Of a DNA stretch of 64,000 nucleotides, positions 1-64,000 are shown piece after piece. How positions within the stretch are numbered: position 1 is the stretch's first letter; every line of letters begins with the position of its first letter. This stretch comes from Microbacterium sediminis. Lineage in GTDB: Bacteria > Actinomycetota > Actinomycetes > Actinomycetales > Microbacteriaceae. The position numbers and the translations under genes were made by a program. A model generated the notes under the pieces. It did not search any database. It was not told the DNA's origin and saw nothing but the letters and a program-made list of their open reading frames with translations. The stretch spans positions 434,001 through 498,000 of the forward strand of contig NZ_CP038256.1 in the NCBI RefSeq assembly GCF_004564075.1, in the 5' to 3' direction.

Positions 1-446
1 GTGCACTCACCGGTCGCGGGCAGCTGCTGGACCGCGGTGGAGAGCACGCCGAGCACCTCGTCGGCTGATACGACAGTGGTGTCGATGTAGGCCTGGGCGG
101 CGGGTTCACGCCCGTAGGTGGTCAGGCGCAGGTTCGGCGTGTCGGTTTCGTCGACGATCCAGTCGACGCCGCCGATCGTCACGCATTGCAGCGTGGTCGG
201 GGCGGGAGGCTGAAGGCCGCAGCTGCACACGACGGCCGTGGGGACGCCCCAGGCGCCGGTGGCCTGCGCGTCGGTCCAGCGCCGTTCGAGGTCGCCGATG
301 GTCTCGGGAAGACGGACGGAGGCGTTCGCGCATAACGGGCTCTCCGCGTCCGCTGCGGCATCGAGCGAGACCGTGTACGCGCAGCTGGCTAGCGCTAGTA
401 CGCCAGCGAGGAGCGCGGCCGCGAGAACAGGGCGTGGACGCTTCAT
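1..446 (-). CDS. DUF3515-like lipoprotein (3' end outside window)
   Basis: The gene starts at an ATG that overlaps the lnt stop (ATGA) and stays open to the window edge, so at least 148 residues are present and the C-terminus is missing. Residues 1-22 form a lipoprotein signal with lipobox LASC. The mature part has a WGVPTAVVCSCG stretch, a second Cys and a GGVDW motif, the layout I associate with actinobacterial DUF3515 proteins; function is unknown. It is the last visible gene of the lnt/dsbA/resB/ccdA/tlpA operon, and it encodes a likely substrate for the lipoprotein acyltransferase encoded just upstream. The family call is from memory of the pattern, not from a search. Confidence 0.6.
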   Translation of the reverse strand, partial: MKRPRPVLAAALLAGVLALASCAYTVSLDAAADAESPLCANASVRLPETIGDLERRWTDAQATGAWGVPTAVVCSCGLQPPAPTTLQCVTIGGVDWIVDETDTPNLRLTTYGREPAAQAYIDTTVVSADEVLGVLSTAVQQLPATGEC

Positions 447-2008
447 GAGAGGTTCCGTTCTTCGAGGCGGAGCGAAAGGCCGCGGCGCGCGATCCCGAGG
501 AGTAGCAGTGCCAGGACCGCCCCGCCTGCGCCGATCGCGGTCGGCCACGGGCCCATCAAGACGGCGGGGGTCAGCCCGGTGCGCAGCGGGATGTCGCCGA
601 TCCGGGCCGCGGTCGTCCCGGCTGCCGCCTCGTCGAGGACGGTGCCGTCGGGAGCGATGAGCTGGCTCGTGCCCGTGGTGGAGATGTTGGCGACGGAGCG
701 GCCCGTCTCGATCGCACGCATCCGGGCGGTGGCGAGCTGCTGGAGGTTCTCGTCGGTGCCGCGGAAGTCGGCGTTGTTGGTCTGGAACACGTATGCCTGA
801 GCGCCGCCGAGCGCGCCCGCACGGATGACATCGTCGTAGATGACGTCGAAGCAGATCGCGAGCCCGAGCGCGACATTCCCGACCGTGACCAGCGGCGGAT
901 TCGCCCCTGGGGTGTACTCGCGCTGGATCAGCCCTATCAGCTCGGGGGCGATCGCCTCATAGAACCACCTATCGGGCACGTACTCGCCGAACGGCACGGG
1001 GTTGATCTTGTCGTGCATCTGCGGTGCGCCCTCCCTCGTCCAGAGCAGCGACGTGTTGTAGGTGTCGTCGCCGCGCTGGGTGGCGGCGTTGGCGAGCACC
1101 GGTGCCTCGGCCCGGCGTACGACGTCATCAAGCACCGCGGCCGTCGCCGGCTGGTTCAGAGGATCCGAGTCGACGGATCCTTCGGGCCAGACGAGCAGGT
1201 CCATGTCCTGTCCGAGCAGCGTCTCGGTGGCGGCCAACTGCGCGGCGAGGATGTCACCGGAGGCGCGCTCGTCGAAGTAGGCCGATGGCCCGTTCGCCTG
1301 CACCCAGCCGATCCGCAGCTCGCCTGCCGGGGTTGTTGGGAACGCCGGCAGCAGCGCGAGCACGACCGCGACTGCCAGCGGAATGAGACCGCGACGCGGC
1401 TCCCGTGCACGGCCCGCCTGGATCGCTGAGGCAGACAGGACGACGACGAGGAATGACAGTCCGCCCGTCCCTGTCCAGGATGCGATCTGGGCGAAGGGTC
1501 CGTCGACCTGGCTCAACCCGATTCGCGCCCATGGGAATCCCGTGTATGGCCATGCTCCGCTGACCAGCTCGCGCAGCGTCCACAACCCCGCGACCAGCAG
1601 TGGTGGCAGAACGACGCCGGCCCGTCGTGGCAACCACCGGTACGCGAGCGCGATCGGCACCGCCCCAATGGCGAACAGCGTCGCCTGCAACGCCGCCAGT
1701 GCGATCCACGGCAGCGGACCGAGGAACTCGTCCACCCAGATCAGATGGAGCGGGAAAAACCCGACGGCGAATGCGAGCCCGACGCCCAGCGCCCCGGGGA
1801 CGCTCCGCCCGATCAGCGTGAGCAGGCCGAGCGTCACGGCGACGAATGCCGCGGGCCACCACCCGACGGCGGGGTACGCGAGGTCGAGGATCAGCCCACC
1901 GGCCAATGCGGTCGGCATGGCAAGGCGCATTCGCAGCAGGGGACGGGCTGCGCCGACCGGTGTGGGGGAGGGGAGCGTCTCAGTCGGCGATGGCGCGATC
2001 GAGGGCAT
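443..2008 (-). CDS. lnt: Apolipoprotein N-acyltransferase
   Basis: Transfers the third acyl chain to the N-terminal Cys of lipoproteins at the outer face of the cytoplasmic membrane. The 521-residue protein has about seven hydrophobic segments in its first 220 residues, a C-terminal TM helix, and between them a nitrilase domain. The Glu-Lys-Cys triad is recognisable: Glu in VWPEGS, Lys in DKINPVPFGEYVP, Cys in AICFDVIYDD. The length is normal for Lnt. It overlaps the dsbA-like gene upstream by 29 bp and the lipoprotein gene downstream by 4 bp, so translation is probably coupled. Because it sits among metal and redox cargo genes, I infer an accessory copy dedicated to lipoproteins of this island rather than the housekeeping one. 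Confidence 0.9.
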   Translation of the reverse strand: MPSIAPSPTETLPSPTPVGAARPLLRMRLAMPTALAGGLILDLAYPAVGWWPAAFVAVTLGLLTLIGRSVPGALGVGLAFAVGFFPLHLIWVDEFLGPLPWIALAALQATLFAIGAVPIALAYRWLPRRAGVVLPPLLVAGLWTLRELVSGAWPYTGFPWARIGLSQVDGPFAQIASWTGTGGLSFLVVVLSASAIQAGRAREPRRGLIPLAVAVVLALLPAFPTTPAGELRIGWVQANGPSAYFDERASGDILAAQLAATETLLGQDMDLLVWPEGSVDSDPLNQPATAAVLDDVVRRAEAPVLANAATQRGDDTYNTSLLWTREGAPQMHDKINPVPFGEYVPDRWFYEAIAPELIGLIQREYTPGANPPLVTVGNVALGLAICFDVIYDDVIRAGALGGAQAYVFQTNNADFRGTDENLQQLATARMRAIETGRSVANISTTGTSQLIAPDGTVLDEAAAGTTAARIGDIPLRTGLTPAVLMGPWPTAIGAGGAVLALLLLGIARRGLSLRLEERNLS

Positions 2009-2660
2009 CTGTGAGGTCCGTCAAGGAGGTGAGCTCGAGCTTCACGCCGTCAAGGAAGAACGTGGGCGTGCCAGTGACACCCATCTCCTGCCCCTCCAGG
2101 AAGTCCTCCTCGACGCGGGCCTGCGTCTGCGGGTCTGCCACTGCCGCGTCGTACGCGTCCATGTCCAGGCCCAGCTCCTCGGCGTACCCGCGGAAGCGGG
2201 CAGCCTCGGATGACTGGCCTTCGCCCCACTCGATCTGCGTCTCGAACATCCGGTCGTACATCTCCTCGAACCGGCCCTGCTGCGCAGCTGCCTCGACCGC
2301 GACGGCGGCGTGCATCGAGTTGTAGTGGTTGGGGATCGGGAAGTAGCGCACGACGTAGTTGATGTCTCCGGCGTACTGTTCGCGGATCTCCTCGATGTAC
2401 GGGTAGAACGCCCCACATGCCTCGCACTCGAAGTCGAGGAACTCCACCAGCGTCGGTGCGTCCGCCCCGGCCTCGTCGAGCACGTGGGAGTCACTGCGTG
2501 TGCCAGGCAGCGCACCGTCGTCGGGAGTCACCGGCGCTGGGCGGGTCACATTGACATACACGATCGCGGCGATCACGAGCACGACCACGACGACGATCGA
2601 AATCACGGTGGCCTTGACCGGGGTCGGCAGTTTCTTGCGGGTGGAGGCAGACGCGTTCAC
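1980..2660 (-). CDS. DsbA-like membrane-anchored thiol:disulfide oxidoreductase
   Basis: A 226-residue protein with a single N-terminal TM segment (about residues 18-38), then a thioredoxin fold of DsbA type. The active site CEAC is preceded by FLDFE and the cis-proline loop is GVTGTPTFFLDG. It should act outside the membrane, oxidising or isomerising Cys pairs of exported proteins. It overlaps resB upstream by 4 bp and lnt downstream by 29 bp. In a cytochrome c maturation context it could instead keep apocytochrome thiols in the right redox state together with CcdA and the TlpA-like lipoprotein. Confidence 0.85.
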   Translation of the reverse strand: MNASASTRKKLPTPVKATVISIVVVVVLVIAAIVYVNVTRPAPVTPDDGALPGTRSDSHVLDEAGADAPTLVEFLDFECEACGAFYPYIEEIREQYAGDINYVVRYFPIPNHYNSMHAAVAVEAAAQQGRFEEMYDRMFETQIEWGEGQSSEAARFRGYAEELGLDMDAYDAAVADPQTQARVEEDFLEGQEMGVTGTPTFFLDGVKLELTSLTDLTDALDRAIAD

Positions 2661-4387
2661 AGGGTCTCCTTGTCGGTGGGCGGATCGGTGGGGTCGTCAG
2701 TGACGGCGGCGAGATGCTCCTCGCGCAGTCGTGACACGACCTGGGCCAGCTGGGGGTCTTCGCCTCGGGCGAGGCCGGCGTATTCGAGGCGCAGCAGTTG
2801 CGGCGCTCCGTCGGGTGCGGTCAGGGAAGCCTTCACCCAGAGGCGACGGCGGGGCACCAGCAGTGCGGTGATGAGTCCGGTCGTCGCGATCGACGCGAAT
2901 GCGAGCACCCAGATCGCGCCCCCGTCGCGCTGAATCTGCAGCGACACGAACCGCTTCACGGAGGACAGGAGATCCCCGGTCCCGGCGGCGTCCTCGAACG
3001 TGATCGTGCCCCACCCGTTCGGCAGGTTCGCGGTCTGTCCCGGAGTGAGCTCGATGGATTCGAGTCCGGTTTCGCCGCCAGTGACCTGCGTCATCCCTGA
3101 CGTGTCGAGCGTGTACACGGAGCGCGGCGTGCCGTCGTCGATGCCGAGGCTGCCGGAGAACACGTTGAAAGTGACGACCGGGTTCACCAGGTCCGGGTAC
3201 ACCGACGTGTACGCGCCGCTGGGGAGAGTGCCCTGGGTCGGATAGAAGAACCCGACCAGTCCGATCTGCTCGGGCAATCCGTCGGGTACCTTGAGGATGC
3301 CGAGCGAGGTCATCATCCCGTCCTGCGGCAGGAAGGGCTGCGATTCGCTGTAGACGACCTCGCCTTCCGCGTTGCGGATCGTGATCGTCGGGGCGTACCC
3401 GTTGCCGAGCAGGTAGATCCGGTCGCCTGCCACGTCGATGGGGTGGTTCACACGTACGACATCCTTGCGTCCGTCCGGATCGCCGGGGGCACGGATCGTG
3501 AGCCGGGCGGCGAAGTCGCCGGCCTGCCCCGCTCCGGGTGTCCCTGGAAGTTCGTACGTGACGTCGAATCGGTCGAGGGTGAGCGAATAGGGGTCAAGCG
3601 CGGTGTCGTCGACGAACCGACCCGGCGTGAACGAGGAATAGTCGCTGAGGCTGTTCACGAACGTGGAGCCCTCGACGATGACCCGCTGCCCCGTGTAGGC
3701 GAAGCCGCCCGTGATGAGGACGGAGACGAGCACCCCGACCAGGGAGGCATGGAAGACGAGGTTTCCGGTCTCGCGCAGGTAGCCCCGCTCGGCCGACACC
3801 GACCACACTCCCGCCGCGTCGTAGCGTTCGGTGCGGTACCCCTGGCGGCGCAGCAGCCGTTCTGCGATCGTGATCGCCGCTGGCGCTTCTGTCACTGCTT
3901 CCACGTGCGCGGGCACGTGCACGTCGTCGACGAGGTGATGGTCGAGCCTCTGCAACCGGACGGGCGTGCGTGGCGGGCGGGAACGGAGCGCCTTGGCATG
4001 GTGGCGCATGCGCGGGATGACGCATCCGATCAGCGAGACGAACAGCAGCAGGTAGACGGACGAGAACCACACCGAGCCATACAGGTCGAACAGCTGCAAC
4101 GCGTCGAGCGTCGGTGCGATGTCGGGGTTGTCACGGAAGAACTGGGTCACGCCGTTCGGGTTCGCGACCCGCTGCGGGAAGATCGACCCCGGGACGGCGA
4201 TCATGGCGAGCAGGAGCAGGAGCACCAGCGCAGTGCGCATGCTGGTCAGCTGCCGCCACGCCCACCGCAGCCATCCGGCGACTCCGAGCGTGGGCGAGGC
4301 GATCCGCTCCTCGTCGCCGCCGCGGTCGATGTGGTCGGCGGGGCGCGCGGGGTCGGTCGTCACGGGTTCAGAGCGGGAGGGTGACAT
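2657..4387 (-). CDS. resB: ResB-like cytochrome c biogenesis protein
   Basis: A 576-residue ResB/Ccs1 family protein. Three TM helices lie in the first 220 residues, followed by a large extracytoplasmic domain and a last TM helix near residue 500. In system II cytochrome c maturation ResB works with the haem-channel protein CcsA/ResC to deliver haem to reduced apocytochrome. The gene overlaps ccdA upstream by 20 bp and the dsbA-like gene downstream by 4 bp. No CcsA/ResC partner follows it, which is unusual, because actinobacterial operons normally run resA-ccdA-resB-ccsB. Confidence 0.88.
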   Translation of the reverse strand: MSPSRSEPVTTDPARPADHIDRGGDEERIASPTLGVAGWLRWAWRQLTSMRTALVLLLLLAMIAVPGSIFPQRVANPNGVTQFFRDNPDIAPTLDALQLFDLYGSVWFSSVYLLLFVSLIGCVIPRMRHHAKALRSRPPRTPVRLQRLDHHLVDDVHVPAHVEAVTEAPAAITIAERLLRRQGYRTERYDAAGVWSVSAERGYLRETGNLVFHASLVGVLVSVLITGGFAYTGQRVIVEGSTFVNSLSDYSSFTPGRFVDDTALDPYSLTLDRFDVTYELPGTPGAGQAGDFAARLTIRAPGDPDGRKDVVRVNHPIDVAGDRIYLLGNGYAPTITIRNAEGEVVYSESQPFLPQDGMMTSLGILKVPDGLPEQIGLVGFFYPTQGTLPSGAYTSVYPDLVNPVVTFNVFSGSLGIDDGTPRSVYTLDTSGMTQVTGGETGLESIELTPGQTANLPNGWGTITFEDAAGTGDLLSSVKRFVSLQIQRDGGAIWVLAFASIATTGLITALLVPRRRLWVKASLTAPDGAPQLLRLEYAGLARGEDPQLAQVVSRLREEHLAAVTDDPTDPPTDKETL

Positions 4388-5105
4388 TCAGCATCACCCC
4401 CTGCAGGATGGACATGAGCCGACTCCAGGCGCCGGTGACCATCAGGGCTCCGAGCAGGACGAGGACTGCGCCGCCGACGATGTTGAAGACGCGGATGTGG
4501 CGGCGCACGAATGTGACTGAACGGGTGGCCCATCCGACACCGAGGGCGAGCAGCAGGAACGGCAGGCCGAGCCCGAGCGAGTACGCGAGGCCGAGCAGGC
4601 CGGCCCGCCACGGGTCTCCGAGGTTCCACGACACCGACATGATCGCCGCCAGCGTCGGTCCGATGCACGGTGCCCACCCGATACCCAGTGCGACGCCGAG
4701 CAGTGGTGCTCCGATCAGGCCGAGATCGCCGCGCGATCGCAGCCGGATGGTGCGCTGGGCCCCGCGGAACACCCCGATGAAAACCAAGCCCATCACGATG
4801 ACGAACACGCCGAGGATCCGGGTGAGGACGGCCGAGTACTGCACGAAGAACATCCCGAACACGCCGCCGAGGATCGTCATGGCCAGGAACACGACCGTGA
4901 ACCCGGCGATGAAGAGCCCGACGCCGCCCACCATTCGCCACCGGGCGGCATTGCCTCCCTCCGCCGCGCCGACGGCGGACCCGAGGTAGCCGAAGTACCC
5001 GGGGATGAGGGGCAGCACACAGGGTGAGACGAAGGAGACAAGTCCGGCCAGGGCAGCGACGAGGATCGCGAGCCATAGGGCGCCGTCCACGACGATCGCG
5101 CCCAT
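4368..5105 (-). CDS. ccdA: CcdA-type thiol-disulfide transmembrane transporter
   Basis: A 245-residue integral membrane protein with six predicted TM helices. The two redox cysteines are in the family motifs SFVSPCVLPL (first helix) and GWAPCIGPT (fourth helix). It carries electrons from cytoplasmic thioredoxin to extracytoplasmic thioredoxin-like proteins. The TlpA-like lipoprotein gene ends 1 bp upstream of its start and resB overlaps its end, so the three form one operon for reducing exported Cys pairs. Confidence 0.92.
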   Translation of the reverse strand: MGAIVVDGALWLAILVAALAGLVSFVSPCVLPLIPGYFGYLGSAVGAAEGGNAARWRMVGGVGLFIAGFTVVFLAMTILGGVFGMFFVQYSAVLTRILGVFVIVMGLVFIGVFRGAQRTIRLRSRGDLGLIGAPLLGVALGIGWAPCIGPTLAAIMSVSWNLGDPWRAGLLGLAYSLGLGLPFLLLALGVGWATRSVTFVRRHIRVFNIVGGAVLVLLGALMVTGAWSRLMSILQGVMLNVTLPL

Positions 5106-5106
5106 C

Positions 5107-5718
5107 TCAGCCGTCCTCGGCCAAGGCGTCGGAGACCAGCGTCGACAGGATCGACGCTGATTGCAGTTGCCCGATGATCCGCGCCGCGACCCGGCCCTGC
5201 CGGTCCATCACCAGCGTGGTAGGCGTCGCCTGGATCGGCGTCGCGGCGGCGAAGGCGAGCTTCACCTGGCCACTGTCCGCGTCGATCACACTCGGGTAGG
5301 TGATGCCGTTGTCTGCGGCGAAGGCGCGGGCCGTGGCGGGCTGGTCATAGATGTTGATGCCGAGGAACCCGACGTCCTCGGCCTGAAAGTCCTGCCAGAC
5401 GTCCTCGAGCATCGGCGCCTCCGCGATGCAGGGGCCGCAGGCGGCGTACCAGAAGTTCACGACGTACACGCGGCCCGCGAAATCGTCGTCTGACACAGCT
5501 TCGCCGTGCTCCGTGACGCCGTCGAACACGACGGGCTCGCCCCGTTCTTCGGAGGCGATCGACTCGACGCGGAAGTCACCGGATTCGTAGGTCTGATTGC
5601 CGACGTCGTACTCAGCTGCGACGCCGTCCTGCGGCGCGCAGCCGACGAGCGCTGTCAGCAGGCCGACGGCGAGCACCGCCGCGAGAGAACGAGAAGGGGA
5701 CGAAGAAGGGGATCGCAA
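5107..5718 (-). CDS. TlpA/ResA-like thioredoxin-fold lipoprotein
   Basis: Thioredoxin-fold reductase expected to receive electrons from CcdA. The chosen TTG start has a GGAG about 9 nt upstream and gives a compact lipoprotein signal ending in LVGC, 203 residues in all. A longer in-frame start at 5853 would put a non-hydrophobic 45-residue leader before the signal and looks wrong. The active site is WYAACGPC and the cis-proline is in IQATPTTLV. It is the first gene of the ccdA-resB-dsbA-lnt-DUF3515 operon. Confidence 0.82.
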   Translation of the reverse strand: MRSPSSSPSRSLAAVLAVGLLTALVGCAPQDGVAAEYDVGNQTYESGDFRVESIASEERGEPVVFDGVTEHGEAVSDDDFAGRVYVVNFWYAACGPCIAEAPMLEDVWQDFQAEDVGFLGINIYDQPATARAFAADNGITYPSVIDADSGQVKLAFAAATPIQATPTTLVMDRQGRVAARIIGQLQSASILSTLVSDALAEDG

Positions 5719-5875
5719 CGGGGAGGTCTCCAGGGGTGGGCGAGGCGGATGGATCACGCCCGGGTGTGCCACCGCGCGCCCCTGCCGCGGCAGCAGGCTG
5801 CGCGCGACGAGAAACGACCAGTCTCCGGGCGTGCGAACGACGCGCGCGGACAAGCGGCGTCGCGCACCGATCCGT

Positions 5876-6298
5876 TCAGGTCCGAGAAATTCCCAGCAGC
5901 GCCGGTGTCACCGCAGGTGAGAACGTTCGCACCCGCGGGAGCAGAGCAGACAGCGACGGGCCCGCCGCCGACATGATCGCGGTCGGCCGGAGGCCGCCCA
6001 GCGCGCGCCATCCGATGAGCGCCAAGAGCACACCGCACAGCGCGCCGAGCAAGCACATCCCGCCGGTTCCCAACTCGTCGTCCGTCGACGTGAGAGCGAC
6101 GCTCACCTCGGCGTGAGAGGCCGGGGTATCCGCGGCCGCGGCCGTGACGGACAGCACCGATGTGCTCTCGAGGCTCTCGTGCGCAGATGAGGTCCAGATT
6201 CCCAGGAACATCAGAGCCGCAGTTCCCAGCGCCAGCAGCAGCTGAGCAACAGCCCGCCGATCGCCCCCCGTGAGGGTTCGGTGGGCGATCGGGTTCAT
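5876..6298 (-). CDS. Small membrane protein, DUF6153-like
   Basis: A 140-residue protein from the ATG at 6298 with an N-terminal TM segment, a Ser/Thr/Ala-rich extracytoplasmic part, a second TM segment MCLLGALCGVLLALIGW containing two Cys, and a basic tail ending in LLGISRT. Function is unknown. It resembles the protein encoded at 13748-14188 (CLLGAFCGLLLVLSF core and a similar tail), so the island carries two paralogues, each near a metal module. The DUF6153 label is from memory of copper-associated actinobacterial proteins. Confidence 0.6.
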   Translation of the reverse strand: MNPIAHRTLTGGDRRAVAQLLLALGTAALMFLGIWTSSAHESLESTSVLSVTAAAADTPASHAEVSVALTSTDDELGTGGMCLLGALCGVLLALIGWRALGGLRPTAIMSAAGPSLSALLPRVRTFSPAVTPALLGISRT

Positions 6299-6394
6299 GC
6301 ATTCCAGGGTAGTCGCGGCTGCTGAGAGGTGCGTGCCACTCTTATTTGCGCGCACGGGGGTGAACGTGCTCGTCCTGCCGGGCCGCGCCGCTCA

Positions 6395-6470
6395 CAGTGG
6401 AGTGGGCGGCCCGGACGCAGTTGACGATGACGATGACCTCAGCGACCTCTGCACCAGGACGACGCCATGT
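6395..6470 (-). pseudogene. Remnant of a metal P-type ATPase C-terminus
   Basis: The minus strand here matches the C-terminal coding region of the ATPase at 7619-9535. The intact gene encodes VVLVHEIAEVIVILNGLRAA; the remnant can be read as VVLVH, then after a 1-nt deletion EVAEVIVIVNCVRAA. No other part of the ATPase is present. It lies just downstream of lspA, so an earlier ATPase copy was probably lost when the present ATPase-cadD-lspA cassette was inserted or duplicated. Confidence 0.7.
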
Positions 6471-6483
6471 CATTCTCTACTTC

Positions 6484-7008
6484 TCAGTTCCCGTCGCTGC
6501 GGATCATGAGGACGGCCCCCGCGATCGCGGCGGTGACGATGACGACGTCGGCGAGGTTCCCGATGAACCAGTCGCCGTAAGCGAGGAAGTCCACGACATG
6601 GCCGCGGGCGAATCCCGGTTGGCGGAAGAGGCGGTCGCCTGCGTGTGAGGCGGCGGCCCCACCGAGCGCGCCAGTCACGATCGCCCACCCGGGCTGGCGG
6701 ACACGGAACGCGAAGACGATCGCGGTGACCGTGGCGGCGACGGCGAGCAGCGCGAACACCCAGGTGGCGCCCTCACCGACGGAGAATGCCGCACCGGGGT
6801 TGTAGGCCAGCTGCAGTCCCAGCACGTCGCCTACCAGCGGGATGCGCTCTTCCTCGGTGAGGGTGGCTTCAGCCCATGCCTTTGTTCCCTGATCGGCCAG
6901 GAGGACGATCGCGGCGAGCAGCAGCGATCCCGCCGTGAGCCGCCAGCGTTCCTGCCGAGGTTCTTCTCCGGGCCCGAGCTCGACGTCGCCTGTCGGTTCC
7001 GGCATCAT
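6484..7008 (-). CDS. lspA: Lipoprotein signal peptidase II (metal-island copy 1)
   Basis: A 174-residue aspartyl protease of the membrane that cleaves prolipoprotein signals before the lipidated Cys. Four TM segments and the LspA motifs are present: ADQGTKA, NPGAAFS, the catalytic Asp in GDRLF and the second in NLADVVI. The usual GGALGNLIDR block is altered to GGAAASHAGDR. The start at 7008 overlaps the cadD stop (ATGA). LspA genes linked to Cd/Pb efflux are an established pattern (for example PbrC in lead resistance), which fits this ATPase-cadD-lspA order. Confidence 0.9.
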   Translation of the reverse strand: MMPEPTGDVELGPGEEPRQERWRLTAGSLLLAAIVLLADQGTKAWAEATLTEEERIPLVGDVLGLQLAYNPGAAFSVGEGATWVFALLAVAATVTAIVFAFRVRQPGWAIVTGALGGAAASHAGDRLFRQPGFARGHVVDFLAYGDWFIGNLADVVIVTAAIAGAVLMIRSDGN

Positions 7009-7619
7009 GCGAGGACCTCGACGAGGCGGAGGATGACGCCGGATTCGATCAGGATGAACAGGCCGAGGCCGATGAACACGGCCGGCACGAGCCAGTGCTC
7101 GACGCGTTCCAGCGTCTCGGTGACGGTCTTGTGGGTTCCGATCAGCCGTCCCGCCGTGCACCAGACGGCCACGAGGGCGAGGAACACGACGATCATGATC
7201 GCGACCTCGCCTGGCTCGCTGGTGCGGAAGATCGGGGTGTAGAGGGAGATGTTGTCGGCCCCGTTGGCGATCGTGATCCCAGCCACGCCCCACATCCCGA
7301 CTGCGGTGATCTTGTTGTCGTCATCGTCATCGTCATCGTCGTCGTTGCGGCGTAGGCCGCGCACGAGCGTCCAGATGCCGATGCCGAGCGGGATCGGGCC
7401 GAGAAACCCGACCCATTCGTCCGGGACTATCGTGAGGCCGAGTGCGGCGACCACGCTGATGACGACGAGGGTGATGAATCCGAGGTACTGACCCGCGACG
7501 ATCTGCCACGGTCGCGGCTTCCCCCGGCCGGAGGCCAGGAACAGCACGGTGAGCACGACAATGTCGTCGATGTTGGTCGCAGCGAACAGGCCGATCGCTG
7601 AGCCGATGGTCGCGAGCAT
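7005..7619 (-). CDS. cadD: CadD-family cadmium resistance transporter
   Basis: A 204-residue membrane protein of the CadD family with five or six TM helices, characteristic FAATNIDDIVVLTVLF near the N-terminus and NGADNISLYTPIF in the middle. It is expected to lower cellular Cd2+, by efflux or sequestration. A run of nine aspartates, flanked by Asn, sits in the predicted cytoplasmic loop. The start overlaps the P-type ATPase stop (ATGA) and the end overlaps lspA, placing all three under the CmtR-like repressor. Confidence 0.88.
   Translation of the reverse strand: MLATIGSAIGLFAATNIDDIVVLTVLFLASGRGKPRPWQIVAGQYLGFITLVVISVVAALGLTIVPDEWVGFLGPIPLGIGIWTLVRGLRRNDDDDDDDDDNKITAVGMWGVAGITIANGADNISLYTPIFRTSEPGEVAIMIVVFLALVAVWCTAGRLIGTHKTVTETLERVEHWLVPAVFIGLGLFILIESGVILRLVEVLA
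7317..7343. repeat. GAY-codon microsatellite (nine Asp codons in cadD)
   Basis: Nine consecutive Asp codons (alternating GAC and GAT on the minus strand) lie inside cadD between two Asn codons. Such a trinucleotide tract could change length by slippage without breaking the frame, altering the acidic cytoplasmic loop. Confidence 0.85.
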
Positions 7620-9535
7620 CAGCTCTCCAACCGTGGGGCGCGGGTGCGGGCGGCGCGCAAGCCGTTGAGGATCACGATGACCTCCGCGATCTCGTGCACC
7701 AAGACGACAGCGGCGAGCCCCAGGATCCCGAACAGCGCCAGCGGGAGCAGCGCGGTGATGATCAGCAGCGACAGGATGATGTTCTGGTTGATGATCCGTC
7801 GACCCCGCCGTGCGTGGTCGAACGCCCGCGGGATGAGGCGCAGGTCGTGGCCGGTGAAGGCGACATCGGCGGACTCGATCGCCGCGTCGGAGCCGGTCGC
7901 TCCCATCGCGATGCCGATGTCCGCCGCCGCGAGAGCCGGGGCGTCGTTGATGCCATCACCGATCATCGCGACCGGTCCTGCCTTCGACAGCTCACCGATC
8001 GCCGCGGACTTGTCCTCCGGGCGCAACTCCGCGCGCACGTCGCCGATCGCGGCCTGCGCGGCCAGTGCCCGGGCGGTGCGGACGTTGTCGCCGGTGAGCA
8101 TCGTCAGCCCGACGCCCTGACCGGCGAGGGTCCGCACGACCTCGGGGACCTCTGGGCGCAGCTCGTCGCGGACACCGATCGCAGCGACCGGAGCCCCGTC
8201 ACGGTGCACGATCACCACGGTCATGCCCTGCTCCTCCAGGCCTGCGACCCGGTCGCCGAGCGCGCCGGCGTCGAGCCAGCGCGGGCTGCCGACCGTGATG
8301 CGAGCGCCGCCGACGGTGCCTTCGATGCCATGCCCTGCCTGCTCGGACACGCCGGCGGCCGCCGGGACGCCGGGGGCTGCTCCGGTGATCGCCGCGGCGA
8401 GGGGGTGAGTGCTGTGCTGCTCGAGTGCCGCCGCCCACGCCAGCGCCTGGACTTCGGTCACGCCGTCCGTGGTGAGGACGGCGGTGACCGCCGGCTCGTT
8501 CCGCGTCAGGGTGCCGGTCTTGTCGACGGCGACGTGCCGGATGGTGCCGAAACGCTCGAACACCGCACCGGACTTGATGATCACGCCGAACTTGCTGGCC
8601 GCCCCGATCGCGGCGACGACGGTCAGCGGCACCGAGATCGCCAGCGCGCAGGGTGAGGCGGCGACCAGCACGACGAGCGCGCGCGTGATCCACACCTCCG
8701 GGTCGCCCAGCAGCGACCCGATGATTGCCACCAGCGCAGCGAGAATCAGCACACCGGGCACCAGCGGTCGCGCGATCCGGTCCGCGAGGCGCGCTCGCTC
8801 GCCCTTCTCCGCCTGCGCCTGCTCCACCAATTCGACGATGGTGGTGAGCGAGTTGTCGGTGCCCGCCGCTGTCGTCTCGACCTCCAGCGCCCCCGCGCTG
8901 TTGATCGCGCCGGCCGACACTGCATCCCCGGGCTCCACCTCGACCGGGATCGACTCTCCGGTGATCGCGGACGTGTCCAGGCTGGAGCGACCGACGCGGA
9001 CGATCCCGTCAGTCGCGATCCGCTCGCCCGGACGGACGAGCATGACCTGCCCGACCACGAGGTCCTTTGCGGCGACTTCGAACGAGGCACCGTTGCGCTG
9101 CACGGTCGCGGTCTCCGGCACGAGCTTCAGCAGCGCCCGCAGCCCGCCACGGGCGCGGTCCATCGCCTTATCCTCCAGCGCCTCAGCGATCGAATACAGG
9201 AACGCCAACGCCGCGGCCTCTTCGACATAGCCGAGGATGACCGCACCGACCGCACTGATCGTCATCAGCAGCCCGATGCCGAGCTTGCCCTTGAACAGCT
9301 TCCGGATCGCACCCGGCGTGAACGTCGACGCGCCCAGCAACAAACCAACCCAGAACAGCACGAGCGCCGGAATCTCCGCCCCTGACCACTCGAGGACCAG
9401 CCCGGTGAGGAACGCGACACCTGAGAAGACCGGCACCATGACGCCGCGATCCTTCCACCAGGGCTGCTCCGCCTCCTCGAGATCCTCGTCCACCGCTGCG
9501 GGGGACTCGTGGTCGCAGCCGCACGCCGCGCTCAC
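7619..9535 (-). CDS. P1B-type heavy-metal translocating ATPase
   Basis: A 638-residue metal-exporting P-type ATPase. After a short N-terminus with CGCDHE (possible metal ligands) and two TM helices come the TGES motif (TGESIPVEV), the metal-binding SPC motif in VAASPCALAIS, the phosphorylation motif DKTGTLT, and TGDN and GDGINDAPAL of the nucleotide domain. The C-terminal HEIAEVIVILNGL helix is typical of Cd/Zn/Co pumps. The SPC rather than CPC motif argues against Cu+. The GTG start overlaps the cmtR-like stop (GTGA) and the end overlaps cadD, as in the mycobacterial cmtR-cmtA arrangement. Confidence 0.92.
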   Translation of the reverse strand: MSAACGCDHESPAAVDEDLEEAEQPWWKDRGVMVPVFSGVAFLTGLVLEWSGAEIPALVLFWVGLLLGASTFTPGAIRKLFKGKLGIGLLMTISAVGAVILGYVEEAAALAFLYSIAEALEDKAMDRARGGLRALLKLVPETATVQRNGASFEVAAKDLVVGQVMLVRPGERIATDGIVRVGRSSLDTSAITGESIPVEVEPGDAVSAGAINSAGALEVETTAAGTDNSLTTIVELVEQAQAEKGERARLADRIARPLVPGVLILAALVAIIGSLLGDPEVWITRALVVLVAASPCALAISVPLTVVAAIGAASKFGVIIKSGAVFERFGTIRHVAVDKTGTLTRNEPAVTAVLTTDGVTEVQALAWAAALEQHSTHPLAAAITGAAPGVPAAAGVSEQAGHGIEGTVGGARITVGSPRWLDAGALGDRVAGLEEQGMTVVIVHRDGAPVAAIGVRDELRPEVPEVVRTLAGQGVGLTMLTGDNVRTARALAAQAAIGDVRAELRPEDKSAAIGELSKAGPVAMIGDGINDAPALAAADIGIAMGATGSDAAIESADVAFTGHDLRLIPRAFDHARRGRRIINQNIILSLLIITALLPLALFGILGLAAVVLVHEIAEVIVILNGLRAARTRAPRLES

Positions 9536-9891
9536 GCGTCCACTCCTGCGCCGCAGCAGCCGGGCACCGTGCACTCCGAGTCCACGCACGGCGCGTGCTC
9601 GTCGACAGCCAGCGTCACGTCCACCAGCGCAATCAGGGCAGCAGCGAGGTGCGGATCGGCGATCTCGTAGCGCGTCTGACGGCCCTCCGGCTCAGCGACG
9701 ACGATCCCGCAGTCGCGTAGGCATGTCAGGTGGTTCGACACGTTCGAGCGCGTCAATTCCAGCTCGCGGGAGAGCACCGCGGGGTAGCTCGGGCCCCCGA
9801 GCAGGGTCATCAGGATCCGAGAGCGCGTCGGATCCGCCATGGCACGGCCGAGCCGGTTCATCACGTCAAGACGGGAAGCAATAGACAGCAT
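9532..9891 (-). CDS. cmtR: CmtR-like ArsR-family Cd/Pb-sensing repressor
   Basis: A 119-residue winged-helix repressor very close in layout to Mycobacterium tuberculosis CmtR: LGRAMADPTRSRIL at the N-terminus, recognition helix LTRSNVSNHLTCLRDCG, and a C-terminal AVDEHAPCV. In CmtR the metal ligands are the two Cys of the recognition helix (CLRxC) and a C-terminal Cys, and all three are conserved here; extra Cys at the end (CTVPGCCG) could add ligands. The start is set by homology and by a TATAGT -10 element ending 7 nt before the ATG, which suggests a leaderless mRNA. It should repress itself, the ATPase, cadD and lspA. Confidence 0.88.
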   Translation of the reverse strand: MLSIASRLDVMNRLGRAMADPTRSRILMTLLGGPSYPAVLSRELELTRSNVSNHLTCLRDCGIVVAEPEGRQTRYEIADPHLAAALIALVDVTLAVDEHAPCVDSECTVPGCCGAGVDA

Positions 9892-9912
9892 GTACTGACT
9901 ATACATTGCATG
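9892..9912 (-). promoter_or_regulatory. Putative leaderless promoter of cmtR operon
   Basis: Read on the minus strand, TATAGT occupies 9903-9898 and the cmtR ATG begins at 9891. This spacing places the transcription start at or next to the ATG. The A+T-rich stretch around it (TATAGTCAGTACATG) is the natural place for CmtR to bind. Confidence 0.45.
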
Positions 9913-10020
9913 CTGACCTATCGCGAATGCGGTTGTCGGCGGGCGCCCGGGCCGCGCGCCTCGCGCCGGGCGCCCGGTCGCGGAGTGCCAGACGGCGGAA
10001 ATACGACGCCTGTACATCGA

Positions 10021-10968
10021 TCAATGACCATTCTCGTCTCGTTCTCGTAGACGCGTGAGGTACTCGTTGTAGGCGTCGAGGTCGTCGTCGCCGTGCACGT
10101 CGGCGTATCGGTCGTGTGCGTGGGCGCGAGCGGTGTCCTCGCGGAACCAGCGGTGCATGATGTACAGCACCATGACGAGGGTAGGCGCCTCCCCGTAGGA
10201 CCAGGCCAGGGCGCCCGCCACGCGCTGATCCTCGAGCGGGTCGAGGCCGAGCGCCGCGGTGGCGTCGACGAAGGCGCCGATCATGAGTGTGTTGCTCATC
10301 ATGATGAACACGCCGAAGAAGGCATGCAGTGCTGCCTCGGCGAACAGGTCGAGTGCTCGGGCCCCGTAGCCCATCCGCGCCGGCACGGGGTCCTCGGTGA
10401 GGACGGGGATCGTGAACAGCATCCCGGCGACGAAGAACCCGATCTCCAGGAGGTGGTGGCCGCCGGGAAGGCGCAGGATCGGGTCGGCGAGGTTCCCCAG
10501 GTAGAGGCCATAGAACGCCAGCAGGTAAAGCGGAAGCGCTACCGCGGGGCTCAAAACCCAGCGGGCCGCCCGGCTGCGCAGCGCGCCGTGGGCGAGACGC
10601 AGCACCGCACCTCCGAGACCGCCGTGCGGCGTGGCGCGCAACAGCAGCGTCCCGGGTGAACCGAGGACGAGCAGGGGTGGGATCGCCATCATCAGGGTGA
10701 GTTGCTGGAACATGAACACGGAGAACTGCGCATATCCGTAGCTCTCCACGCCGAGCCCCATGATGATGACCAGCGCCGCACAGCCGGCGAGGAAGCAGAA
10801 CGTGCGCGAGACCGGCCAGCGTCGCCCCTGCCGCCACAGCCGCATGGCGCCGGCGAGGTACGCGATGGCGAGCAGGATCCCCAGTGCAGCCAGCGGCGAT
10901 GCTGGGTACGGCCCAGGGACGAGGTACTCGAGCAATCCCGGCGGCGGCAGGGTCGGTGTGCTGTCCAT
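10021..10968 (-). CDS. CtaG-family cytochrome c oxidase assembly / copper-handling protein
   Basis: A 315-residue protein with seven or more TM helices of the caa3_CtaG family; the family is tied to CuA/CuB site assembly of cytochrome c oxidase and in actinobacteria is often fused or linked to CopD. Conserved-looking motifs are QQLTLMMAIPPLLVLGSP, LHAFFGVFIM and the His-rich C-terminal tail (HRWFRED, HAHDRY). It ends a copper-like module with DUF6804, LspA and CopC-like genes transcribed from the same strand. Confidence 0.85.
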   Translation of the reverse strand: MDSTPTLPPPGLLEYLVPGPYPASPLAALGILLAIAYLAGAMRLWRQGRRWPVSRTFCFLAGCAALVIIMGLGVESYGYAQFSVFMFQQLTLMMAIPPLLVLGSPGTLLLRATPHGGLGGAVLRLAHGALRSRAARWVLSPAVALPLYLLAFYGLYLGNLADPILRLPGGHHLLEIGFFVAGMLFTIPVLTEDPVPARMGYGARALDLFAEAALHAFFGVFIMMSNTLMIGAFVDATAALGLDPLEDQRVAGALAWSYGEAPTLVMVLYIMHRWFREDTARAHAHDRYADVHGDDDLDAYNEYLTRLRERDENGH

Positions 10969-10975
10969 CGCGAGG

Positions 10976-11314
10976 TCAGGACGGGCGCGGGATCTTGATG
11001 AGCGCGCCCGCGGTGAGGAATGTCACCGCCGCCACAGGCTGCGCAGCCGTCCACAACGGTCCCTCGAACGGGAACGGGTATACGGGGTTCCAGAGCACGG
11101 TGATCGCGGCGAACACGATGATCCACCACCACTGGCGCGCTTGGAATGCGAACCACGCAGTGATCATCGCGAAGATCGCCACGATGAACAGCACGATCGT
11201 CGCCCACTCGCCGCCGAGCAGCAGCGGGGCGAGGAACAGTGTCGGCGCGGCGATCAGGCTCGGGGCAAGCGCGTTGCGCTGATACTGCGAGGGCGTCCGG
11301 GGGCGTTGGTTCAT
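10976..11314 (-). CDS. DUF6804-like membrane protein
   Basis: A 112-residue protein with three or four TM segments, including FQARQWWWIIVFAAITVLWNP. Function is unknown. It overlaps the lspA stop by 4 bp and is followed after 7 bp by ctaG, so it belongs to the same transcription unit. The family name is from memory. Confidence 0.65.
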   Translation of the reverse strand: MNQRPRTPSQYQRNALAPSLIAAPTLFLAPLLLGGEWATIVLFIVAIFAMITAWFAFQARQWWWIIVFAAITVLWNPVYPFPFEGPLWTAAQPVAAVTFLTAGALIKIPRPS

Positions 11315-11853
11315 GATTCTCCGTTCTGAGCCGCGGGTATGTCGGATGCGGCTGGCACGCGCTCCGGTGCCGCGCTTTCGCGCCTGCGTTCGCGGAGGTT
11401 GGCGAGCACAAAGATCGCGACGCCGATGCCGAGCGCGACATCGGTGAGATTGCCGATGAACAGCTCACCGTAGGCCAGGAAATCGGTGACGTGCCCCTGC
11501 CCGAATGAGGGCGGAGCGAACAGCCGATCGACCAGGTTCCCGAGCGCGCCGCCCAGGATGAGCGCCAGCCCGACCAAGCGTGCCATGGTCCGCGAGCGCC
11601 AGAGGGCGGCGCAGGCGGCGACAATGAATATGACGCCGACGAGCGTGAACAGCCAGGTCCGGTTTGCGCCGAGCGACAGCACTGCGCCGGGGTTGTATGC
11701 GAGTTGCAGCCCCAACAGGTCTCCGAGCAGCGGAATCCGCCCGAGACCAGTCAGCTCCGCGATGGCGAGCGCTTTGCTCACCTGATCGATCACCAGCACG
11801 GCCGCTGCGACCGAGCACGCCATCGCGAGCCGCAGGAGGTGCTCATGCCTCAT
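11311..11853 (-). CDS. lspA: Lipoprotein signal peptidase II (metal-island copy 2)
   Basis: A 180-residue LspA with four TM helices and intact motifs: VIDQVSKALA, NPGAVLSLG, GGALGNLVDRLF with the catalytic Asp, and GNLTDVALG with the second. Unlike copy 1 at 6484-7008 it keeps the canonical GNLVDR block. It overlaps the CopC-like gene upstream by 11 bp and DUF6804 downstream by 4 bp. Two LspA genes plus an Lnt gene on one island suggest a dedicated lipoprotein maturation set. Confidence 0.92.
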   Translation of the reverse strand: MRHEHLLRLAMACSVAAAVLVIDQVSKALAIAELTGLGRIPLLGDLLGLQLAYNPGAVLSLGANRTWLFTLVGVIFIVAACAALWRSRTMARLVGLALILGGALGNLVDRLFAPPSFGQGHVTDFLAYGELFIGNLTDVALGIGVAIFVLANLRERRRESAAPERVPAASDIPAAQNGES

Positions 11854-12508
11854 CGGAGCCCCGCATGTCTCGGCGCTTCCGGTCCCGTCGCATCATCAGG
11901 ACCATCCCGGCGACGGGGGCGATGATCGCGATCGGAAACATGACGCCGATGAACGGCAGGAAGATCCCGTCTGCTTGCGGGGCCGTGCCGGCTTCATAAT
12001 CGGATGGAGCTTCGTCGGGGTGTGGCGATGGCGCCGCGTCCGATGTCGGATCCGGGGACGGTGCAGTCGTGTTCAGCGCAGGATCGATAGTGAACGTGTA
12101 CTCACCTTCGGTCAACTCGCCGCGGTCGGAGGTGAGCTGCCAGCGCACGCCGTACTGGCCGGGTGCCGCGGTCGCTGCCAGATGCTGTGTGGCACTGGCG
12201 CCGTTGAAGCTGACCTCGTCCACGACGACGTTCTCTCCAGACGGGGCGATCACTTCGATGAGCACCACATCGCTACCGGGGCGCAGCTTCTCGTCGAAAG
12301 TCAGGGTCATCTCGTCCGGCCCCGTGGCTGTGACGGAATCGGCTGCGGGGTAAGACGAGATGAGGTCCTCGGCGGCGAGCGCCGACGTCGACGGGCCTAG
12401 CGCCAGGCCGATCGTCGCGACGGCGACCGCGATCGCTGCCCTGGTGGTTCGCCGTGGCCTCGGAGGGCGACGCGCCTCGGAGCGGGCCGGTTCGGGTGTG
12501 TTTGTCAT
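11843..12508 (-). CDS. CopC-like domain protein with C-terminal membrane anchor
   Basis: A 221-residue exported protein: signal peptide ending near ALA, a CopC-type beta-sandwich (residues about 45-145), a Pro/Ser/Asp-rich linker, one TM helix and a basic tail. The ATG start has AAGGAAG 5 nt upstream; a GTG at 12523 that overlaps the upstream stop is the alternative. CopC proteins bind Cu(II) through the N-terminal His of the mature chain and a His in a DGH-type motif. Here the mature end is AEDLISSYPA and the other segment is SDRGELTEGEY, so both His appear to be missing. It may be a structural or non-copper relative. Confidence 0.8.
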   Translation of the reverse strand: MTNTPEPARSEARRPPRPRRTTRAAIAVAVATIGLALGPSTSALAAEDLISSYPAADSVTATGPDEMTLTFDEKLRPGSDVVLIEVIAPSGENVVVDEVSFNGASATQHLAATAAPGQYGVRWQLTSDRGELTEGEYTFTIDPALNTTAPSPDPTSDAAPSPHPDEAPSDYEAGTAPQADGIFLPFIGVMFPIAIIAPVAGMVLMMRRDRKRRDMRGSDEA

Positions 12509-12519
12509 GTCGTCTTCCT

Positions 12520-13545
12520 TCACGGGCGGTTGGCGATGTGTCGGGCGATCGTCGCGGCGTCTCGCCAGACGCCGTCCAGGTTCTCGGAGCCTGGATGCCC
12601 GTAGCCCGGCATGCCTGCGACGAACAGGCCGGGCACGCTCGTCCGCGTCCGGCCGAGCGGAGCGTCGCGGACCTCAGTGGGCAGCCAGTCGTCGCCCGGG
12701 AGGAATCCGGCGGCGAGAATCACCGACGCCGGTGCAAGGCGACGCCCGTCAGCGAGCGTCACGTCAGCATCGCTCGCCCCGACGACGGCGGGAACGACGT
12801 CGATGCCGTCGCGCTGAAGTTGCGCATAACTGTCGCCGAACAACGGCTCGGGTCGAATACTGCCGAGCCTCTTCCGGGACCCGGCGGCCCGCGGGAAGGT
12901 GGCGACGTGCCGGTAGCGGCGCGGGTTGCGCACGGCGAGGGTGACGCGGTGCGTCCCGCTCAGCTCCCGAGCGATCTGCGCGCCCGCGTTGCCTCCGCCG
13001 ACGATCAGCACGTCGCCGGGCGGCACATCCGCCGCGGATCTGTAGGCGCTGCTGTGCATCAAGCGGCCGGGTGGTGCGATGTCTCCTGCCCAGGCGGGCA
13101 AGCGTGGTCGGCTGTTCGCGCCGGTGGCGCATACGACGTTGCGGGTCTGCACGCTCCCGGCGCTGGTCTCCAGCAGGAGGGTCGCGCTCGAGCCCAGGCG
13201 GCGCACGCCGGTTGCGCGCACACCCCACACGGGCGCGATGCCGAGGTGCTTCTCGACCGCGCTCAGGTAGGCCGCGACCTCGCGTGCCCGCGGCCGGGAC
13301 TGCGGCTCACCGGGGAACGACAGCGCTGGCAGCGTGCTGTGGCGGACGTCGCTGAGCAGCGTCAGGGACGTCCATCTGGTTTCCCAGCTTCGCACGCCTG
13401 GAGATTGATCGACGACGACGAAATCGCGTTGCGGGCTGAGGCCACGTGAAATGAGGGCGGCGGCGACAGCAAGGCCGGCTTGACCGGCGCCGACGATGAT
13501 CGCACGGCGGTGCGACAAGCCGATCCTCACGCTCGTCCCGCTCAT
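12520..13545 (-). CDS. FAD-dependent monooxygenase-like oxidoreductase
   Basis: A 341-residue flavoprotein of the CzcO/flavin-containing monooxygenase type. GAGQAGLAVA near residue 20 is the FAD Rossmann motif, GGGNAGAQIA in the middle is the NAD(P)H motif, and the C-terminal PGLFVAGMPGYGHPGSENLDG closes the FAD site. Substrate unknown. Its ATG overlaps the stop of a small membrane protein gene (ATGA) and its stop touches the CopC-like gene, so it leads the copper-like module. Confidence 0.82.
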   Translation of the reverse strand: MSGTSVRIGLSHRRAIIVGAGQAGLAVAAALISRGLSPQRDFVVVDQSPGVRSWETRWTSLTLLSDVRHSTLPALSFPGEPQSRPRAREVAAYLSAVEKHLGIAPVWGVRATGVRRLGSSATLLLETSAGSVQTRNVVCATGANSRPRLPAWAGDIAPPGRLMHSSAYRSAADVPPGDVLIVGGGNAGAQIARELSGTHRVTLAVRNPRRYRHVATFPRAAGSRKRLGSIRPEPLFGDSYAQLQRDGIDVVPAVVGASDADVTLADGRRLAPASVILAAGFLPGDDWLPTEVRDAPLGRTRTSVPGLFVAGMPGYGHPGSENLDGVWRDAATIARHIANRP

Positions 13546-13667
13546 ACGATCAGGAGGATCACAGCGACGAAGGACCAGACCAACGCGACGGCGAGGCACA
13601 CCACCAATACGGCGGCGGCGATCAGACCAGCCTTCTGAGAGGCTTTCACAACAGGGCTCCCAAGCAT
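13542..13667 (-). CDS. Small single-TM protein
   Basis: A 41-residue reading frame of which residues 12-41 are one long hydrophobic helix after a short basic stretch. Its stop overlaps the start of the oxidoreductase gene, which supports it being translated. No family is recognised and no strong ribosome binding site is seen. A longer version could start at 13724. Confidence 0.4.
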   Translation of the reverse strand: MLGSPVVKASQKAGLIAAAVLVVCLAVALVWSFVAVILLIV

Positions 13668-13747
13668 CCAGAACTCACGACACGTCAGCACCGACGTGCC
13701 CCTCGGCAGGGCGCGCCGGATCACCGCCCCTCAGGCGGTGCCGTGAG

Positions 13748-14188
13748 TCAGGTCCGAGAGACGGACAGCTCGGAAAGTGTCAACGTCGTACGTTGACGCG
13801 CCATGGCAGGCCTCATCGGGCGTCTCCAGACGCGTCGGTATCCGACTGCCAACACCCCGGGCAGGTGCCTGCCGCGCAACCGAAGGAAGGACAAGACGAG
13901 CAGCAGGCCGCAGAACGCCCCGAGTAGGCAAGCAGCGAGGCCGAAACCAGCGGCGCCGCTCGCATCCGCCACAACCGCCGCATCTTCCACCGCAATGACG
14001 GATGCCTCAGCCGCGACTTCCGTCGCCGCATTGTCTGGCGCAGTCTCGGGGTCGAGATGGGTCGCACCCCACGCACCGAGCAACAGCAGCAAAACCAGCA
14101 CGACGCTCGTGATGATTCTCGTTATCGTGAGCCGCTCACTCAGAACCGCACTGGGGCGGGGCGGGGCGGGGCGAGACATCCCGCTCAC
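13748..14188 (-). CDS. Small membrane protein, DUF6153-like paralogue
   Basis: A 146-residue protein with an N-terminal TM helix (about 24-44), an Ala/Glu/Asp-rich extracytoplasmic segment, a second TM helix FGLAACLLGAFCGLLLVLSF, and a basic tail ending in LSVSRT. The second helix and the tail resemble those of the protein at 5876-6298. Function is unknown; its place between the CDF transporter and the copper-like module suggests a role in metal or envelope stress. Confidence 0.6.
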   Translation of the reverse strand: MSGMSRPAPPRPSAVLSERLTITRIITSVVLVLLLLLGAWGATHLDPETAPDNAATEVAAEASVIAVEDAAVVADASGAAGFGLAACLLGAFCGLLLVLSFLRLRGRHLPGVLAVGYRRVWRRPMRPAMARQRTTLTLSELSVSRT

Positions 14189-14251
14189 TATAGAACGGCG
14201 GTCTTTGGATCGCCCGGGAACCGATGGCGTCGAGCCCGCTCGATGCGGTGC

Positions 14252-15199
14252 TCACGCGTGCTTGACCGTGTCGGCTTCGTAGTCGCTGATGTGTTCGGTC
14301 TCGATCTGGAATGTCGAGTGGGGCACCGACACCTCGAAGTGCTCTGCAACGCACGCCTTGACCTCCCGGAGCACCTCGGCGGCGTGCCCGTCGGTGAAGC
14401 AAGTGTCTTCAACGACAACGTGCGCTGTGAGCGTCGGCAGTCCGGTGGCGACCGTCGAGGCATGCACGTCATGGACATCTTTGACGTGATCAAGCTCGAG
14501 GATATGCTCACGCACCTTTTCCAGGTCCAGGCCTTTGGGTGTGAACTCCATCAGCACGCCGGCCGTCTCGCGCATCAAGGTCAATGCACGTGGCACGATC
14601 AGCGCCGCGATGAACAGGCCGGCGAGGGCGTCGGCCCGTTGGAAGCCGGTGGTGACGATCACGATCGCCGCGACGATCACTCCGAGGGATCCGAGCGCGT
14701 CATTGAGGACCTCCAGGAACGCGGCGCGCATGTTGAAGTTCGCCCCGCGGCTCGACGAGAGGATGAGGATCGCGACAATGTTCGCTGTCAGCCCGACGAT
14801 GCCGAACACAAGCAGCTCAGTGGCGGGGACCTCCGGGGGCTCAAAAAGGCGCTTGACGCCTTCGATCGCGGTGTACAGCCCGACACCCAGCAAGAGGGTG
14901 GCCTGGCCGAGCGCCGCCATCACCTCGATGCGTCGGAACCCCCAGGTGCGCGTGGATGTCGCGGGCCGCAACATCAAGGTCGCCGCGACGAGGGCCACCA
15001 GCAAGCCGGACGCGTCGGTCAGCGCATGGGCGGTGTCCGTGAGCAACGCCAGGCTGCCTGTGACGATCGACCCGACGGCCTGTGCGACCACGATGAACGC
15101 GGTGATGCCGAACGCCGTCCAGAGCTTCCGGCGGTGGTCGCCCGGGCGTCCCGCGCTCTCCGCTGCGGTCGGTCCGTGGTCGTGTCCCGCGCCCATCAA
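14252..15199 (-). CDS. Cation diffusion facilitator (CzcD-like) metal/H+ antiporter
   Basis: A 315-residue CDF exporter with six TM helices and a C-terminal metallochaperone-like domain (residues about 215-315). The N-terminus has the His-rich GAGHDHG. The first transport-site pair is HALTD in TM2. In TM5 the usual HxxxD is ExxxD here (LEVLNDALGS), so one canonical His ligand is replaced by Glu. Its ATG overlaps the ArsR stop, forming a two-gene regulator-exporter operon. Zn, Cd or Co are plausible substrates. Confidence 0.88.
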   Translation of the reverse strand: MMGAGHDHGPTAAESAGRPGDHRRKLWTAFGITAFIVVAQAVGSIVTGSLALLTDTAHALTDASGLLVALVAATLMLRPATSTRTWGFRRIEVMAALGQATLLLGVGLYTAIEGVKRLFEPPEVPATELLVFGIVGLTANIVAILILSSSRGANFNMRAAFLEVLNDALGSLGVIVAAIVIVTTGFQRADALAGLFIAALIVPRALTLMRETAGVLMEFTPKGLDLEKVREHILELDHVKDVHDVHASTVATGLPTLTAHVVVEDTCFTDGHAAEVLREVKACVAEHFEVSVPHSTFQIETEHISDYEADTVKHA

Positions 15200-15579
15200 A
15201 GATCACCTTCCGCATCAGCCGGGTCCCGGCGGCGCAGGTGCGCGCACAACTCCGCTTTGGTTCCCGTCGTTTCGAGCAAGTCTTCGGCCGCAGCGATCAG
15301 ATGCGAGATCGCCGCTGGCTCTGAAAGCGAGTACCAGGACGATCGGCCGTCCGGGCGCACGTCGACGAGGCGGCATTCCAACAGGAAGCTCAGGTGCTTG
15401 CTGACGGTCGACTGCGCCAGACCAATGTGATCGACCAGATCGCGCACGCGGTGCTCGCCGCGTGCGAGGTGCTGCAGGACCGCCAGCCGGGCGGGCTCCC
15501 CGAGCGCTTGGAACAGGTGCGCATAAACCGCGGTTGCCTCTTCGTCCAACCGAGGCGGCTCGACATCGATCATCGTCAT
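15196..15579 (-). CDS. ArsR-family metal-responsive repressor
   Basis: A 127-residue winged-helix protein with the ArsR recognition helix LAQSTVSKHLSFLLECRLV and a C-terminal helix containing ELCAHLRRRDPAD. It should repress the CDF gene with which it overlaps by 4 bp and be released by metal. Two inverted repeats just upstream, one covering the start codon, are likely operators. A second in-frame ATG lies two codons in. Confidence 0.85.
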   Translation of the reverse strand: MTMIDVEPPRLDEEATAVYAHLFQALGEPARLAVLQHLARGEHRVRDLVDHIGLAQSTVSKHLSFLLECRLVDVRPDGRSSWYSLSEPAAISHLIAAAEDLLETTGTKAELCAHLRRRDPADAEGDL

Positions 15580-15609
15580 GTGACGATGATGACGCTCATC
15601 TGCGATGAG
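15571..15609. promoter_or_regulatory. Tandem operator palindromes of the arsR-CDF operon
   Basis: CATCGTCATGTGACGATG (15571-15588) is a perfect 8-bp inverted repeat with a 2-nt centre and covers the arsR start codon. CTCATCTGCGATGAG (15595-15609) is a perfect 6-bp repeat with a 3-nt centre. Their centres are about 22 bp apart, so two dimers could sit on one face of the helix. Confidence 0.6.
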
Positions 15610-15656
15610 TTCTAGTGAGGAGACGTTCTTGAGAGCGATAACCAGTGGCGGGTTCA

Positions 15657-15692
15657 GAGCGGGACGAGAGTACGCTAACTCTCGTCCCGCTC
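15657..15692 (-). terminator. 15-bp perfect hairpin at end of conjugation operon
   Basis: The arms 15657-15671 and 15678-15692 are perfectly complementary over 15 bp with a 6-nt loop. The hairpin lies 14 bp beyond the ssb stop in the direction of transcription, between the conjugation operon and the metal block. There is no T-tract, so it may be a barrier or processing hairpin rather than a classical terminator. Confidence 0.6.
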
Positions 15693-15705
15693 GAGTCCGT
15701 TCGGC

Positions 15706-16152
15706 TCAGCGAGCAACCCCGGCGCCGGTATGCGAGACCGGCACCGTCACAGGCCCCGAGGCGTCAGCCGCGGGGCTCGTGGCTTTTGGGACCCGGTCGA
15801 CCGCAACGCTCGCGAACTTGAGCGATGCGCCGACGTTGTCGGCGATGATGTCGCGAGTTTCGCGGGCCTGGCCCGTCTCCTTGTCGGTGTAGGTGCCGAA
15901 GCGGAGGTCGCCGGCGACGATCACCGAGTCGCCCTTGCGGAGCGAATTGGCGACGTGCCGGGACTGCTGATTGAACACGACGACGCGGTGGAACACCGTG
16001 CCCGCGTCCTCCCACCGGTTCGTCGTCTCGTTGAGGCGACGGTCGTTGACGGCGACGGTGAACCGGGCGTACTCGTTGCCCGACTCGCCGGCGCCATGCT
16101 CGGGGTCACCGGTGAGGTTGCCCTCGATGGTGACCGGGATCTTGGTCGTCAT
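15706..16152 (-). CDS. ssb: Single-stranded DNA-binding protein (ICE copy)
   Basis: A 148-residue OB-fold protein; residues 1-110 match SSB (VTIEGNLTGDPE, FTVAVNDRR, VFHRVVVFNQQSRHVANSLRKGDSVIVAGDL). The acidic DDDIPF-type C-terminal tip of housekeeping SSB is absent; the tail ends VSHTGAGVAR. The start has AAGGGAG about 8 nt upstream and overlaps the preceding gene by 4 bp. SSB genes on conjugative elements coat the transferred strand. It is the last gene of the transfer operon. Confidence 0.92.
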   Translation of the reverse strand: MTTKIPVTIEGNLTGDPEHGAGESGNEYARFTVAVNDRRLNETTNRWEDAGTVFHRVVVFNQQSRHVANSLRKGDSVIVAGDLRFGTYTDKETGQARETRDIIADNVGASLKFASVAVDRVPKATSPAADASGPVTVPVSHTGAGVAR

Positions 16153-16658
16153 CCTGCTCCCTTTCCTTGATGAGACACGGCGGTGTCTCGGCCGGCGTGG
16201 GTCTCGGTGATCCACGCGTCCCATTCCGCTTCGTCGGTCGCGGCATCCCACGAGCGGGGCTTGAGTTCGAAGTGACCGCTCGCGCATCCGGCCCCGGCGT
16301 TCTGAAGGCGGGGGCGCGCGAGCGCGAGGCGTTCGTGCCATCCGATCGGCCCGAAGCCGCTGTCGCTGTCGTCGAAGGCCGCAAGGTGCGCGACGTGGAG
16401 GGCGGAGAGTTCCTCGACGAGCGCGCCGTGCTTCCACCAACAGTCGGGAACCACACTGACCGGCACGGTGTAGCGCACCGTGAACCATTCGACCCACTCG
16501 CGTAGCGCCATCCACTCGGCTCGGACCTGCTCCGGCGGCAGGTGCCGCCAGTCGACCGGGTGTGAGCCGAGAGGATCAGTGCCGTGCCCGAGCCGCGGAA
16601 GCCCTGCGAGCTCCGCGGCGATGAGGCCCTCGATGTCCCCGGGATCGAACGCGCTCAC
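16149..16658 (-). CDS. Conserved-looking conjugation-operon protein of unknown function
   Basis: A 169-residue soluble protein from a GTG start that overlaps the upstream gene stop (GTGA); its own stop overlaps ssb. It is rich in Trp and His (LREWVEWFTVRY, VPDCWWKHGALVEELSALHVAHLAAF, GPIGWHERLALARPRL). The WWKH...LxxLH layout recalls the DUF4913 family of actinobacterial plasmid proteins, but I cannot confirm this. Linkage to TraG and SSB implies a role in transfer. Confidence 0.6.
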   Translation of the reverse strand: MSAFDPGDIEGLIAAELAGLPRLGHGTDPLGSHPVDWRHLPPEQVRAEWMALREWVEWFTVRYTVPVSVVPDCWWKHGALVEELSALHVAHLAAFDDSDSGFGPIGWHERLALARPRLQNAGAGCASGHFELKPRSWDAATDEAEWDAWITETHAGRDTAVSHQGKGAG

Positions 16659-17047
16659 GAGGTCGCCTCCCTGTTCTGCAGCTTGATCCTGAGGCGCTCC
16701 AGCGCGATCGCCGATGCGACGCGACGGGCCCGGTGATAGGCGAGCACGCGGTCGCGGTCGATGAGTCGGTGGAGAAGGTCGTGGCAGTACGGATGCAACG
16801 GCACGAGGTCGTCGTGACGCTCGAACGCCCGCCACGCGCCGCTCGCGAAGCGAACGCCCGCGTAGTCGAGGTGGTGCAGCTCGAGCTGTTCGGGGGTCGC
16901 GGGGTGTCCGCATCCCGCGCAAAGTAGCGACCGACGCATCCGCTCCTGCCTGCGGAACCAGCGCGCGCGTCGCGCGAACCACGCGGGCGAGCGGAGGAAG
17001 TCCGCCCGGTACGAGTTGCGGGCGCCGGTCTTCCGGCGATTGCTCAC
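16655..17047 (-). CDS. HNH-like zinc-binding protein
   Basis: A 130-residue basic protein from a GTG start that overlaps the traG stop. It contains LLCAGCGHPATPEQLELHH and later PLHPYCHDLLHRLID, i.e. CxxC, a His pair and CxxxxH spaced as in HNH/zinc-ribbon folds. It may be a nuclease or a DNA-binding accessory of transfer. The third conserved Asn/His of true HNH nucleases is not clearly visible, so catalytic activity is uncertain. Confidence 0.6.
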   Translation of the reverse strand: MSNRRKTGARNSYRADFLRSPAWFARRARWFRRQERMRRSLLCAGCGHPATPEQLELHHLDYAGVRFASGAWRAFERHDDLVPLHPYCHDLLHRLIDRDRVLAYHRARRVASAIALERLRIKLQNREATS

Positions 17048-18894
17048 GGCTCGCTCACCGCCTCCGGATCCGCCTCCGGATCCGCCTCCGGTTCCGGGGC
17101 CGGTACAGGTTCCGGGCTGGGGATTGGGCTCCTCGCCTCGGCGAAGACTCCCTGTTGCTCGGCCTCGGTGGACCGCTTCCCCGCCTGGATGTCGCGCGCA
17201 TCGCGCCGCTCGTCCCACCCGCTGAGGTCGAGCAGCACGCCGCGCCGGTTGCGGTAGGCCAGCAGACCGACGTTCTGCGGCATCCGTCGGATCTCGTCGA
17301 CTGACATGAGTGCGAGTCGTTCGTGGTGTTCGCTCGTGGAGTGCCCTGCTTCTCGCGTCGACCACGATCGCTGAGTCCGTCGCGTCTGCCGAGTTCCGAG
17401 CAGGGCCTCGACATCGCGTAGGTGGTTCACGTGCGAGGCGCCGCCGAGCAACACCTTCGCCGTCGCGGCCGCCCAGATTGTGTCGGCCTCGGCACGCGAC
17501 CATGACGTCTCTGCCTGCGAGAGCGCCTGCAGCACGACGAACGTGCAGATCCCGCGGCCACCGCCGTCCGCCATGATCCGCGGGAGGTTGCCCCACCGGA
17601 ACATGTTCACGATCTCGTCCAGGATCAGCCCGAGCGGATGCTGCAACCGAGACCCCGGCGATGCCAGGGCGCGAATGCGCGCGACCTCGACGATGTCGTC
17701 GAGCATCGCGCCGAGGAAACCGCCCATCGCCGATGCTCCCGAGGCCGACCCGATCAGGTAGAGCGTGTTCGCGCCGTCGAGGAACGCGCGCGGATCGAAG
17801 ACCGGCTCTCCAGGCCGTGGCATGAGTGCATCGCGGATCTTCGGGACGGCGAGCGGTGCGACGGCGCCCTGTACGCCGAACCAGATCGACGAGACGAGCT
17901 TGTCGTCCGAAGCGAGGGTCGCTTCGAGGTTGTCGCCCCAGCCAGGGGCGCCGTCCGAACGGAGGATCGAGACAGCTGACCTGCGCGCGAGGATCGGACT
18001 TGTGCCCCAGTTGTAGAGGTCTTCGATCGAGCAGTTGCCGACGGCCGCCGCATGCAGAAGACGCCCGAGGACGACCCCGGATGCCTGTGCCCACTCGCCA
18101 TTGGTGTTCGAGGCGCCGAGCGCGGTGCCGGTGATGACCGCGGCGCCGCGCTGCATGGCGACCAGGGGGTCCTCGCACCCTGCGATCGGAGAGACGCGAA
18201 GCGGATGCCGCGCGCCGGAGAGTCCCTGCGGGTCGAACACGTGCACCTGCCCGCGGCGCTCGCGCATCCGGAGCGTCGCGGTGAGGTTGTCGTTCGTGGT
18301 CGACGTCGTGATGAGCGGCCCCGACCAGTCGAGGATCGCCGAGATCAGTACGCGGTATCCCTTTCCCGAGCGCGGCGGGCCCTCGAGCGCGACAGAGTCC
18401 TCGATGGACACGAAGACGTCCATCCCGCGGGAGCTTCCGACCCGCCAGCCCACATCGGTGGCGCGGGGCCGGCTGATGTCGGGCCGGAGTTGCCTCGCTC
18501 GCTTCAGTACCGCCTTCGCTGAGAGGTGCTTGCGGATCTCCGATGCCTCGGCGAACCCGGGACGGCTCCGGAGGTCGGTGATGAACGATTGGTCCGACTG
18601 GCGATAGCGGCGGTACGTGACCCACGCCCACGTGGCCAAACCCACGACGAGGAAGACAACCACGAGGTCGACGAGTCGGATCGCGAGAACAGGAAGCTCG
18701 CATCCGGCGATCGGTAGATACCCATCGGGATCGCCGGTGATCCCGAGCCAGAGCCCGGAGAACAACGATGCTGGCTCTGGCGGCACCCCACATGCGACGC
18801 GGACGATAGCTTCGGTGAGCGCGGCGAAGGCGATGCTGAGGACGACGACGACAGCAATCGCCACCGCGACGGCCTTGCCGAGTATTCCGTTCAT
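17044..18894 (-). CDS. TraG/TraD-type type IV coupling ATPase
   Basis: A 616-residue VirD4/TraG-like protein that would link the relaxosome to the transfer channel. Two TM helices lie near residues 7-30 and 70-92, Walker A is GPPRSGKG near residue 170, Walker B is LGLILDEIVNMF, followed by an RGICTFVVLQALSQAE segment as in coupling proteins. The C-terminus is a Pro/Glu/Ala repeat (PEPVPAPEPEADPEADPEA). ATG 18894 is preceded by GGGGA. It overlaps the HNH-like gene by 4 bp. Confidence 0.88.
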   Translation of the reverse strand: MNGILGKAVAVAIAVVVVLSIAFAALTEAIVRVACGVPPEPASLFSGLWLGITGDPDGYLPIAGCELPVLAIRLVDLVVVFLVVGLATWAWVTYRRYRQSDQSFITDLRSRPGFAEASEIRKHLSAKAVLKRARQLRPDISRPRATDVGWRVGSSRGMDVFVSIEDSVALEGPPRSGKGYRVLISAILDWSGPLITTSTTNDNLTATLRMRERRGQVHVFDPQGLSGARHPLRVSPIAGCEDPLVAMQRGAAVITGTALGASNTNGEWAQASGVVLGRLLHAAAVGNCSIEDLYNWGTSPILARRSAVSILRSDGAPGWGDNLEATLASDDKLVSSIWFGVQGAVAPLAVPKIRDALMPRPGEPVFDPRAFLDGANTLYLIGSASGASAMGGFLGAMLDDIVEVARIRALASPGSRLQHPLGLILDEIVNMFRWGNLPRIMADGGGRGICTFVVLQALSQAETSWSRAEADTIWAAATAKVLLGGASHVNHLRDVEALLGTRQTRRTQRSWSTREAGHSTSEHHERLALMSVDEIRRMPQNVGLLAYRNRRGVLLDLSGWDERRDARDIQAGKRSTEAEQQGVFAEARSPIPSPEPVPAPEPEADPEADPEAVSEP

Positions 18895-18905
18895 CCCGTG
18901 TCCCC

Positions 18906-19382
18906 TCAGAACCCGCTCGCGACGGCGGCCGCGACGCGCAGCCAAGCATCTTGCGTCGCCCGCCGGAGGCTGTCGAACCGCAGGGGGCCGGACTTCAGGG
19001 CCGGGTCGAACGGGATCCGCAGAACCTCGCGCACGGTGCCACGAAACCCGTCCGCGACGCGCTCTGCGGCGGCAGGCCCCCTCGGCTCTGACTCGGTCAC
19101 CACCACGATCGCGCTGTCCGCGAGATCCCGGGACCGCTCGTCGCGCTCGCGAAGTGCGTCGAGCAGCAGCGCAGCGGACTCCGCCGGCTCGGGGGCGGCG
19201 AGCGTCGGAATCACGAGCTGATACGACGAGTCGACCATCCGCAGCCATCGCTCGGCCGACTCGTCGTTACCGGAGTCGAAGAACACGAGTCGGTAATAGC
19301 GGGCCGCAACCGACATAAGGGTGTCGAACTCCGTCCGTTCGATTCGCTGGTGCGTGGCGAGCAACTCGGGATTCGATCGGAG
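18906..19382 (-). pseudogene. ParA/MinD-like ATPase, C-terminal part (split by IS3)
   Basis: This is the 3' part of a gene whose 5' part is at 20691-21491. It resumes at RSNPELLATHQRIERTEFD and continues through FFDSGNDESAERWLRMVDSSYQ to the stop. The matching region of the chromosomal paralogue at 37051-38535 reads DVLRSQPMVLASQQR, which confirms where the halves join. Without the IS the protein would be about 426 residues. Confidence 0.85.
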
Positions 19383-19430
19383 TGAATCGGCCTGACTTTC
19401 GTTCCGTTCTTCAAGTAAGGATGGAACACG

Positions 19431-19736
19431 ATGAACAGGAAGTACTCGCCGGAGATGCGTGAGCGGGCGTTGCGGATGCTCGCGGAGACGCGGCCGTCGC
19501 ATCCGACGATGATGAGCGCGGTCCGGCATGTCGCCGGGCTGCTGGGGATGAGCCCGGAGACGCTGCGGTTGTGGCAGCGCCGCTACGAGGTCGACGCCGG
19601 GGTGAAGCCCGGGTTGACGACGGATGCGGCGGCGGAGATCAAGCGACTGCAGAAGGAGAACGCGGAGCTGCGCAGGGCCAATGAGATCCTCAAGGCTGCG
19701 AGCGTGTTTTTCGCGAAGGAGCTCGACCGCCCCTGA
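19431..19736 (+). CDS. IS3 transposase OrfA (HTH subunit)
   Basis: A 101-residue protein with a helix-turn-helix (RHVAGLLGMSPETLRLWQRRYE) and a C-terminal leucine-zipper-like segment AAEIKRLQKENAELRRANEI, the standard IS3 OrfA layout. OrfB lies in the -1 frame; the run GTTTTTC at about 19706 is a possible slippage site for an OrfAB fusion. Confidence 0.92.
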   Translation: MNRKYSPEMRERALRMLAETRPSHPTMMSAVRHVAGLLGMSPETLRLWQRRYEVDAGVKPGLTTDAAAEIKRLQKENAELRRANEILKAASVFFAKELDRP

Positions 19737-19741
19737 CCGAG

Positions 19742-20668
19742 ATGATCCGGTTCATCGATGAACATCGGGATCGTTTCGGGGTCGAGCTCATCTGCCGAGT
19801 GTTGCGCCCGGCAGTGCAGGGGTTCCTCACCTCCCGCGGCTATCGCGCCGCCGTCGGCCGCGCCCCGTCTGCCCGGCAGCTGAAGGACGAGCTTCTCGTC
19901 CCAGAGGTGGCCCGGCTGCATGCGGAGAACTACGGCGTCTACGGGCGGCGGAAGATGCACGCGCTGATGCGTCGGCAGGGGTGGCAGGTCGGCCGCGACC
20001 AGACCGAACGCCTCATGCGGCTCGCTGGGGTGCGTGGCGTCCGTAAGTCGAAGCGGGTGTTCACGACCCGCCCCGACAAGACGACCGTGCTGCCGAGTGA
20101 TCTCGTGAACCGCCGCTTCACCGCGCCGGCGCCCCGGCGGCTCTGGGTCTGCGACGTCACCTACGTCGCGACCTGGAGTGGTTTCGCCTACGTCGCGTTC
20201 GTCACCGACGTCTATTCGAGGCGCATCGTCGGGTGGAACGTCGCGGCGACGCTGCGCTCGGAGATTCTGCCGTTGCAGGCCCTCGACATGGCCGCCTGGA
20301 ACGTTGGCGGGCGTCTCGACGGACTCATTCATCACGCGGATCATGGGTCGAATTACACCGCGATGGTCTACACCGAGAGGATCGTCGAACTCGGCGCCGT
20401 CCCCTCGACCGGGACCGTTGGCGACTCGTTCGATAACGCGATGGCGGAGGCCGTGAACAACCTCTACAAGACCGAGCTGATCCGTCAGCGCGGCCCCTGG
20501 CGAACGGTTGAGCAGGTCGAGCTGGCGACTCTCGAGTGGGTGTGGTGGTGGAACAACTCCCGCCTCCACGGCGAGCTCGACATGCGCACCCCGGCAGAGG
20601 TTGAGGAGGCGTACTACGCTGACCAAGAATCAGGCCAGCCGGCACCTGCTGGACAAGCCTCCCGATAG
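19742..20668 (+). CDS. IS3 transposase OrfB (DDE integrase domain)
   Basis: A 308-residue rve-type integrase. DDE residues are visible as Asp in LWVCDVTYVATWSGF, Asp in HHADHGSNYT and Glu in DNAMAEAVNNLYKTELI. The frame is open upstream of its ATG back to 19685, as expected if it is normally made by -1 frameshifting from OrfA. No damage is seen, so the element may be active. Confidence 0.93.
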   Translation: MIRFIDEHRDRFGVELICRVLRPAVQGFLTSRGYRAAVGRAPSARQLKDELLVPEVARLHAENYGVYGRRKMHALMRRQGWQVGRDQTERLMRLAGVRGVRKSKRVFTTRPDKTTVLPSDLVNRRFTAPAPRRLWVCDVTYVATWSGFAYVAFVTDVYSRRIVGWNVAATLRSEILPLQALDMAAWNVGGRLDGLIHHADHGSNYTAMVYTERIVELGAVPSTGTVGDSFDNAMAEAVNNLYKTELIRQRGPWRTVEQVELATLEWVWWWNNSRLHGELDMRTPAEVEEAYYADQESGQPAPAGQASR

Positions 20669-20690
20669 GAACGAAAGTCAGGCCGATTCA

Positions 20691-21491
20691 GAGGACGTCG
20701 TAGCGGTCGACACGCTGATGATGCACGAACCGGGCGATGCCCGAGATCTCGGCGGTCGGCGCGAGAAGCTGAGATGCGGCGGGCAGCAGGTCGCGAACCG
20801 TGGTGTCGTAGAGGCCCTGCTCGGTGCGCCACCCCAGGGTGCCGCGCGTGTCGTTGTTGTCCCACGCCAGCACATTTCCGCCACCATGACGTGCGAATAC
20901 GGCGGCGAGCATCGCCGTCGTCATCGTCTTGCCGACGCCGCCTTTGCCGTTCACGACGGCCGCAGTCCGGCACCCCGCCCAGTGCTGCGATACGAGGCGC
21001 TCGCCGGCGAGGCGCTCAGCCTGGGCGCGCGATGGACCGAGCCCTATCTTCGCGAGCAGCGCTCGCCCGCCCAGAGAGAGTACCGATGTGTCGGCATCCT
21101 CGATGAAGGATCGCCGAGTCGGGGGCGCCGGAGCGAGCGGCTCAGGGGCAGGGGCCTCAGCCAATCCGAGCGCCTCCTGCTCCTGAGCCGGGGTGCCCAC
21201 CTCCTTTCCCTCTGAGGCTTCGGTGAACCTAACCGGCTCGGGCGACCTGGCCCGGTGAATCCCGCCGTCCGAGTCGATGAGTATCCGGTGTTCGCCGTGA
21301 TCGCCGAACGTTACGAGCTCGACGGCGGTGGCTGCCTGCCTCGCCTCGGCGGCAGCACGCTGCACGATCACCTGTCGGATGTCCTCGCCCGCGGGGGCGG
21401 AGAGCGGCTCGCCCACCCCCTCGGGCGTTGTGAAGATCGCGGTCGGTCCCGTGACCGACGCGTACACGCGAAGGGCGATGTCAACGCTCAT
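20691..21491 (-). pseudogene. ParA/MinD-like ATPase, N-terminal part (split by IS3)
   Basis: The 5' part of the interrupted gene. After about 165 residues of low-complexity N-terminus comes the deviant Walker A box VNGKGGVGKTMTT and an AWDNNDTRGTLGWRTEQG segment. The frame runs to RYDVL and then hits a stop at 20688, inside the IS terminal repeat. It overlaps the VirB4-like gene by 11 bp. Such ATPases may position the transfer machinery or partition the circular ICE. The product is truncated after the Walker A domain and is probably inactive. Confidence 0.85.
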
Positions 21492-23094
21492 CACTGGACT
21501 CCTTCCATGCCGGCGACAGCCAGCCGTCGATGCCAATGTCGGAGAGGGGAGGCTCAGGCCAGACGTGGTCGAGCGCATCGAGGTCGAGGGGCGTCAGCAT
21601 CCCGTCGACGTCCTGCTCGGGATGCACGGCAGAGTCGGTCGCGAACAGCTCGAACTCCCACGGGGTCGAGGTTGCGAAGCAGTCGACCGCGTACGCGTAC
21701 TGGCCCACGTAGGCGAGGAACACGCCCATGCGCAGGCGTCGAGCGTCTTCCGCGTGCGTCGCGGGAATGTTGAGGCGTTCGCGGAGCGCAGACGCCTCCT
21801 GGTGATTAACGCGGAAGATGAACTTGTTCTCGATGTCTCCGACGATCGAGTAGGCGAGGTTGCGCTCCTTCGAGCCGGCGTCGCCCACCGCATCCAGGTC
21901 GCCCATCTTGTGCAGGATGATGACATTGCTGATGCCGTAGTGGCGCGAGAGCTTGAGCCACTGCTGGAACATCTGGAGCGCGCTCAGTGACGTCATGTCG
22001 CGCCAGCCCTCCTCGCGGATCAGGTACCGGGTTCGCTTGGCGGAGCGGTCGGAGACGACCGCCTGGATCCATGCCGTCGTGCACACCTGTGTGAGCTGTG
22101 CGACCAGCTCGCTTCGCGCGAACAGCTCGCTCGTGTCGACGACGACGATGGGCGCATCGGTGTCGAACGCGACGGTCGACTCGTCCTCGAACAGCCCGGA
22201 TAGGTCGCCCTCGACGAAGCGGCGCAGAACGAAACGCGGCTGAACCGCGCCGTCCGAGAGTCGGAAGTCGGTGCCGGAGTCTTCGATGATCGCGCCGAGG
22301 TGCTCGTACACCGCTCGTAGCGTGGGGCGGTCGCCGGTCGAGCGGATGCTGCGCTCGAGTGCATCGTGTATCGCGGCGTGCTCGACCGCGGTGAGCCTCG
22401 TGGAACCGAGTGCCATCTCGATAAGGGACACGAGCGTCGTGATGCGGCGTTGGCGCACCATCTTCTCGTCCTGCTCGTCGTCGGAATCCGCGCGCCGCGG
22501 CCCGCGGTCGAGGGGGTTGAGTCGCGCGGTGCTCCCACCACCGATGCGGATGATCACCCCGCCCGCCACCGCCTCCGCGACGGCGACCCACTCGCCCTTT
22601 GGGTCGGAGGGGATCACCGCCTGATGACCGAATGCGAGGGACCGGATCACGAGCGTCTTGACGGTGGCGGACTTCCCGGCTCGGTACGCGCCGAGCACCA
22701 GCAGGTTGGTCGAGAACGTGCCGCGGTCGGTCGCGTCGGCATATGCCTCCCACGGCGAGAAGTGCCAGAGGGCATCCGCGTTGAGGTCGACACCGAGAAT
22801 CGGTCCTCGGTGCCCGAGGCCGGCATCCGCGACGAATGGGTAGATCCCCGAGATCTGACGCGATGTCGCCTGATGAGCCGGGATGCGGGGGCGCGCGAGA
22901 TTCCAGTAGCCGCCCTGCACGAGGCCCGGGCCGAAGGCGCCCCGGACCGCGGGCTCCGGCAACGCTCGCTCGCGCCGACTGGGCTTTGGCTGCTCGGCGT
23001 GGCTCGTTGTGCGGGCGACCTCGCGCCGTAGCTCGCGCCGCTCACGCTTCGAGAGACCGTCCGGTTCGAAGACTGCGACGTAGCGGACCATCAC
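21481..23094 (-). CDS. VirB4/TraC-like conjugation ATPase
   Basis: A 537-residue ATPase with Walker A GAYRAGKSATVK near residue 135, a PSDPKGEW segment, Walker B in APIVVVDTSELF, and RYLIREEGWRDM as the conserved motif after it. It energises assembly or substrate transfer of the type IV secretion channel. It overlaps its neighbours by 4 bp (SCO6880-like gene) and 11 bp (ParA-like gene). Confidence 0.82.
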   Translation of the reverse strand: MMVRYVAVFEPDGLSKRERRELRREVARTTSHAEQPKPSRRERALPEPAVRGAFGPGLVQGGYWNLARPRIPAHQATSRQISGIYPFVADAGLGHRGPILGVDLNADALWHFSPWEAYADATDRGTFSTNLLVLGAYRAGKSATVKTLVIRSLAFGHQAVIPSDPKGEWVAVAEAVAGGVIIRIGGGSTARLNPLDRGPRRADSDDEQDEKMVRQRRITTLVSLIEMALGSTRLTAVEHAAIHDALERSIRSTGDRPTLRAVYEHLGAIIEDSGTDFRLSDGAVQPRFVLRRFVEGDLSGLFEDESTVAFDTDAPIVVVDTSELFARSELVAQLTQVCTTAWIQAVVSDRSAKRTRYLIREEGWRDMTSLSALQMFQQWLKLSRHYGISNVIILHKMGDLDAVGDAGSKERNLAYSIVGDIENKFIFRVNHQEASALRERLNIPATHAEDARRLRMGVFLAYVGQYAYAVDCFATSTPWEFELFATDSAVHPEQDVDGMLTPLDLDALDHVWPEPPLSDIGIDGWLSPAWKESSDER

Positions 23095-24584
23095 TTCATC
23101 CCCAGCCCGAGTGGCAGGGCGTTGACCATCAGTGCCTCTGCCTGCTGGCAGTACAGGGTCTGCGGTTCCATGCCGGCGCGCGCGAGAGCGTTGCGCATGC
23201 CCGCGATCGCCTGGTCGAGCTGCTGCTCATCACGTGCCGTCACGGTGAGGTACGCGCCGTACCGGAACTCGCCGTGACCCGCGACGATCTCCTCCTCCTG
23301 CCGTTCAAGGGCCTCCCAGTCCGCGGCGTCGGCGGCCGATCCGTCGACGCCCCGCTTCGCGCGAAGCTTCTCGTTCCCGCGCCAGACCTTCTTGTCGTCC
23401 TCGATGCGGCGCATCGCCTTCCTGACGGAGACCGGCGTGAGGACGATCGACAGGATGTGCGTGATCGCCTCGCCGGTCGAGGGCATGCGTGCGAACACGA
23501 TCGGCTCGACGAACCCGATGGCCGCATCCGACCGCGGCCACTCGTGGATCCACATAGTGGTGTGCACGCCCGAGTCGGAATAGACGATGCCGTTCGCCCC
23601 GCGCGGTTCTTCCAGGTACATCGGACCGATCGCGATCGGGTCGACGCCCGCGCTTCGCTCATCGCGGTTCTGGACGTTGGCGGCGAACTCGGGGTCGAAC
23701 CCGACGCGGGCGAGAGCCGCGACGTCCCGCGCCGCCAGCCACCGCCGCACGTGGATGCGCGCGGCGCTCAACGCATCGGCCAGGTTCCGGGCTTCGAGGT
23801 GCGCGAGCGCCTTGACCGCATCCTCGCCCCCGCCGAGCGCCTTGAGCTGCGGGGCGAGGGCGACGAGGTCGAGCGTGAACGTCAGGTAGTTGCGGTGTGA
23901 TACGGCGAACGACTCCGACCTGTTGATCACGTCGTCGTAATTACGAGCGACGGGGGACGCGGCGTCCACCCCGCGGCGGGGACTGACGGACTCGTAGTGG
24001 TCGCGTGCGGCTCGGATCGTCGTCGGAATCGTGCGCTCCTGCAGCACGGCCCGCTTGATCCCAGGGCGCTGCGTAAACGAGGCCAGCACCGGAGACCACT
24101 GCTGGGCCAGGTCGTATCGCTCCGCGACGTCCTTCATGAGGAACCCCTGCACCTCGACCTCGGCGGTCACCGAGACGGCCCGGTCATGCGGGTTATACAC
24201 GCACGCGACCCCGTCGACATCCCAGAGCTGGATCGAGGCGCGGATACCGGGGAGGTCCAGTGTTCCAGCGAACTGCGCACGCTCAGGCCGGTAGACGTGC
24301 CGCGTCGCACCGACCATGTGTCGCACCTGCTTCATGAGCCAGAGACCCGCCTGCCGCGGAGCGGAATCGCCGTGGAGCGTGATGAATGCGAACACGCCGA
24401 TCGGCAGGTACACCGGCGCGGCGAAGAGCAGGCCGGGAGGGCCGAAGCGGTTGACGCCGACGAGCAACGTGACGGCGGCGACCGTGAGGCACGTCAGCTG
24501 CCACGCATCCATCCCCATCACGACGCCTTGCCGGGATCGCCGCGGCAGCCGGATAGGACGGTCGAGGTTCTGAGTCGCCATCAT
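23091..24584 (-). CDS. SCO6880-family conjugation membrane protein
   Basis: A 497-residue protein with a basic N-terminus and two TM helices within residues 25-75, as in PrgI-type proteins, followed by a large soluble part (YDLAQQWSPVLASFTQRPGIKRA, VARNYDDVINRSE, HTTMWIHEWPRSD). This is the layout of the SCO6880 family, which sits next to VirB4-like ATPases in actinobacterial transfer operons and may replace the N-terminal region of VirB4. The ATG overlaps the TrbL-like stop. Confidence 0.78.
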   Translation of the reverse strand: MMATQNLDRPIRLPRRSRQGVVMGMDAWQLTCLTVAAVTLLVGVNRFGPPGLLFAAPVYLPIGVFAFITLHGDSAPRQAGLWLMKQVRHMVGATRHVYRPERAQFAGTLDLPGIRASIQLWDVDGVACVYNPHDRAVSVTAEVEVQGFLMKDVAERYDLAQQWSPVLASFTQRPGIKRAVLQERTIPTTIRAARDHYESVSPRRGVDAASPVARNYDDVINRSESFAVSHRNYLTFTLDLVALAPQLKALGGGEDAVKALAHLEARNLADALSAARIHVRRWLAARDVAALARVGFDPEFAANVQNRDERSAGVDPIAIGPMYLEEPRGANGIVYSDSGVHTTMWIHEWPRSDAAIGFVEPIVFARMPSTGEAITHILSIVLTPVSVRKAMRRIEDDKKVWRGNEKLRAKRGVDGSAADAADWEALERQEEEIVAGHGEFRYGAYLTVTARDEQQLDQAIAGMRNALARAGMEPQTLYCQQAEALMVNALPLGLGMK

Positions 24585-26038
24585 CGCGGTGTCCTCTCGG
24601 TGTGAGTGCGCGGCGCCGCCGCCGCTGGCGCAGTCGTTTGCGGTGATGTAGTCGGCGTTGCCTCGGGGGCACCTGTCGGCTTCGTGGAGGTTGTCTCGCC
24701 GTTCTGACCGGCAGGCGATCGCTGGGGCGTTCCAGAGGATGGGCCACGTCCCGCCGGCGGAGCGCCCTTCGAGGGGCCGTGGCGCCCAGCGCCAGCCCCG
24801 GCGCCGGCGGGTATCGCGGCGATGCGGCTCGGCACCCGGGCTACCGATCGTGCGGCGTTCGACGCGGCGCGTCCTGCGCCCGACCCGATCCGGGAGCCGA
24901 CCGAGTCCGCCGCAACGGCCCCGATGAAGCTGAACAGACCGAACACAGCGAACGGCGCGAAAGCCACGAGCACGAGACCGATCAGAAGTGGCCACGACTG
25001 CGGGTCCCAGATCGTCCGTACGTTTGCGAGGCCGTTGATGATGAGCGTGACGAAGCCGATCGTGAGCGGGCCAGTGAGCAGAAGCACGACGACCGCCGAC
25101 ACATAGCGCACCACCCACTGCGGCCCGACGGCGCGCGCCGGGTACAGCATCCATGCGATCGGCCCCACCGCGATCAAGGCCGCGAGCACGATGTTGCGGA
25201 ACGCGAACACGAGCATGAGGAGCAGCATCCCGATCATCAACAAGCCGTGGATGACGAAGGCGAAGAAGTAGTTTGCCTGCCCGCCGGCCCACATCACGGA
25301 CTGCAGCGTCGCGAACAGCCCATAGGGGCCGTCGCGGTTCATGACGTACCAGGTGAGGTCGTCGATGGCGTTCAGCACGTGACCGGTCGCCCAGAGCGTG
25401 AGCGCGGTGGCGGGCACCGCTATGAAGCTCCGGATGACCGCGCCGACGAGTTCGGCTCGGTCGCCGGAGATGACGGCAGCCGCGATCGCCCACACCATCG
25501 CGCCGAACAAGACTGCGAGCACGGCCCACTGCCAGAACGACCACTCGCCGGTCGATGCCGTCCACAGGACCGACGATGTGTCGAAACGCATGTTCTGCGC
25601 GACCGTGAACATCATCGCGGTGGCGGAAAGGGCCATCCCGCGCCCCGCGTTCTCGAACGTGACGCACACCACGTCACCAATCGAGCATCCGTACTCGACG
25701 AGCAGAGGCTTGCCCCCGCTCGTTTTGATCGCCGACACGTGCCGCTCGTCGGTCGTGCACACGGTTGCCTTGGCGCCGTCGACGAACACGTTGATGAAGC
25801 ACTGCTGAGGCTTGATGTCGGCGGTGCTCTGCGGCGTGCAGGAGATCTGCGCGTCGACGCGGTAGCAGTCGACGGGGAAGGCGGGAGACGACCACGGCTC
25901 GCCCGTCACCGGGGCCGCGTTGGCTGCCGTGGGCGCCGCCTCGACGGATGCCGCGGCTGCGTTGGCTGGCGCGAGCGCGGCGAAGGCGAGGCCGGCTCCC
26001 ACCGCCGCCCCAATAAGCACAGCACGCAGCCGAGACAT
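24581..26038 (-). CDS. TrbL/VirB6-like conjugation channel protein
   Basis: A 485-residue protein: signal peptide, a Cys-rich extracytoplasmic domain (four or more Cys between residues 55 and 145), then six or more TM helices, and a cytoplasmic low-complexity tail rich in Ala, Pro, Thr and Gly (last 100 residues). Multi-TM with long tail is the VirB6/TrbL pattern. It overlaps the 2-TM protein stop by 1 bp upstream and the SCO6880-like gene by 4 bp downstream. Confidence 0.75.
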   Translation of the reverse strand: MSRLRAVLIGAAVGAGLAFAALAPANAAAASVEAAPTAANAAPVTGEPWSSPAFPVDCYRVDAQISCTPQSTADIKPQQCFINVFVDGAKATVCTTDERHVSAIKTSGGKPLLVEYGCSIGDVVCVTFENAGRGMALSATAMMFTVAQNMRFDTSSVLWTASTGEWSFWQWAVLAVLFGAMVWAIAAAVISGDRAELVGAVIRSFIAVPATALTLWATGHVLNAIDDLTWYVMNRDGPYGLFATLQSVMWAGGQANYFFAFVIHGLLMIGMLLLMLVFAFRNIVLAALIAVGPIAWMLYPARAVGPQWVVRYVSAVVVLLLTGPLTIGFVTLIINGLANVRTIWDPQSWPLLIGLVLVAFAPFAVFGLFSFIGAVAADSVGSRIGSGAGRAASNAARSVARVPSRIAAIPAGAGAGAGRHGPSKGAPPAGRGPSSGTPQRSPAGQNGETTSTKPTGAPEATPTTSPQTTAPAAAAPRTHTERTPR

Positions 26039-26337
26039 CAGAACCCGAAGTCGAAGTTGACGAACCACTGGAACAGGCCGCTTGCAGCGCCCAGCACGGC
26101 GGCGGCGATGAAGATCCACAGGATGTTCTCGCCCGCCCACGTGCGCACGCGGTCCGATGCGAGGCCACGGAACGCGAGCGCGGCGCCCGCGATGATCAGC
26201 ATGATGAGGACGACGATCATCGCCCCGGCAAGGATGTAGGACGCGACGACCTGGAAGCCCTGGAAGAAGGGCGCCGAGAAATCGGGCTCGATGTCGGGGA
26301 CGTCGACGTCGGCCGGGGTGGAGAGTGTGACTCGCAT
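26038..26337 (-). CDS. Small 2-TM conjugation protein (pilin/VirB2-like position)
   Basis: A 99-residue protein with two TM helices (about 30-55 and 70-92) separated by a short charged loop FRGLASDRVRTWAGE. ATG 26337 is preceded by GAGGGAGC. Size, topology and place before the TrbL-like gene fit a VirB2/TrbC-like subunit, but no signal peptide or sequence motif proves this. Confidence 0.65.
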   Translation of the reverse strand: MRVTLSTPADVDVPDIEPDFSAPFFQGFQVVASYILAGAMIVVLIMLIIAGAALAFRGLASDRVRTWAGENILWIFIAAAVLGAASGLFQWFVNFDFGF

Positions 26338-26356
26338 GACTAGCTCCCTCGATTGA

Positions 26357-26968
26357 TCACTTGAGCTGAAGGCCGAGTGCGGCCATGAACGGTTGCGGAT
26401 CGATGGCGGCTCCGTCTCGCTGCACCTCGAAATGCAGGTGGCAGCCGAACGAGCGTCCGGTGTTGCCTTCCGACCCGATCGGGGCGCCGGCCGCGACGGT
26501 CGCGCCAACTGACGCGCGGAGGGAACCCCACTGCATGTGGCCGTAGAGCGTCACGAGCCCGCCGCCGTGGTCGATGCGGACGGCGTTCCCGTACCCCTGA
26601 TACGAACCGGCGGTGATCACTTCGCCGGGGCCGGCCGCGTACACCGTCGCGCCGCAGCTCTGGGCCATGTCGTAACCCTGGTGGTCGATCGAGCAGTAGC
26701 TGCATCCGATCACCGGGTTGAAACCGAAGCCTCGTCCTTTGAAGTAGCCGCCGGCGAGCGGGTATGCCCACTCGCTGTTGGTGATGAGTGCCGGCCGACG
26801 CTCGACAGTCGTGGCAACCGACTGTCCCGCGACCGCGAACGGAACGGCGATGAGCGGTGTGGCCAGCAGTGCTGCGAAAAGCGCGAGAAGGAGAATCGCC
26901 CCTGTCACGATCTTGCGCCCGGTCCTCGTGTTCGCGAGGGCTGCAGCGGCAGCGACCGGGGCGCCCAT
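26357..26968 (-). CDS. M23-family peptidoglycan endopeptidase
   Basis: A 203-residue membrane-anchored LytM/M23 metallopeptidase. One TM helix lies at about residues 19-48. Zinc ligands are visible in SIDHQGYDMA (HxxxD) and GCHLHFEV (HxH), with GGLVTLYGHM between them. It probably opens the cell wall for the transfer channel. A short Cys-containing insert (VIGCSYCSID, later QSCGA) precedes the first His. Confidence 0.9.
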   Translation of the reverse strand: MGAPVAAAAALANTRTGRKIVTGAILLLALFAALLATPLIAVPFAVAGQSVATTVERRPALITNSEWAYPLAGGYFKGRGFGFNPVIGCSYCSIDHQGYDMAQSCGATVYAAGPGEVITAGSYQGYGNAVRIDHGGGLVTLYGHMQWGSLRASVGATVAAGAPIGSEGNTGRSFGCHLHFEVQRDGAAIDPQPFMAALGLQLK

Positions 26969-26969
26969 G

Positions 26970-27707
26970 TCAGGGCTCCAATGATCCTGAGAAGTAGCGG
27001 ACGACCTTGCAGTCGCCGGGCTGCTGCGCGCTCTCGCGCGTCGGGATCGAGCCCGCGCCGCACAGCACCTGGACGCTCACGCGCACGGTCTCGTCGTACG
27101 ATGTCTCGCTCCCGGAACCGTCGGACCGGGTGAAGGTCAGCACCACGTCGGCGGTGCCGATGCGCATGTCACCGGATGCGTCTTCCGGAACGTCGTCGTA
27201 GGTGATCTCGCCCGGCACCTCGGCTGTCACCCGCCCTTCCTCGTTCGCGAGCGAGTTCCACTCGTCCTCGGGGAGCACGACGCCCTGGCGCAGTTCGAGC
27301 TGCGAGGCGTGCATATCTTCTTCGCGGTCCTCCTCGGATGTGTAGCGGGTATCGGGCGTGAACCATGTGTCGAGGTATGCCAGCCACTCCGGTCGGGTGC
27401 TCAGCCGGGTGTCGAATGTGGCCGCCGCCGCCAGTGCCGCGCGTACGTAGGTCTCAGGTTCGGTCGTGATCGGCTCGGGTGCCCAGCCCTTCTCGGACGC
27501 GCTCTCGTCGACGTAATCGCCGGTGGGAGGCGCCGTCGCGGGCGGGGCGGACGTCTCGCCGGGGCCGCCGCTCGGAGAGGGGTCGGCGGTTGGCGCCTGT
27601 GCTGTGACGGCCGAAAGGATGATCGTTCCGACGGCTGCGACGACGATGATGCCGCCGACGATGGCCCAGACGAGGCCTCGGCGCGCGGGAGTTCGGGGGT
27701 GTGACAT
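26970..27707 (-). CDS. Membrane-anchored transfer protein, VirB8/TcpC-like candidate
   Basis: A 245-residue protein with an N-terminal TM helix (about residues 12-36), a Pro/Ser/Thr linker and a soluble alpha/beta domain with two Cys near the C-terminus (VLCGAGS, PGDCKVV). TM plus linker plus about 150-residue domain is the layout of VirB8/TcpC-type scaffold proteins with NTF2-like folds. It is the first gene of the transfer operon. A longer in-frame start at 27791 has no hydrophobic logic. Confidence 0.6.
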   Translation of the reverse strand: MSHPRTPARRGLVWAIVGGIIVVAAVGTIILSAVTAQAPTADPSPSGGPGETSAPPATAPPTGDYVDESASEKGWAPEPITTEPETYVRAALAAAATFDTRLSTRPEWLAYLDTWFTPDTRYTSEEDREEDMHASQLELRQGVVLPEDEWNSLANEEGRVTAEVPGEITYDDVPEDASGDMRIGTADVVLTFTRSDGSGSETSYDETVRVSVQVLCGAGSIPTRESAQQPGDCKVVRYFSGSLEP

Positions 27708-27844
27708 CAGTTGCCTCCACCGCTTCCCTCGGGTCCTCCTGGCCTTGACATGAGTGAAGCATATAACACTACACTCGCGAAGGGGAAGCACTTTTCGCTT
27801 CCGTTCGATGGACGAGTGAATCTCGCCTGCGTCAGACTGGGGCG
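27708..27844. promoter_or_regulatory. Divergent control region of transfer operon and regulator
   Basis: An A+T-rich patch at 27743-27775 lies between the minus-strand transfer operon and the plus-strand winged-helix gene. On the plus strand TTGACA is at 27745-27750; on the minus strand AGTGTAGTGT followed by TATATG suggests a promoter for the transfer genes. An AGTG...CACT dyad frames the patch, a possible operator for the adjacent regulator. Confidence 0.4.
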
Positions 27845-28162
27845 GTGCCCCGTTACACCCGCCCCGCGAACAGTGATTACGCGGAGGATCCGATCAAGGC
27901 TCTCGGGAACATGATGCAGGCGACCATCATTGGTCATCTGCGGAAGAACCCTGGCCAGACCAGGGGCGAGATCGCCGACGCGCTCGAGATTCCAGCACTG
28001 ACCGTTTACAACGGGCTCGAGAGGCTGCTCGACGCGGGCTTGATCATCGCGGATCCGCCGCGTGACGTCGCGACGCGCGGACAGCGCGTGCGGTACATCG
28101 TGGATGACGCCCAGGTCACCGAGATGGTGATGCGACTGGAGCAGGTGCTGGGCGAGTTCTAG
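27845..28162 (+). CDS. Winged-helix transcriptional regulator
   Basis: A 105-residue protein from a GTG start. MMQATIIGHLRKNPGQTRGEIADALEIPALTVYNGLERLLDAGLIIADPP is a complete winged helix-turn-helix of ArsR/MarR type, and no ligand-binding Cys or His cluster is seen. Divergent from the transfer operon, it is a good candidate for its repressor. Confidence 0.75.
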   Translation: MPRYTRPANSDYAEDPIKALGNMMQATIIGHLRKNPGQTRGEIADALEIPALTVYNGLERLLDAGLIIADPPRDVATRGQRVRYIVDDAQVTEMVMRLEQVLGEF

Positions 28163-28253
28163 CCGGTTCGCGTGATCTTGGCCGCGTTGGTCTGGCATGC
28201 GGTCGTCTGGCATGTCGACCCCTCTCGGCGATGTCGTCCATCCACCGCTCGCG

Positions 28254-28377
28254 TTGAGCATGCTCAAACGTGGGCGCGACTCAGCCTTGCACTCGAGCCG
28301 GGTCCGCGCAACGGTTGAGTTGAGCATGCCCAACACGTAGCGTGAGCATTCACGTGGGGGACGTTGGGCGTGCTCAA
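28254..28377. promoter_or_regulatory. Three phased palindromic operators upstream of xre-immA operon
   Basis: TTGAGCATGCTCAA (28254-28267) is a perfect 14-bp palindrome. TTGAGCATGCCCAA (28320-28333) and TTGGGCGTGCTCAA (28364-28377) are copies with changes in one arm. Start-to-start distances are 66 and 44 bp, i.e. about six and four helical turns. A further dyad CGTGAGCATTCACG sits at 28341-28354. The sites end 47 bp before the XRE gene ATG and are likely bound by its product. Confidence 0.7.
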
Positions 28378-28424
28378 CGGTTGTGACCGAGCCTTACCCG
28401 AAGGCGGAGGATGGTCAGGGGAAC

Positions 28425-28847
28425 ATGACAGAGGATGAAAGCAAAGCAGCGGCGGAGGACCTGGCGAGGCGGTTGCGACTGCTGCTCGACGTCGCCATTG
28501 CCGAGACGGGATCGGAGCCGACCTACTCCCAGATCGCCGCGTTCGCGCGCGATCGGGGCGTCAACCTGTCCCGGTCTCGGTGGACGTACATGGTCAATGG
28601 GCACCGGTACGTGCAAGACCGCCCGCTCTTCGAAGTGCTTGCTGAGTTCTTCGACGTCGACGCTTCGTTCATTGCCGAGGGGGGCGACGCGCCGATGCCG
28701 GCAAAGGTCAGGGCGCAGCTTGACCTCGTCCGATCGATGCGGGCAGCGAAGGTGAAGTCGTATGCGGCGCGAACTCTCGGCGACATCTCCCCGGAGGCGC
28801 TTGAGGCGATCAGCCGATTCCTCGACAAGGAAGTGGCGAACAGATAG
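28425..28847 (+). CDS. XRE-type DNA-binding regulator
   Basis: A 140-residue protein with a helix-turn-helix: TYSQIAAFARDRGVNLSRSRWTYMVNG, followed by LFEVLAEFFDVDASFI, typical of XRE regulators with a dimerising C-terminal half. The ATG has AGGGGA 3-8 nt upstream; an in-frame GTG at 28383 lies inside the third palindrome's flank and is less likely. It precedes an ImmA/IrrE metallopeptidase gene, the classic pair in which the peptidase cleaves or releases the XRE repressor under stress. Confidence 0.8.
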   Translation: MTEDESKAAAEDLARRLRLLLDVAIAETGSEPTYSQIAAFARDRGVNLSRSRWTYMVNGHRYVQDRPLFEVLAEFFDVDASFIAEGGDAPMPAKVRAQLDLVRSMRAAKVKSYAARTLGDISPEALEAISRFLDKEVANR

Positions 28848-28908
28848 CGGCTGGCCCGCCGCATGCGTGCGCCGCGACGGGTCGGATGGTACGGAGGGAA
28901 ATGGAACC

Positions 28909-29373
28909 GTGAACATCGAAGCGACCGTGTCGACGGCCATGGCGGAACTCGGGCTCGGCGAGGTCTTCTCCTTCGACGATCTCGTCGGCGCGTTGCAGCG
29001 ACGCAGACAGCGCCCGATTCGGATCGTCGAGCTCACGAACCTGAGCGACCAGGACGGCATCTGCGCGTTGTGGTTGATGACGGACACGGAGGATCTCGTC
29101 CTTCACGCGCGAAGTGAGTCGGCGTTGCATCGGCAGCAGTTCGTGCTCCACGAGCTCGCGCACATCATGCTCGAGCACGACCAACGCGACGAGGCGACCA
29201 CGCCCGATTTGCTGCTGCCCGACATTCCTGAATCCGCTCGCCAGCGTCTGCTCCGCCGCCAGGACCTCGTGACGGACGACGAGATCGTGGCGGAGGCGCT
29301 CGCGGATCATCTCGCTGGTGCGATCCGTGGTTCGGCTCTCCACCACTCTCGCTATCTGGAGATCTTCGGGTGA
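28909..29373 (+). CDS. ImmA/IrrE-family metallopeptidase
   Basis: A 154-residue protein from a GTG start preceded by GGAGGGAA. The zinc motif is HELAH in FVLHELAHIMLEHD, with a downstream DEIVAEALADHLAGAI helix that supplies the third ligand. The N-terminal half contains FSFDDLVGALQRRRQRPIRI. In ICEBs1 an ImmA peptidase destroys the XRE-type repressor ImmR, and IrrE/DdrO does the same in Deinococcus; the same relation is inferred here. The stop overlaps the next gene (GTGA). Confidence 0.87.
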   Translation: MNIEATVSTAMAELGLGEVFSFDDLVGALQRRRQRPIRIVELTNLSDQDGICALWLMTDTEDLVLHARSESALHRQQFVLHELAHIMLEHDQRDEATTPDLLLPDIPESARQRLLRRQDLVTDDEIVAEALADHLAGAIRGSALHHSRYLEIFG

Positions 29374-30368
29374 TCCCGATCGCGGCCTCCGCCCTGATGT
29401 GGCTGCTCGTTGCGAGCCTGCTCATCCTGCGGCGGGGCCGAGCGGATCGCAGCATCATGTACTCCGCGGTGACGATCGCGGTCGCAATGACGTTCAATGT
29501 CGACACCACCTACCGGTGGGCCGACGCGGTGCTCGGTGGCACGAACATCGTCACGCTGCTTGCCGACCTCACATTGATGGTGGGCGTCTTCTTCCTTGGG
29601 CGCGGAGTGGCGAAGGCGATGCAGTACCAGTCGCGAGTCGCCCAGATTGCACTCGGCCTTCCAGTGCTGGCGGGCGCAGTCGTCGGCGCCGTCACAGCCT
29701 TCGCGTTCATCGACCGGGGTGAGACAACGACGACGTTCATGCTGGACCTCGGGGCGCAGCCGGCCGCCGCGACGTACTCGATCATCCAGTTCACCTACGA
29801 CGGCGTCGTGCTGACCGCCATGGCGGCTGCCGCGTCTCGTCAGATCGGGCGAAGTCGCGGCGCGGAGCGCCTGCCAGCGGTCTCGGTGCTGGTGGGGAGC
29901 CTCACCGGCGTCACTCTCTCCCTTGTGGTCATCGCCATGGATCTCGCGCACATCATCGGGAACCTGACGCTCATGGACGGGCTCAGCGCCGCCTACGATC
30001 CGCTCTTCCTGGCGACGTTCCTGTTCCTCTGCCTCGGGCTCGGTGCTCAGCCCGCGTTGCGCTGGGCGCGTGCCCGATCCCGTGGCGAGAAGACTCGTGC
30101 GCTCCTCGCCCAGGTCACGCCGACCTGGGAGCGAGCGATCGACGTGCGACCAGGCTTGAGTCAGCTTGAGCCGTCGTTCCATCGTGAAGACGACGAGACG
30201 CGGCTGCATCGTCAGATCGTCGAAGTTCGGGATGCCGTCATCGATCCGCGCGTCACCTTCACGTTGAGCGATGCTGAGCGAGTGGCTGTGGAGAGCGCGG
30301 AGGCGCACCTGATGGCGGGGGACGCGGGGGGTTTGCCGCGCGCAGATATTCCGAAGGAGGTGCGTTGA
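29370..30368 (+). CDS. Multi-TM protein of MAB_1171c/DUF6545 type
   Basis: A 332-residue protein with a GTG start overlapping the immA stop. Seven hydrophobic segments fill residues 1-230, followed by a cytoplasmic domain with RLHRQIVEVRDAVIDPR and VESAEAHLMAGD. This resembles the MAB_1171c-type proteins with a C-terminal DUF6545 domain that occur after XRE/ImmA genes in actinobacteria. Function is unknown; a stress-sensing or membrane-effector role is a guess. Confidence 0.65.
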   Translation: MIPIAASALMWLLVASLLILRRGRADRSIMYSAVTIAVAMTFNVDTTYRWADAVLGGTNIVTLLADLTLMVGVFFLGRGVAKAMQYQSRVAQIALGLPVLAGAVVGAVTAFAFIDRGETTTTFMLDLGAQPAAATYSIIQFTYDGVVLTAMAAAASRQIGRSRGAERLPAVSVLVGSLTGVTLSLVVIAMDLAHIIGNLTLMDGLSAAYDPLFLATFLFLCLGLGAQPALRWARARSRGEKTRALLAQVTPTWERAIDVRPGLSQLEPSFHREDDETRLHRQIVEVRDAVIDPRVTFTLSDAERVAVESAEAHLMAGDAGGLPRADIPKEVR

Positions 30369-31525
30369 GGACGCTAGCGATCATCGCCGCGGCTCTTGGG
30401 GCCGCCTCGGCTGCCGCAGCCGGGGTGGGCTTCGTGATCGCGCGACGTCTGACGGCACTGCCCGGCGGGCGCGTGTATGACCTCATGGTGCACGACGTGA
30501 TTCGACACCGCGGGCAGGTTGCGGTGGTGCTCAACCGCACCCCGCGCACTCAGGCGCCCGGTCTCTACAACCTCTGGCTCGAGGACGGGGGCTGGGTGCG
30601 GCTTGGTGCCATCGTTGACGAACGGTCCACGACGGTGACTCGTGCTGTGGTTGGGATGACGTCGGACACCAAGCTGCGCCCGGGTGTGCGGGCGTCCTGG
30701 AGCGGCATCTTCTATCGCGATCCCGCCGACGCTGGGCTGGATGCTCTGGATGTCGTCGTGGAGACGCCCGCGGGTTCGGCCCCCGCGTGGCTCATTCACC
30801 CGTCCAACGGCCCGAGCGATCGCTGGGCGATCCACATTCACGGGCTGGGAAGCCCGCGCGCCGGCACGTTGCGCGGCGTCCTGGTCGCCGCCGATGTTGG
30901 GCTGACGTCACTGGTCGTCTCATACCGCAACGACGGTGAAGGGCCCCGCGTGGGCTCTGGCCGGTCGACACTCGGCGCGACGGAAACCGATGACGTCCGG
31001 GCCGCCGTTAGGTTCGCGCTCTCCCACGGCGCTCGTCGCGTCGTGCTGTTCGGATGGTCTATGGGTGCCGCAATCGCGCTCCAACTTGCCGTGGACGAAG
31101 AGTTCGGCGACGTCATCGAGAGACTGATTCTTGACTCACCTGTGCTCGACTGGGCGGCGACGGTCGCCGCGAACTGTCGCCGCGCCGGGCTGCCGTCCTG
31201 GTTCGGCGTGTTCGCACGCCCTTGGCTGCAGAACCGACTCCTCGCTCGGCTGGTCGGGATCGAGGTCGCTGTTCCGCCGCGGAGCATCAGCGGGGTGGCC
31301 CGAGCCGAGGAACTCGCTATTCCACTGGTCATCCTTCACGGGTTGGAGGACTCGTCGGTTCCGCACGCGGTTGCGCGTCGCCTCGCGACGCTCCGTCCAG
31401 ACCTCGTCCAGCTCGAGACGTTTGCGTCAGATCACACTATGACCTGGAACTCCGACCCCGACCGCTGGCAGGTCGTCGCGTCGAAGGCGGCCGAGATCCA
31501 CCAGCGGCGCAGCCGTCGATACTAG
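30365..31525 (+). CDS. Membrane-anchored alpha/beta hydrolase
   Basis: A 386-residue serine hydrolase from a TTG start overlapping the previous stop (TTGA) with AAGGAGGTGC just upstream. One N-terminal TM helix (residues 3-28) anchors it. The catalytic triad is readable as Ser in FGWSMGAA, Asp in HGLEDSSVP and His in FASDHTMTW. IHIHGLGSPRAG forms the oxyanion loop. The substrate is unknown. It is the last gene of the xre-immA-DUF6545 operon and its stop overlaps the convergent HEPN gene stop by 4 bp. Confidence 0.82.
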   Translation: MRTLAIIAAALGAASAAAAGVGFVIARRLTALPGGRVYDLMVHDVIRHRGQVAVVLNRTPRTQAPGLYNLWLEDGGWVRLGAIVDERSTTVTRAVVGMTSDTKLRPGVRASWSGIFYRDPADAGLDALDVVVETPAGSAPAWLIHPSNGPSDRWAIHIHGLGSPRAGTLRGVLVAADVGLTSLVVSYRNDGEGPRVGSGRSTLGATETDDVRAAVRFALSHGARRVVLFGWSMGAAIALQLAVDEEFGDVIERLILDSPVLDWAATVAANCRRAGLPSWFGVFARPWLQNRLLARLVGIEVAVPPRSISGVARAEELAIPLVILHGLEDSSVPHAVARRLATLRPDLVQLETFASDHTMTWNSDPDRWQVVASKAAEIHQRRSRRY

Positions 31526-32016
31526 GAGTTCACCGGTAGGAACAGGTCGAAGAGTAGGTTGACCGTTGCATTCGCGACTTTGCGATACTCCGCGAGGATC
31601 GGCGCCGTGGCGCGAGTCGCCCCACCATGGGCCAGCTTGTGGCGTGCACCGATGAGGTTGCCGAGTGATTGACGGTTTTCGTCGGTGTTGAGGAAGTCTG
31701 TGAGAGCCCTCTGCCAGTCTGGATCGAACCCGCCGACCAGCTGCTCTAGCTTCGCGGGATTCAGGTTCGTGATCCGTTCGGCCTGCCGCTTTGAGAAAGC
31801 CAGCACACGATGGCTCGAGTGCTCCTCGAGATAGCCCGCGATCATGCGCCCAACGCAGTACTCGACGTGTCCGCTCAGCTTGATCACCGCGAGCTGCATC
31901 AGGTACGCCTGGTCGATGAGATCGCTTTGGTCGTTAGCGCGCCTCACGACTTCGTCGATTTCCACGAGCCGCTTCAGAACCTCGGCGCGATGATCGACGT
32001 ATCGCCCACCGCTCAT
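31522..32016 (-). CDS. HEPN-domain protein (partner of DUF262)
   Basis: A 164-residue all-alpha protein with the HEPN signature RHKLAHGG (Rx4H) near residue 130, after YLEEHSSHRVLAFSKRQAERI. HEPN proteins of this size are often RNases in toxin-antitoxin or abortive-infection systems. Its ATG would overlap the original DUF262 gene stop (ATGA), as shown when the IS256 is removed from the sequence. The IS now separates it from the DUF262 gene and probably from its promoter. Confidence 0.72.
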   Translation of the reverse strand: MSGGRYVDHRAEVLKRLVEIDEVVRRANDQSDLIDQAYLMQLAVIKLSGHVEYCVGRMIAGYLEEHSSHRVLAFSKRQAERITNLNPAKLEQLVGGFDPDWQRALTDFLNTDENRQSLGNLIGARHKLAHGGATRATAPILAEYRKVANATVNLLFDLFLPVNS

Positions 32017-32115
32017 AGCCCGGCGAACTTCTCTCGCGCCAGCCGGAGCCGTGTCGCCTGGAGTCCCGCGGGGTGGTGGTCTTTCGGGCCCGCGGCGTCG
32101 TGACCGCGACGGGGT

Positions 32116-32185
32116 GAGCCATCGTGCGATGGTCAGTGAGAACGACCAAGAACTCACACAGAAAGACGACACCGCACGATGGCTC
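32116..32185 (+). promoter_or_regulatory. Hairpin sequestering the IS256 transposase start codon
   Basis: The 13 bases at 32116-32128 are the exact complement of 32173-32185, which contains the transposase ATG (32179). An mRNA entering from outside the IS would fold this stem and hide the start; an mRNA starting inside the loop would not. Confidence 0.6.
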
Positions 32186-33414
32186 TTGACCAGTCTGCCC
32201 TCCTCGAGCTGCTCGGGGAACTGAAGCTCACCGGCACCACCGACCGCATCCGAGCCGCGACCGAGCGGCTCTACCAGGAGCTGATCGACGCGGAGACAGC
32301 CGCATTCATCGGCGCCGCCCCCTACGAGCGCACGAGCGAGCGCACGACTACCCGCAACGGTTCCCGGCCGCGGGTGCTGTCGACCACGGCTGGGGATCTG
32401 GAGTTGCGGATCCCGAAGTTGCGGCAGGGGTCGTTCTTCCCGTCGCTGCTGGAGCGGCGCCGCCGGGTCGACCAAGCCTTGTTCGCGGTCGTGATGGAGG
32501 CCTACCTCCACGGCGTCTCAACCCGGAAGGTCGATGACCTCGTCAAAGCGCTCGGCGCTGACACTGGCATCTCGAAGTCCGAGGTGTCCCGCATCTGCCA
32601 AGGGCTCGACGCCGAGGTCGCATCGTTCCGCGACCGCTCGCTGTCTGACATCGCCTACCCCTACGTGTTCCTCGACGCGACCTACTGCAAGGTCCGCATC
32701 GACCACCGTGTCGTGTCCCAGGCGGTCGTCGTCGCGATCGGCGTCGCCGCTGACGGGCGGCGGGTCGTGCTGGGCTTCGATGTCGGAGACAGCGAGACCG
32801 AGGAGTTCTGGAAGCAGTTCCTGCGCTCGTTGAAGACACGAGGTCTGGGCGGGGTGAAGCTGGTGATCTCCGACGCCCACGCCGGACTGAAGAAGGCCGC
32901 AGCGACCGTGTTGCAGGGCGCCGCCTGGCAGCGCTGCCGCGTCCACTTCATGCGCAACGTCCTGACCGCCCTCCCGAAGGGCCGGCAGGAGATGGTCGCC
33001 AGCGTGATCCGCACGATCTTCGCCCAACCCGACGCCGAGCACATCGATGCCCAGTTCGACGAAGTCGTGCGCATGATCGAGCGCGTCCACCCCAAGACCG
33101 CCGTGATGCTCACCGACGCCCGTGACGACATCCTCGCGTTCAAAGCGTTCCCCGCCCGGCATTGGCGACAGATCTGGTCCACGAACCCGCTGGAACGCCT
33201 CAATCGGGAGATCAAGCGCCGCACCGACGTCGTTGGCGTGTTCCCGAACAACGCCGCCCTGCTCCGCCTGGCCGGCTCCGTCCTCGTCGAGCAACACGAC
33301 GAATGGGAAGCCGCCGACCGCCGCTACTTCTCCGAAGCCTCCATGACCGAGCTCACCGCGACCACCCCCACCATCGACGAGGCGGTGATACTCCCCGAGA
33401 TCACCGCCGCCTAA
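32179..33414 (+). CDS. IS256-family (mutator-type) transposase
   Basis: A 411-residue transposase. The catalytic Asp-Asp-Glu residues lie in YVFLDATYCKV, VKLVISDAHAGL and LERLNREIKRRT, and the QRCRVHFMRNVL motif typical of the mutator superfamily is present. The frame is intact and the length is normal, so the element may still move. Confidence 0.95.
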   Translation: MALDQSALLELLGELKLTGTTDRIRAATERLYQELIDAETAAFIGAAPYERTSERTTTRNGSRPRVLSTTAGDLELRIPKLRQGSFFPSLLERRRRVDQALFAVVMEAYLHGVSTRKVDDLVKALGADTGISKSEVSRICQGLDAEVASFRDRSLSDIAYPYVFLDATYCKVRIDHRVVSQAVVVAIGVAADGRRVVLGFDVGDSETEEFWKQFLRSLKTRGLGGVKLVISDAHAGLKKAAATVLQGAAWQRCRVHFMRNVLTALPKGRQEMVASVIRTIFAQPDAEHIDAQFDEVVRMIERVHPKTAVMLTDARDDILAFKAFPARHWRQIWSTNPLERLNREIKRRTDVVGVFPNNAALLRLAGSVLVEQHDEWEAADRRYFSEASMTELTATTPTIDEAVILPEITAA

Positions 33415-34589
33415 ACTAACGACAGCTGATCATCGCAACGAAGCGAAAGACCACCACTCAAACGGACGCGGCCCCGTGTCGAGACCGACTCTTCGTTCGC
33501 GGTCGCCTTGGTGACCGCTTGGAGGTACTCCTCGTCAGCGATCAACGACTCATACGCTTCGAGCCAGGAGCTCGTGTCGATAGCCTCCCAGTCCGATCCT
33601 CCGAGTCTCGCCATGACGCCAACGAACACCGAGTCGAGGATTGCCGCATTCACCTGAGTGCCAAGACGGAAGGCGCGCCGTCCGAGCGCCTTATTGAGGA
33701 CCTGGGCGCTTGACCTGAACCGTTGCTTCAACGCAACGAGATCGATCCCCTCTCCCTTGCGATGGTTGCCGAGGAAGTCGTTGAGGAAGCTCTTCAGCGG
33801 CGCCGAGTACTCGTCCGAGGATTCGCTGAGAGCGAGTACGCGGAGGATTAGCTCCTGGTCTTTGAGTCTCGCGTTCTTAGCACCATACAGCGCGCGCCAA
33901 TCGCTGCCGTTGTTTAGCTCGCGGATGGCGTCCACGGTAGTCCCGCCGTACAGCGCCACACGAATCTCGTGAGGCTGCAGGTTTGTACCGCCCGAGTTCA
34001 GCCGCTCGAAGATCTGATAAACGCTCTCGTACTCGTCGACGGAAGCGGGCGAGCGGATGATCACGGCCTGGATGAATGTGTCGTCGAGCGCGCGCCGCTG
34101 CTCGTCTGTGAGCCCGGAGTATGTCAGACCCTTGAACTTGTCCTCCACGTTCGCAAGCTTGAACCTGTCACCAAAGAAGGCTGCGAGCGTCGTCAGTCGC
34201 TGCTGGCCGTCCAGCACAAGGTACTTTTTCCCGGGCTGCTCTACGAGGAAGATGCCTGGTACCGGGAACCCCAGCAGCAATGACTCGATGAACCGGTCCA
34301 TCTGGTTCCGGCTCCAGACGCGTCGTCGCTGGAAGCCTTGCGCTTTGGGATCAGGCAGCTCCACCTGCGGATCGAAGGCCGGAACGATGATCGCTTCGGC
34401 GTTGAACCTGCGCACCAGCCCATGCACGTCGAACTCCGTGCCGAAATAAGTTAGCGGTGCAGTGTTCCGAGCAGCAGCCTCGGACTCGTCGACGTCCAGG
34501 ACGTCATCGACGTTGACGAGATCGTCTGAGCTGACGTCGTTGGGTTGAGGGGCCGAGTCGTCCAGGTTGCCGTGCGCGTCCGTGGTCAC
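33411..34589 (-). CDS. DUF262-domain protein with IS256-altered C-terminus
   Basis: A 392-residue protein from a GTG start. The DUF262 nucleotide-binding/nuclease region contains RNQMDRFIESLLLGFPVPGIFL and the hallmark YLVLDGQQRLTTL, then FERLNSGGTNLQPHEIR. DUF262 (GmrSD N-terminal, ParB-like fold) proteins pair with HEPN proteins in predicted anti-phage systems. The last 12 native residues are replaced by about 20 encoded by the IS256 end. The loss is small, so activity may persist, but co-translation with HEPN is lost. Codon use is less G+C-rich than the chromosome to the right. Confidence 0.82.
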   Translation of the reverse strand: MTTDAHGNLDDSAPQPNDVSSDDLVNVDDVLDVDESEAAARNTAPLTYFGTEFDVHGLVRRFNAEAIIVPAFDPQVELPDPKAQGFQRRRVWSRNQMDRFIESLLLGFPVPGIFLVEQPGKKYLVLDGQQRLTTLAAFFGDRFKLANVEDKFKGLTYSGLTDEQRRALDDTFIQAVIIRSPASVDEYESVYQIFERLNSGGTNLQPHEIRVALYGGTTVDAIRELNNGSDWRALYGAKNARLKDQELILRVLALSESSDEYSAPLKSFLNDFLGNHRKGEGIDLVALKQRFRSSAQVLNKALGRRAFRLGTQVNAAILDSVFVGVMARLGGSDWEAIDTSSWLEAYESLIADEEYLQAVTKATANEESVSTRGRVRLSGGLSLRCDDQLSLV

Positions 34590-34776
34590 TCTGTGATGGT
34601 ATCCGTGGGGTTGCAACACGGCCTTGTTCGAGGTGCCGAAGGCGAGGGGCGCATGCGAAGAAAATGCGAACATTCGAACGCTCGTGAGCATCCATGAACC
34701 AACGCGAACGCGCCCGTGAACCCCGGCGAATCCACGGAGAGCCCTTGACCACCAGCGACTGAAGGCATGGACGCGG
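34590..34776. other. Gene-free ICE end between DUF262 and att site
   Basis: No convincing gene, RNA or operator is seen. The sequence ends in a region that replaces the 5' part of the tRNA-Ser gene. No integrase gene lies at this end. Confidence 0.5.
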
Positions 34777-34801
34777 GGTTCAAATCCCTCCGTCTCCGCC
34801 A
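34777..34801 (+). other. Probable attachment site: 3' end of a tRNA-Ser gene
   Basis: The stretch GGTTCAAATCCCTCC followed by GTCTCCGCCA is a T-loop, acceptor 3' strand and CCA of a tRNA-Ser. No matching 5' acceptor strand or anticodon arm lies upstream, so this is only the 3' fragment left at one side of a tRNA-targeted integration. A strong terminator follows directly, as after a real tRNA gene. Confidence 0.75.
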
Positions 34802-34803
34802 CA

Positions 34804-34836
34804 CGAGAAGGGCCCCCGGGATGGGGGCCCTTCTCG
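34804..34836 (+). terminator. Rho-independent terminator of the tRNA-Ser locus
   Basis: CGAGAAGGGCCCCC pairs with GGGGGCCCTTCTCG around a 5-nt loop. It immediately follows the tRNA fragment and belongs to the chromosomal side of the junction. Confidence 0.85.
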
Positions 34837-34890
34837 CGTCTTCGGGAACTCAGCGGGATTTGAGGAGGAGCGCGCACGGATGCGCGCGAC

Positions 34891-34912
34891 GGGGTCCCTC
34901 CGTCTCCGCTAT
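34891..34912 (+). other. Second decayed tRNA-Ser 3' fragment (old att scar)
   Basis: TCCCTCCGTCTCCGC (34895-34909) is identical to 34785-34799 in the first att fragment but the T-loop is lost. Another hairpin terminator follows at once. It looks like a scar of an earlier integration at the same tRNA gene. Confidence 0.6.
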
Positions 34913-34915
34913 GTG

Positions 34916-34940
34916 AAGCCCCCTCCTCGCGAGGGGGCTT
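34916..34940 (+). terminator. Hairpin terminator after second tRNA fragment
   Basis: AAGCCCCCTC and GAGGGGGCTT form a 10-bp stem around CTCGC, followed by a short T run. Confidence 0.75.
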
Positions 34941-35037
34941 TCGCGTTGGGGAAGAGGCTGGCGCGGCGAGCGCGCGGTCCCCTAGCGTGACGGCGGGGAG
35001 GGATCCACCGCTGGTTCTACTCGATGGGGAGTAACAC

Positions 35038-36993
35038 ATGCGCAGGACGAGAACCGCGATCGCCGCTTTTGCCGCGATCGCGCTCGCTGGTTCCGGGACG
35101 ACCGCCGCGGCCGCCGACGGGGGTGAGAGGGTCGTGCTCTGCGAAGATGTGCGCGAGGCATACGCCGACTTCGTCGCCTCGGAGCGGGGGCAGCTCATCG
35201 AGCGGCAGATCAAGATGGCGTCGCCGAGCTTCTACCTGGCCGATGTGGCCCGCGGGATCGACGACACCGGGGCGGATCCGGCCGACTACTGGTACGTGCG
35301 CATCGGTCTGCACGACGACGGCATGTCGCTCGCGCCGCAGGCGACGCTCTTCGCCAACCTGCAGCGGCTGAAGAAGGCCGGTGCGATCGAGGATGTCAAC
35401 TCCGCGCTCGTCGCCAACCTCGGGCACACCGAGAACGTCAGCACGGCGGAGGCCTTCGCCTGGATGGACGACCTCCTCGCCGAGGCCGGCCCTTCTGACC
35501 CCGTTGAGGTGGAGCCGCAGACGGGGTGGTGGGACGTCACGACGTACGCGGGCGGATCGATCACCGAGGCGCCCAACGGCACCGTGACCTCGTCCACCGA
35601 CACGGGATCCCGCACCCTCACAGTCACGCTCGACGGCGAGCCGTTCACCGTGACGCACTACTGGGGCTACTACGCCGCCGATCCCAACAGCCCGGCGCAG
35701 AAGATCAGCATCTACGTGCCCGAGAACGTCCGCGACGACAGCCCGACATATTTCCGCACGAACAACAGCGGCTGGACCCAGAACCCGTTCCGCGGCACGC
35801 TCGTCGACGGTGGCGCGTACGAGACCGGCAACCTCACGTACAACACCACGCAGGGCCCCGACGCCTACGCGGAGCTGCTCGATCGCGGCACGATCATCGT
35901 GTCGTACGGCGCGCGCAGCCGCGCGGACGCTCCCGTCGACGGCGTCTACCAGGGCCACTCGCCGGCCACGATGACCGACACCAAGGCGGCCCTGCGCTTC
36001 CTCGCGCACAACCAGGTCTACGGCAGCCTGCCGGGCCACCCCGAGCGCGTGATCATCACCGGCATGAGCGGCGGCGGGGCGCTCACGGCTGTGGTTGCGG
36101 CGAGCGGCAACAGCTCCGACTATTACCCGTCGCTCGCGGAGATCGGCGCGCTCGGGATCACCGAGACGGACGGCGGCTACGAGAACGATCCGCTGACCGG
36201 CGACGACGTCTTCGCCACGTTCTCGAGCGCGCCGATGATCGAGCAGGACATCGCGAGCGAGGCGCACGAGTGGATGTACTACCCGACCCGGCAGAAGGTC
36301 GCCGACGGCGAGTTCGCCGACGCGGAGGGCATCACGAACGGGCGCAACAACCCGGAGCGGCTCGCGGACTGGCAGCTGCTCGCCTCCGCGGTGCTGTCGC
36401 AGGACGACGGCTACCCGGCGCACCTCGAGAGCCTCGGTCTGAAGGTGAAGGACATCCAGCGCACGATGCTCGACATGGTCGCCACCTCGCTGGAGCGCCT
36501 GCTCAACGAGGGCGTCACGTACCGTCCCGAGCTGTTCGATGTCACGACGATCACGAACCGCGCGCAGGCGGAGGAGGCGCTCAAGACACACCTGCGCTTT
36601 GCGATGAACAACCCCGTGCCCGGGTTCGAGGAGCTGCCGCTCGACTGGTTCACCGTCTCGGGCAAGCCCGGGGCGTTCAAGGTCGTGATCACGCCGAACC
36701 AGTGGGCGACCGTGAACGAGTACATGTACTGGAGCGCGCAGTTCGTGAAGAACCCACCCGCGACCGACCAGGACGGCCTGGTGAGCAACCTCGGCGGCGC
36801 CCCGGGCTACAGCGAGAGCAGCCTCTACGGCGGGCCGGACGAGCCGTACAACCACGTCTCCGCGGTGGCGTGGGCGCTCGACGTGGCGAACTGGCCGGCA
36901 CTCGGCCTCACGCCGAGCACGAACCCGGACAACGCCGCGCGTCAGGCCGAGAACGCCGAGCTCGCAAAGACCCTCTTCGAGGTCGCCGGCTGA
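35038..36993 (+). CDS. Secreted alpha/beta hydrolase-fold protein
   Basis: A 651-residue exported protein with a signal peptide ending near AAAA (residue 26) and GGGGAG before the ATG. The nucleophile elbow GMSGGGALTA is near residue 344; upstream is an oxyanion-like YWGYYAAD and SIYVPEN segment. The layout fits tannase/feruloyl-esterase-like or other large secreted esterases, but the Asp and His of the triad cannot be assigned with confidence. It is the first chromosomal gene right of the att scars and has its own terminator. Confidence 0.7.
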   Translation: MRRTRTAIAAFAAIALAGSGTTAAAADGGERVVLCEDVREAYADFVASERGQLIERQIKMASPSFYLADVARGIDDTGADPADYWYVRIGLHDDGMSLAPQATLFANLQRLKKAGAIEDVNSALVANLGHTENVSTAEAFAWMDDLLAEAGPSDPVEVEPQTGWWDVTTYAGGSITEAPNGTVTSSTDTGSRTLTVTLDGEPFTVTHYWGYYAADPNSPAQKISIYVPENVRDDSPTYFRTNNSGWTQNPFRGTLVDGGAYETGNLTYNTTQGPDAYAELLDRGTIIVSYGARSRADAPVDGVYQGHSPATMTDTKAALRFLAHNQVYGSLPGHPERVIITGMSGGGALTAVVAASGNSSDYYPSLAEIGALGITETDGGYENDPLTGDDVFATFSSAPMIEQDIASEAHEWMYYPTRQKVADGEFADAEGITNGRNNPERLADWQLLASAVLSQDDGYPAHLESLGLKVKDIQRTMLDMVATSLERLLNEGVTYRPELFDVTTITNRAQAEEALKTHLRFAMNNPVPGFEELPLDWFTVSGKPGAFKVVITPNQWATVNEYMYWSAQFVKNPPATDQDGLVSNLGGAPGYSESSLYGGPDEPYNHVSAVAWALDVANWPALGLTPSTNPDNAARQAENAELAKTLFEVAG

Positions 36994-37004
36994 GTCGCGA
37001 CGAC

Positions 37005-37040
37005 CAGGGGCCGGGCACCGTGTGGTGTCCGGCCCCTCTG
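37005..37040. terminator. Bidirectional terminator between convergent genes
   Basis: CAGGGGCCGGGCACC pairs with GGTGTCCGGCCCCTCTG around GTGT, with one mismatch. It serves the hydrolase gene and the convergent MinD-like gene. Confidence 0.85.
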
Positions 37041-37050
37041 GTGTGGATGC

Positions 37051-38535
37051 TTACTTCGCGAGGCCGCGGGCGATCGCGGCCGTCGCGGCGAGCCAGGCGC
37101 GCTGGGTCTCGGGCCGCAGCGCCCGGTAGTGCAGCTGCGCGGCGCCCATGGCCGGGTCGTAGGGGATGCGCACGACCTCGCGCACCAGGTCGCGGTAGCC
37201 GTCCTCGATCCGGCGGATCTCGGCCGCCGTGGCCTTCTCGTCCGACTGGCTCACGACCGTGACCGCGTTGCTCGCGAGCGCCGCGGAGCGCTCGTCGCGC
37301 TCGGCGAGGGCCTCGAGCAGCAGCGCACCGGCCTCGGCGTGCTCGGCGCGCGACGAGGTCGCGACGACGAGCTGATCGGTGTGGTCGATCATCCGCAGCC
37401 ACATCGGATCGGACTCGTCGTTGCCCGAGTCCATCACGATGATCCGGTAGTACTTGGCGGCGACGGCGTGGATCCGGTCGACGTCGTCCGACGAGACACG
37501 CTGCTGGCTGGCGAGAACCATCGGCTGCGAGCGGAGCACGTCGTACTTGTCGCGGGTCTGGTGGTGCACGTAGCGGGCGAGCTCGGACGACTGCGCGTTG
37601 GTCGACAGCAGGCGCTCGGTCTCGGGCAGCAGATCGTGCAGGGTCGCGTCGTGCGGGCCCTGCTCGGTGCGCCAGCCCAGCGTGCCGCGGGTCTGGTTGT
37701 TGTCCCAGGCGAGCACGCCCGCGCCGCCGTAGCGGGCGAAGACGGCCGAGGTCAGGATCGTCGTGGGCGTCTTGTTCGCGCCGCCCTTGCCGTTGACGAC
37801 GGCGATCGTGCGCGGGCCGGGGAAGTGCTGCGAGACCGCGGCCTGATCCTCGCGCTCGGCCCGCTCGGCCGCGCCGGGCGACACCTTCACGCCCATGCGG
37901 CTCAGCGCGCCGCGGAAGCCGCGCGTGGCCGGCTCCTCGAGGCGCTCGGGCGCGATGAACGAGCGGCGCGACTGCGGCGAGATCTGGCGGGCGGCGGGCA
38001 TCGCGACCGGGGGAGTCTGCGTCGGCAGGGGCATCGGCATCGGGGTCGGCGCCGCGGCCGGCTCGGGGGCGGGATCGGCGGCCGGGGTGCGGATCGGCTC
38101 GATGTCCTCGGGCGTGGCGGCCGGGGCCTCGGCGGACGCGTCGTCGGCGACGACGGGCACGTGGCTCGTGCGGCGGGGTCCGGCGGGCTCGGCGTCGTCG
38201 GCGGGGGCGGTCATGCCGGGTACGGCCTCGATCACGGGCGTGGCCTCATTCGTGTCGTCGTCGGGGAAGTCCGCGTCGTCCGTCTCGTCCACGGCGTCGA
38301 CCTTGCCGTCGGGGTGGACGATCAGCGGCCAGGTGGAGTCCGGCTCCTCGACCGTCACGCGCACGGGTCGCTGCAGCTTCTGGGCGGTGTCGGCGCAGAA
38401 CCGCACGACCTCGCGGCGGGCGTTCTCGGCGGAGGTGGTGTCGATGGGGTGCTCCGTGCCGTTCATCGTGAGCACGCCGCTGCCGTCGGCGTCGATGCGT
38501 GCCGAGATCACAGGCCAGGTGGGCACGTGGAGCAT
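37051..38535 (-). CDS. MinD/ParA-like ATPase with long N-terminal extension
   Basis: A 494-residue protein. About 245 N-terminal residues form a small beta-rich domain followed by an acidic, Pro/Ala-rich linker. The ATPase domain has VVNGKGGANKTPTT, a deviant Walker A box in which the usual GKT is NKT, then AWDNNQTRGTLGWRTEQG and VMDSGNDESDPMWLRM. It is clearly paralogous to the interrupted ICE gene at 18906-21491. The partner is unknown. It is divergent from GAPDH over a 223-bp gap. Confidence 0.82.
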   Translation of the reverse strand: MLHVPTWPVISARIDADGSGVLTMNGTEHPIDTTSAENARREVVRFCADTAQKLQRPVRVTVEEPDSTWPLIVHPDGKVDAVDETDDADFPDDDTNEATPVIEAVPGMTAPADDAEPAGPRRTSHVPVVADDASAEAPAATPEDIEPIRTPAADPAPEPAAAPTPMPMPLPTQTPPVAMPAARQISPQSRRSFIAPERLEEPATRGFRGALSRMGVKVSPGAAERAEREDQAAVSQHFPGPRTIAVVNGKGGANKTPTTILTSAVFARYGGAGVLAWDNNQTRGTLGWRTEQGPHDATLHDLLPETERLLSTNAQSSELARYVHHQTRDKYDVLRSQPMVLASQQRVSSDDVDRIHAVAAKYYRIIVMDSGNDESDPMWLRMIDHTDQLVVATSSRAEHAEAGALLLEALAERDERSAALASNAVTVVSQSDEKATAAEIRRIEDGYRDLVREVVRIPYDPAMGAAQLHYRALRPETQRAWLAATAAIARGLAK

Positions 38536-38758
38536 ATGCGGATCCCCCTCAGGACGGCTCCCGACTGTCGACCGGGATACCTCACTAGCCTACGGTGTGG
38601 CTCCCCGGGCACCCTAGCCATGCGCGCGGCTCGTTTTCCGCGCCGCCCCGCCTTGTCGGATCCGAAAGATCGTCGATTCTTGCGCGCCTCGCTCCCGATA
38701 AGTCGTCGCGCGGCCTTCCTACGATGGAAAGGCAGATCGCGCTGACTGAAGGAGAGTC

Positions 38759-40252
38759 GTGAGCCAGTACGAAGAGCAGCAGGCGCAGTGGGTCGCCCGC
38801 GAGGAACTCGCGGAGCGGATGATCCCCCTCATCGGACGCCTGTATCGCGAGCACGGCATCGTCCCCTCGATCCACGGCCGCCGTCTCATCAACAGCTCGC
38901 CGATCGACATCCTCAAGGCCCACCGGTTCGCCCGCCTCACGAGCGACGAGGTGCTCAACCCGGCCAAGACCCTCGCGGTGCTCGAGACGCTCGAGAGCCT
39001 GAGCCTCGGATCGGCGTCCATCGACATCGCCCGCCTGGTCTCGCGCTTCGACGAGCAGGGCGGCTCGTACGAGGGCGACGCGCTCGCCGACTTCCTGCGG
39101 TCGGAGCTGGCCGAGGTCGTCGGCGCCGAGGCGCCGAAGCCCACCGACGTGGTGCTCTACGGCTTCGGGCGCATCGGCCGCCTCGTCGCGCGCATCCTCA
39201 TCGCCCACGCGGGCAAGGGCTCGGGCCTGCGGCTGCGCGCGATCGTCGTGCGCAAGGGCGGCGACAGCGACCTCAAGAAGCGCGCGAGCCTGCTGCGCCG
39301 CGACTCGGTGCACGGCTCGTTCCAGGGATCGATCGAGGTCGACGAGGAGTCGCAGACGATTCTCGCCAACGGCACCCTCATCCAGGTGATCTACTCGGAC
39401 GACCCCGCGTCGATCGACTACACGCAGTACGGCATCGACGACGCGATCGTCGTGGACAACACCGGCCGCTGGCGCGACGAGGAGGGGCTGGGCCAGCATC
39501 TGCGCTCGAAGGGCGTCGCGCGCGTGCTGCTCACCGCGCCGGGCAAGGGCGACATCAAGAACATCGTCTACGGCATCAACAGCGACGAGATCGAGCCCGG
39601 CGACACGATCCTCTCGGCCGCCTCGTGCACGACGAACGCGATCACCCCCGTCCTGGCCGCCCTCGACGAGGCGTACGGCGTCGACCGCGGGCACGTCGAG
39701 ACGGTGCACTCGTTCACCAACGATCAGAACCTCATCGACAACTTCCACAAGGGCGATCGCCGCGGCCGCGCCGCCACCCTCAACATGGTCATCACCGAGA
39801 CCGGCGCCGCCAAGGCCGTGGCCAAGGCGCTGCCCCAGCTGAAGGGCAGGCTCACGGGATCGGCGATCCGCGTGCCCACGCCCGACGTCTCGCTGGCGAT
39901 CCTCAACCTGACGCTGCGCCGCGCCGTGACCAAGGACGAGATCAACGCCTACCTGCGCCAGACCTCGCTGACCTCGCCGCTGCGCCAGCAGATCGACTAC
40001 ATCGAATCGCCCGAGGTCGTCTCCACCGACTTCGTCGGCAACAACCGGGCGGGCATCGTCGACGGCCTCGCCACGATCGCGAACGGCGACGAGAGCGTCG
40101 TGCTCTACGTCTGGTACGACAACGAGTTCGGCTACTCGTGCCAGGTGGTGCGGGTCATCGAGAAGATGGCCGGCGCGCACCCGATCATCCTCCCCGAGCG
40201 CGAGCCGGTGCGCGTCGAGGCGGTGCCGGCCTCGGTCGAGGCCGCGGTCTGA
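38759..40252 (+). CDS. gap: Glyceraldehyde-3-phosphate dehydrogenase, long form
   Basis: A 497-residue GAPDH: about 125 residues of extra helical N-terminus (MSQYEEQQAQWVAREELAER...), then the NAD-binding domain (YGFGRIGRLVAR) and the catalytic Cys in SAASCTTNAITP near residue 290, His in HSFTNDQ, and the C-terminal WYDNEFGYSCQ. Long GAPDH forms like this are known in actinobacteria and are distinct from the roughly 335-residue glycolytic enzyme. The GTG start has GAAGGAGAG upstream. It may favour the gluconeogenic direction or NADP; the sequence does not decide. Confidence 0.93.
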   Translation: MSQYEEQQAQWVAREELAERMIPLIGRLYREHGIVPSIHGRRLINSSPIDILKAHRFARLTSDEVLNPAKTLAVLETLESLSLGSASIDIARLVSRFDEQGGSYEGDALADFLRSELAEVVGAEAPKPTDVVLYGFGRIGRLVARILIAHAGKGSGLRLRAIVVRKGGDSDLKKRASLLRRDSVHGSFQGSIEVDEESQTILANGTLIQVIYSDDPASIDYTQYGIDDAIVVDNTGRWRDEEGLGQHLRSKGVARVLLTAPGKGDIKNIVYGINSDEIEPGDTILSAASCTTNAITPVLAALDEAYGVDRGHVETVHSFTNDQNLIDNFHKGDRRGRAATLNMVITETGAAKAVAKALPQLKGRLTGSAIRVPTPDVSLAILNLTLRRAVTKDEINAYLRQTSLTSPLRQQIDYIESPEVVSTDFVGNNRAGIVDGLATIANGDESVVLYVWYDNEFGYSCQVVRVIEKMAGAHPIILPEREPVRVEAVPASVEAAV

Positions 40253-40262
40253 CCCCCGACGC

Positions 40263-40300
40263 AGAGCCCCCTTGCCGCCCGGCGGGCGGAAGGGGGCTCT
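40263..40300 (+). terminator. Rho-independent terminator after gap
   Basis: AGAGCCCCCTT pairs with AAGGGGGCTCT; a G/C-rich inner stem lies between them. Confidence 0.88.
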
Positions 40301-40332
40301 CGTCTACCCTGGAGAGCGGAACGGAGGGGCCC

Positions 40333-40914
40333 GTGGGACGCAATGCCGATGCCATCGGAGAGGGCGTGGCGATCGCCCTGGCCGCGGCGCGCCTGCAGGT
40401 GAAGAACCGGATCCTCGTCAGCACGATCGCGGCCGGCTCGAACTTCGACCCCGACCTGTTCACCCCGGCCGCCCGCGAGGCGCTCGAGCGGCTGGCCGAC
40501 GAGGCCGAGCAATCGGCCGAGGCCGCCATGGCCGCCCGCAAGCGCGCCTGGGGCCGCCACTCGCAGCCGCACGGCACGCACGACTACCGTGACCGCGACG
40601 TGCGCAACCTCCGCCGCCGCGCCAAGCAGTCCGAGGGCGTCGCCAAGCAGCTGCGCGAGAAGGCCGCCGACGCGCGCGAGCTGCGGGCGCTCGTGGCCGC
40701 CGCGCGCGATGCCGCCTGGCACGACGTGGAGCTCAACCTGGATCGCCGGCTCACGATCGAGGCGATGCGCCCCGACGAGGACCCGGATTACGAGCGCATG
40801 CGCGACGCGCGCATGCAGGCGCTGCGCCTGGTCGACCTGCAGCGGCTCGCGGCCGACACCCGTGCCCGCCGCAAGGCCGCCAAGGCCGCGGCGAAGAGCG
40901 CGGAGCCGGCCTGA
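40333..40914 (+). CDS. Conserved coiled-coil protein of unknown function
   Basis: A 193-residue highly charged, Ala/Arg/Glu-rich helical protein from a GTG start with GGAGGGG upstream. It has no TM segment or signal. RDRDVRNLRRRAKQSEGVAKQLREKA and the Lys/Ala-rich tail (RRKAAKAAAKS) suggest a coiled coil with a nucleic-acid-binding end. No function recognised. Confidence 0.7.
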   Translation: MGRNADAIGEGVAIALAAARLQVKNRILVSTIAAGSNFDPDLFTPAAREALERLADEAEQSAEAAMAARKRAWGRHSQPHGTHDYRDRDVRNLRRRAKQSEGVAKQLREKAADARELRALVAAARDAAWHDVELNLDRRLTIEAMRPDEDPDYERMRDARMQALRLVDLQRLAADTRARRKAAKAAAKSAEPA

Positions 40915-40972
40915 TTTCACATCTCCGCGAAGCGTGATGTACGATGGACAGGTTGCTTCGGCAGCGGAAACT

Positions 40973-41045
40973 GCGCCCGTAGCTCAATGGATAGAGCATC
41001 TGACTACGGATCAGAAGGTTAGGGGTTCGAGTCCCTTCGGGCGCA
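40973..41045 (+). tRNA. tRNA-Arg (ACG anticodon)
   Basis: A 73-nt cloverleaf. The acceptor arm GCGCCCG pairs with CGGGCGC followed by discriminator A. The D arm contains AGCTCAATGGATAGAGC, the anticodon arm TCTGA-CTACGGA-TCAGA gives anticodon ACG, and the T arm has GGTTCGAGTCC. CCA is not encoded. Confidence 0.96.
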
Positions 41046-41066
41046 CACTGTGTTGAGACAGTAGAC

Positions 41067-41094
41067 AAGGCCTGGTTCTTCGGAACCGGGCCTT
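41067..41094 (+). terminator. Terminator of tRNA-Arg
   Basis: AAGGCCTGGTTC and GAACCGGGCCTT form a 12-bp stem with one G-T pair around a TTCG tetraloop. Confidence 0.88.
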
Positions 41095-41230
41095 CGTCGT
41101 TTCCGGGGGTCTGTGGCGCCCTGCCCGAGCCGAGGGAGATCGCGCGGGAATCGACCGGATGTGCCGGATCGCCCTCGCCTCGGACGGATCCCCTCGGCTC
41201 GGGCCGCGTCGCGTCGGCGCGCCCACGCGG

Positions 41231-41662
41231 TCAGAGCGCGTCGCGGAGCTTCTGCGTGAGCGCCTTGAGCGTCGCGAGCTCGTCGTCGTCGAGCGCCTGC
41301 ATCCGCTCGACGATGTGCTTGCCGTGCTGGGCCGCGATCGCGCGGAAGGCGCGCTTGCCGGCCTCCGTGGCGGTCACGAGCGAGCCGCGGCCGTCCTCGG
41401 GATCGGCGCACTTGGTGAGCAGGCCGCGCGAGACCATCCGGTCCACCAGGCGCGACACGCTCGGCTGGCTGATGAGCATATTGGCCGTGACGTCGCGCAG
41501 CCGCGCGGTGTGACGCGGGGCACGCGTCACCGTGAGCAGCACGTCGTACTCCGGCTGGCTGAGGTCCGTGTCGTCGAAGTCGCCCGAGATGCGCTCGAAG
41601 ATCTCGTGCTGCGCGCGGAAGAGGTTCTCCCACGCCTCCACGGCGAGCCTGCGATCGACCAT
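41231..41662 (-). CDS. MarR-family transcriptional regulator
   Basis: A 143-residue protein with the MarR winged helix LSQPEYDVLLTVTRAPRHTARLRDVTANMLISQPSVSRLVDRMVSRGLLTKCADPEDGRGSLVTATEAG shortened here to its sense: a recognition helix SQPSVSRLVDRM and wing DPEDGRGS. Divergent from the DUF2207 gene over a 58-bp gap, so it may control that gene or itself. Ligand unknown. Confidence 0.88.
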   Translation of the reverse strand: MVDRRLAVEAWENLFRAQHEIFERISGDFDDTDLSQPEYDVLLTVTRAPRHTARLRDVTANMLISQPSVSRLVDRMVSRGLLTKCADPEDGRGSLVTATEAGKRAFRAIAAQHGKHIVERMQALDDDELATLKALTQKLRDAL

Positions 41663-41720
41663 GTATTCAACTGTATCGAGATCGCGACGCCCGGAAACCC
41701 CGCGCCGGTATCGTGTCGGC

Positions 41721-43541
41721 GTGAGCCGCATCGGGGGAGTGTTTCGCAGGATCGGCGCCGGGATAGGGCTCGGGGCGGCGATCGCGCTGTCCCTGGCGCT
41801 GCCGGCGGGGGCGGCCGAGCCGGCGGGAACGGCCGCGGCGGCGCCCGGCATCGTGCGCGCCGATGTGGAGGACTTCACCTTCTCGAGCGTGCACGTGGAC
41901 TACCTGCTCTCGCGCGATGACGAGGGCGTGGGCACCGCGACGGTGACCGAGACGTTCGTCGCGGACTTCCCTCCCGCGCAGAACCGCGGCATGGTGCGCG
42001 GCATCCCGACCGGCTACCTCGGCGCGCCCACGAACCCCGAGGTGATCTCGGTCACCGACGAGGACGGCGATCCCCGCCCGTACGAGACCGACACCGAGGA
42101 CGGCCTGCTGCGCGTGACGTCCGCGGTGCCGGAGGGGGAGTACGCGGAGGGATCGCAGACCTACGTGTTCACCTACCGGGTGGACAACGTCGCGCGCGCC
42201 ATGGACAACGGCGTCGACGAGTTCTTCTGGGACGTCTTCACCACCGATGCACCGCAGCCGGTCGGATCGTTCACGGCGCGCATTGAGGTGGATCCCGAGC
42301 TCGCCGACGCGCTCACCGGCGACGCCGCCTGCTACGTGGGCGGTGCCGGCAGCGAGGACCGCTGCGACATGCCGCGTGCGGGTGCGGCGTTCGAGACGGC
42401 GCCGGTGGCGCTCGATCCGCACGAGGGCGTCACGGTGGCGATCGGGTTCGAGCCGGGCACCTTCACGAGCTTCGACGCGTCGTTCCTCGCCTCGCCGTGG
42501 GGCTGGGCGCAGTCGGCCGCCGCCGTGGGCGCCGTCGGCACGGCCGCGTGGGCGGGCGTCGTGCGCCGCCGCCGGTTGCGCGATGACCCCGGGCGGCCCA
42601 CGATCATCGCCGAGTACGAGCCGCCGGCCGGCGTGGACGCGCTCACCGCCGCCGTGCTGCTCGGCAAGTCGGGCCGGGCGATCCCCGCCGAGATCCTCGA
42701 GCAGGCGGTGGGCGGCTCGCTGCGCATCGTCGAGGAGCGCGGCCTGCTGCGCCCGAAGCTCGCGGCCGAGCTGGTCGATCCCGGCAGGGCCGACGAGAAC
42801 GGGCTGCGGGTGCTGAAGGGCCTGTTCGGCAAGGATCTGCCGATCGGCAAGACGTTCACCTTCGGCAAGTCGAGCTCGCGCTTCGCCCGTGCGGCGCAGA
42901 AGCTGATCGAGCGTACGGGCGCGCAGATCACGCGGGAGTGGAAGCGGCGCGTGCCCGCGGGGGTGGTGCTCGTCCCGGCCGTGCTCGGGCTGATTCTCGG
43001 CGGGGCGACCTTCGCGTTCGGGATCGTGGCGATGATCCAGTTCGTCACGTGGTTCCCGACGGTGCCGCTGATCGCCCTGGGCTTCGCGCTGATCTTCGTG
43101 ACGATCATCCTCGTGACGCGCCGACCGCTGAACGCCACCGGCGCCGAGGTGCGCGATCACCTCAGGGGGCTCGAGGAGTTCATCGGCTGGGCCGAGGAGG
43201 ACCGGATCCGCATGCTGCAGTCGCCCGAGGGCGCCGAGCGTGCCCCGGTCGACACGACGTCGCCGCAGCAGATGCTCGTGCTCTACGAGCGGCTGCTGCC
43301 GTTCGCCGTGGTGTTCGGGCAGGAGAAGGACTGGGCCGAGCGCCTGGCGGTGATGTACGGCTCGGACTCGCCCACGTGGTGGGCCGGCTCGGGGGCCTTC
43401 AACGCGGCGGCGTTCTCGAGCGGGATGGGCAGCCTCACCGCGAGCGCCGCGTCGAGCAGCACGGCGAGCAGCTCCGGCGGCTCCACGGGCGGCGGCTCGG
43501 TGGGCGGCGGGGGCGGCGGCGGATCCGTCGGCGGGGTGTGA
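41721..43541 (+). CDS. DUF2207-domain membrane protein
   Basis: A 606-residue exported and membrane-bound protein. A signal peptide ends near GAAEP (residue 32). The extracytoplasmic DUF2207 domain (VDYLLSRDDEGVGTATVTETFV..., NRGMVRGIP) follows, then a TM helix near residue 260, a cytoplasmic part, two more TM helices (residues about 415-465), and a Gly/Ser-rich C-terminus (GGGSVGGGGGGGSVGG). Function is unknown in this common actinobacterial family. The GTG start lies 58 bp from the divergent marR gene. Confidence 0.82.
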   Translation: MSRIGGVFRRIGAGIGLGAAIALSLALPAGAAEPAGTAAAAPGIVRADVEDFTFSSVHVDYLLSRDDEGVGTATVTETFVADFPPAQNRGMVRGIPTGYLGAPTNPEVISVTDEDGDPRPYETDTEDGLLRVTSAVPEGEYAEGSQTYVFTYRVDNVARAMDNGVDEFFWDVFTTDAPQPVGSFTARIEVDPELADALTGDAACYVGGAGSEDRCDMPRAGAAFETAPVALDPHEGVTVAIGFEPGTFTSFDASFLASPWGWAQSAAAVGAVGTAAWAGVVRRRRLRDDPGRPTIIAEYEPPAGVDALTAAVLLGKSGRAIPAEILEQAVGGSLRIVEERGLLRPKLAAELVDPGRADENGLRVLKGLFGKDLPIGKTFTFGKSSSRFARAAQKLIERTGAQITREWKRRVPAGVVLVPAVLGLILGGATFAFGIVAMIQFVTWFPTVPLIALGFALIFVTIILVTRRPLNATGAEVRDHLRGLEEFIGWAEEDRIRMLQSPEGAERAPVDTTSPQQMLVLYERLLPFAVVFGQEKDWAERLAVMYGSDSPTWWAGSGAFNAAAFSSGMGSLTASAASSSTASSSGGSTGGGSVGGGGGGGSVGGV

Positions 43542-43559
43542 GCGCCCCGGAAGACGCAG

Positions 43560-43594
43560 AAGGGGCCGGTCGGTGAGGATCCGACCGGCCCCTT
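43560..43594 (+). terminator. Terminator after DUF2207 gene
   Basis: AAGGGGCCGGTCGG pairs perfectly with CCGACCGGCCCCTT around a 7-nt loop. Confidence 0.9.
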
Positions 43595-43670
43595 GTCCCT
43601 TGCACCAAGAGTGTCCTGCAATCACATGCGGTCACCGCCACAGCAAAACGGCTTCCGTACGCAGGACTCT

Positions 43671-43686
43671 ATAACGGATCAGTAAC
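43671..43686. promoter_or_regulatory. MtrA-like direct repeat
   Basis: ATAAC and GTAAC are separated by 6 nt (11-bp period), the same arrangement as two sites at 57639-57723. It lies between the DUF2207 terminator and the epimerase gene, about 140 bp before the latter. Confidence 0.45.
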
Positions 43687-43821
43687 GGGGCCAAGCCTCG
43701 GCGTTACTTTTCTGTGACATTCACCGGATGTTCATCAACGACGGTCGGATCGGCACGATCCTGGTCGCAACGGACCCGGCTGCGCGACCGCTCGGCCGCG
43801 AGAACGACGATCGGACGGCGC

Positions 43822-44844
43822 ATGGCGGACACGATCCTGGTGACGGGCATCACGGGCTACATCGGCGGGTACGTGGCGGCCGAGGCGCTGCGCCGCGGGT
43901 GGCGCGTGCGCGGCAGCCTGCGCGATCGGGCGCGCGCGGACGAGGTGCGCGAAGCCATCCGCGCCGCGGGGCAAGACCCCTCGGGGGTCGAGCTGGTGGA
44001 GCTCGACCTGCTGCGCGACGACGGCTGGGAGGGCGCGGTCGACGGGTGTCGCTTCGTGCTGCACGTCGCCTCCCCGTTCCTCACCCAGCGCCCCGCTCAC
44101 GCCGACGACCTCATTGCGCCGGCCGTGGAGGGCACCCGGCGCGCGGTCACGACCGCCCTGCGGGCCGGTGCGGAGCGGGTGGTGGTGACGTCGTCGGTCG
44201 CGGCCGTCCAGCAGGGGCACCGCGTGGCGGGGCGCCCCTACGGGCCCGAGGACTGGACCGACACGGCGTCTCGCGAGGTCACGGTGTACGCGCGCTCCAA
44301 GACCCTCGCCGAGCGCGAGGCCTGGTCGATCGCCGACCGACTCGACGCGCGCGGCCGGCTGGCGGTGATCAACCCCGGCACCGTGCTCGGCCCGCTCCTG
44401 ACGGACGACAAGGGCACCTCGGTCGACGTGCTCGCCCGGCTGCTGTCGGGGGCGATGCCCGTGGTGCCCGATCTGCACCTGCCGTGGGTCGACGTGCGCG
44501 ACATCGCCGAGGCCCATGTCGCCGCCCTGACGAGCCCCGTCGCCGCGGGGCGCCGCACGATCGTCGCCAGCGACTCGCTCTCGCTCATCGAGATCGCCCG
44601 GATCGTGCGCGAGCGCGTGCCCGAGGCGACCGCGGCCCTGCCCTCCCGGTCGCTGCGAGGTGCGGCGCTGCGCCTGGCCTCGCTCGTGGTGCGCGATCTG
44701 CGGGACAACCGGCCGTTCCTCGCCACCCCGCGGCGTTTCGATCAGTCGGGCGCCGAGGCGCTCCTCGGGCACCCGCTCCGGCCCATCCCGGAGGCCGTGG
44801 AGGACACCGTGCGCAGCCTTCTCGACCGCGGGCTCCTGGCCTGA
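43822..44844 (+). CDS. NAD(P)-dependent epimerase/reductase (extended SDR)
   Basis: A 340-residue extended short-chain dehydrogenase. GITGYIGGYVA near the N-terminus is the cofactor motif, VVTSSVAAV holds the catalytic Ser/Thr region and VYARSKTLAE the YxxxK motif. The PGTVLGP segment resembles dihydroflavonol-reductase/cinnamoyl-CoA-reductase-like enzymes. Substrate unknown. Confidence 0.85.
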   Translation: MADTILVTGITGYIGGYVAAEALRRGWRVRGSLRDRARADEVREAIRAAGQDPSGVELVELDLLRDDGWEGAVDGCRFVLHVASPFLTQRPAHADDLIAPAVEGTRRAVTTALRAGAERVVVTSSVAAVQQGHRVAGRPYGPEDWTDTASREVTVYARSKTLAEREAWSIADRLDARGRLAVINPGTVLGPLLTDDKGTSVDVLARLLSGAMPVVPDLHLPWVDVRDIAEAHVAALTSPVAAGRRTIVASDSLSLIEIARIVRERVPEATAALPSRSLRGAALRLASLVVRDLRDNRPFLATPRRFDQSGAEALLGHPLRPIPEAVEDTVRSLLDRGLLA

Positions 44845-44920
44845 GCGGCGGCGCTAGCGCATCCGCGCGCGGCGCGAAAGGGGGTTCCGGGCTCCCCACG
44901 GCCGCGGCAGCATCGGGCCG

Positions 44921-45886
44921 ATGGTGTTCATCGGATTCCACGCATCCCACGAGCAGCTGCCCCCGAGCGCGCTGCTCGACGACGTCTGCCGGGCCGAGGA
45001 GGCCGGGTTCGACGGCGCCATGTGCTCCGACCACCTCGCGCCGTGGAGCCCGCGGCAGGGTGAGTCGGGGTTCGCCTGGAGCTGGCTCGGCGCCGCGCTC
45101 GCGCGCACGCGCTTCCCGATCGGCGTCGTGACGGCGCCGGGGCAGCGGTACCACCCCGTGATCGTCGCGCAGGCGGCGGCCACACTGGCCGAGATGTTCC
45201 CCGGGCGGTTCTGGGCGGCCCTCGGCAGCGGCGAGGCCATGAACGAGCACGTCACCGGCGACCCGTGGCCGACCAAGGACGAGCGCAACGCCCGGCTCCT
45301 CGAGAGCGCCGCCGTGATGCGGCGGCTGCTCGCGGGAGAGGAGGTCAGCCACGACGGCCACGTCACCGTGCACCGGGCGCGCCTGTGGAGCCTGCCCAGC
45401 GTGGCCCCGTCGTTTCTCGCGGCCGCCGTGAGCGCCGAGACCGCCGGGTGGGCGGCGTCGTGGGCCGACGGCCTGGCCACCGTCGCGCAGGCGCCGGATG
45501 CGCTGCGCGGCGTCGTGGACGCCTATCGATCCGCCGGCGGACGGGGCCCGTGCGTGCTGCAGGTGCACGTGAGCTGGGCCGACAGCGACGAGGAGGCGAT
45601 GGCGATCGCCCGAGACCAGTGGCGGCACGGTGTGATCACCCCGCCGCGCACGTGGGACATCGAGCAGCCGGAGGAGTTCGACGGGGCCGCGGGCCAGGTC
45701 GATGACGAGGCGCTGCGCGGCGCCGTGATCGTGGCGCACGACCCCGACGACCTGGCCGAGCGGGTCGGCGAGCTCGCCGCCATCGGCTTCGATCGGGTGT
45801 ACCTGCACCACGTCGGCCAGGAGCAGTCCGGGTTCCTGGCCGCAGCCGAGACCGCGATCCTGCCGCGACTGAGGGAGCGCACATGA
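44921..45886 (+). CDS. LLM-class flavin oxidoreductase (TIGR03885-like)
   Basis: A 321-residue TIM-barrel protein of the luciferase-like monooxygenase superfamily: GFHASHEQLPPSALLDDVCRAEEAGFDG..., HLAPWSPRQGESGFAWSWLG, FPIGVVTAPGQRYHP. It is close in layout to F420-dependent glucose-6-phosphate dehydrogenase-like proteins, but the TIGR03885 subgroup is thought to use flavin rather than F420. Its stop overlaps the GH13 gene by 4 bp. Confidence 0.82.
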   Translation: MVFIGFHASHEQLPPSALLDDVCRAEEAGFDGAMCSDHLAPWSPRQGESGFAWSWLGAALARTRFPIGVVTAPGQRYHPVIVAQAAATLAEMFPGRFWAALGSGEAMNEHVTGDPWPTKDERNARLLESAAVMRRLLAGEEVSHDGHVTVHRARLWSLPSVAPSFLAAAVSAETAGWAASWADGLATVAQAPDALRGVVDAYRSAGGRGPCVLQVHVSWADSDEEAMAIARDQWRHGVITPPRTWDIEQPEEFDGAAGQVDDEALRGAVIVAHDPDDLAERVGELAAIGFDRVYLHHVGQEQSGFLAAAETAILPRLRERT

Positions 45887-47550
45887 GGGTCACCGACACG
45901 AGCGATCTGTGGTGGAAGTCCGCCGTCATCTACTGCCTCGACGTGAAGAAGTTCCTCGACTCCGACGGCGACGGGGTGGGCGATCTGCAGGGCCTGGCCA
46001 CGCGCATCGACTACCTCGCGCAGATCGGGGTGACGTGCCTGTGGCTGATGCCGTTCTACCCCTCGCCGGGCAAGGACGACGGGTACGACGTCACCGACTT
46101 CTACGGCGTCGATCCCCGGCTCGGCACCCACGGCGACTTCGTCGAGGTGGTCCGCACGGCGAAGGATCGCGGCATGCGGGTGATCGTCGACCTCGTGATC
46201 AACCACACCTCCGACCGCCACCCGTGGTTCGTCGAGGCGAAGCGGAGCGTGGACTCGCCCTACCGCGACTTCTACGTGTGGCGCGACGATCCGCCGCCGA
46301 AGAACCAGCAGAACACCGTGTTCCCGGGCGAGGCCGACGGGGTGTGGACGAAGGACGAGAAGTCCGGCCAGTGGTACCTGCACAGCTTCTACGAGCACCA
46401 GCCCGATCTGAACGTCGCCAACCCTCGGGTGCGCGACGAGATCGCCAAGACCGTCGGCTTCTGGCTGCAGCTGGGGGTGTCGGGGTTCCGCGTGGACGCC
46501 GTGCCGTTCCTGCTCGAGGTGCCGGAGGGCGCCGAGATGGCCAACCCGCACGACTTCCTCCGCGACATCCGTCGCTTCCTGCAGCGGCGCTCGAGCGAGG
46601 CCATGCTGCTCGGCGAGGTCAACCTGCCGTACGAGCAGCAGGTGCTGTACTTCGGCGCCAACGACGACGGCCAGGAGCTGTCGATGCAGTTCGACTTCGT
46701 GGCGATGCAGCGCCTGTACCTGTCGCTCGTGCGCGGCGATCCCGCGCCGCTGATCTCGGCGCTCACCGCCCGACCGGAGCTGCCCGTCGAGGTGCAGTGG
46801 GCCAACTTCCTGCGCAACCACGACGAGCTCACGCTCGACCAGCTCAGCGAGCAGGAGCGGCAGGAGGTGTTCGAGGCGCTCGCCCCCGACGAGCGCCAGC
46901 GCGTGTACGGCCGCGGCATCGTGCGCCGGCTGCCGCCGATGCTCAACGGCGACCCGCGCCGGATCCGCATGGCCTACAGCCTGCTGTTCACCCTGCCCGG
47001 CACGCCCGTGCTCTTCTACGGCGAGGAGATCGGCATGGGCGAGAACGCCGAGATCGGCGGGCGGGCGGCGGTGCGCACGCCCATGCAGTGGTCCGGCGAG
47101 CCGGGCGGCGGGTTCTCCGGTGCGCCCCGGCGGCGCCTGGCCTCGCGCCCGCCCAGCGACGGCTACGCCCCCGAGCACGTGAACGTGGCCGATCAGATCG
47201 AGGACCGCGGATCGCTGCTGCACTTCTTCCGCGACCTGATCTCGCGCTACCGCATCTCGCCCGAGCTCGGCTGGGGCCGGTTCGACCTCATCGAGCAGGA
47301 TGCGCCCGCGGTGATGGCGCACTCCCTGACCGCGGACGTGGGACGGATGATCGCGCTGCACAACTTCGGCGACTCTCCGGCCACCGTGCGCTTCCGGCTC
47401 GAGGGCGAACCCGAGGGCGTCTCGCTCGTCGACCTGCTCGGCGCCGAGCGTGTCGACGTGGGCGAGCAGCACGACGTCAGCCTCGAGCTGCCGGCCTACG
47501 GGTTCCGGTGGCTGCGGGTCTCGCGCCCGGGCGACGGGCGCCTCACCTAG
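45883..47550 (+). CDS. GH13 alpha-amylase family protein, trehalose-synthase-like
   Basis: A 555-residue GH13 enzyme. Catalytic residues are visible: nucleophile Asp in GFRVDAVPF, acid/base Glu in LLGEVNLPY, and Asp in FLRNHDEL; DLVINHTSDRHPWF is region I. The C-terminal beta domain ends in YGFRWLRV. TreS interconverts maltose and trehalose, but this protein lacks the maltokinase part and is shorter than typical TreS, so another alpha-glucosyl substrate is possible. Translational coupling to the LLM flavoprotein implies a joint function. Confidence 0.88.
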   Translation: MRVTDTSDLWWKSAVIYCLDVKKFLDSDGDGVGDLQGLATRIDYLAQIGVTCLWLMPFYPSPGKDDGYDVTDFYGVDPRLGTHGDFVEVVRTAKDRGMRVIVDLVINHTSDRHPWFVEAKRSVDSPYRDFYVWRDDPPPKNQQNTVFPGEADGVWTKDEKSGQWYLHSFYEHQPDLNVANPRVRDEIAKTVGFWLQLGVSGFRVDAVPFLLEVPEGAEMANPHDFLRDIRRFLQRRSSEAMLLGEVNLPYEQQVLYFGANDDGQELSMQFDFVAMQRLYLSLVRGDPAPLISALTARPELPVEVQWANFLRNHDELTLDQLSEQERQEVFEALAPDERQRVYGRGIVRRLPPMLNGDPRRIRMAYSLLFTLPGTPVLFYGEEIGMGENAEIGGRAAVRTPMQWSGEPGGGFSGAPRRRLASRPPSDGYAPEHVNVADQIEDRGSLLHFFRDLISRYRISPELGWGRFDLIEQDAPAVMAHSLTADVGRMIALHNFGDSPATVRFRLEGEPEGVSLVDLLGAERVDVGEQHDVSLELPAYGFRWLRVSRPGDGRLT

Positions 47551-47556
47551 CGACCC

Positions 47557-48138
47557 TCACGTGCTGCGGGCGCGAAGGTGCGCGCGCTCGCCCTGGCGCC
47601 CGAACAGCGAGATCACCTCGACGGCGCCGGGCCCGTCCGCGCCGAGGGAGTGGGGCACGCGGGTGTCGAACTCCGCCGCCTCGCCCGGCTCCATGACGAT
47701 GGTCCGCTCCCCGAGGGTCAGGCGCAGCCGGCCGCTGAGCACGTACAGCCACTCGTAGCCCTCGTGGGTCATCAGCCGCTCCGCGACCGGCTCGCGCCGC
47801 GGCGGGAAGATCACCTTGAACGCCTGCAGGCCGCCCGCGCGCCGGGTGAGCGGGATGTAGGTGGTGCCGTGGCGCACGACCGGCTTGATGTGCACGCGCG
47901 GGTCGCCCGTCTCCGGCGCGCCGACGAGCTCGTCGAGGGTGACCCCGTACTCGCGGGCCAGCGGCAGCAGCAGCTCGATCGTCGCCCGGCGCTGGCCGCT
48001 CTCCAGGCGCGACCACGTGCTCATGGACACCCCCGTGCGCTGCTCGAGCTCGGCGAGCGTGATGCGCCGCTGCGTGCGGATGGTGCGCAGGCGCCGGCCC
48101 ACCGCATCGGCCACGGCCTGGTCGTCGAGATCGGTCAT
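47557..48138 (-). CDS. XRE-cupin transcriptional regulator
   Basis: A 193-residue two-domain regulator. The helix-turn-helix is RRITLAELEQRTGVSMSTWSRLESGQRRA; the C-terminal cupin contains MTHEGYEWLYVLSGRLRLTLGE and VPHSLGADG. Divergent from the FAD oxidoreductase gene over 58 bp, it likely controls that gene in response to a small molecule bound by the cupin. Confidence 0.88.
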   Translation of the reverse strand: MTDLDDQAVADAVGRRLRTIRTQRRITLAELEQRTGVSMSTWSRLESGQRRATIELLLPLAREYGVTLDELVGAPETGDPRVHIKPVVRHGTTYIPLTRRAGGLQAFKVIFPPRREPVAERLMTHEGYEWLYVLSGRLRLTLGERTIVMEPGEAAEFDTRVPHSLGADGPGAVEVISLFGRQGERAHLRARST

Positions 48139-48196
48139 GTTGCGATCTTGGCAAACTTTCTTGGCGGTGTGGGTCGCGCGGGCCGATCCTCGACGC

Positions 48197-49135
48197 ATGA
48201 ACACCATCACGGATGTCGCGATCATCGGCGCCGGCCCCGCGGGGCTGCAGGCGGCCCTCACCCTCGGGCGGATGCATCGCTCGGTCGTCGTCCTCGACGC
48301 CGGCCGCTACCGCAACGACCGCGCCGACGCGATGCACAACCTCATCGGCCACGACGGGCAGACACCCGCCGCCTTCCGCGCCGCCGCCCGCGCCGAGCTC
48401 GCGCGGTACGACAGCGTGAGGTTCGTGGCGGCCGAGGTGGGCGAGGTGACCGGCGCGGCCGGCGGCTTCCGACTGTCGACCGGCGAGGGCGATCACGTCG
48501 CGTCGCGCGTGATCCTGGCCACGGGCATGCGCGACACGCTTCCGGACATCCCCGGGATCGAGGCGGCGTTCGGCTCGTCGGTCGCGCACTGCCCGTTCTG
48601 CCACGGGCACGAGTTCGCCGGCCGGTCGGTGGCGCTCATCGGCCCCGGCCCGTTCCTCGAGCACATGAGCGCGCTCATGGCGCCCATCGCCTCGGCGCTC
48701 GTGGCGTTCCCGCGCGGCGGCGCGCTCGACGAGGGCGCCGCGCGGCGCCTGGCGCTGCGGGGCACCGAGATCGAGCCGGCGCCGGTGCTGTCGGCCCGCG
48801 GCGACGCGGAGGGCATCGACCTCGCGCTCGAGGGCGGCGGATCGCGGCGCTTCGGCGGGGCACTCGTGCAGCTGGCCACCGAGCCGGCCGCCCCGCACGC
48901 CGCGCGGCTCGGCGTCGAGCGCTCCGAGCTGGGCGCCGTGCTCGTCGACCCGTTCGGGCGCTCGAGCGTGCCCGGGGTGTACGCGGCCGGTGACGTCGCG
49001 CAGCAGCGGTCGATGCCGGCGCCGATGTGGGCGGTCTGGAGCGCGATCGCGACCGGTGCCGCGGCGGCCACCGGCGCGCTGCAGGACATCGTGGCCGCCG
49101 AGGCCGCGGCGCTCGAGCGGGCGGTGCCCGCCTGA
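48197..49135 (+). CDS. Thioredoxin-reductase-like FAD oxidoreductase
   Basis: A 312-residue flavoprotein with GAGPAGLQAA (FAD), a redox motif HCPFCHGHEF (CxxC), GPGPFLEHM in the NAD(P)H site position and GVYAAGDVAQ near the end. The layout is that of bacterial thioredoxin reductase-like proteins of unknown acceptor. A divergent XRE-cupin regulator suggests inducible expression. Confidence 0.85.
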   Translation: MNTITDVAIIGAGPAGLQAALTLGRMHRSVVVLDAGRYRNDRADAMHNLIGHDGQTPAAFRAAARAELARYDSVRFVAAEVGEVTGAAGGFRLSTGEGDHVASRVILATGMRDTLPDIPGIEAAFGSSVAHCPFCHGHEFAGRSVALIGPGPFLEHMSALMAPIASALVAFPRGGALDEGAARRLALRGTEIEPAPVLSARGDAEGIDLALEGGGSRRFGGALVQLATEPAAPHAARLGVERSELGAVLVDPFGRSSVPGVYAAGDVAQQRSMPAPMWAVWSAIATGAAAATGALQDIVAAEAAALERAVPA

Positions 49136-49137
49136 GG

Positions 49138-49716
49138 TCAGCGCGCGCGGCGCCACCAGCGGCGCGGTCGCGGCTGCGGGGCCGCCGCGGCCCGGGCGGC
49201 GGCGCGGGCGCGGGCCTCGCGGCGCTCGCGCCACGCGGCCACCTCCGCCTCGACGTCGTGCTCGGGCGTGACCACCGGCGGGCCGCCGAGCAGCTGCAGG
49301 CGCGCCTCGCGCACCCGCAGGTTGAAGTCCTCGACGTACTCGCGCACCTCACGCTCGTGCGTGAGGGCGTCGATCCGCTCGGCGAACTCGGCGTGCTCTA
49401 CGCGCAGGGCCAGGGCGGGCGGGCCGAGCCCGCTCAGCTGCTCGCGCTCGATCTTGCGGCGGACCCACCAGTCCGGATCGTGACGTTCGCCCAGTCCCTC
49501 GAGCGGCTTGCCGGCGCCCGGCAGATCGTCGAACTCGCCGCGGCGGATCGCCTGCTGGATCGCCGACTCGACCACCGCCGCGCGCTCCTCGGCCGTGGAC
49601 CAGCGGGGACCGGCCGTGCGCTCCTCCGGCTCGATCACGCCGTCGCGCTCGAGGCGATAGCGCATCGCCGTGATGCGCGGGTCCTCCGGCTCCTGCGGCT
49701 CGCTGCGGGCGGGCAT
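49138..49716 (-). CDS. DUF1992 (DnaJ-homologue C28 domain) protein
   Basis: A 192-residue soluble protein containing the DUF1992 core VVESAIQQAIRRGEFDDLPGAGKPLEGLGERHDPDWWVRRKIEREQL (hallmark FDDLPGAGKPL) near residues 50-95 and an Arg/Ala-rich C-terminal tail. Function unknown. It is convergent with the FAD oxidoreductase gene with only 2 bp between stops. Confidence 0.88.
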   Translation of the reverse strand: MPARSEPQEPEDPRITAMRYRLERDGVIEPEERTAGPRWSTAEERAAVVESAIQQAIRRGEFDDLPGAGKPLEGLGERHDPDWWVRRKIEREQLSGLGPPALALRVEHAEFAERIDALTHEREVREYVEDFNLRVREARLQLLGGPPVVTPEHDVEAEVAAWRERREARARAAARAAAAPQPRPRRWWRRAR

Positions 49717-49736
49717 AGTGCAAACGTACGCCCTTG

Positions 49737-49801
49737 GTCTCGACTCCGCTCCGCCTCGTTCGACCCGTCTCGGCTCCCTGCGGTCGCTCGACGAGCCGTG
49801 A
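49737..49801. repeat. Dispersed repeat related to the 56-kb tandem repeat
   Basis: The stretch starting GTCTCGACTCCGCTCCGCC and ending CGACGAGCCGTGAT shares arms with the unit repeated at 56181-56619 (CTCGACTCCGC and CTCGTCGACC blocks). It lies between the DUF1992 gene and the aldo/keto reductase gene. Such elements resemble REP-type palindromic repeats. Confidence 0.65.
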
Positions 49802-49835
49802 TCCCTGGGCCGCGCGAGTGGCTACCCTCGGAGTC

Positions 49836-50672
49836 ATGGCACTCGACATCCCGCGGATCACACTGCACGACGGCACGCCCTTCGCCGAGGTCGGCCTCGG
49901 CACCTACAAGCTGACCGGCGACGACGGCATCGCCGCGATCAAGGCGGGCATCGAGGGCGGCTACCGCGTGCTCGACACGGCCGTGAACTACGGCAACGAG
50001 AGCGAGGTGGGCGAGGCGGTGCGCCGCAGCGGCGTCGACCGTGACGAGATCGTCGTGACCACGAAGGTCCCGGGCCGCCACCACGGCTATGACGAGGCGA
50101 TCGCCAGCGGCCGCGCGTCGAACGAGACCCTCGGCCTCGGGCACATCGATCTGCTGCTCATCCACTGGCCCAACCCGTCGGTCGACAAGTACGTCGACAC
50201 GTTCCGCGGCATGATCGCGCTGCGCGAGGAGGGCATCGTCCGGTCGGTGGGCGTGTCGAACTTCACGATCCCGATGCTCGAGCGCCTCGAGCGCGAGACC
50301 GGCGTGATCCCGTCGGTGAACCAGGTCGAGCTGCACCCGTACTTCCCGCAGGCCGAGCTGCGCGCCTTCCACGCGGAGAAGGGCATCCGCACCGAGAGCT
50401 GGAGCCCGCTGGCCCGCCGCACCGAGCTGCTGAGCGAGCCGGTGGTGCAGGAGATCGCAGCCGCGCACGGCGTCGGCCCCACGCAGGCCGTGATCCGCTG
50501 GCACGTGCAGCTCGGCGCCACGCCGATCCCCAAGTCGGCCGACCCCGCGCGCCAGCGCGAGAACGCCGACGTCTTCGGCTTCGAGCTGACCGCCGACGAG
50601 GTCGAGGCGCTGTCCTCCCTGGAGCGCGGCCGCATCTTCGACGCCGACCCGAACCACCACGAGGAGATGTGA
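49836..50672 (+). CDS. Aldo/keto reductase
   Basis: A 278-residue TIM-barrel NADPH reductase. The catalytic tetrad is visible: Asp in RVLDTAVNYGNE, Tyr in the same motif, Lys in VVTTKVPG and His in LLLIHWPNP. The C-terminal IPKSADPARQRENADVFGFELT is the cofactor-binding tail. It resembles 2,5-diketo-gluconate-reductase-type enzymes; the true substrate is unknown. Confidence 0.92.
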   Translation: MALDIPRITLHDGTPFAEVGLGTYKLTGDDGIAAIKAGIEGGYRVLDTAVNYGNESEVGEAVRRSGVDRDEIVVTTKVPGRHHGYDEAIASGRASNETLGLGHIDLLLIHWPNPSVDKYVDTFRGMIALREEGIVRSVGVSNFTIPMLERLERETGVIPSVNQVELHPYFPQAELRAFHAEKGIRTESWSPLARRTELLSEPVVQEIAAAHGVGPTQAVIRWHVQLGATPIPKSADPARQRENADVFGFELTADEVEALSSLERGRIFDADPNHHEEM

Positions 50673-50826
50673 CGACGCGGTAGGCGGCGCTCCAGCCGCC
50701 CGACGCGGGCCGCGGGAGCTCACAGGCCGCGCGCGGGCGAGGTGGCAAGCCCGTTGAGCCCATCGCCGAGTGCACGGCTGATCGACTTTTGCTCCGCTTG
50801 TGCAAGGGCGTCCCTATGCTGAGCGC

Positions 50827-51330
50827 ATGGAATGGCTCATTGGCCTCGTCGTGTTGTGTTTCGCGGGGGTCGCTGTGTCGCGGTTTGTCCAGGGCTGGCG
50901 TGGGATCGGCGACGGCGTATTTCCCGGTGAGGCTTACGGTGAGGTGAAGGTAGCAACGCAGGAGGTCGTTGATGAGCCCGGCATCGTCGATCTTCGTGAG
51001 CTCGACAGTGTACGCATGCGTGTGAAGGGCACGGCGGCGTACGTGCCGGATCGTCAGCGGCGGCAGGTCGGCGGTTCCGCGTACACGCTCGTACGCGAGC
51101 CCAACAATGCGCATGACCCTAATGCTGTCGCCGTGCTCGGCCGGGAGGGTCGGAAGGTTGGCTACGTTTCCGCTGCGAGGGCTGCCATACTGGCGCCGCT
51201 GCTGGATCAGCTCGGCGCTGACGGCTACCGAGTCGCCGGAGCGGATGCGACGGAGTACAGCGTGAAACTGTGGGTGGATATTCCCAAGGTCGACGCTATG
51301 CGGACGTTCGTGAAGAGCATGATCGGGTAA
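50827..51330 (+). CDS. Membrane-anchored HIRAN-domain protein
   Basis: A 167-residue protein with a single N-terminal TM helix (residues 3-21) and a C-terminal HIRAN domain: YTLVREPNNAHDPNAVAVLG, then KVGYVSAARAAILAPLLD. HIRAN binds DNA ends or stalled forks and is normally fused to helicases or nucleases; here it stands alone. Many codons end in T or A, unlike both neighbours, which points to recent acquisition. Confidence 0.75.
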   Translation: MEWLIGLVVLCFAGVAVSRFVQGWRGIGDGVFPGEAYGEVKVATQEVVDEPGIVDLRELDSVRMRVKGTAAYVPDRQRRQVGGSAYTLVREPNNAHDPNAVAVLGREGRKVGYVSAARAAILAPLLDQLGADGYRVAGADATEYSVKLWVDIPKVDAMRTFVKSMIG

Positions 51331-51382
51331 CCACCCCGATGACAAGGTGATCGCGTCAGTCTCTGCCGCCGGCGTGCGGCCG

Positions 51383-52198
51383 TCAGCCCTGTGCGCCGGG
51401 CCCGTGAGGCGCGTGGTAGCCGGCGTCGCCGCGCTTCCAGTAGCCCTTCACGACGATCCGCTCGGGGTCCAGGCCCCATCGCTCGCACAGCAGCGCGCGG
51501 CCCGGCTTGACGATGGCCTGCTCGGCCGCGACGAAGCCGAACACCGAGCCCTCGGGGCGGTCCTGGGCCGCGATCGCGTCGAGCGCGGCGGCCAGTGCGG
51601 AGCCCTCCACCCGGCCGTCGCGGTGCACGTACTCGACGGCCACGGGGGCGTCGATCGGGATCTCGTGCGCGGCATCGGCCACCTCGACGAGGATGCGCGC
51701 GGGCGCGCCGTCGGGGATCAGTGCGGCGTAGCGGCGGATCTGCGGCACGGCCGTCTCGTCGCCGGCCAGCAGCCAGCCGTCGGGGGTGCCGTCGATGCGC
51801 AGCGAGCCGCGCGGCCCGCCGATGCCGGCGACGGAGCCGATCGGGGCGTTCGCCGCCCACACGCCGGCCACGCCCTCGTCGCCGTGCACGGCGAACTCCA
51901 GGTCGAGCCAGTCCTCGCCCCAGTGCAGCGGCGTGAACTCGCGGCTGGGCAGCTCGCGCAGCTGCTCGACCGTGCCGAAGGGGGCGCCGGCGGTCTCGGG
52001 ACCGCCGAAGAAGATGCGGATGTGGTCGTCGTGACCGGAGGGTCCGAAGCCGACGAGACCGTCACCCTGCACGCGCACCCGGATGTAGTGAGGGGTGATG
52101 ATCTCGCGTGCGACGAGGCGCGTGGCGCGGAACACCAGCTCCTGGCGCTCGCGCTCGAGGGTGAAGGCGCCGGCGGGCGCCGTGTTCGACAGCTGCAT
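51383..52198 (-). CDS. Siderophore-interacting (ferric-siderophore reductase) protein
   Basis: A 271-residue flavoprotein of the ViuB/SIP family: FAD-binding N-domain with ITPHYIRVRVQGDGL and the NAD(P)H domain with WLLAGDETAVPQIRRYA. It releases iron from imported ferric siderophores by reduction. The gene starts 6 bp from an IdeR-like box and is divergent from the siderophore ABC genes, so both are probably repressed by iron. Confidence 0.92.
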   Translation of the reverse strand: MQLSNTAPAGAFTLERERQELVFRATRLVAREIITPHYIRVRVQGDGLVGFGPSGHDDHIRIFFGGPETAGAPFGTVEQLRELPSREFTPLHWGEDWLDLEFAVHGDEGVAGVWAANAPIGSVAGIGGPRGSLRIDGTPDGWLLAGDETAVPQIRRYAALIPDGAPARILVEVADAAHEIPIDAPVAVEYVHRDGRVEGSALAAALDAIAAQDRPEGSVFGFVAAEQAIVKPGRALLCERWGLDPERIVVKGYWKRGDAGYHAPHGPGAQG

Positions 52199-52203
52199 GG
52201 AAG

Positions 52204-52247
52204 TTAGGCTAGCCTACCCCCGGACGAGTTAGGTTCGGCTTACCTGA
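52204..52247. promoter_or_regulatory. Two IdeR/DmdR-like iron boxes
   Basis: TTAGGCTAGCCTACCC (52204-52219) has the core palindrome TAGGCTAGCCTA. TTAGGTTCGGCTTACCTGA (52229-52247) matches the 19-bp IdeR consensus at most positions. Their spacing (25 bp) and place between divergent iron genes suggest that each serves one promoter. Confidence 0.85.
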
Positions 52248-52324
52248 GTCTCGACCCCGTCCGATCCCCCTTTCCCCGTGGAGACGCGGCTGATACCGCG
52301 CACCTCCCTGAACGGAGCATGTCC

Positions 52325-53347
52325 ATGAAGAACTCCCGTCCGATCGCCACGCTCTCGCTCGTCGCGGCATCCGCTCTCGTGCTGGCCGGTTGTGCCGCCG
52401 AGGCCGCTCCCGCCGCCGAGGAGACCACCCCCGCCGACGAGGCGCCGCTGGAGTGGTCGTTCGAGTTCAACACCGCGGCGGAGGACGAGGATCCGGCCTA
52501 CGAGCCGGTCACCGTGGAGGTGCCCCGCAACCCCGAGAAGGTCGTCATCTTCGACATGGCCTCGTTCGACACGTGGGTGAACCTGGGCGGCGAGGTCGCC
52601 GGCGCGCCGCTGGAGTCGGTGCCGGACTACCTCGAGGACGGCCTCGCCGACGACGCGTTCAACGCCGGCACGCTGTTCGAGGCCGACGTGCTCGCGATCG
52701 CCGAGCAGGAGCCCGACCTCATCATCCTCGGCGGCCGCTCGGCCGCGCTCTACGACGAGCTCAAGGACATCGCCCCGACGATCGACATGTCGTCGCAGGG
52801 CTCGTTCGAGGAGACCCTCGAGCGCAACGTGACCTTCCTCGGCGAGGTGCTCGGCGCCCAGGACGAGGCCGCCACCGCGCTCGAGGAGCTGGAGGCCGGC
52901 ATCGAGGAGGCCAAGGCCGTCACGGCCGACGCGGGCACCGGCCTCGGCATCATGGTCTCGGGCGACGGCATCAGCGCGCTCAAGCCCTCGCTGGGCGACT
53001 ACTCCGGCCGCAACCTGCGCGGCGGGCTCATCTACGACGTGTTCGGCGTGCAGCCGGTGATCGAGGACATCGAGGGCGCGACCCACGGCGAGCCGGTCTC
53101 GTTCGAGTTCCTGCTCGAGACCGACCCCGACTACCTCTGGGTGATCGACCGCAACACCGCCACGGGCGGCGACAGCGGCTCGAGCGAGGGCGCCGCGGCG
53201 ATCCTCGACAACGACATCGTGAACCAGACCACGGCCGCCCAGAACGACCAGATCGTCTACCTCGACCCGGTGGCCTGGTACATCGTGTTCGGCGGCATCG
53301 AGACGACGAAGATCATGACCGACGACGTCATGCAGATCGCGGAGTAA
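52325..53347 (+). CDS. Siderophore-binding lipoprotein of ABC importer
   Basis: A 340-residue FatB/YclQ-type substrate-binding protein. Lipobox VLAGC follows a signal peptide; PEKVVIFDMASFDTWVNLG, PDLIILGGRSAALYDEL and FLLETDPDYLWVIDRNTATGG are typical of the petrobactin/anguibactin group. ATG 52325 with GGAG 7 nt upstream was chosen over the ATG at 52319. The gene leads an operon with two permeases and an ATPase. Confidence 0.9.
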   Translation: MKNSRPIATLSLVAASALVLAGCAAEAAPAAEETTPADEAPLEWSFEFNTAAEDEDPAYEPVTVEVPRNPEKVVIFDMASFDTWVNLGGEVAGAPLESVPDYLEDGLADDAFNAGTLFEADVLAIAEQEPDLIILGGRSAALYDELKDIAPTIDMSSQGSFEETLERNVTFLGEVLGAQDEAATALEELEAGIEEAKAVTADAGTGLGIMVSGDGISALKPSLGDYSGRNLRGGLIYDVFGVQPVIEDIEGATHGEPVSFEFLLETDPDYLWVIDRNTATGGDSGSSEGAAAILDNDIVNQTTAAQNDQIVYLDPVAWYIVFGGIETTKIMTDDVMQIAE

Positions 53348-53378
53348 GGGCGCCCCCTCTCCTCATGTCGTCCCACTG

Positions 53379-54401
53379 ATGGCCGCCGACACGGCCTCGC
53401 CCTCGACGAGCACCCTCGCCCCCGCGCGCCGCACCCGGCGCACGGCGGTGGGGGTGCTCATCGGCGTGCTCCTGGTGGCGCTGAGCGTCCTGAGCCTGTT
53501 CATCGGCGCGTCCCACGACGTCTCGCTGGACGGCGGCGTCAACACCGACGGGCACGGCGTCTTCCTGCTGCTCACCAGCCGCGTCCCGCGCACGATCGCG
53601 CTCGTCCTGGTGGGCGCGTCGCTGGGGATCGCCGGGCTCATCATGCAGATGCTCGTGCGCAACAAGTTCGTCGAGCCCTCGACCACCGGCGTGACCGAGT
53701 TCGGCTCGCTCGGGATGCTCGCGATCCTCGTGTTCTGGCCCGGCATGCCGGTCATGCTGCAGATGCTCGTCGTCGCGGTGTTCGCGCTGTTCGGCACGTG
53801 GGTGTTCCTGCGCGTCATCCGCCAGGTCCCGGTGCGGCACCTCGTGCTCGTGCCGCTCGTGGGCATCATGCTCGGCGGCGTCGTGGGTGCGATCACCACC
53901 TTCTTCGCCTACAACCTCGACCTGCTGCAGTCCCTCGGCCAGTGGGCGCAGGGATCGTTCGCGAGCGTCATGACCGGCCGCTACGAGCTCGTCTGGTTCG
54001 CCGCCGCGATGGTGGTGGTGGCCTGGTTCGCGGCCGACCGCTTCAGCGTGATCGGCATGGGCGAGGAGTTCGCCACCAACCTCGGTCTCGACTACCGCCG
54101 CGTCGTCGCGATCGGCATGGTCGTCACCGCGGTGATCACGGCCGCCGTCCTCGTCACCGCCGGCATGCTGCCCTTCCTCGGGCTGGTGGTGCCCAACGTC
54201 GTGAGCCTGATCATCGGCGACAACGTGCGTCGGTCCATCCCGTGGGTGGCCGGGCTCGGGGCGGTGTTCGTCGTCGCGTGCGACATCCTCGCCCGCACCC
54301 TGCGGCACCCGTACGAGATCCCGCTGTCGGTGATCGTCGGCGTGATCGGCGCCGCGCTGTTCCTGTGGCTGCTGCTGAGGAGGCGATCGCGTGCTCACTG
54401 A
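53379..54401 (+). CDS. Siderophore ABC permease 1 (FecCD family)
   Basis: A 340-residue permease with about nine or ten TM helices. RVPRTIALVLVGASLGIAGLIMQMLVRN and the GLVVPNVVSLIIGDN stretch are FecCD hallmarks. It pairs with the second permease, overlapping it by 11 bp; this order resembles YclN/FatD followed by YclO/FatC. Confidence 0.92.
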   Translation: MAADTASPSTSTLAPARRTRRTAVGVLIGVLLVALSVLSLFIGASHDVSLDGGVNTDGHGVFLLLTSRVPRTIALVLVGASLGIAGLIMQMLVRNKFVEPSTTGVTEFGSLGMLAILVFWPGMPVMLQMLVVAVFALFGTWVFLRVIRQVPVRHLVLVPLVGIMLGGVVGAITTFFAYNLDLLQSLGQWAQGSFASVMTGRYELVWFAAAMVVVAWFAADRFSVIGMGEEFATNLGLDYRRVVAIGMVVTAVITAAVLVTAGMLPFLGLVVPNVVSLIIGDNVRRSIPWVAGLGAVFVVACDILARTLRHPYEIPLSVIVGVIGAALFLWLLLRRRSRAH

Positions 54402-55398
54402 CACCGTCGCGGCCGCCCCCGCACGCCCCTCCGTCCGCTCGCTCTGGGCCCGGCCCGGCGTGCGGCTCGGCGCGCTCGCCGCCGTCGTCGCCGTCGTCGC
54501 GGCGTTCTACCTGCTGTGGGACATCCCGCCCAGCGTGCTGCTGCTGGGCCTGCAGATCCGCGGCCTGTCGATCCTGTCGATGATCGTCGTCGCGGCCGCC
54601 GTGGGCATCTCGACCGTCGTGTTCCACACGATCACGCAGAATCGCATCCTGACGCCCTCGATCATGGGCTTCGACTCGTTCTTCGGGCTGATCGTGACGC
54701 TCACGGTGTTCGCGTTCGGATCCGTCGGCTTCCTCCGCGCCGACAGCTACCTGATGTGGGCCATCCAGGTGCTCGTGATGGTCGGCTTCAGCGTGTTCCT
54801 GTTCACGTGGATGTTCGCCGGAAAGCGCCGCTCGATCCACCTGATGCTGCTCGTGGGCATCGTGCTGGGCACCTTCTTCCGCAGCTTCACCGAGTGGATG
54901 CAGCGGATGCTCGATCCGATCGACTTCCAGGTCGTCAGCGATGCGATGTTCGCGTCGCTGACGAAGCCCGACCCCACGCTGCTGCTGTTCACCGCCGTCC
55001 TCGTCGCGGGCGGCGTGGCGATCCTCCTGCCGATGCTGCGCACGCTCGACGTGCTCACGCTGGGCGAGCCGGCGGCGGTCGGCCTGGGCGTCAACCACCG
55101 CCGCACGGTGATGATCCTTTTCCTCGTCGTCTCGGTCATGATCGCCGCGTCGACGGCGCTCGTGGGACCGATCATGTTCTTCGGGCTGATCGTGGCGAAC
55201 CTGGCGTACTCGTACGCCGGCTCGTTCCGGCACCGGTGGACGCTGCCGACCGCCGTGCTGCTGGGCGTGCTGTGCCTCGTCGGAGGGCAGCTCGTGCTGG
55301 AGCAGGTGCTCGGCTTCGGCGGCATGCTGTCGACGATCATCGAGTTCGTCGGCGGCCTGTTCTTCCTCTTCCTCGTGCTGCGAAAGGGGGCGCGATGA
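54391..55398 (+). CDS. Siderophore ABC permease 2 (FecCD family)
   Basis: A 335-residue permease from a GTG start, with nine or more TM helices. ITQNRILTPSIMGFDSFFGL and VGPIMFFGLIVANLAYSY are family motifs of the second subunit in FatC/YclO-type importers. Its stop overlaps the ATPase gene by 4 bp. Confidence 0.92.
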   Translation: MLTDTVAAAPARPSVRSLWARPGVRLGALAAVVAVVAAFYLLWDIPPSVLLLGLQIRGLSILSMIVVAAAVGISTVVFHTITQNRILTPSIMGFDSFFGLIVTLTVFAFGSVGFLRADSYLMWAIQVLVMVGFSVFLFTWMFAGKRRSIHLMLLVGIVLGTFFRSFTEWMQRMLDPIDFQVVSDAMFASLTKPDPTLLLFTAVLVAGGVAILLPMLRTLDVLTLGEPAAVGLGVNHRRTVMILFLVVSVMIAASTALVGPIMFFGLIVANLAYSYAGSFRHRWTLPTAVLLGVLCLVGGQLVLEQVLGFGGMLSTIIEFVGGLFFLFLVLRKGAR

Positions 55399-56150
55399 TC
55401 GCGCTCGAGGGCGCCACCAAGCGCTACGGAAACTCCACGGTGCTGGACGACGTGACCGTGTCGTTCGGCGACGCGGGCGTCACCGCGCTCATCGGCCCGA
55501 ACGGCGCGGGAAAGTCCACGCTGTTCGGGCTGATCGGTCGGCTCATCCACGCCGACACCGGCACGGTGACCGTCGACGGGCAGGACGTCACGAAGGCCGA
55601 CTCGCGCGAGCTCGCCCGGACGATCGCGGTGCTGCGGCAGGACAACCACATCGCCGCTCGGTTGACCGTGGAGGACCTCGTGGAGTTCGGGCGCTTCCCG
55701 CACTCGGGCGGCCGGCTCACGGTCGAGGATCGCGACCACATCGAGCGGGCGATCGCCGACATGGACCTGCAGCCGTTCCGTCACCGCTTCCTCGACGAAC
55801 TCTCGGGCGGTCAGCGCCAGCGTGCATTCGTGGCGATGGCGCTCGCGCAGGACACGAAGTACGTGCTCCTCGACGAGCCACTGAACAACCTCGACCCCAA
55901 GCACGGCGTCGCGCTCATGAAGCTGCTCGACGACCTCGCCGAACAGCGGGGGCTGAAGATCGTCGTGGTGATGCACGACATCAACATCGCCTCGCAGTTC
56001 GCCGACACGATCATCGCCATGCGCGACGGCCGGGTCATCCACCACGGCCGGACCGAGGACGTCGTCACGGTGCCGAACCTCGTGCAGATCTACGAGACCC
56101 CCGTGCAGGTCGAGGAGATCAACGGCCGCCGCGTCGTCCTCTGGGACTGA
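55395..56150 (+). CDS. Siderophore ABC transporter ATPase
   Basis: A 251-residue ABC ATPase with Walker A GPNGAGKST, Q-loop in VLRQDNHIA, signature LSGGQRQR, Walker B YVLLDEPLNNLD and switch His in VVMHDIN. It powers the two-permease importer encoded upstream. The ATG overlaps the previous stop. Confidence 0.95.
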   Translation: MIALEGATKRYGNSTVLDDVTVSFGDAGVTALIGPNGAGKSTLFGLIGRLIHADTGTVTVDGQDVTKADSRELARTIAVLRQDNHIAARLTVEDLVEFGRFPHSGGRLTVEDRDHIERAIADMDLQPFRHRFLDELSGGQRQRAFVAMALAQDTKYVLLDEPLNNLDPKHGVALMKLLDDLAEQRGLKIVVVMHDINIASQFADTIIAMRDGRVIHHGRTEDVVTVPNLVQIYETPVQVEEINGRRVVLWD

Positions 56151-56180
56151 CGGGGCTGAGCCCCCGGTTCAGGCCAGGGG

Positions 56181-56619
56181 AGACGGGCCGAGCGCAGCCG
56201 TGGAGCGGCGGAATCGAGGCCGAGGGGCTCGGTCCGGCCCCGTGCTCTCGACTCCGCTTCGCTTCGCTCGAGCCGTCTCCGCTCGCTTCGCTCGGTCGAC
56301 GAGCCCGGGTGGTTGCACTTCTGACGCACCGCAGGCATCACGGCTCGTCGACCGGAGGCGCGAAGCGCCGGAGCGGAGACGGGTCGAGCGCAGCCGCGGA
56401 GCGGCGGAGTCGAGGCCGAGGGGCTCGGCCCGGCCCCCGTGCTCTCGACTCCGCTTCGCTTCGCTCGAGGCGTCTCCGCTCGCTTCGCTCGGTCGACGAG
56501 CCCGGGTGGTTGCACTTCTGACGCACCGCAGGCATCACGGCTCGTCGACCGGAGGCGCGAAGCGCCGGAGCGGAGACGGGTCGAGCGCAGCCGCGGAGCG
56601 GCGGAGTCGAGGCCGAGGT
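56181..56619. repeat. 197-bp tandem repeat (2.2 copies) with palindromic arms
   Basis: Copies start at 56181, 56377 and 56574 (AGACGGG...); the third stops after about 46 bp. Each unit contains CTCGACTCCGCTTCGCTTCG on one arm, the complementary CGGAGTCGAG on the other, and a loop GGGTGGTTGCACTTCTGACG. It fills most of the 476-bp gap between two convergent genes and contains no gene. A related single copy is at 49737-49801. Confidence 0.85.
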
Positions 56620-56626
56620 CGAGCGC

Positions 56627-57454
56627 TCAGTACCAGTTGACGGCCTGCGAGTGGCCCCAGGCCGCGCACGGGGTGCCGTAGGCGCGCGAGATGTAGTCGA
56701 GGCCCCAGCGGATCTGCGTGACCGGGTTGGTCGCCCAGTCGGCGCCGACGGTGGCCATCTTCGAGCCGGGCAGCGACTGGGGGATGCCGTAGGCGCCGCT
56801 CGAGGGGTTGGCGGCCTGGTAGTTCCAGCCGGACTCCTTGTTCCACAGGCTCACGAGGCAGCCGAACTGGTCGGCGCCCCAGCCGTACTGGCTCGCCGCG
56901 ATGTCGGCGGCGGCGGCCTGGGCGCCCTGCGGCGTGGTGGCGGCGGCCGCGGCCTGCGCGGCGGCCTCGGCGGCACGCGCGGCCTCCTCGGCCGCGCGCT
57001 TCTCCTCGGCGGCCTGACGCGCCTGCTCCTCCTTGACCGATGCGGTCTCGGCGACGACCTCCTCGGCCTCCGCTGTCGCCTGGTCCACGAGGCTCACGAC
57101 GGTGACGCTCGGCATCGCGTCGTAGTTGCTCAGGGCGTGGACGTAGTCCTTCAGCTCGCCGGTCTCGACGCCGTCCGGGGCGTCCTCGAGAGCGAGGGTG
57201 GCCTGCTCGAGCGTCTGCTCGGCGTCCTCCGCGACGGCGGCGGGGATCGTCAGCTCGGTGGTCGGCGCGGGCGTGAGGTCGGCGGTCACGGCCGAGCGCG
57301 GCGCCGTGGCGACCTCGGCCTCGGCGGCGACGGCGGATCCGGTGAGCACGACGCTCACGCCGAGCGCGGCGAGGGCGACGATGCGGTTGCGGCCGGTGGA
57401 GCGGGGGTGGCGGGCCGGCGCGATGGCGCGGGCGCGAGGAAGAGTCTGGGGCAT
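56627..57454 (-). CDS. Lytic-transglycosylase-like secreted protein
   Basis: A 275-residue exported protein: signal peptide (ALGVSVVLTGSAVAAEA), a helical Ala/Glu-rich coiled-coil region (residues about 120-170) and a C-terminal goose-lysozyme-like domain with CLVSLWNKESGWNYQAANPSSGAYGIPQ and the catalytic Glu in NKESGW. It probably remodels peptidoglycan. ATG 57454 is used; a GTG directly before it is the alternative. MtrA-like repeats lie 185-270 bp upstream. Confidence 0.87.
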   Translation of the reverse strand: MPQTLPRARAIAPARHPRSTGRNRIVALAALGVSVVLTGSAVAAEAEVATAPRSAVTADLTPAPTTELTIPAAVAEDAEQTLEQATLALEDAPDGVETGELKDYVHALSNYDAMPSVTVVSLVDQATAEAEEVVAETASVKEEQARQAAEEKRAAEEAARAAEAAAQAAAAATTPQGAQAAAADIAASQYGWGADQFGCLVSLWNKESGWNYQAANPSSGAYGIPQSLPGSKMATVGADWATNPVTQIRWGLDYISRAYGTPCAAWGHSQAVNWY

Positions 57455-57638
57455 CACGGGGTGGTGTCGTGTTCGGGCAACCCGCGTCGAGCGGCCGCGG
57501 AGCGGCCCCGCGCGTTTCGGGTCGCGCGGGCGGTCGGGGACGACCGGACGACTCTGTCAGTGCGAACCTGGGCGTCACCGGGCATTTTCCTGGGCGAACC
57601 GTGAACGCGGGGTGGTGACGTCGCCCGCCGGGGGATCG

Positions 57639-57723
57639 ATAACGACCAGGTAACGAAGCCCCGCGATCCCCGCCATCATGCGGATCGCGGGCCCTTCGGC
57701 GGCTTTGGTAACGGCCAGGTAAC
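57639..57723. promoter_or_regulatory. Two MtrA-like direct repeats upstream of cell-wall hydrolase gene
   Basis: ATAACGACCAGGTAAC (57639-57654) and GTAACGGCCAGGTAAC (57708-57723) are each a GTAAC-like pair with a 6-nt spacer. MtrA of actinobacteria binds such direct repeats upstream of cell-wall hydrolase and rpf genes. The rest of the gap 57455-57776 shows no gene. Confidence 0.55.
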
Positions 57724-57776
57724 GACGCGGTGAACTCCGCTCCCTCCGAGTTCCCTGGGAGAGCGGATCCGCTCCG

Positions 57777-57971
57777 CTACAGCTCGATCCCGTGGTCCTC
57801 GTCGTTGACGCCGGCGTTGCGGCCGCGGCGGCTCTCGAACGCGAGGAACACCCCGAGCGCGATCAGCAGCCCGAGCAGGATCCCGAGCAGCACGTTCTGC
57901 AGGATCACGCCGACGACGGTGCCGAGCGCGATCACGCCGAGGGCGAGGAGGATGCTGGCCGTGCGCGTCAT
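57777..57971 (-). CDS. Small two-TM membrane protein
   Basis: A 64-residue protein; residues 5-45 form two adjacent hydrophobic helices and the tail is charged (ESRRGRNAGVNDEDHGIEL). Function unknown. It lies between the MtrA-like sites and an AlkA-type gene. Confidence 0.6.
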   Translation of the reverse strand: MTRTASILLALGVIALGTVVGVILQNVLLGILLGLLIALGVFLAFESRRGRNAGVNDEDHGIEL

Positions 57972-57990
57972 GGGATCACCCTACGGCGGC

Positions 57991-58944
57991 TCAGCGCTCG
58001 CGGTGGTCCTCGATGTGCAGGCGCGCGCCGCGACGGGGCTCCACGCGGCCGGCGGCGTAGATCAGCCGGATCACGCGCTGCCGATGGCCGCGCCACGGCT
58101 CGAGCAGCTCGAGCATGCCGGCGTCGTCGGTGCGCGCCCCGGTGAGGGCGTAGCCGACGTGGTGCGCGAGGTGGAAGTCGCCCACGCTGACGGCGTCGGG
58201 ATCGCCCAGGGCCCGGATCCGCGTCTCGGCGATCGTCCACGGCCCGATGCCGCGCAGGCTCGCGAGCGCGGTGTCGAGGTCGGCGGCCCGCTGCAGCGAG
58301 GAGGCGCGTGCGGCGGCCTCGACGATCGTGCGCGCCTGCGGGGGCTCGAGCCCCGCGCGGTGCCAGGCCCACGACGGCACGCGGCGCCAGCCCTCGGCGG
58401 AGGGCGGCGCGAACATCGGCCACGGCGTGGGGCCCGGAGCGCGCTCGCCGCACCAGGTGACGATCCGCCGCCAGGCGCCGAACGCCTGGCGCAGCGTGAC
58501 CTTCTGCTCGGTGATCGACTGCGCCAGGGCGTCGAAGAGCAGGTCGGTGCGGGCCATCCGCAGGCCGGGGTGGCGGCGATGCGCCTCGGCGATCCAGCCG
58601 AGCCGCGGCTCGAACGAGGCGGGGTCGTCGTCCGCCCCGCACAGCGCCGGGGCCTGGGCGATCGCCCACTCCCGGCCCGGCCCCCAGGCCGCCAGTCGCA
58701 CGGACCCGTCGGCCGACTGGCGCAGCGCGAGCGTGGCGAGCCCCTCGGGGGTGCGCGTCGCGCGCCAGATGACGGGACCGTCGACGGTCTGCGTGGGGTC
58801 TCCCGGCCCGCGCTGCAGCCCGGCGACGGTGGCGAACAGGTCGAGGGGACCGCGCGGGCGGTACTCGCCCTCGAGTCGCGGGCCCGGATCCGGCCGGGGA
58901 TCGCGCACCGCGTGACGGGGTGCGAGCGCGGCGGCGGGGATCAT
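57991..58944 (-). CDS. AlkA-type DNA glycosylase (HhH-GPD)
   Basis: A 317-residue protein whose C-terminal half has the helix-hairpin-helix LRGIGPWTIAETRI and the catalytic Asp in DAVSVGDFHLAHHVG; SITEQKVTLRQAFGAWRRIV is the family helix before it. It would remove alkylated purines from DNA. It lacks an Ada-type regulatory domain. Confidence 0.88.
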   Translation of the reverse strand: MIPAAALAPRHAVRDPRPDPGPRLEGEYRPRGPLDLFATVAGLQRGPGDPTQTVDGPVIWRATRTPEGLATLALRQSADGSVRLAAWGPGREWAIAQAPALCGADDDPASFEPRLGWIAEAHRRHPGLRMARTDLLFDALAQSITEQKVTLRQAFGAWRRIVTWCGERAPGPTPWPMFAPPSAEGWRRVPSWAWHRAGLEPPQARTIVEAAARASSLQRAADLDTALASLRGIGPWTIAETRIRALGDPDAVSVGDFHLAHHVGYALTGARTDDAGMLELLEPWRGHRQRVIRLIYAAGRVEPRRGARLHIEDHRER

Positions 58945-58976
58945 CCCCTCACGCTACGCCGCGCGTCCGACAATTC

Positions 58977-59657
58977 TCAGAACCGGTCGGGCGAGGGCGC
59001 CCCGGTGCCGTAGCGGATGACGACGTCGGCGTGGCGGTCGAAGCGGTAGCCGGCGCCGCGCACCGTGCGCACGATCTCCTCGTAGCGGCCCAGCTTGGAG
59101 CGTAGGCGCCGCACGTGCACGTCGATCGTGCGCTCTCCCGGGGCGCTGGCGTCGCCGGTCTCCCACAGCGAGGTGACCAGCTCGGTGCGCTCGATCGTGC
59201 GGCCCTCGCGGAGCACGAGGTACTGCAGCAGCTCGAACTCCTTGAAGGTCAGCGGGGCGGTCTCGCCGTCGATCACGATGCGCTTGCGCGAGAGGTCGAC
59301 GACGACGCCGGTCTCGGTCTCGGGCTTCGGAGCCTCCTGCTTGGCGCGGGCGGTCGCGCTCGGCTCCTTGAGGGCGAGGCGCACGACGTCGACGTCGCGG
59401 CCACCGGCGGACTGCGGAGCGAGGGCGACGGCCGCGTAGGTCTCGGCGCTCGGGGCGAGCTCGGCGATCGTGCGGCGCAGCGCGTCGACGAGGATCGGCA
59501 GGCTGACGCCGTCGATGGCGGCCTTGACCTCGTCGAGGCCGACGTAGAGGGCGAAGCCGCGGGGCGAGGTGCCCGCGGGCAGGGCGGCGGCCGACGAGCG
59601 GATCGAGGCGGGGGTGGCAGCGGAGGCGGTGCGGTCGAGCGTGGCGGTGTGCGACAT
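58977..59657 (-). CDS. OmpR-type winged-helix regulator without receiver domain
   Basis: A 226-residue protein. The C-terminal half is an OmpR/PhoB DNA-binding domain: LTFKEFELLQYLVLREGRTIERTELVTSLW and the recognition part ERTIDVHVRRLRSKLG. The N-terminal half lacks the phospho-acceptor Asp pocket of response regulators and has an unrelated small domain. It could work without phosphorylation. The 422-bp gap upstream probably holds its promoter. Confidence 0.87.
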   Translation of the reverse strand: MSHTATLDRTASAATPASIRSSAAALPAGTSPRGFALYVGLDEVKAAIDGVSLPILVDALRRTIAELAPSAETYAAVALAPQSAGGRDVDVVRLALKEPSATARAKQEAPKPETETGVVVDLSRKRIVIDGETAPLTFKEFELLQYLVLREGRTIERTELVTSLWETGDASAPGERTIDVHVRRLRSKLGRYEEIVRTVRGAGYRFDRHADVVIRYGTGAPSPDRF

Positions 59658-60079
59658 GATGACGGTCCTTGAGGGGTGCGACCCGAGACGGGTGTGTGCG
59701 TCGATGCGCGATCGGCGAGGGCGCGATGCGCGGAAGCCGCGATCCGGACGGATCGGATCAGAGTGCGGCGGGGGAGAGCCCGAGGGGCTCGGCGCTCAGC
59801 GTCCGAGAGAGGACGCGAGCCGGGACAGCGAGGAACGGATTCGACTCAGCTGCACATTCGACAGCACATGACAACGCGACCGGGCATCATGATCCCGGAA
59901 ACTCCATTCGCCTCCTGGGCGGACAGAATCGTGGCGTTGGCAGACATGTGGACCATTGTGGCCGGGCGTGTCGCCGTGTGTCAAACGATGACGCAATGTG
60001 ACGACATGCGACGGGCGGCACCGCTCGGAATGCGTCATCGCGCGGCCCTCGCCGGCGCACGCGCGCGTAGCCTGGAGGC
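59658..60079. other. Intergenic region, divergent promoters presumed
   Basis: No convincing gene is seen. A small dyad CCGGGCATCATGATCCCGG lies at 59880-59898 and the segment 59840-60010 is richer in A and T than its surroundings, consistent with divergent promoters for the winged-helix and GNAT genes. Confidence 0.4.
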
Positions 60080-60370
60080 GTGACCGAGCTCACCTTCGCC
60101 AACGACATCGGCGCCTCGCGCTACACGCTCCACCGCGGCGACGACCTCGTGAGCGTGCTCGACTACCGCGACAACGGCACGACCGTGGCCCTCACGCGCG
60201 CATTCACGATCCCCGCCTTCCGCGGCCACGGGTACGCGGGCGAGATCACGGCGCGCGCCGTGGCCGACATCGAGGCCCGCGGCGACCGCCGGGTGCTGCC
60301 CGTGTGCTGGTACGTGGCGGACTGGTTCGCCGCCCACCCCGAGCGCGCGGACGTGCTCGCCGCGCGCTGA
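60080..60370 (+). CDS. GNAT-like N-acetyltransferase, short form
   Basis: A 96-residue protein from a GTG start. RAFTIPAFRGHGYAGEITARAVADI is the acetyl-CoA-binding motif A (RGHGYAG) of the YjdJ/GNAT mini-acetyltransferases, followed by VLPVCWYVADWFAAHPE. Substrate unknown. Confidence 0.88.
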   Translation: MTELTFANDIGASRYTLHRGDDLVSVLDYRDNGTTVALTRAFTIPAFRGHGYAGEITARAVADIEARGDRRVLPVCWYVADWFAAHPERADVLAAR

Positions 60371-60401
60371 CCGGCGCCGGCCGATCCGACAGGATGGATG
60401 C

Positions 60402-60899
60402 ATGACCGTCGCCGCCGTCCGCGAGCACCTGGCCCGTTTCGACCTGCAGGACGCCCTCGTCGAGTTCGCCGAGTCCAGCGCCACCGTGGAGCTGGCGGCG
60501 GCGCGACTGGGCACCGACCCGGCCCACATCGCGAAGACCCTCGCCTTCCTCGACCCCGCCGACCCCGCGCGGGCGATCCTCGTCGTCGCCGCCGGCGATG
60601 CGAAGGTCAGCGGCGGCGCCTTCAAGCGGCGCTTCGGGGGCAAGGGCACGATGGTCCCCGCCGATCGCCTCGTCGAGCTGACGGGGCACCCGATGGGCGG
60701 GGTCTGCCCGTTCGCCAACGCCGATTCGGCCGAGGTGTGGCTCGACGAGTCGCTGCGTCGGTTCGACGTCGTCTACCCCGCGGGCGGATCCGCCGCCTCC
60801 GCCGTGCGGATCGAGACGGCGGCGCTCGAGCGGATCTCGGGCGCCCGCGGATGGGTCGACGTCTGCGCCGGCTGGCGCGCCGACGCCCCGGTCGCCTGA
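60402..60899 (+). CDS. YbaK-family aminoacyl-tRNA deacylase
   Basis: A 165-residue YbaK/ProRS-editing domain protein: ATVELAAARLGTDPAHIAKTLAF, KVSGGAFKRRFGGKGTMV and GHPMGGVCPFAN with the family GGVxPF motif. It hydrolyses mischarged tRNA, usually Cys or Ala on tRNA-Pro. Confidence 0.88.
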   Translation: MTVAAVREHLARFDLQDALVEFAESSATVELAAARLGTDPAHIAKTLAFLDPADPARAILVVAAGDAKVSGGAFKRRFGGKGTMVPADRLVELTGHPMGGVCPFANADSAEVWLDESLRRFDVVYPAGGSAASAVRIETAALERISGARGWVDVCAGWRADAPVA

Positions 60900-60941
60900 G
60901 CCCGCTGTTCAATGTCGGACGCCCCGCGTAGCGTTCGCGGC

Positions 60942-61658
60942 ATGGACGTCATTCTCATCGCCGGCTTCTGGCTGGACGGATCATCGTGGTCGGCGCAGGT
61001 GCCGGCCCTCGAGGCCGCGGGGCACCGCGTGCACACGCCCACCCTGCCCGGGCTCGCGCCCGGCGACAGCACCGACGTGGGGCTGCCCGATCAGATCGAC
61101 GCGATCGTCGAGCTGATCGACCGGATCGACGGGCCGGTCGTGCTCGCCGGGCACTCCGGCGGCGGCAACGTCGCGTGGGGCGCGGCCGACGCGCGGCCGG
61201 ATCGCGTGGCGCACGTCGTCTTCGTCGACTCGTTCCCGCCGCCGGCGGGGCACCTCATCAACGACGAGCTGCCCGTGGTCGACGGGGTCATCCCGTTCCC
61301 CTCAGATCGCTCGGCCTACTTCGACGACGCGGAGTTCGCGGACTTCACCGACGAGATGCTCGCCGAGTTCGAGGCGAACGCGATCCCCGAGCCGGCGCGC
61401 GTCGCCACCGATCCGCTCATCCTCGAGGACGAGCGCCGCCACGCGATCCCCGTCACGGTGCTGGCGACCGCGTTCCCGAAGGAGCAGATCGAGCAGCTCA
61501 TCGAGGCCGGTCACCCGATGACGACCGAGCTCGACGCGCTCGCGGAGCTCACGATCATCGGCCTGCCCACGAGCCACTGGCCGCAGCTGACCAAGCCGGA
61601 GCAGACCGCGCAGGTGCTCGTCGAGGCGGCGAACCGGGCGGCGGGGACCGACGACTAG
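60942..61658 (+). CDS. Alpha/beta hydrolase
   Basis: A 238-residue soluble alpha/beta hydrolase starting at the ATG before DVILIAGFWLDGSSW. The nucleophile is Ser in LAGHSGGGNVAW and the His is in LPTSHWPQL. The stop codon TAG is part of the CTAG target of the IS5-type element that follows, so the coding region appears intact. Confidence 0.85.
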   Translation: MDVILIAGFWLDGSSWSAQVPALEAAGHRVHTPTLPGLAPGDSTDVGLPDQIDAIVELIDRIDGPVVLAGHSGGGNVAWGAADARPDRVAHVVFVDSFPPPAGHLINDELPVVDGVIPFPSDRSAYFDDAEFADFTDEMLAEFEANAIPEPARVATDPLILEDERRHAIPVTVLATAFPKEQIEQLIEAGHPMTTELDALAELTIIGLPTSHWPQLTKPEQTAQVLVEAANRAAGTDD

Positions 61659-61706
61659 GGCGTGTTGATCAAGAGGTTCCGCTCCTCGGTGGGTGAGTCT
61701 TGAACG

Positions 61707-62592
61707 GTGACGCGACAGGAGATCTCTGACGAGGTGTGGGCCGTGATGGAGCCGTTGATGCCGACGGTGACCGGTCGGTCGCGGCCGTGGACGGATCACC
61801 GGCTCGCTATCGAGGGGATGGCGTGGAAGTACCGGACCGGTGCGCCGTGGCGTGACGTTCCGGAACGGTTCGGGAAGTGGAACTCGATCTACAAGCGGTT
61901 CAACCGGTGGGCCGGGGACGGCACCTGGCAGAAGCTGCTCACCGAGGTGCAGAAGCAGGCCGACGCCGCTGGGGAAATCGACTGGGTCGTCTCGATCGAC
62001 TCCACGATCGCGCGCGTGCATCAGCACGGCGCGACCCTCGCCCGGGACACAGGGGGCTGTGCCGAATCACAAGAATCCGTGGTCCGAGCCGCCTGATCAC
62101 GGGATCGGACGCTCCCGCGGCGGGCTGACGACCAAACTGCACCTGGTCTGCGACGGGCGCGGCCGGCCGCTGAGCATGATGATCACCGCCGGGAACATCA
62201 ACGACACCACGATGATGAGCGCGGTGCTGGAGAACATCCGCGTTCCCCGCGACGGGAAGGGCCGCCCCCGCACCCGCCCCGACCGGGTGCTCGCCGACAA
62301 GGGGTACCCCTCAAGGGCGAACCGCGCCTGGCTCCGCGACCGGAGGATCGCGGCGACCATCCCCGAGCGGGACGACCAGATCGCGCACCGCCGCAAGAAG
62401 CCGGGCCGGCCGATCGCTTTCGGCGACAAGCAGAAGGAACGCTACAAGGGACGCAACGTCGTAGAACGCTGCTTCAACCGTCTCAAGCAGTGGCGCGGCA
62501 TCGCGATGCGCTCGGACAAACTCGCCCGCAACTACCGAGCCGCCGTCAGCCTCGCCGCGGCGCTGATCTGGATCAAGACCGATCTCCGCTGA
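61707..62592 (+). CDS. IS5-family transposase, frameshifted (OrfA + OrfB)
   Basis: OrfA (61707-62096, GTG start) has the N-terminal DUF4096-like domain and the first Asp in VVSIDSTIARVHQHG. OrfB, in the +1 frame, continues with GAVPNHKNPWSEPPDHGIGRSRGGLTTK, DRVLADKGY and the Glu in RNVVERCFNRLKQW. The join lies in the GGGGGC run at about 62051-62056, so a +1 (or -2) programmed frameshift makes the full enzyme. Confidence 0.88.
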
Positions 62593-62902
62593 GCGCTTCG
62601 CGCTCCTGCAGCGTGCGCTCAAGCTGTCCCACCGTCGGCGCACCCGCAAAGCCGCGCTCGGTCAGATAGACCCTGCACGCCAAGTCGGCAGTGTTCCCCT
62701 GGGACGGGAACAAGTCCTGACCGTCCAGAAGAATCGTGGGCGAGCCCGCGAAACCAGAGCTCACCGCCTCAGCCTCGGTGCGGATCAACACGAACTCCAC
62801 CGGAACATCGCCCCGTCCGATCGAGTCGAGCACCAGCCGTACTCGATCGCCCGCCTCCTGCCAATTCGGGCAATCCTCGATATGCAGCACCTGGATCTTC
62901 AC
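62573..62902 (-). CDS. Thioredoxin-fold passenger protein inside IS5 element
   Basis: A 109-residue protein from a GTG start. VLHIEDCPNWQEAGDRV carries a single Cys in the position of the thioredoxin motif and FAGSPTILLDGQDLF has the cis-Pro loop, as in small thiol proteins near mercury and other metal resistance genes. It overlaps the transposase end by 20 bp on the opposite strand and lies inside the IS terminal repeats. Confidence 0.75.
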   Translation of the reverse strand: MKIQVLHIEDCPNWQEAGDRVRLVLDSIGRGDVPVEFVLIRTEAEAVSSGFAGSPTILLDGQDLFPSQGNTADLACRVYLTERGFAGAPTVGQLERTLQEREALSGDRS

Positions 62903-63023
62903 ACGCCCATTCTCCCGCGCAACTCACGGCGGCTGGCCACCCCGCACCTTCTTGATCAACACGCCCTAGTTGTGATGTCCAGGGACGTTGTTTCGGCGAC
63001 ACGGCTGTGAGGAGCTGATGGGC

Positions 63024-63086
63024 GAGGGCCTCCGGTTATGAAGTGGAGCTGTTGAGTTCAACCGCTTCACGAACCAGGAGGCCCTC
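63024..63086 (+). promoter_or_regulatory. Hairpin sequestering the IS481 ribosome binding site
   Basis: GAGGGCCTCC (63024-63033) is perfectly complementary to GGAGGCCCTC (63077-63086), which contains the AGGAGG ribosome binding site and ends at the base before the ATG. Inner segments also pair in part. Confidence 0.65.
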
Positions 63087-64000
63087 ATGTCCCACGCTAA
63101 CGCTGCCCTGACACCACGCGCTCGTCTTCGGCTGGCGCGCCTGATCGTCGAGGACGGCTGGCCGCCGTCCCTGGCGGCGAAGATGTTCATGGTCTCGCCC
63201 GTCACAGCCAGGAAGTGGGCTGCCCGGTTCCGAGCCGAGGGGCCGACCGGGATGACGGACCGATCGAGCCGCCCACGGTCGATGCCGGCGAGGACACCGC
63301 TGCCCGTGGTCAAGAAGATCGTGAAAGCGAGGTGGCGACGCCGTCTCGGCCCGGTCCAGATCGCTGGCGAGCTCGGTCTGCCCGCCTCGACCGTCCACGC
63401 AGTCCTGGTGCGATGCCGGATCAACAGACTCAGCCATATCGACCGGGTCAGCGGTGAGCCGATCCGCCGGTACGAGCATGATCATCCCGGCTCGCTGCTC
63501 CACGTCGACGTCACCAAGTTCGGCAACATCCCCGATGGCGGCGGGCACCGTTACGTCGGCCGAGTCCAGGGCGAGCGCAACCGCGAGGCCACCGCTACCC
63601 GTCTGCAGAGCCGGAACCACCGCTATGAGCCGCGCCTGGGCACCGCGTTCGTTCACACCGTCATCGACGACCACTCCCGCGTCGCCTACGCCGAGATCTG
63701 CTCGGACGAGAAAGCGGACACCGCGATCGGTGTCCTGCGCCGCGCCGTCGCCTGGTTCGCCGACCGTGGCGTCCGCGTCAAGCGTGTCCTCTCGGACAAC
63801 GGCTCCGCCTACAAGTCATATGCCTGGCGCGATACCTGCACCCAGCTCGGAATCACGGCGAAGAAGACCCGCCCCTACCGGCCGCAGACGAATGGGAAGA
63901 TCGAGCGGTTCCACCGCACCCTCGCCGATGGTTGGGCATATGCCCGGTTCTACGGATCAGAAGCCGAGCGCCGCGCGGCGCTTCCGGGTTGGTTGCACTT
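63087..64000 (+). CDS. IS481-family transposase (3' end outside window)
   Basis: At least 304 residues are present. The N-terminal helix-turn-helix WPPSLAAKMFMVSPVTARKW and a DDE integrase domain follow: Asp in LLHVDVTKFG, Asp in RVLSDNGSAY and Glu in TNGKIERFHRTLADGWAYA. The ATG has a full AGGAGG 6 nt upstream. The window ends at about the GWLHF segment. Confidence 0.93.
   Translation, partial: MSHANAALTPRARLRLARLIVEDGWPPSLAAKMFMVSPVTARKWAARFRAEGPTGMTDRSSRPRSMPARTPLPVVKKIVKARWRRRLGPVQIAGELGLPASTVHAVLVRCRINRLSHIDRVSGEPIRRYEHDHPGSLLHVDVTKFGNIPDGGGHRYVGRVQGERNREATATRLQSRNHRYEPRLGTAFVHTVIDDHSRVAYAEICSDEKADTAIGVLRRAVAWFADRGVRVKRVLSDNGSAYKSYAWRDTCTQLGITAKKTRPYRPQTNGKIERFHRTLADGWAYARFYGSEAERRAALPGWLH

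Follow-up and report, generated by a model that had tools for sequence, protein, structure and literature searches.

A four-gene XRE–ImmA cassette with a predicted seven-transmembrane receptor and a hydrolase: a candidate conjugation switch of actinobacterial mobile elements

The DNA analysed here derives from Microbacterium sediminis (GCF_004564075.1, NZ_CP038256.1, positions 434,001-498,000, forward strand), and this whole stretch of 64,000 nt is referred to as the window. Beside a conjugation region, it contains a cassette of four genes, preceded by an array of short palindromes:

17044..19248, minus strand: TraG/TraD-type T4SS coupling protein, a context gene (PF12696, 90 bits)
26357..26968, minus strand: M23 peptidase, a context gene of the conjugation region
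27845..28162, plus strand: small winged-HTH protein, between the T4SS genes and the cassette
28254..28267, no strand: candidate operator O1, perfect palindrome TTGAGCATGCTCAA, with counterparts in close relatives
28298..28311, no strand: decayed candidate operator O2, read off the alignment, right half GCGCAA kept
28315..28343, plus strand: putative cassette promoter TTGAGT-17-TAGCGT, weak
28320..28333, no strand: candidate operator O3, TTGAGCATGCCCAA, within the -35/-10 spacer
28342..28355, no strand: decayed candidate operator O4, GTGAGCATTCACGT, overlapping the -10-like hexamer, read off the alignment
28364..28377, no strand: candidate operator O5, TTGGGCGTGCTCAA
28425..28847, plus strand: XRE, predicted EspR-like DNA-binding protein, 140 aa
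28909..29373, plus strand: predicted ImmA/IrrE-like zinc metallopeptidase with HELAH motif, 154 aa
29370..30368, plus strand: seven-transmembrane (7-TM) DUF6545/MAB_1171c-like protein, predicted receptor, 332 aa
30365..31525, plus strand: alpha/beta hydrolase with an N-terminal membrane helix, 386 aa

The reading frames of the window bear out the gene order proposed in the initial annotation (XRE, ImmA-type peptidase, 7-TM protein, hydrolase), as well as the 4-bp overlaps joining the last three genes (29370-29373 for ImmA/7-TM and 30365-30368 for 7-TM/hydrolase). XRE and ImmA are separated by a gap of 61 bp. The span originally assigned to the unit, 28254..31525, does hold the four genes, although 28254 is the first palindrome and not a gene start. 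XRE most likely starts at the ATG at 28425, a start conserved in an alignment of 19 loci; a GTG at 28383 is also open. Genes of the HEPN and GmrSD type adjoin the cassette.

Three cassette proteins (XRE, ImmA-like and 7-TM) score weakly against their families, and only the hydrolase does not. The XRE protein meets no Pfam cut-off (its query for family scoring began at 28428, one residue short), and as a single sequence it matches EspR at E 0.12. A profile built from 11 relatives aligns with EspR structures (E 9.8e-7) over positions 12-122, comprising the HTH and the domain that follows it. EspR is the only PDB molecule matched by this profile below E 0.01 (over about 110 positions), and ImmR is not among the PDB sequences that it matches. 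The ImmA-like protein misses the gathering score of Peptidase M78 (PF06114; 16.3 of 22 bits), a family matched at E 0.01 by three of nine ImmA-like relatives (best 8.6e-6). Its HELAH motif, as first noted, is present: H81, E82 and H85, together with E129 as the likely third ligand, are invariant in nine sequences. The 7-TM protein scores 18 of 24.4 bits against DUF6545 (PF20182), which 52 of its 54 relatives match at E 0.01, and 64 bits against the 100-bit cut-off of the MAB_1171c family (NF042915; aligned over 7-303 of 332 residues). The AlphaFold model (mean pLDDT 87), as we interpret it, fits seven transmembrane helices. The hydrolase meets its cut-off (PF12146, S33-like; 35.3 of 27 bits) and resembles the Pf2001 esterase in structure (Foldseek E 1.3e-12). 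Its description as a membrane-anchored serine hydrolase is consistent with a helix at residues 2-30 of the model and with S232, D329 and H357, invariant in 46 sequences.

A multi-site operator had also been proposed upstream of the cassette, and 14-bp palindromes are indeed found at 28254, 28320 and 28364, along with two decayed positions in phase with them (near 28298 and 28342). Palindrome matches before the cassette number six over both strands at no more than one mismatch, against 0.03 expected, and none of 100 shuffles reaches as many. An exact scan of the genome found the pattern nowhere else, and no such palindrome was found at other transfer genes. A consensus promoter scan of 28100-31700 returned no promoters, neither separate ones for the last two genes nor the putative cassette promoter, which in relatives mostly reads TTGATT-17-TANNNT. 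Array placement was compared in 20 close loci (21 examined, minus L064, which lacks XRE), 19 of which entered the alignments of hexamers and starts (L057 was left out). In 18 of the 20, a divergent ArdC/Prim-Pol gene faces the cassette across the array, which in the 19-locus alignment sits on promoter-like hexamers in both directions. In each of three pAO1-type plasmids, one palindrome precedes the cassette and a second follows it; this second site is about 500 bp from the T4SS-side gene, with an antisense HTH gene in between. A promoter scan upstream of ImmA in pAO1 gave nothing at threshold. No CATG-centred palindrome was found ahead of XRE or ImmA in many distant cassettes (L034, L036-L045, L047, L068-L070 and the phylum loci L095-L109).

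The four genes form a recurring unit. Among 38 other Microbacteriaceae loci with a 7-TM gene, ImmA lies upstream in 36, XRE is present in 35, the hydrolase in 28 and all four genes in 25, so that the rare co-occurrence that would have spoken against a unit is not what is found. These loci derive from 42 places, reduced to 40 by removing the window's own copy and the second fragment of one locus, with 38 fetched; two weak places (G031:C45 and G105:C5) were left out. The hydrolase count includes L064, where the gene is 1.9 kb away with another gene between, and partial matches in L037 and L040; in the other ten loci it is missing within 2.5 kb, and L066 is cut by its contig end. In a phylum-wide sample of 16 places with surroundings (G558:C24 and G579:C2 left out), an ImmA-like gene accompanies the 7-TM gene in 14. 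The cassette also occurs on plasmids, pAO1 included, and nine of the 11 typed are conjugative. Judged by these gene neighbourhoods, it is a conserved neighbour of conjugation and replication genes, carried by ICE-like elements and plasmids of actinobacteria. Correlations of 0.92 (ParB with Prim-Pol), 0.83 (7-TM or hydrolase with ArdC) and 0.64 (XRE with hydrolase) may be mere linkage.

We favour, with a probability of roughly 0.58, the reading that the cassette is a conjugation switch resembling ImmR/ImmA, in which the repressor is EspR-like and a predicted 7-TM receptor and a hydrolase are additional components. What the sequences themselves show is gene co-occurrence, the 4-bp overlaps, an array placed on conserved promoter-like hexamers and, in relatives, between cassette and divergent gene, and the conserved HExxH and Ser-Asp-His residues. 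The XRE protein would bind the palindromes and repress its own cassette and, in relatives, also the neighbouring transfer/replication operon. The 7-TM protein would sense a ligand outside the cell and gate ImmA through its conserved cytoplasmic end at residues 225-318, upon which ImmA, by analogy with ICEBs1, would cleave XRE and lift repression. The hydrolase may make, trim or destroy the ligand of the 7-TM protein. A bolder version, which we regard as doubtful, has a GPCR-like receptor facing the surroundings, ImmA and the EspR-like repressor act as a relay that times conjugation, while the hydrolase, a relative of a host enzyme, produces or removes the signal, resulting in an element-specific channel for sensing mates or crowding.

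The resemblance of the 7-TM model to GPCRs is near the stated chance level for helical bundles, with a best E of 0.009 by Foldseek alone. Its cytoplasmic motif is among the well conserved parts, but transmembrane segments 2 and 3 are conserved equally with the loops that we stress. The same protein could instead be a transporter whose cargo the hydrolase processes. That view takes its cue from the NCBI name, "MAB_1171c family putative transporter", and from a report on Mycobacterium abscessus, which describes a MAB_1171c mutant with about half the biofilm mass and infers transport (PMC8707978). By name, the five Pfam families that its 54 relatives match include no transporter family, and the structure matches listed are all GPCRs, a list that leaves room for families missing from it. 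Given also the tight linkage of the 7-TM gene to ImmA and XRE, we consider a transporter quite improbable.

The division of labour within the cassette could also be different: XRE and ImmA would be the regulators, with the 7-TM protein and the hydrolase as an induced envelope output that keeps a second copy out or readies the membrane for mating. Both of these are predicted to be membrane proteins, their genes overlap in a single unit with that of ImmA, cassettes of the close group adjoin conjugation or replication genes, and the hydrolase has relatives among the chromosomal hydrolases of the family. The 7-TM gene, however, keeps ImmA in loci without the hydrolase, as it does in 14 of the 16 loci of the phylum-wide sample; this would suit a protein that works with the protease, and the conservation of its cytoplasmic motif points the same way. 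An envelope output appears unlikely to us.

Of the two functions first suggested for the cassette, control of a conjugative element is supported by the array in close relatives and by the conjugative plasmids, and altruistic defence is unsupported. Under the latter, a stress-triggered scheme, damage or phage would activate ImmA, XRE would be removed, and the membrane protein and hydrolase would harm the cell. XRE–protease pairs such as CapH/CapP do control defence elsewhere, and the HEPN and GmrSD-type genes next door would suit such a role. PADLOC, run on six window proteins, matched neither the 7-TM protein nor the hydrolase, and gave weak bits for the regulator pair alone (RmrA 15.5, capP 15.2, capH 13.5); no phage records matched the 7-TM protein. 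A homologue of the hydrolase is present in 315 of 398 family genomes at E 1e-30, which speaks against its candidacy as a toxin and makes gross toxicity unlikely. With the array of relatives facing transfer and replication genes, we hold defence to be very improbable.

Among the closest known parallels to the favoured switch is ImmR–ImmA with RapI–PhrI on ICEBs1 of Bacillus subtilis, likewise a conjugative element on which an XRE-type repressor has an M78-type protease next to it. Derepression there is protease-based, with RapI or RecA giving the cue (PMC6540685). The cassette differs in that its repressor profile finds EspR rather than ImmR among PDB sequences, in that a 7-TM protein and a hydrolase stand where ICEBs1 has RapI and the PhrI peptide, and in being carried by actinobacterial elements. 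COG2856 proteases are among the most abundant families in putative XRE operons, and a three-component system has been suggested (Makarova 2009, PMC2701414). In the same work, XRE–COG2856 pairs are linked to RelE/PIN toxins, whereas the cassette links its pair to a 7-TM protein and a hydrolase on conjugative elements.

EspR of Mycobacterium tuberculosis is a nucleoid-associated protein by its PDB name and binds widely, in contrast to the few palindromic sites per genome of the cassette. CapP–CapH follows the same derepression logic as PprI/IrrE–DdrO, with an M78 protease and an XRE repressor, and to our knowledge neither system has a membrane receptor. For PprI/IrrE–DdrO, derepression is described in PMC10904395. 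PprI answers DNA damage. The MAB_1171c/DUF6545 family shares ImmA-like neighbours with the cassette in the phylum-wide loci, while the window protein is below both the NCBIfam and Pfam cut-offs. The term 'DUF6545' was absent from the literature searched, a scope outside which most subscription journals lie. Titles and abstract openings on MAB_1171c, ImmA/IrrE–XRE, actinobacterial ICEs, pAO1, Arthrobacter plasmids and CapP/CapH held no description of the cassette, and a word search found no 'ImmA' in the main text of an actinobacterial ICE survey (PMC3218068) or of Arthrobacter plasmid papers. If true, the coupling of a membrane receptor to ImmA would feed a new kind of signal into horizontal gene transfer, and the DUF6545/MAB_1171c family, now named as a putative transporter, would gain a role that can be tested. 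As pAO1 carries the cassette, the model can be tested in a laboratory soil bacterium, Paenarthrobacter nicotinovorans; transfer of this plasmid is put at 10^-3 to 10^-2 per donor in PMC10494377.

For the window itself, the case for conjugation control is weaker, because the divergent operon is missing. Its -10 box is gone as well; the kept half of O2 reads TTGCGC on the minus strand, which is the -35-like hexamer of the divergent promoter that has been lost. With operon and promoter gone, the window copy appears, from its sequence, to control only its own operon. Neither the window nor the closest relative, L002, has an ArdC/Prim-Pol homologue at the array, and tblastn at E 1e-4, with one query each, found no match to ArdC, Prim-Pol, ParB or DUF2637 in the window or 20 kb on either side. 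A search of the copy's own element with eight proteins from the surroundings of relatives yielded nothing beyond a distant match to TrwC (27%), on the left, and the 13 kb of L002 yielded none. A candidate element end at a tRNA-Leu, with a 15-bp repeat of its 3′ end 5.1 kb left of the window, was rejected, as the relaxase lies outside that span.

The window copy may be an orphan, a leftover ICE switch without its target operon that now regulates itself or nothing. We hold this to be plausible, though short of probable; it concerns this copy alone and is compatible with the conjugation-switch reading for the family. In its favour are the lack of nearby ArdC, Prim-Pol, ParB or DUF2637 matches, the decay of O2, O4 and the divergent -10, the lack of further exact sites in the genome, and the weak promoter. 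Rates of dN/dS against L002, values that few differences underlie, cut both ways, being high for ImmA (0.64) and the hydrolase (0.68, first 250 codons) and low for XRE (0.05) and the 7-TM protein (0.22). Against an orphan, none of the four frames is interrupted, the catalytic residues are intact, and O5, a position occupied only in the window and L002 among the 20 close loci, is in register with the rest of the array. The copy may also have been rewired through the adjacent winged-HTH gene. The M23 peptidase at 26357..26968 clusters with genes that end the divergent operon of relatives, and a protein 31% identical to the winged-HTH protein is encoded on an Arthrobacter plasmid, between the cassette and the T4SS-side genes.

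Four genes on the + strand, the last three connected by 4-bp overlaps as the initial annotation had it, form a cassette that encodes an XRE regulator, an ImmA-like protease, a seven-transmembrane (7-TM) protein and a hydrolase. The features of the region, assigned from sequence, are as follows:

27845-28162, +, ArsR-like winged-HTH gene
28425-28847, +, XRE gene
28909-29373, +, ImmA-like gene
29370-30368, +, 7-TM gene
30365-31525, +, hydrolase gene
31522-32088, -, HEPN gene (RiboL-PSP-HEPN, PF18735), convergent with the hydrolase gene and overlapping it by 4 bp
32179-33414, +, transposase-like ORF adjoining the cassette, apparently IS256-like from its sequence
33411-34577, -, GmrSD-N/DUF262-type gene (PF03235, 95 bits), possibly a restriction or defence gene

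Homologues of the 7-TM protein are present in 34 of 398 Microbacteriaceae genomes, own genome counted (E 1e-10). Among 38 other fetched 7-TM loci, an ImmA gene lies upstream in 36, an XRE gene is found in 35 and a hydrolase gene follows downstream in 28; all four genes occur together in 25, which bears out their proposed linkage as a unit. The order is ImmA-7TM-XRE in four loci (L046-L049). MAB_1171c-family matches turned up in 11 genomes of a 296-genome sample of the phylum (own genome counted), with an ImmA-like gene alongside in 14 of 16 fetched loci. Two cassettes are broken: one locus (L035) has an interrupted hydrolase and a short 7-TM gene, and another (L067) a 7-TM gene split over two frames. 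Hydrolase homologues occur in at least 315 of the 398 Microbacteriaceae genomes (E 1e-30); among the matches listed, those above 50% identity come almost all from cassette genomes, the remainder being 37-50% identical. The own genome has one additional, chromosomal copy (1744621-1745724; 6571-7770, -, in fetched locus L093), 40% identical to the cassette hydrolase. From these matches we infer a widespread chromosomal relative, from which the mobile copy split off.

The predicted multi-site operator before XRE was also recovered, as three palindromes TTGRGCRTGCYCAA at 28254, 28320 and 28364, which are putative binding sites. No further copy with at most one mismatch was found in the window, where 0.03 matches in all would be expected, and the rest of the 2.92-Mb genome has no exact copy (one for the control pattern). 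At ~28298 and ~28342, in phase with these, lie two more apparent copies, now decayed. Counted from the XRE profile start, sites lie at about -190, -144, -122 and -100 (spacing 45, 22 and 22 bp) in most of the 20 closely related loci that have XRE, with two to four detected per locus. Across the array, 18 of the 20 carry a divergent ArdC or Prim-Pol gene, followed, where present, by DUF2637, an unknown gene, ParB, another unknown and an M23-cluster gene. TTGNNN-17-TANNNT is directed at XRE in 18 of 19 aligned loci (TTGATT in 13, TATATT in four), one site occupying the -35/-10 spacer and the next extending off the -10. TTGCGC-17/18-TA is directed at the divergent gene in 13 of the 19 (TAGAAC in nine), its -35 falling inside a site. 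A protein bound to the array would cover both promoter-like directions. Sites cluster at the cassette in 13 of 15 relatives' genomes; in the other two, the pattern searched gave one isolated stray and nothing, respectively. Strays are few.

We put the probability that the cassette is a repressor/protease switch of conjugative elements at about 0.75. ImmR of ICEBs1 is described as being cleaved by ImmA (PMC6540685). By analogy, the XRE repressor would sit on the palindrome array until removed by the ImmA-like protease, turning on the cassette operon and, in relatives, also the transfer/replication genes. ImmA activity would be set by the cassette's own membrane proteins. Topology, conservation and pairing with ImmA argue for a receptor role of the 7-TM protein, and we give a sensor function an even chance; that the hydrolase acts on the sensed signal is a guess, and a doubtful one. 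Control of ICEs by XRE/ImmA is already known. The apparently new part is the addition of the 7-TM protein and hydrolase, of which no description was found in the open literature searched, in agreement with the initial annotation, which had not recognised the four-protein linkage as described.

Eleven plasmid records, from Arthrobacter, Paenarthrobacter and Citricoccus, also match the 7-TM protein (tblastn); nine are typed conjugative. In all five plasmids examined the four-gene cassette runs ImmA-7TM-hydrolase-XRE, with a palindrome ahead of ImmA that keeps the CATG centre and has different arms (e.g. TGAAACATGTTTCA, CGGAACATGTTCCG). In the three pAO1-type plasmids it occurs at two places per whole record at up to two mismatches (control, one in one plasmid); the second directly follows XRE, and the ~500 bp from there to a CHAP gene include an antisense winged-HTH gene. 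In the other two the cassette site was found, Citricoccus having also one two-mismatch place (control, one). A palindrome precedes ImmA in three of the four ImmA-7TM-XRE loci (L046, L048, L049), and none with a CATG centre was found in many more distant cassettes. In two plasmid loci (L114, 8600-9118; L116, 8530-9063) the second palindrome appears to lie within a promoter-like sequence directed at the CHAP gene; transcription from it would cross the winged-HTH gene in antisense. The window's winged-HTH protein (27845-28162) is 31% identical (E 3e-8, single comparison) to the protein encoded at 8647-9003 of L116, an Arthrobacter plasmid, between the cassette and T4SS-side genes, and it may therefore be a second conserved regulator.

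The element region in the window contains TraG-type coupling protein and M23 genes, and a TrwC-type relaxase lies 35 kb left of the cassette. The window cassette could be a switch that has been orphaned or rewired, because ArdC, Prim-Pol, ParB and DUF2637 queries had no match within the window or its 20-kb flanks, the divergent -10 is lost, the plus-strand promoter is poor, and dN/dS against the closest relative (L002) is 0.64-0.68, on few differences, in ImmA and in the hydrolase (first 250 codons); XRE and the 7-TM gene have low values. A 15-bp repeat of a tRNA-Leu 3′ end, present both in the window (60670-60684) and 5.1 kb to its left, is possibly an attachment site, or chance. ResB-like, apolipoprotein N-acyltransferase-like and E1-E2 ATPase genes (443-9589, -) are possible metal-related cargo.
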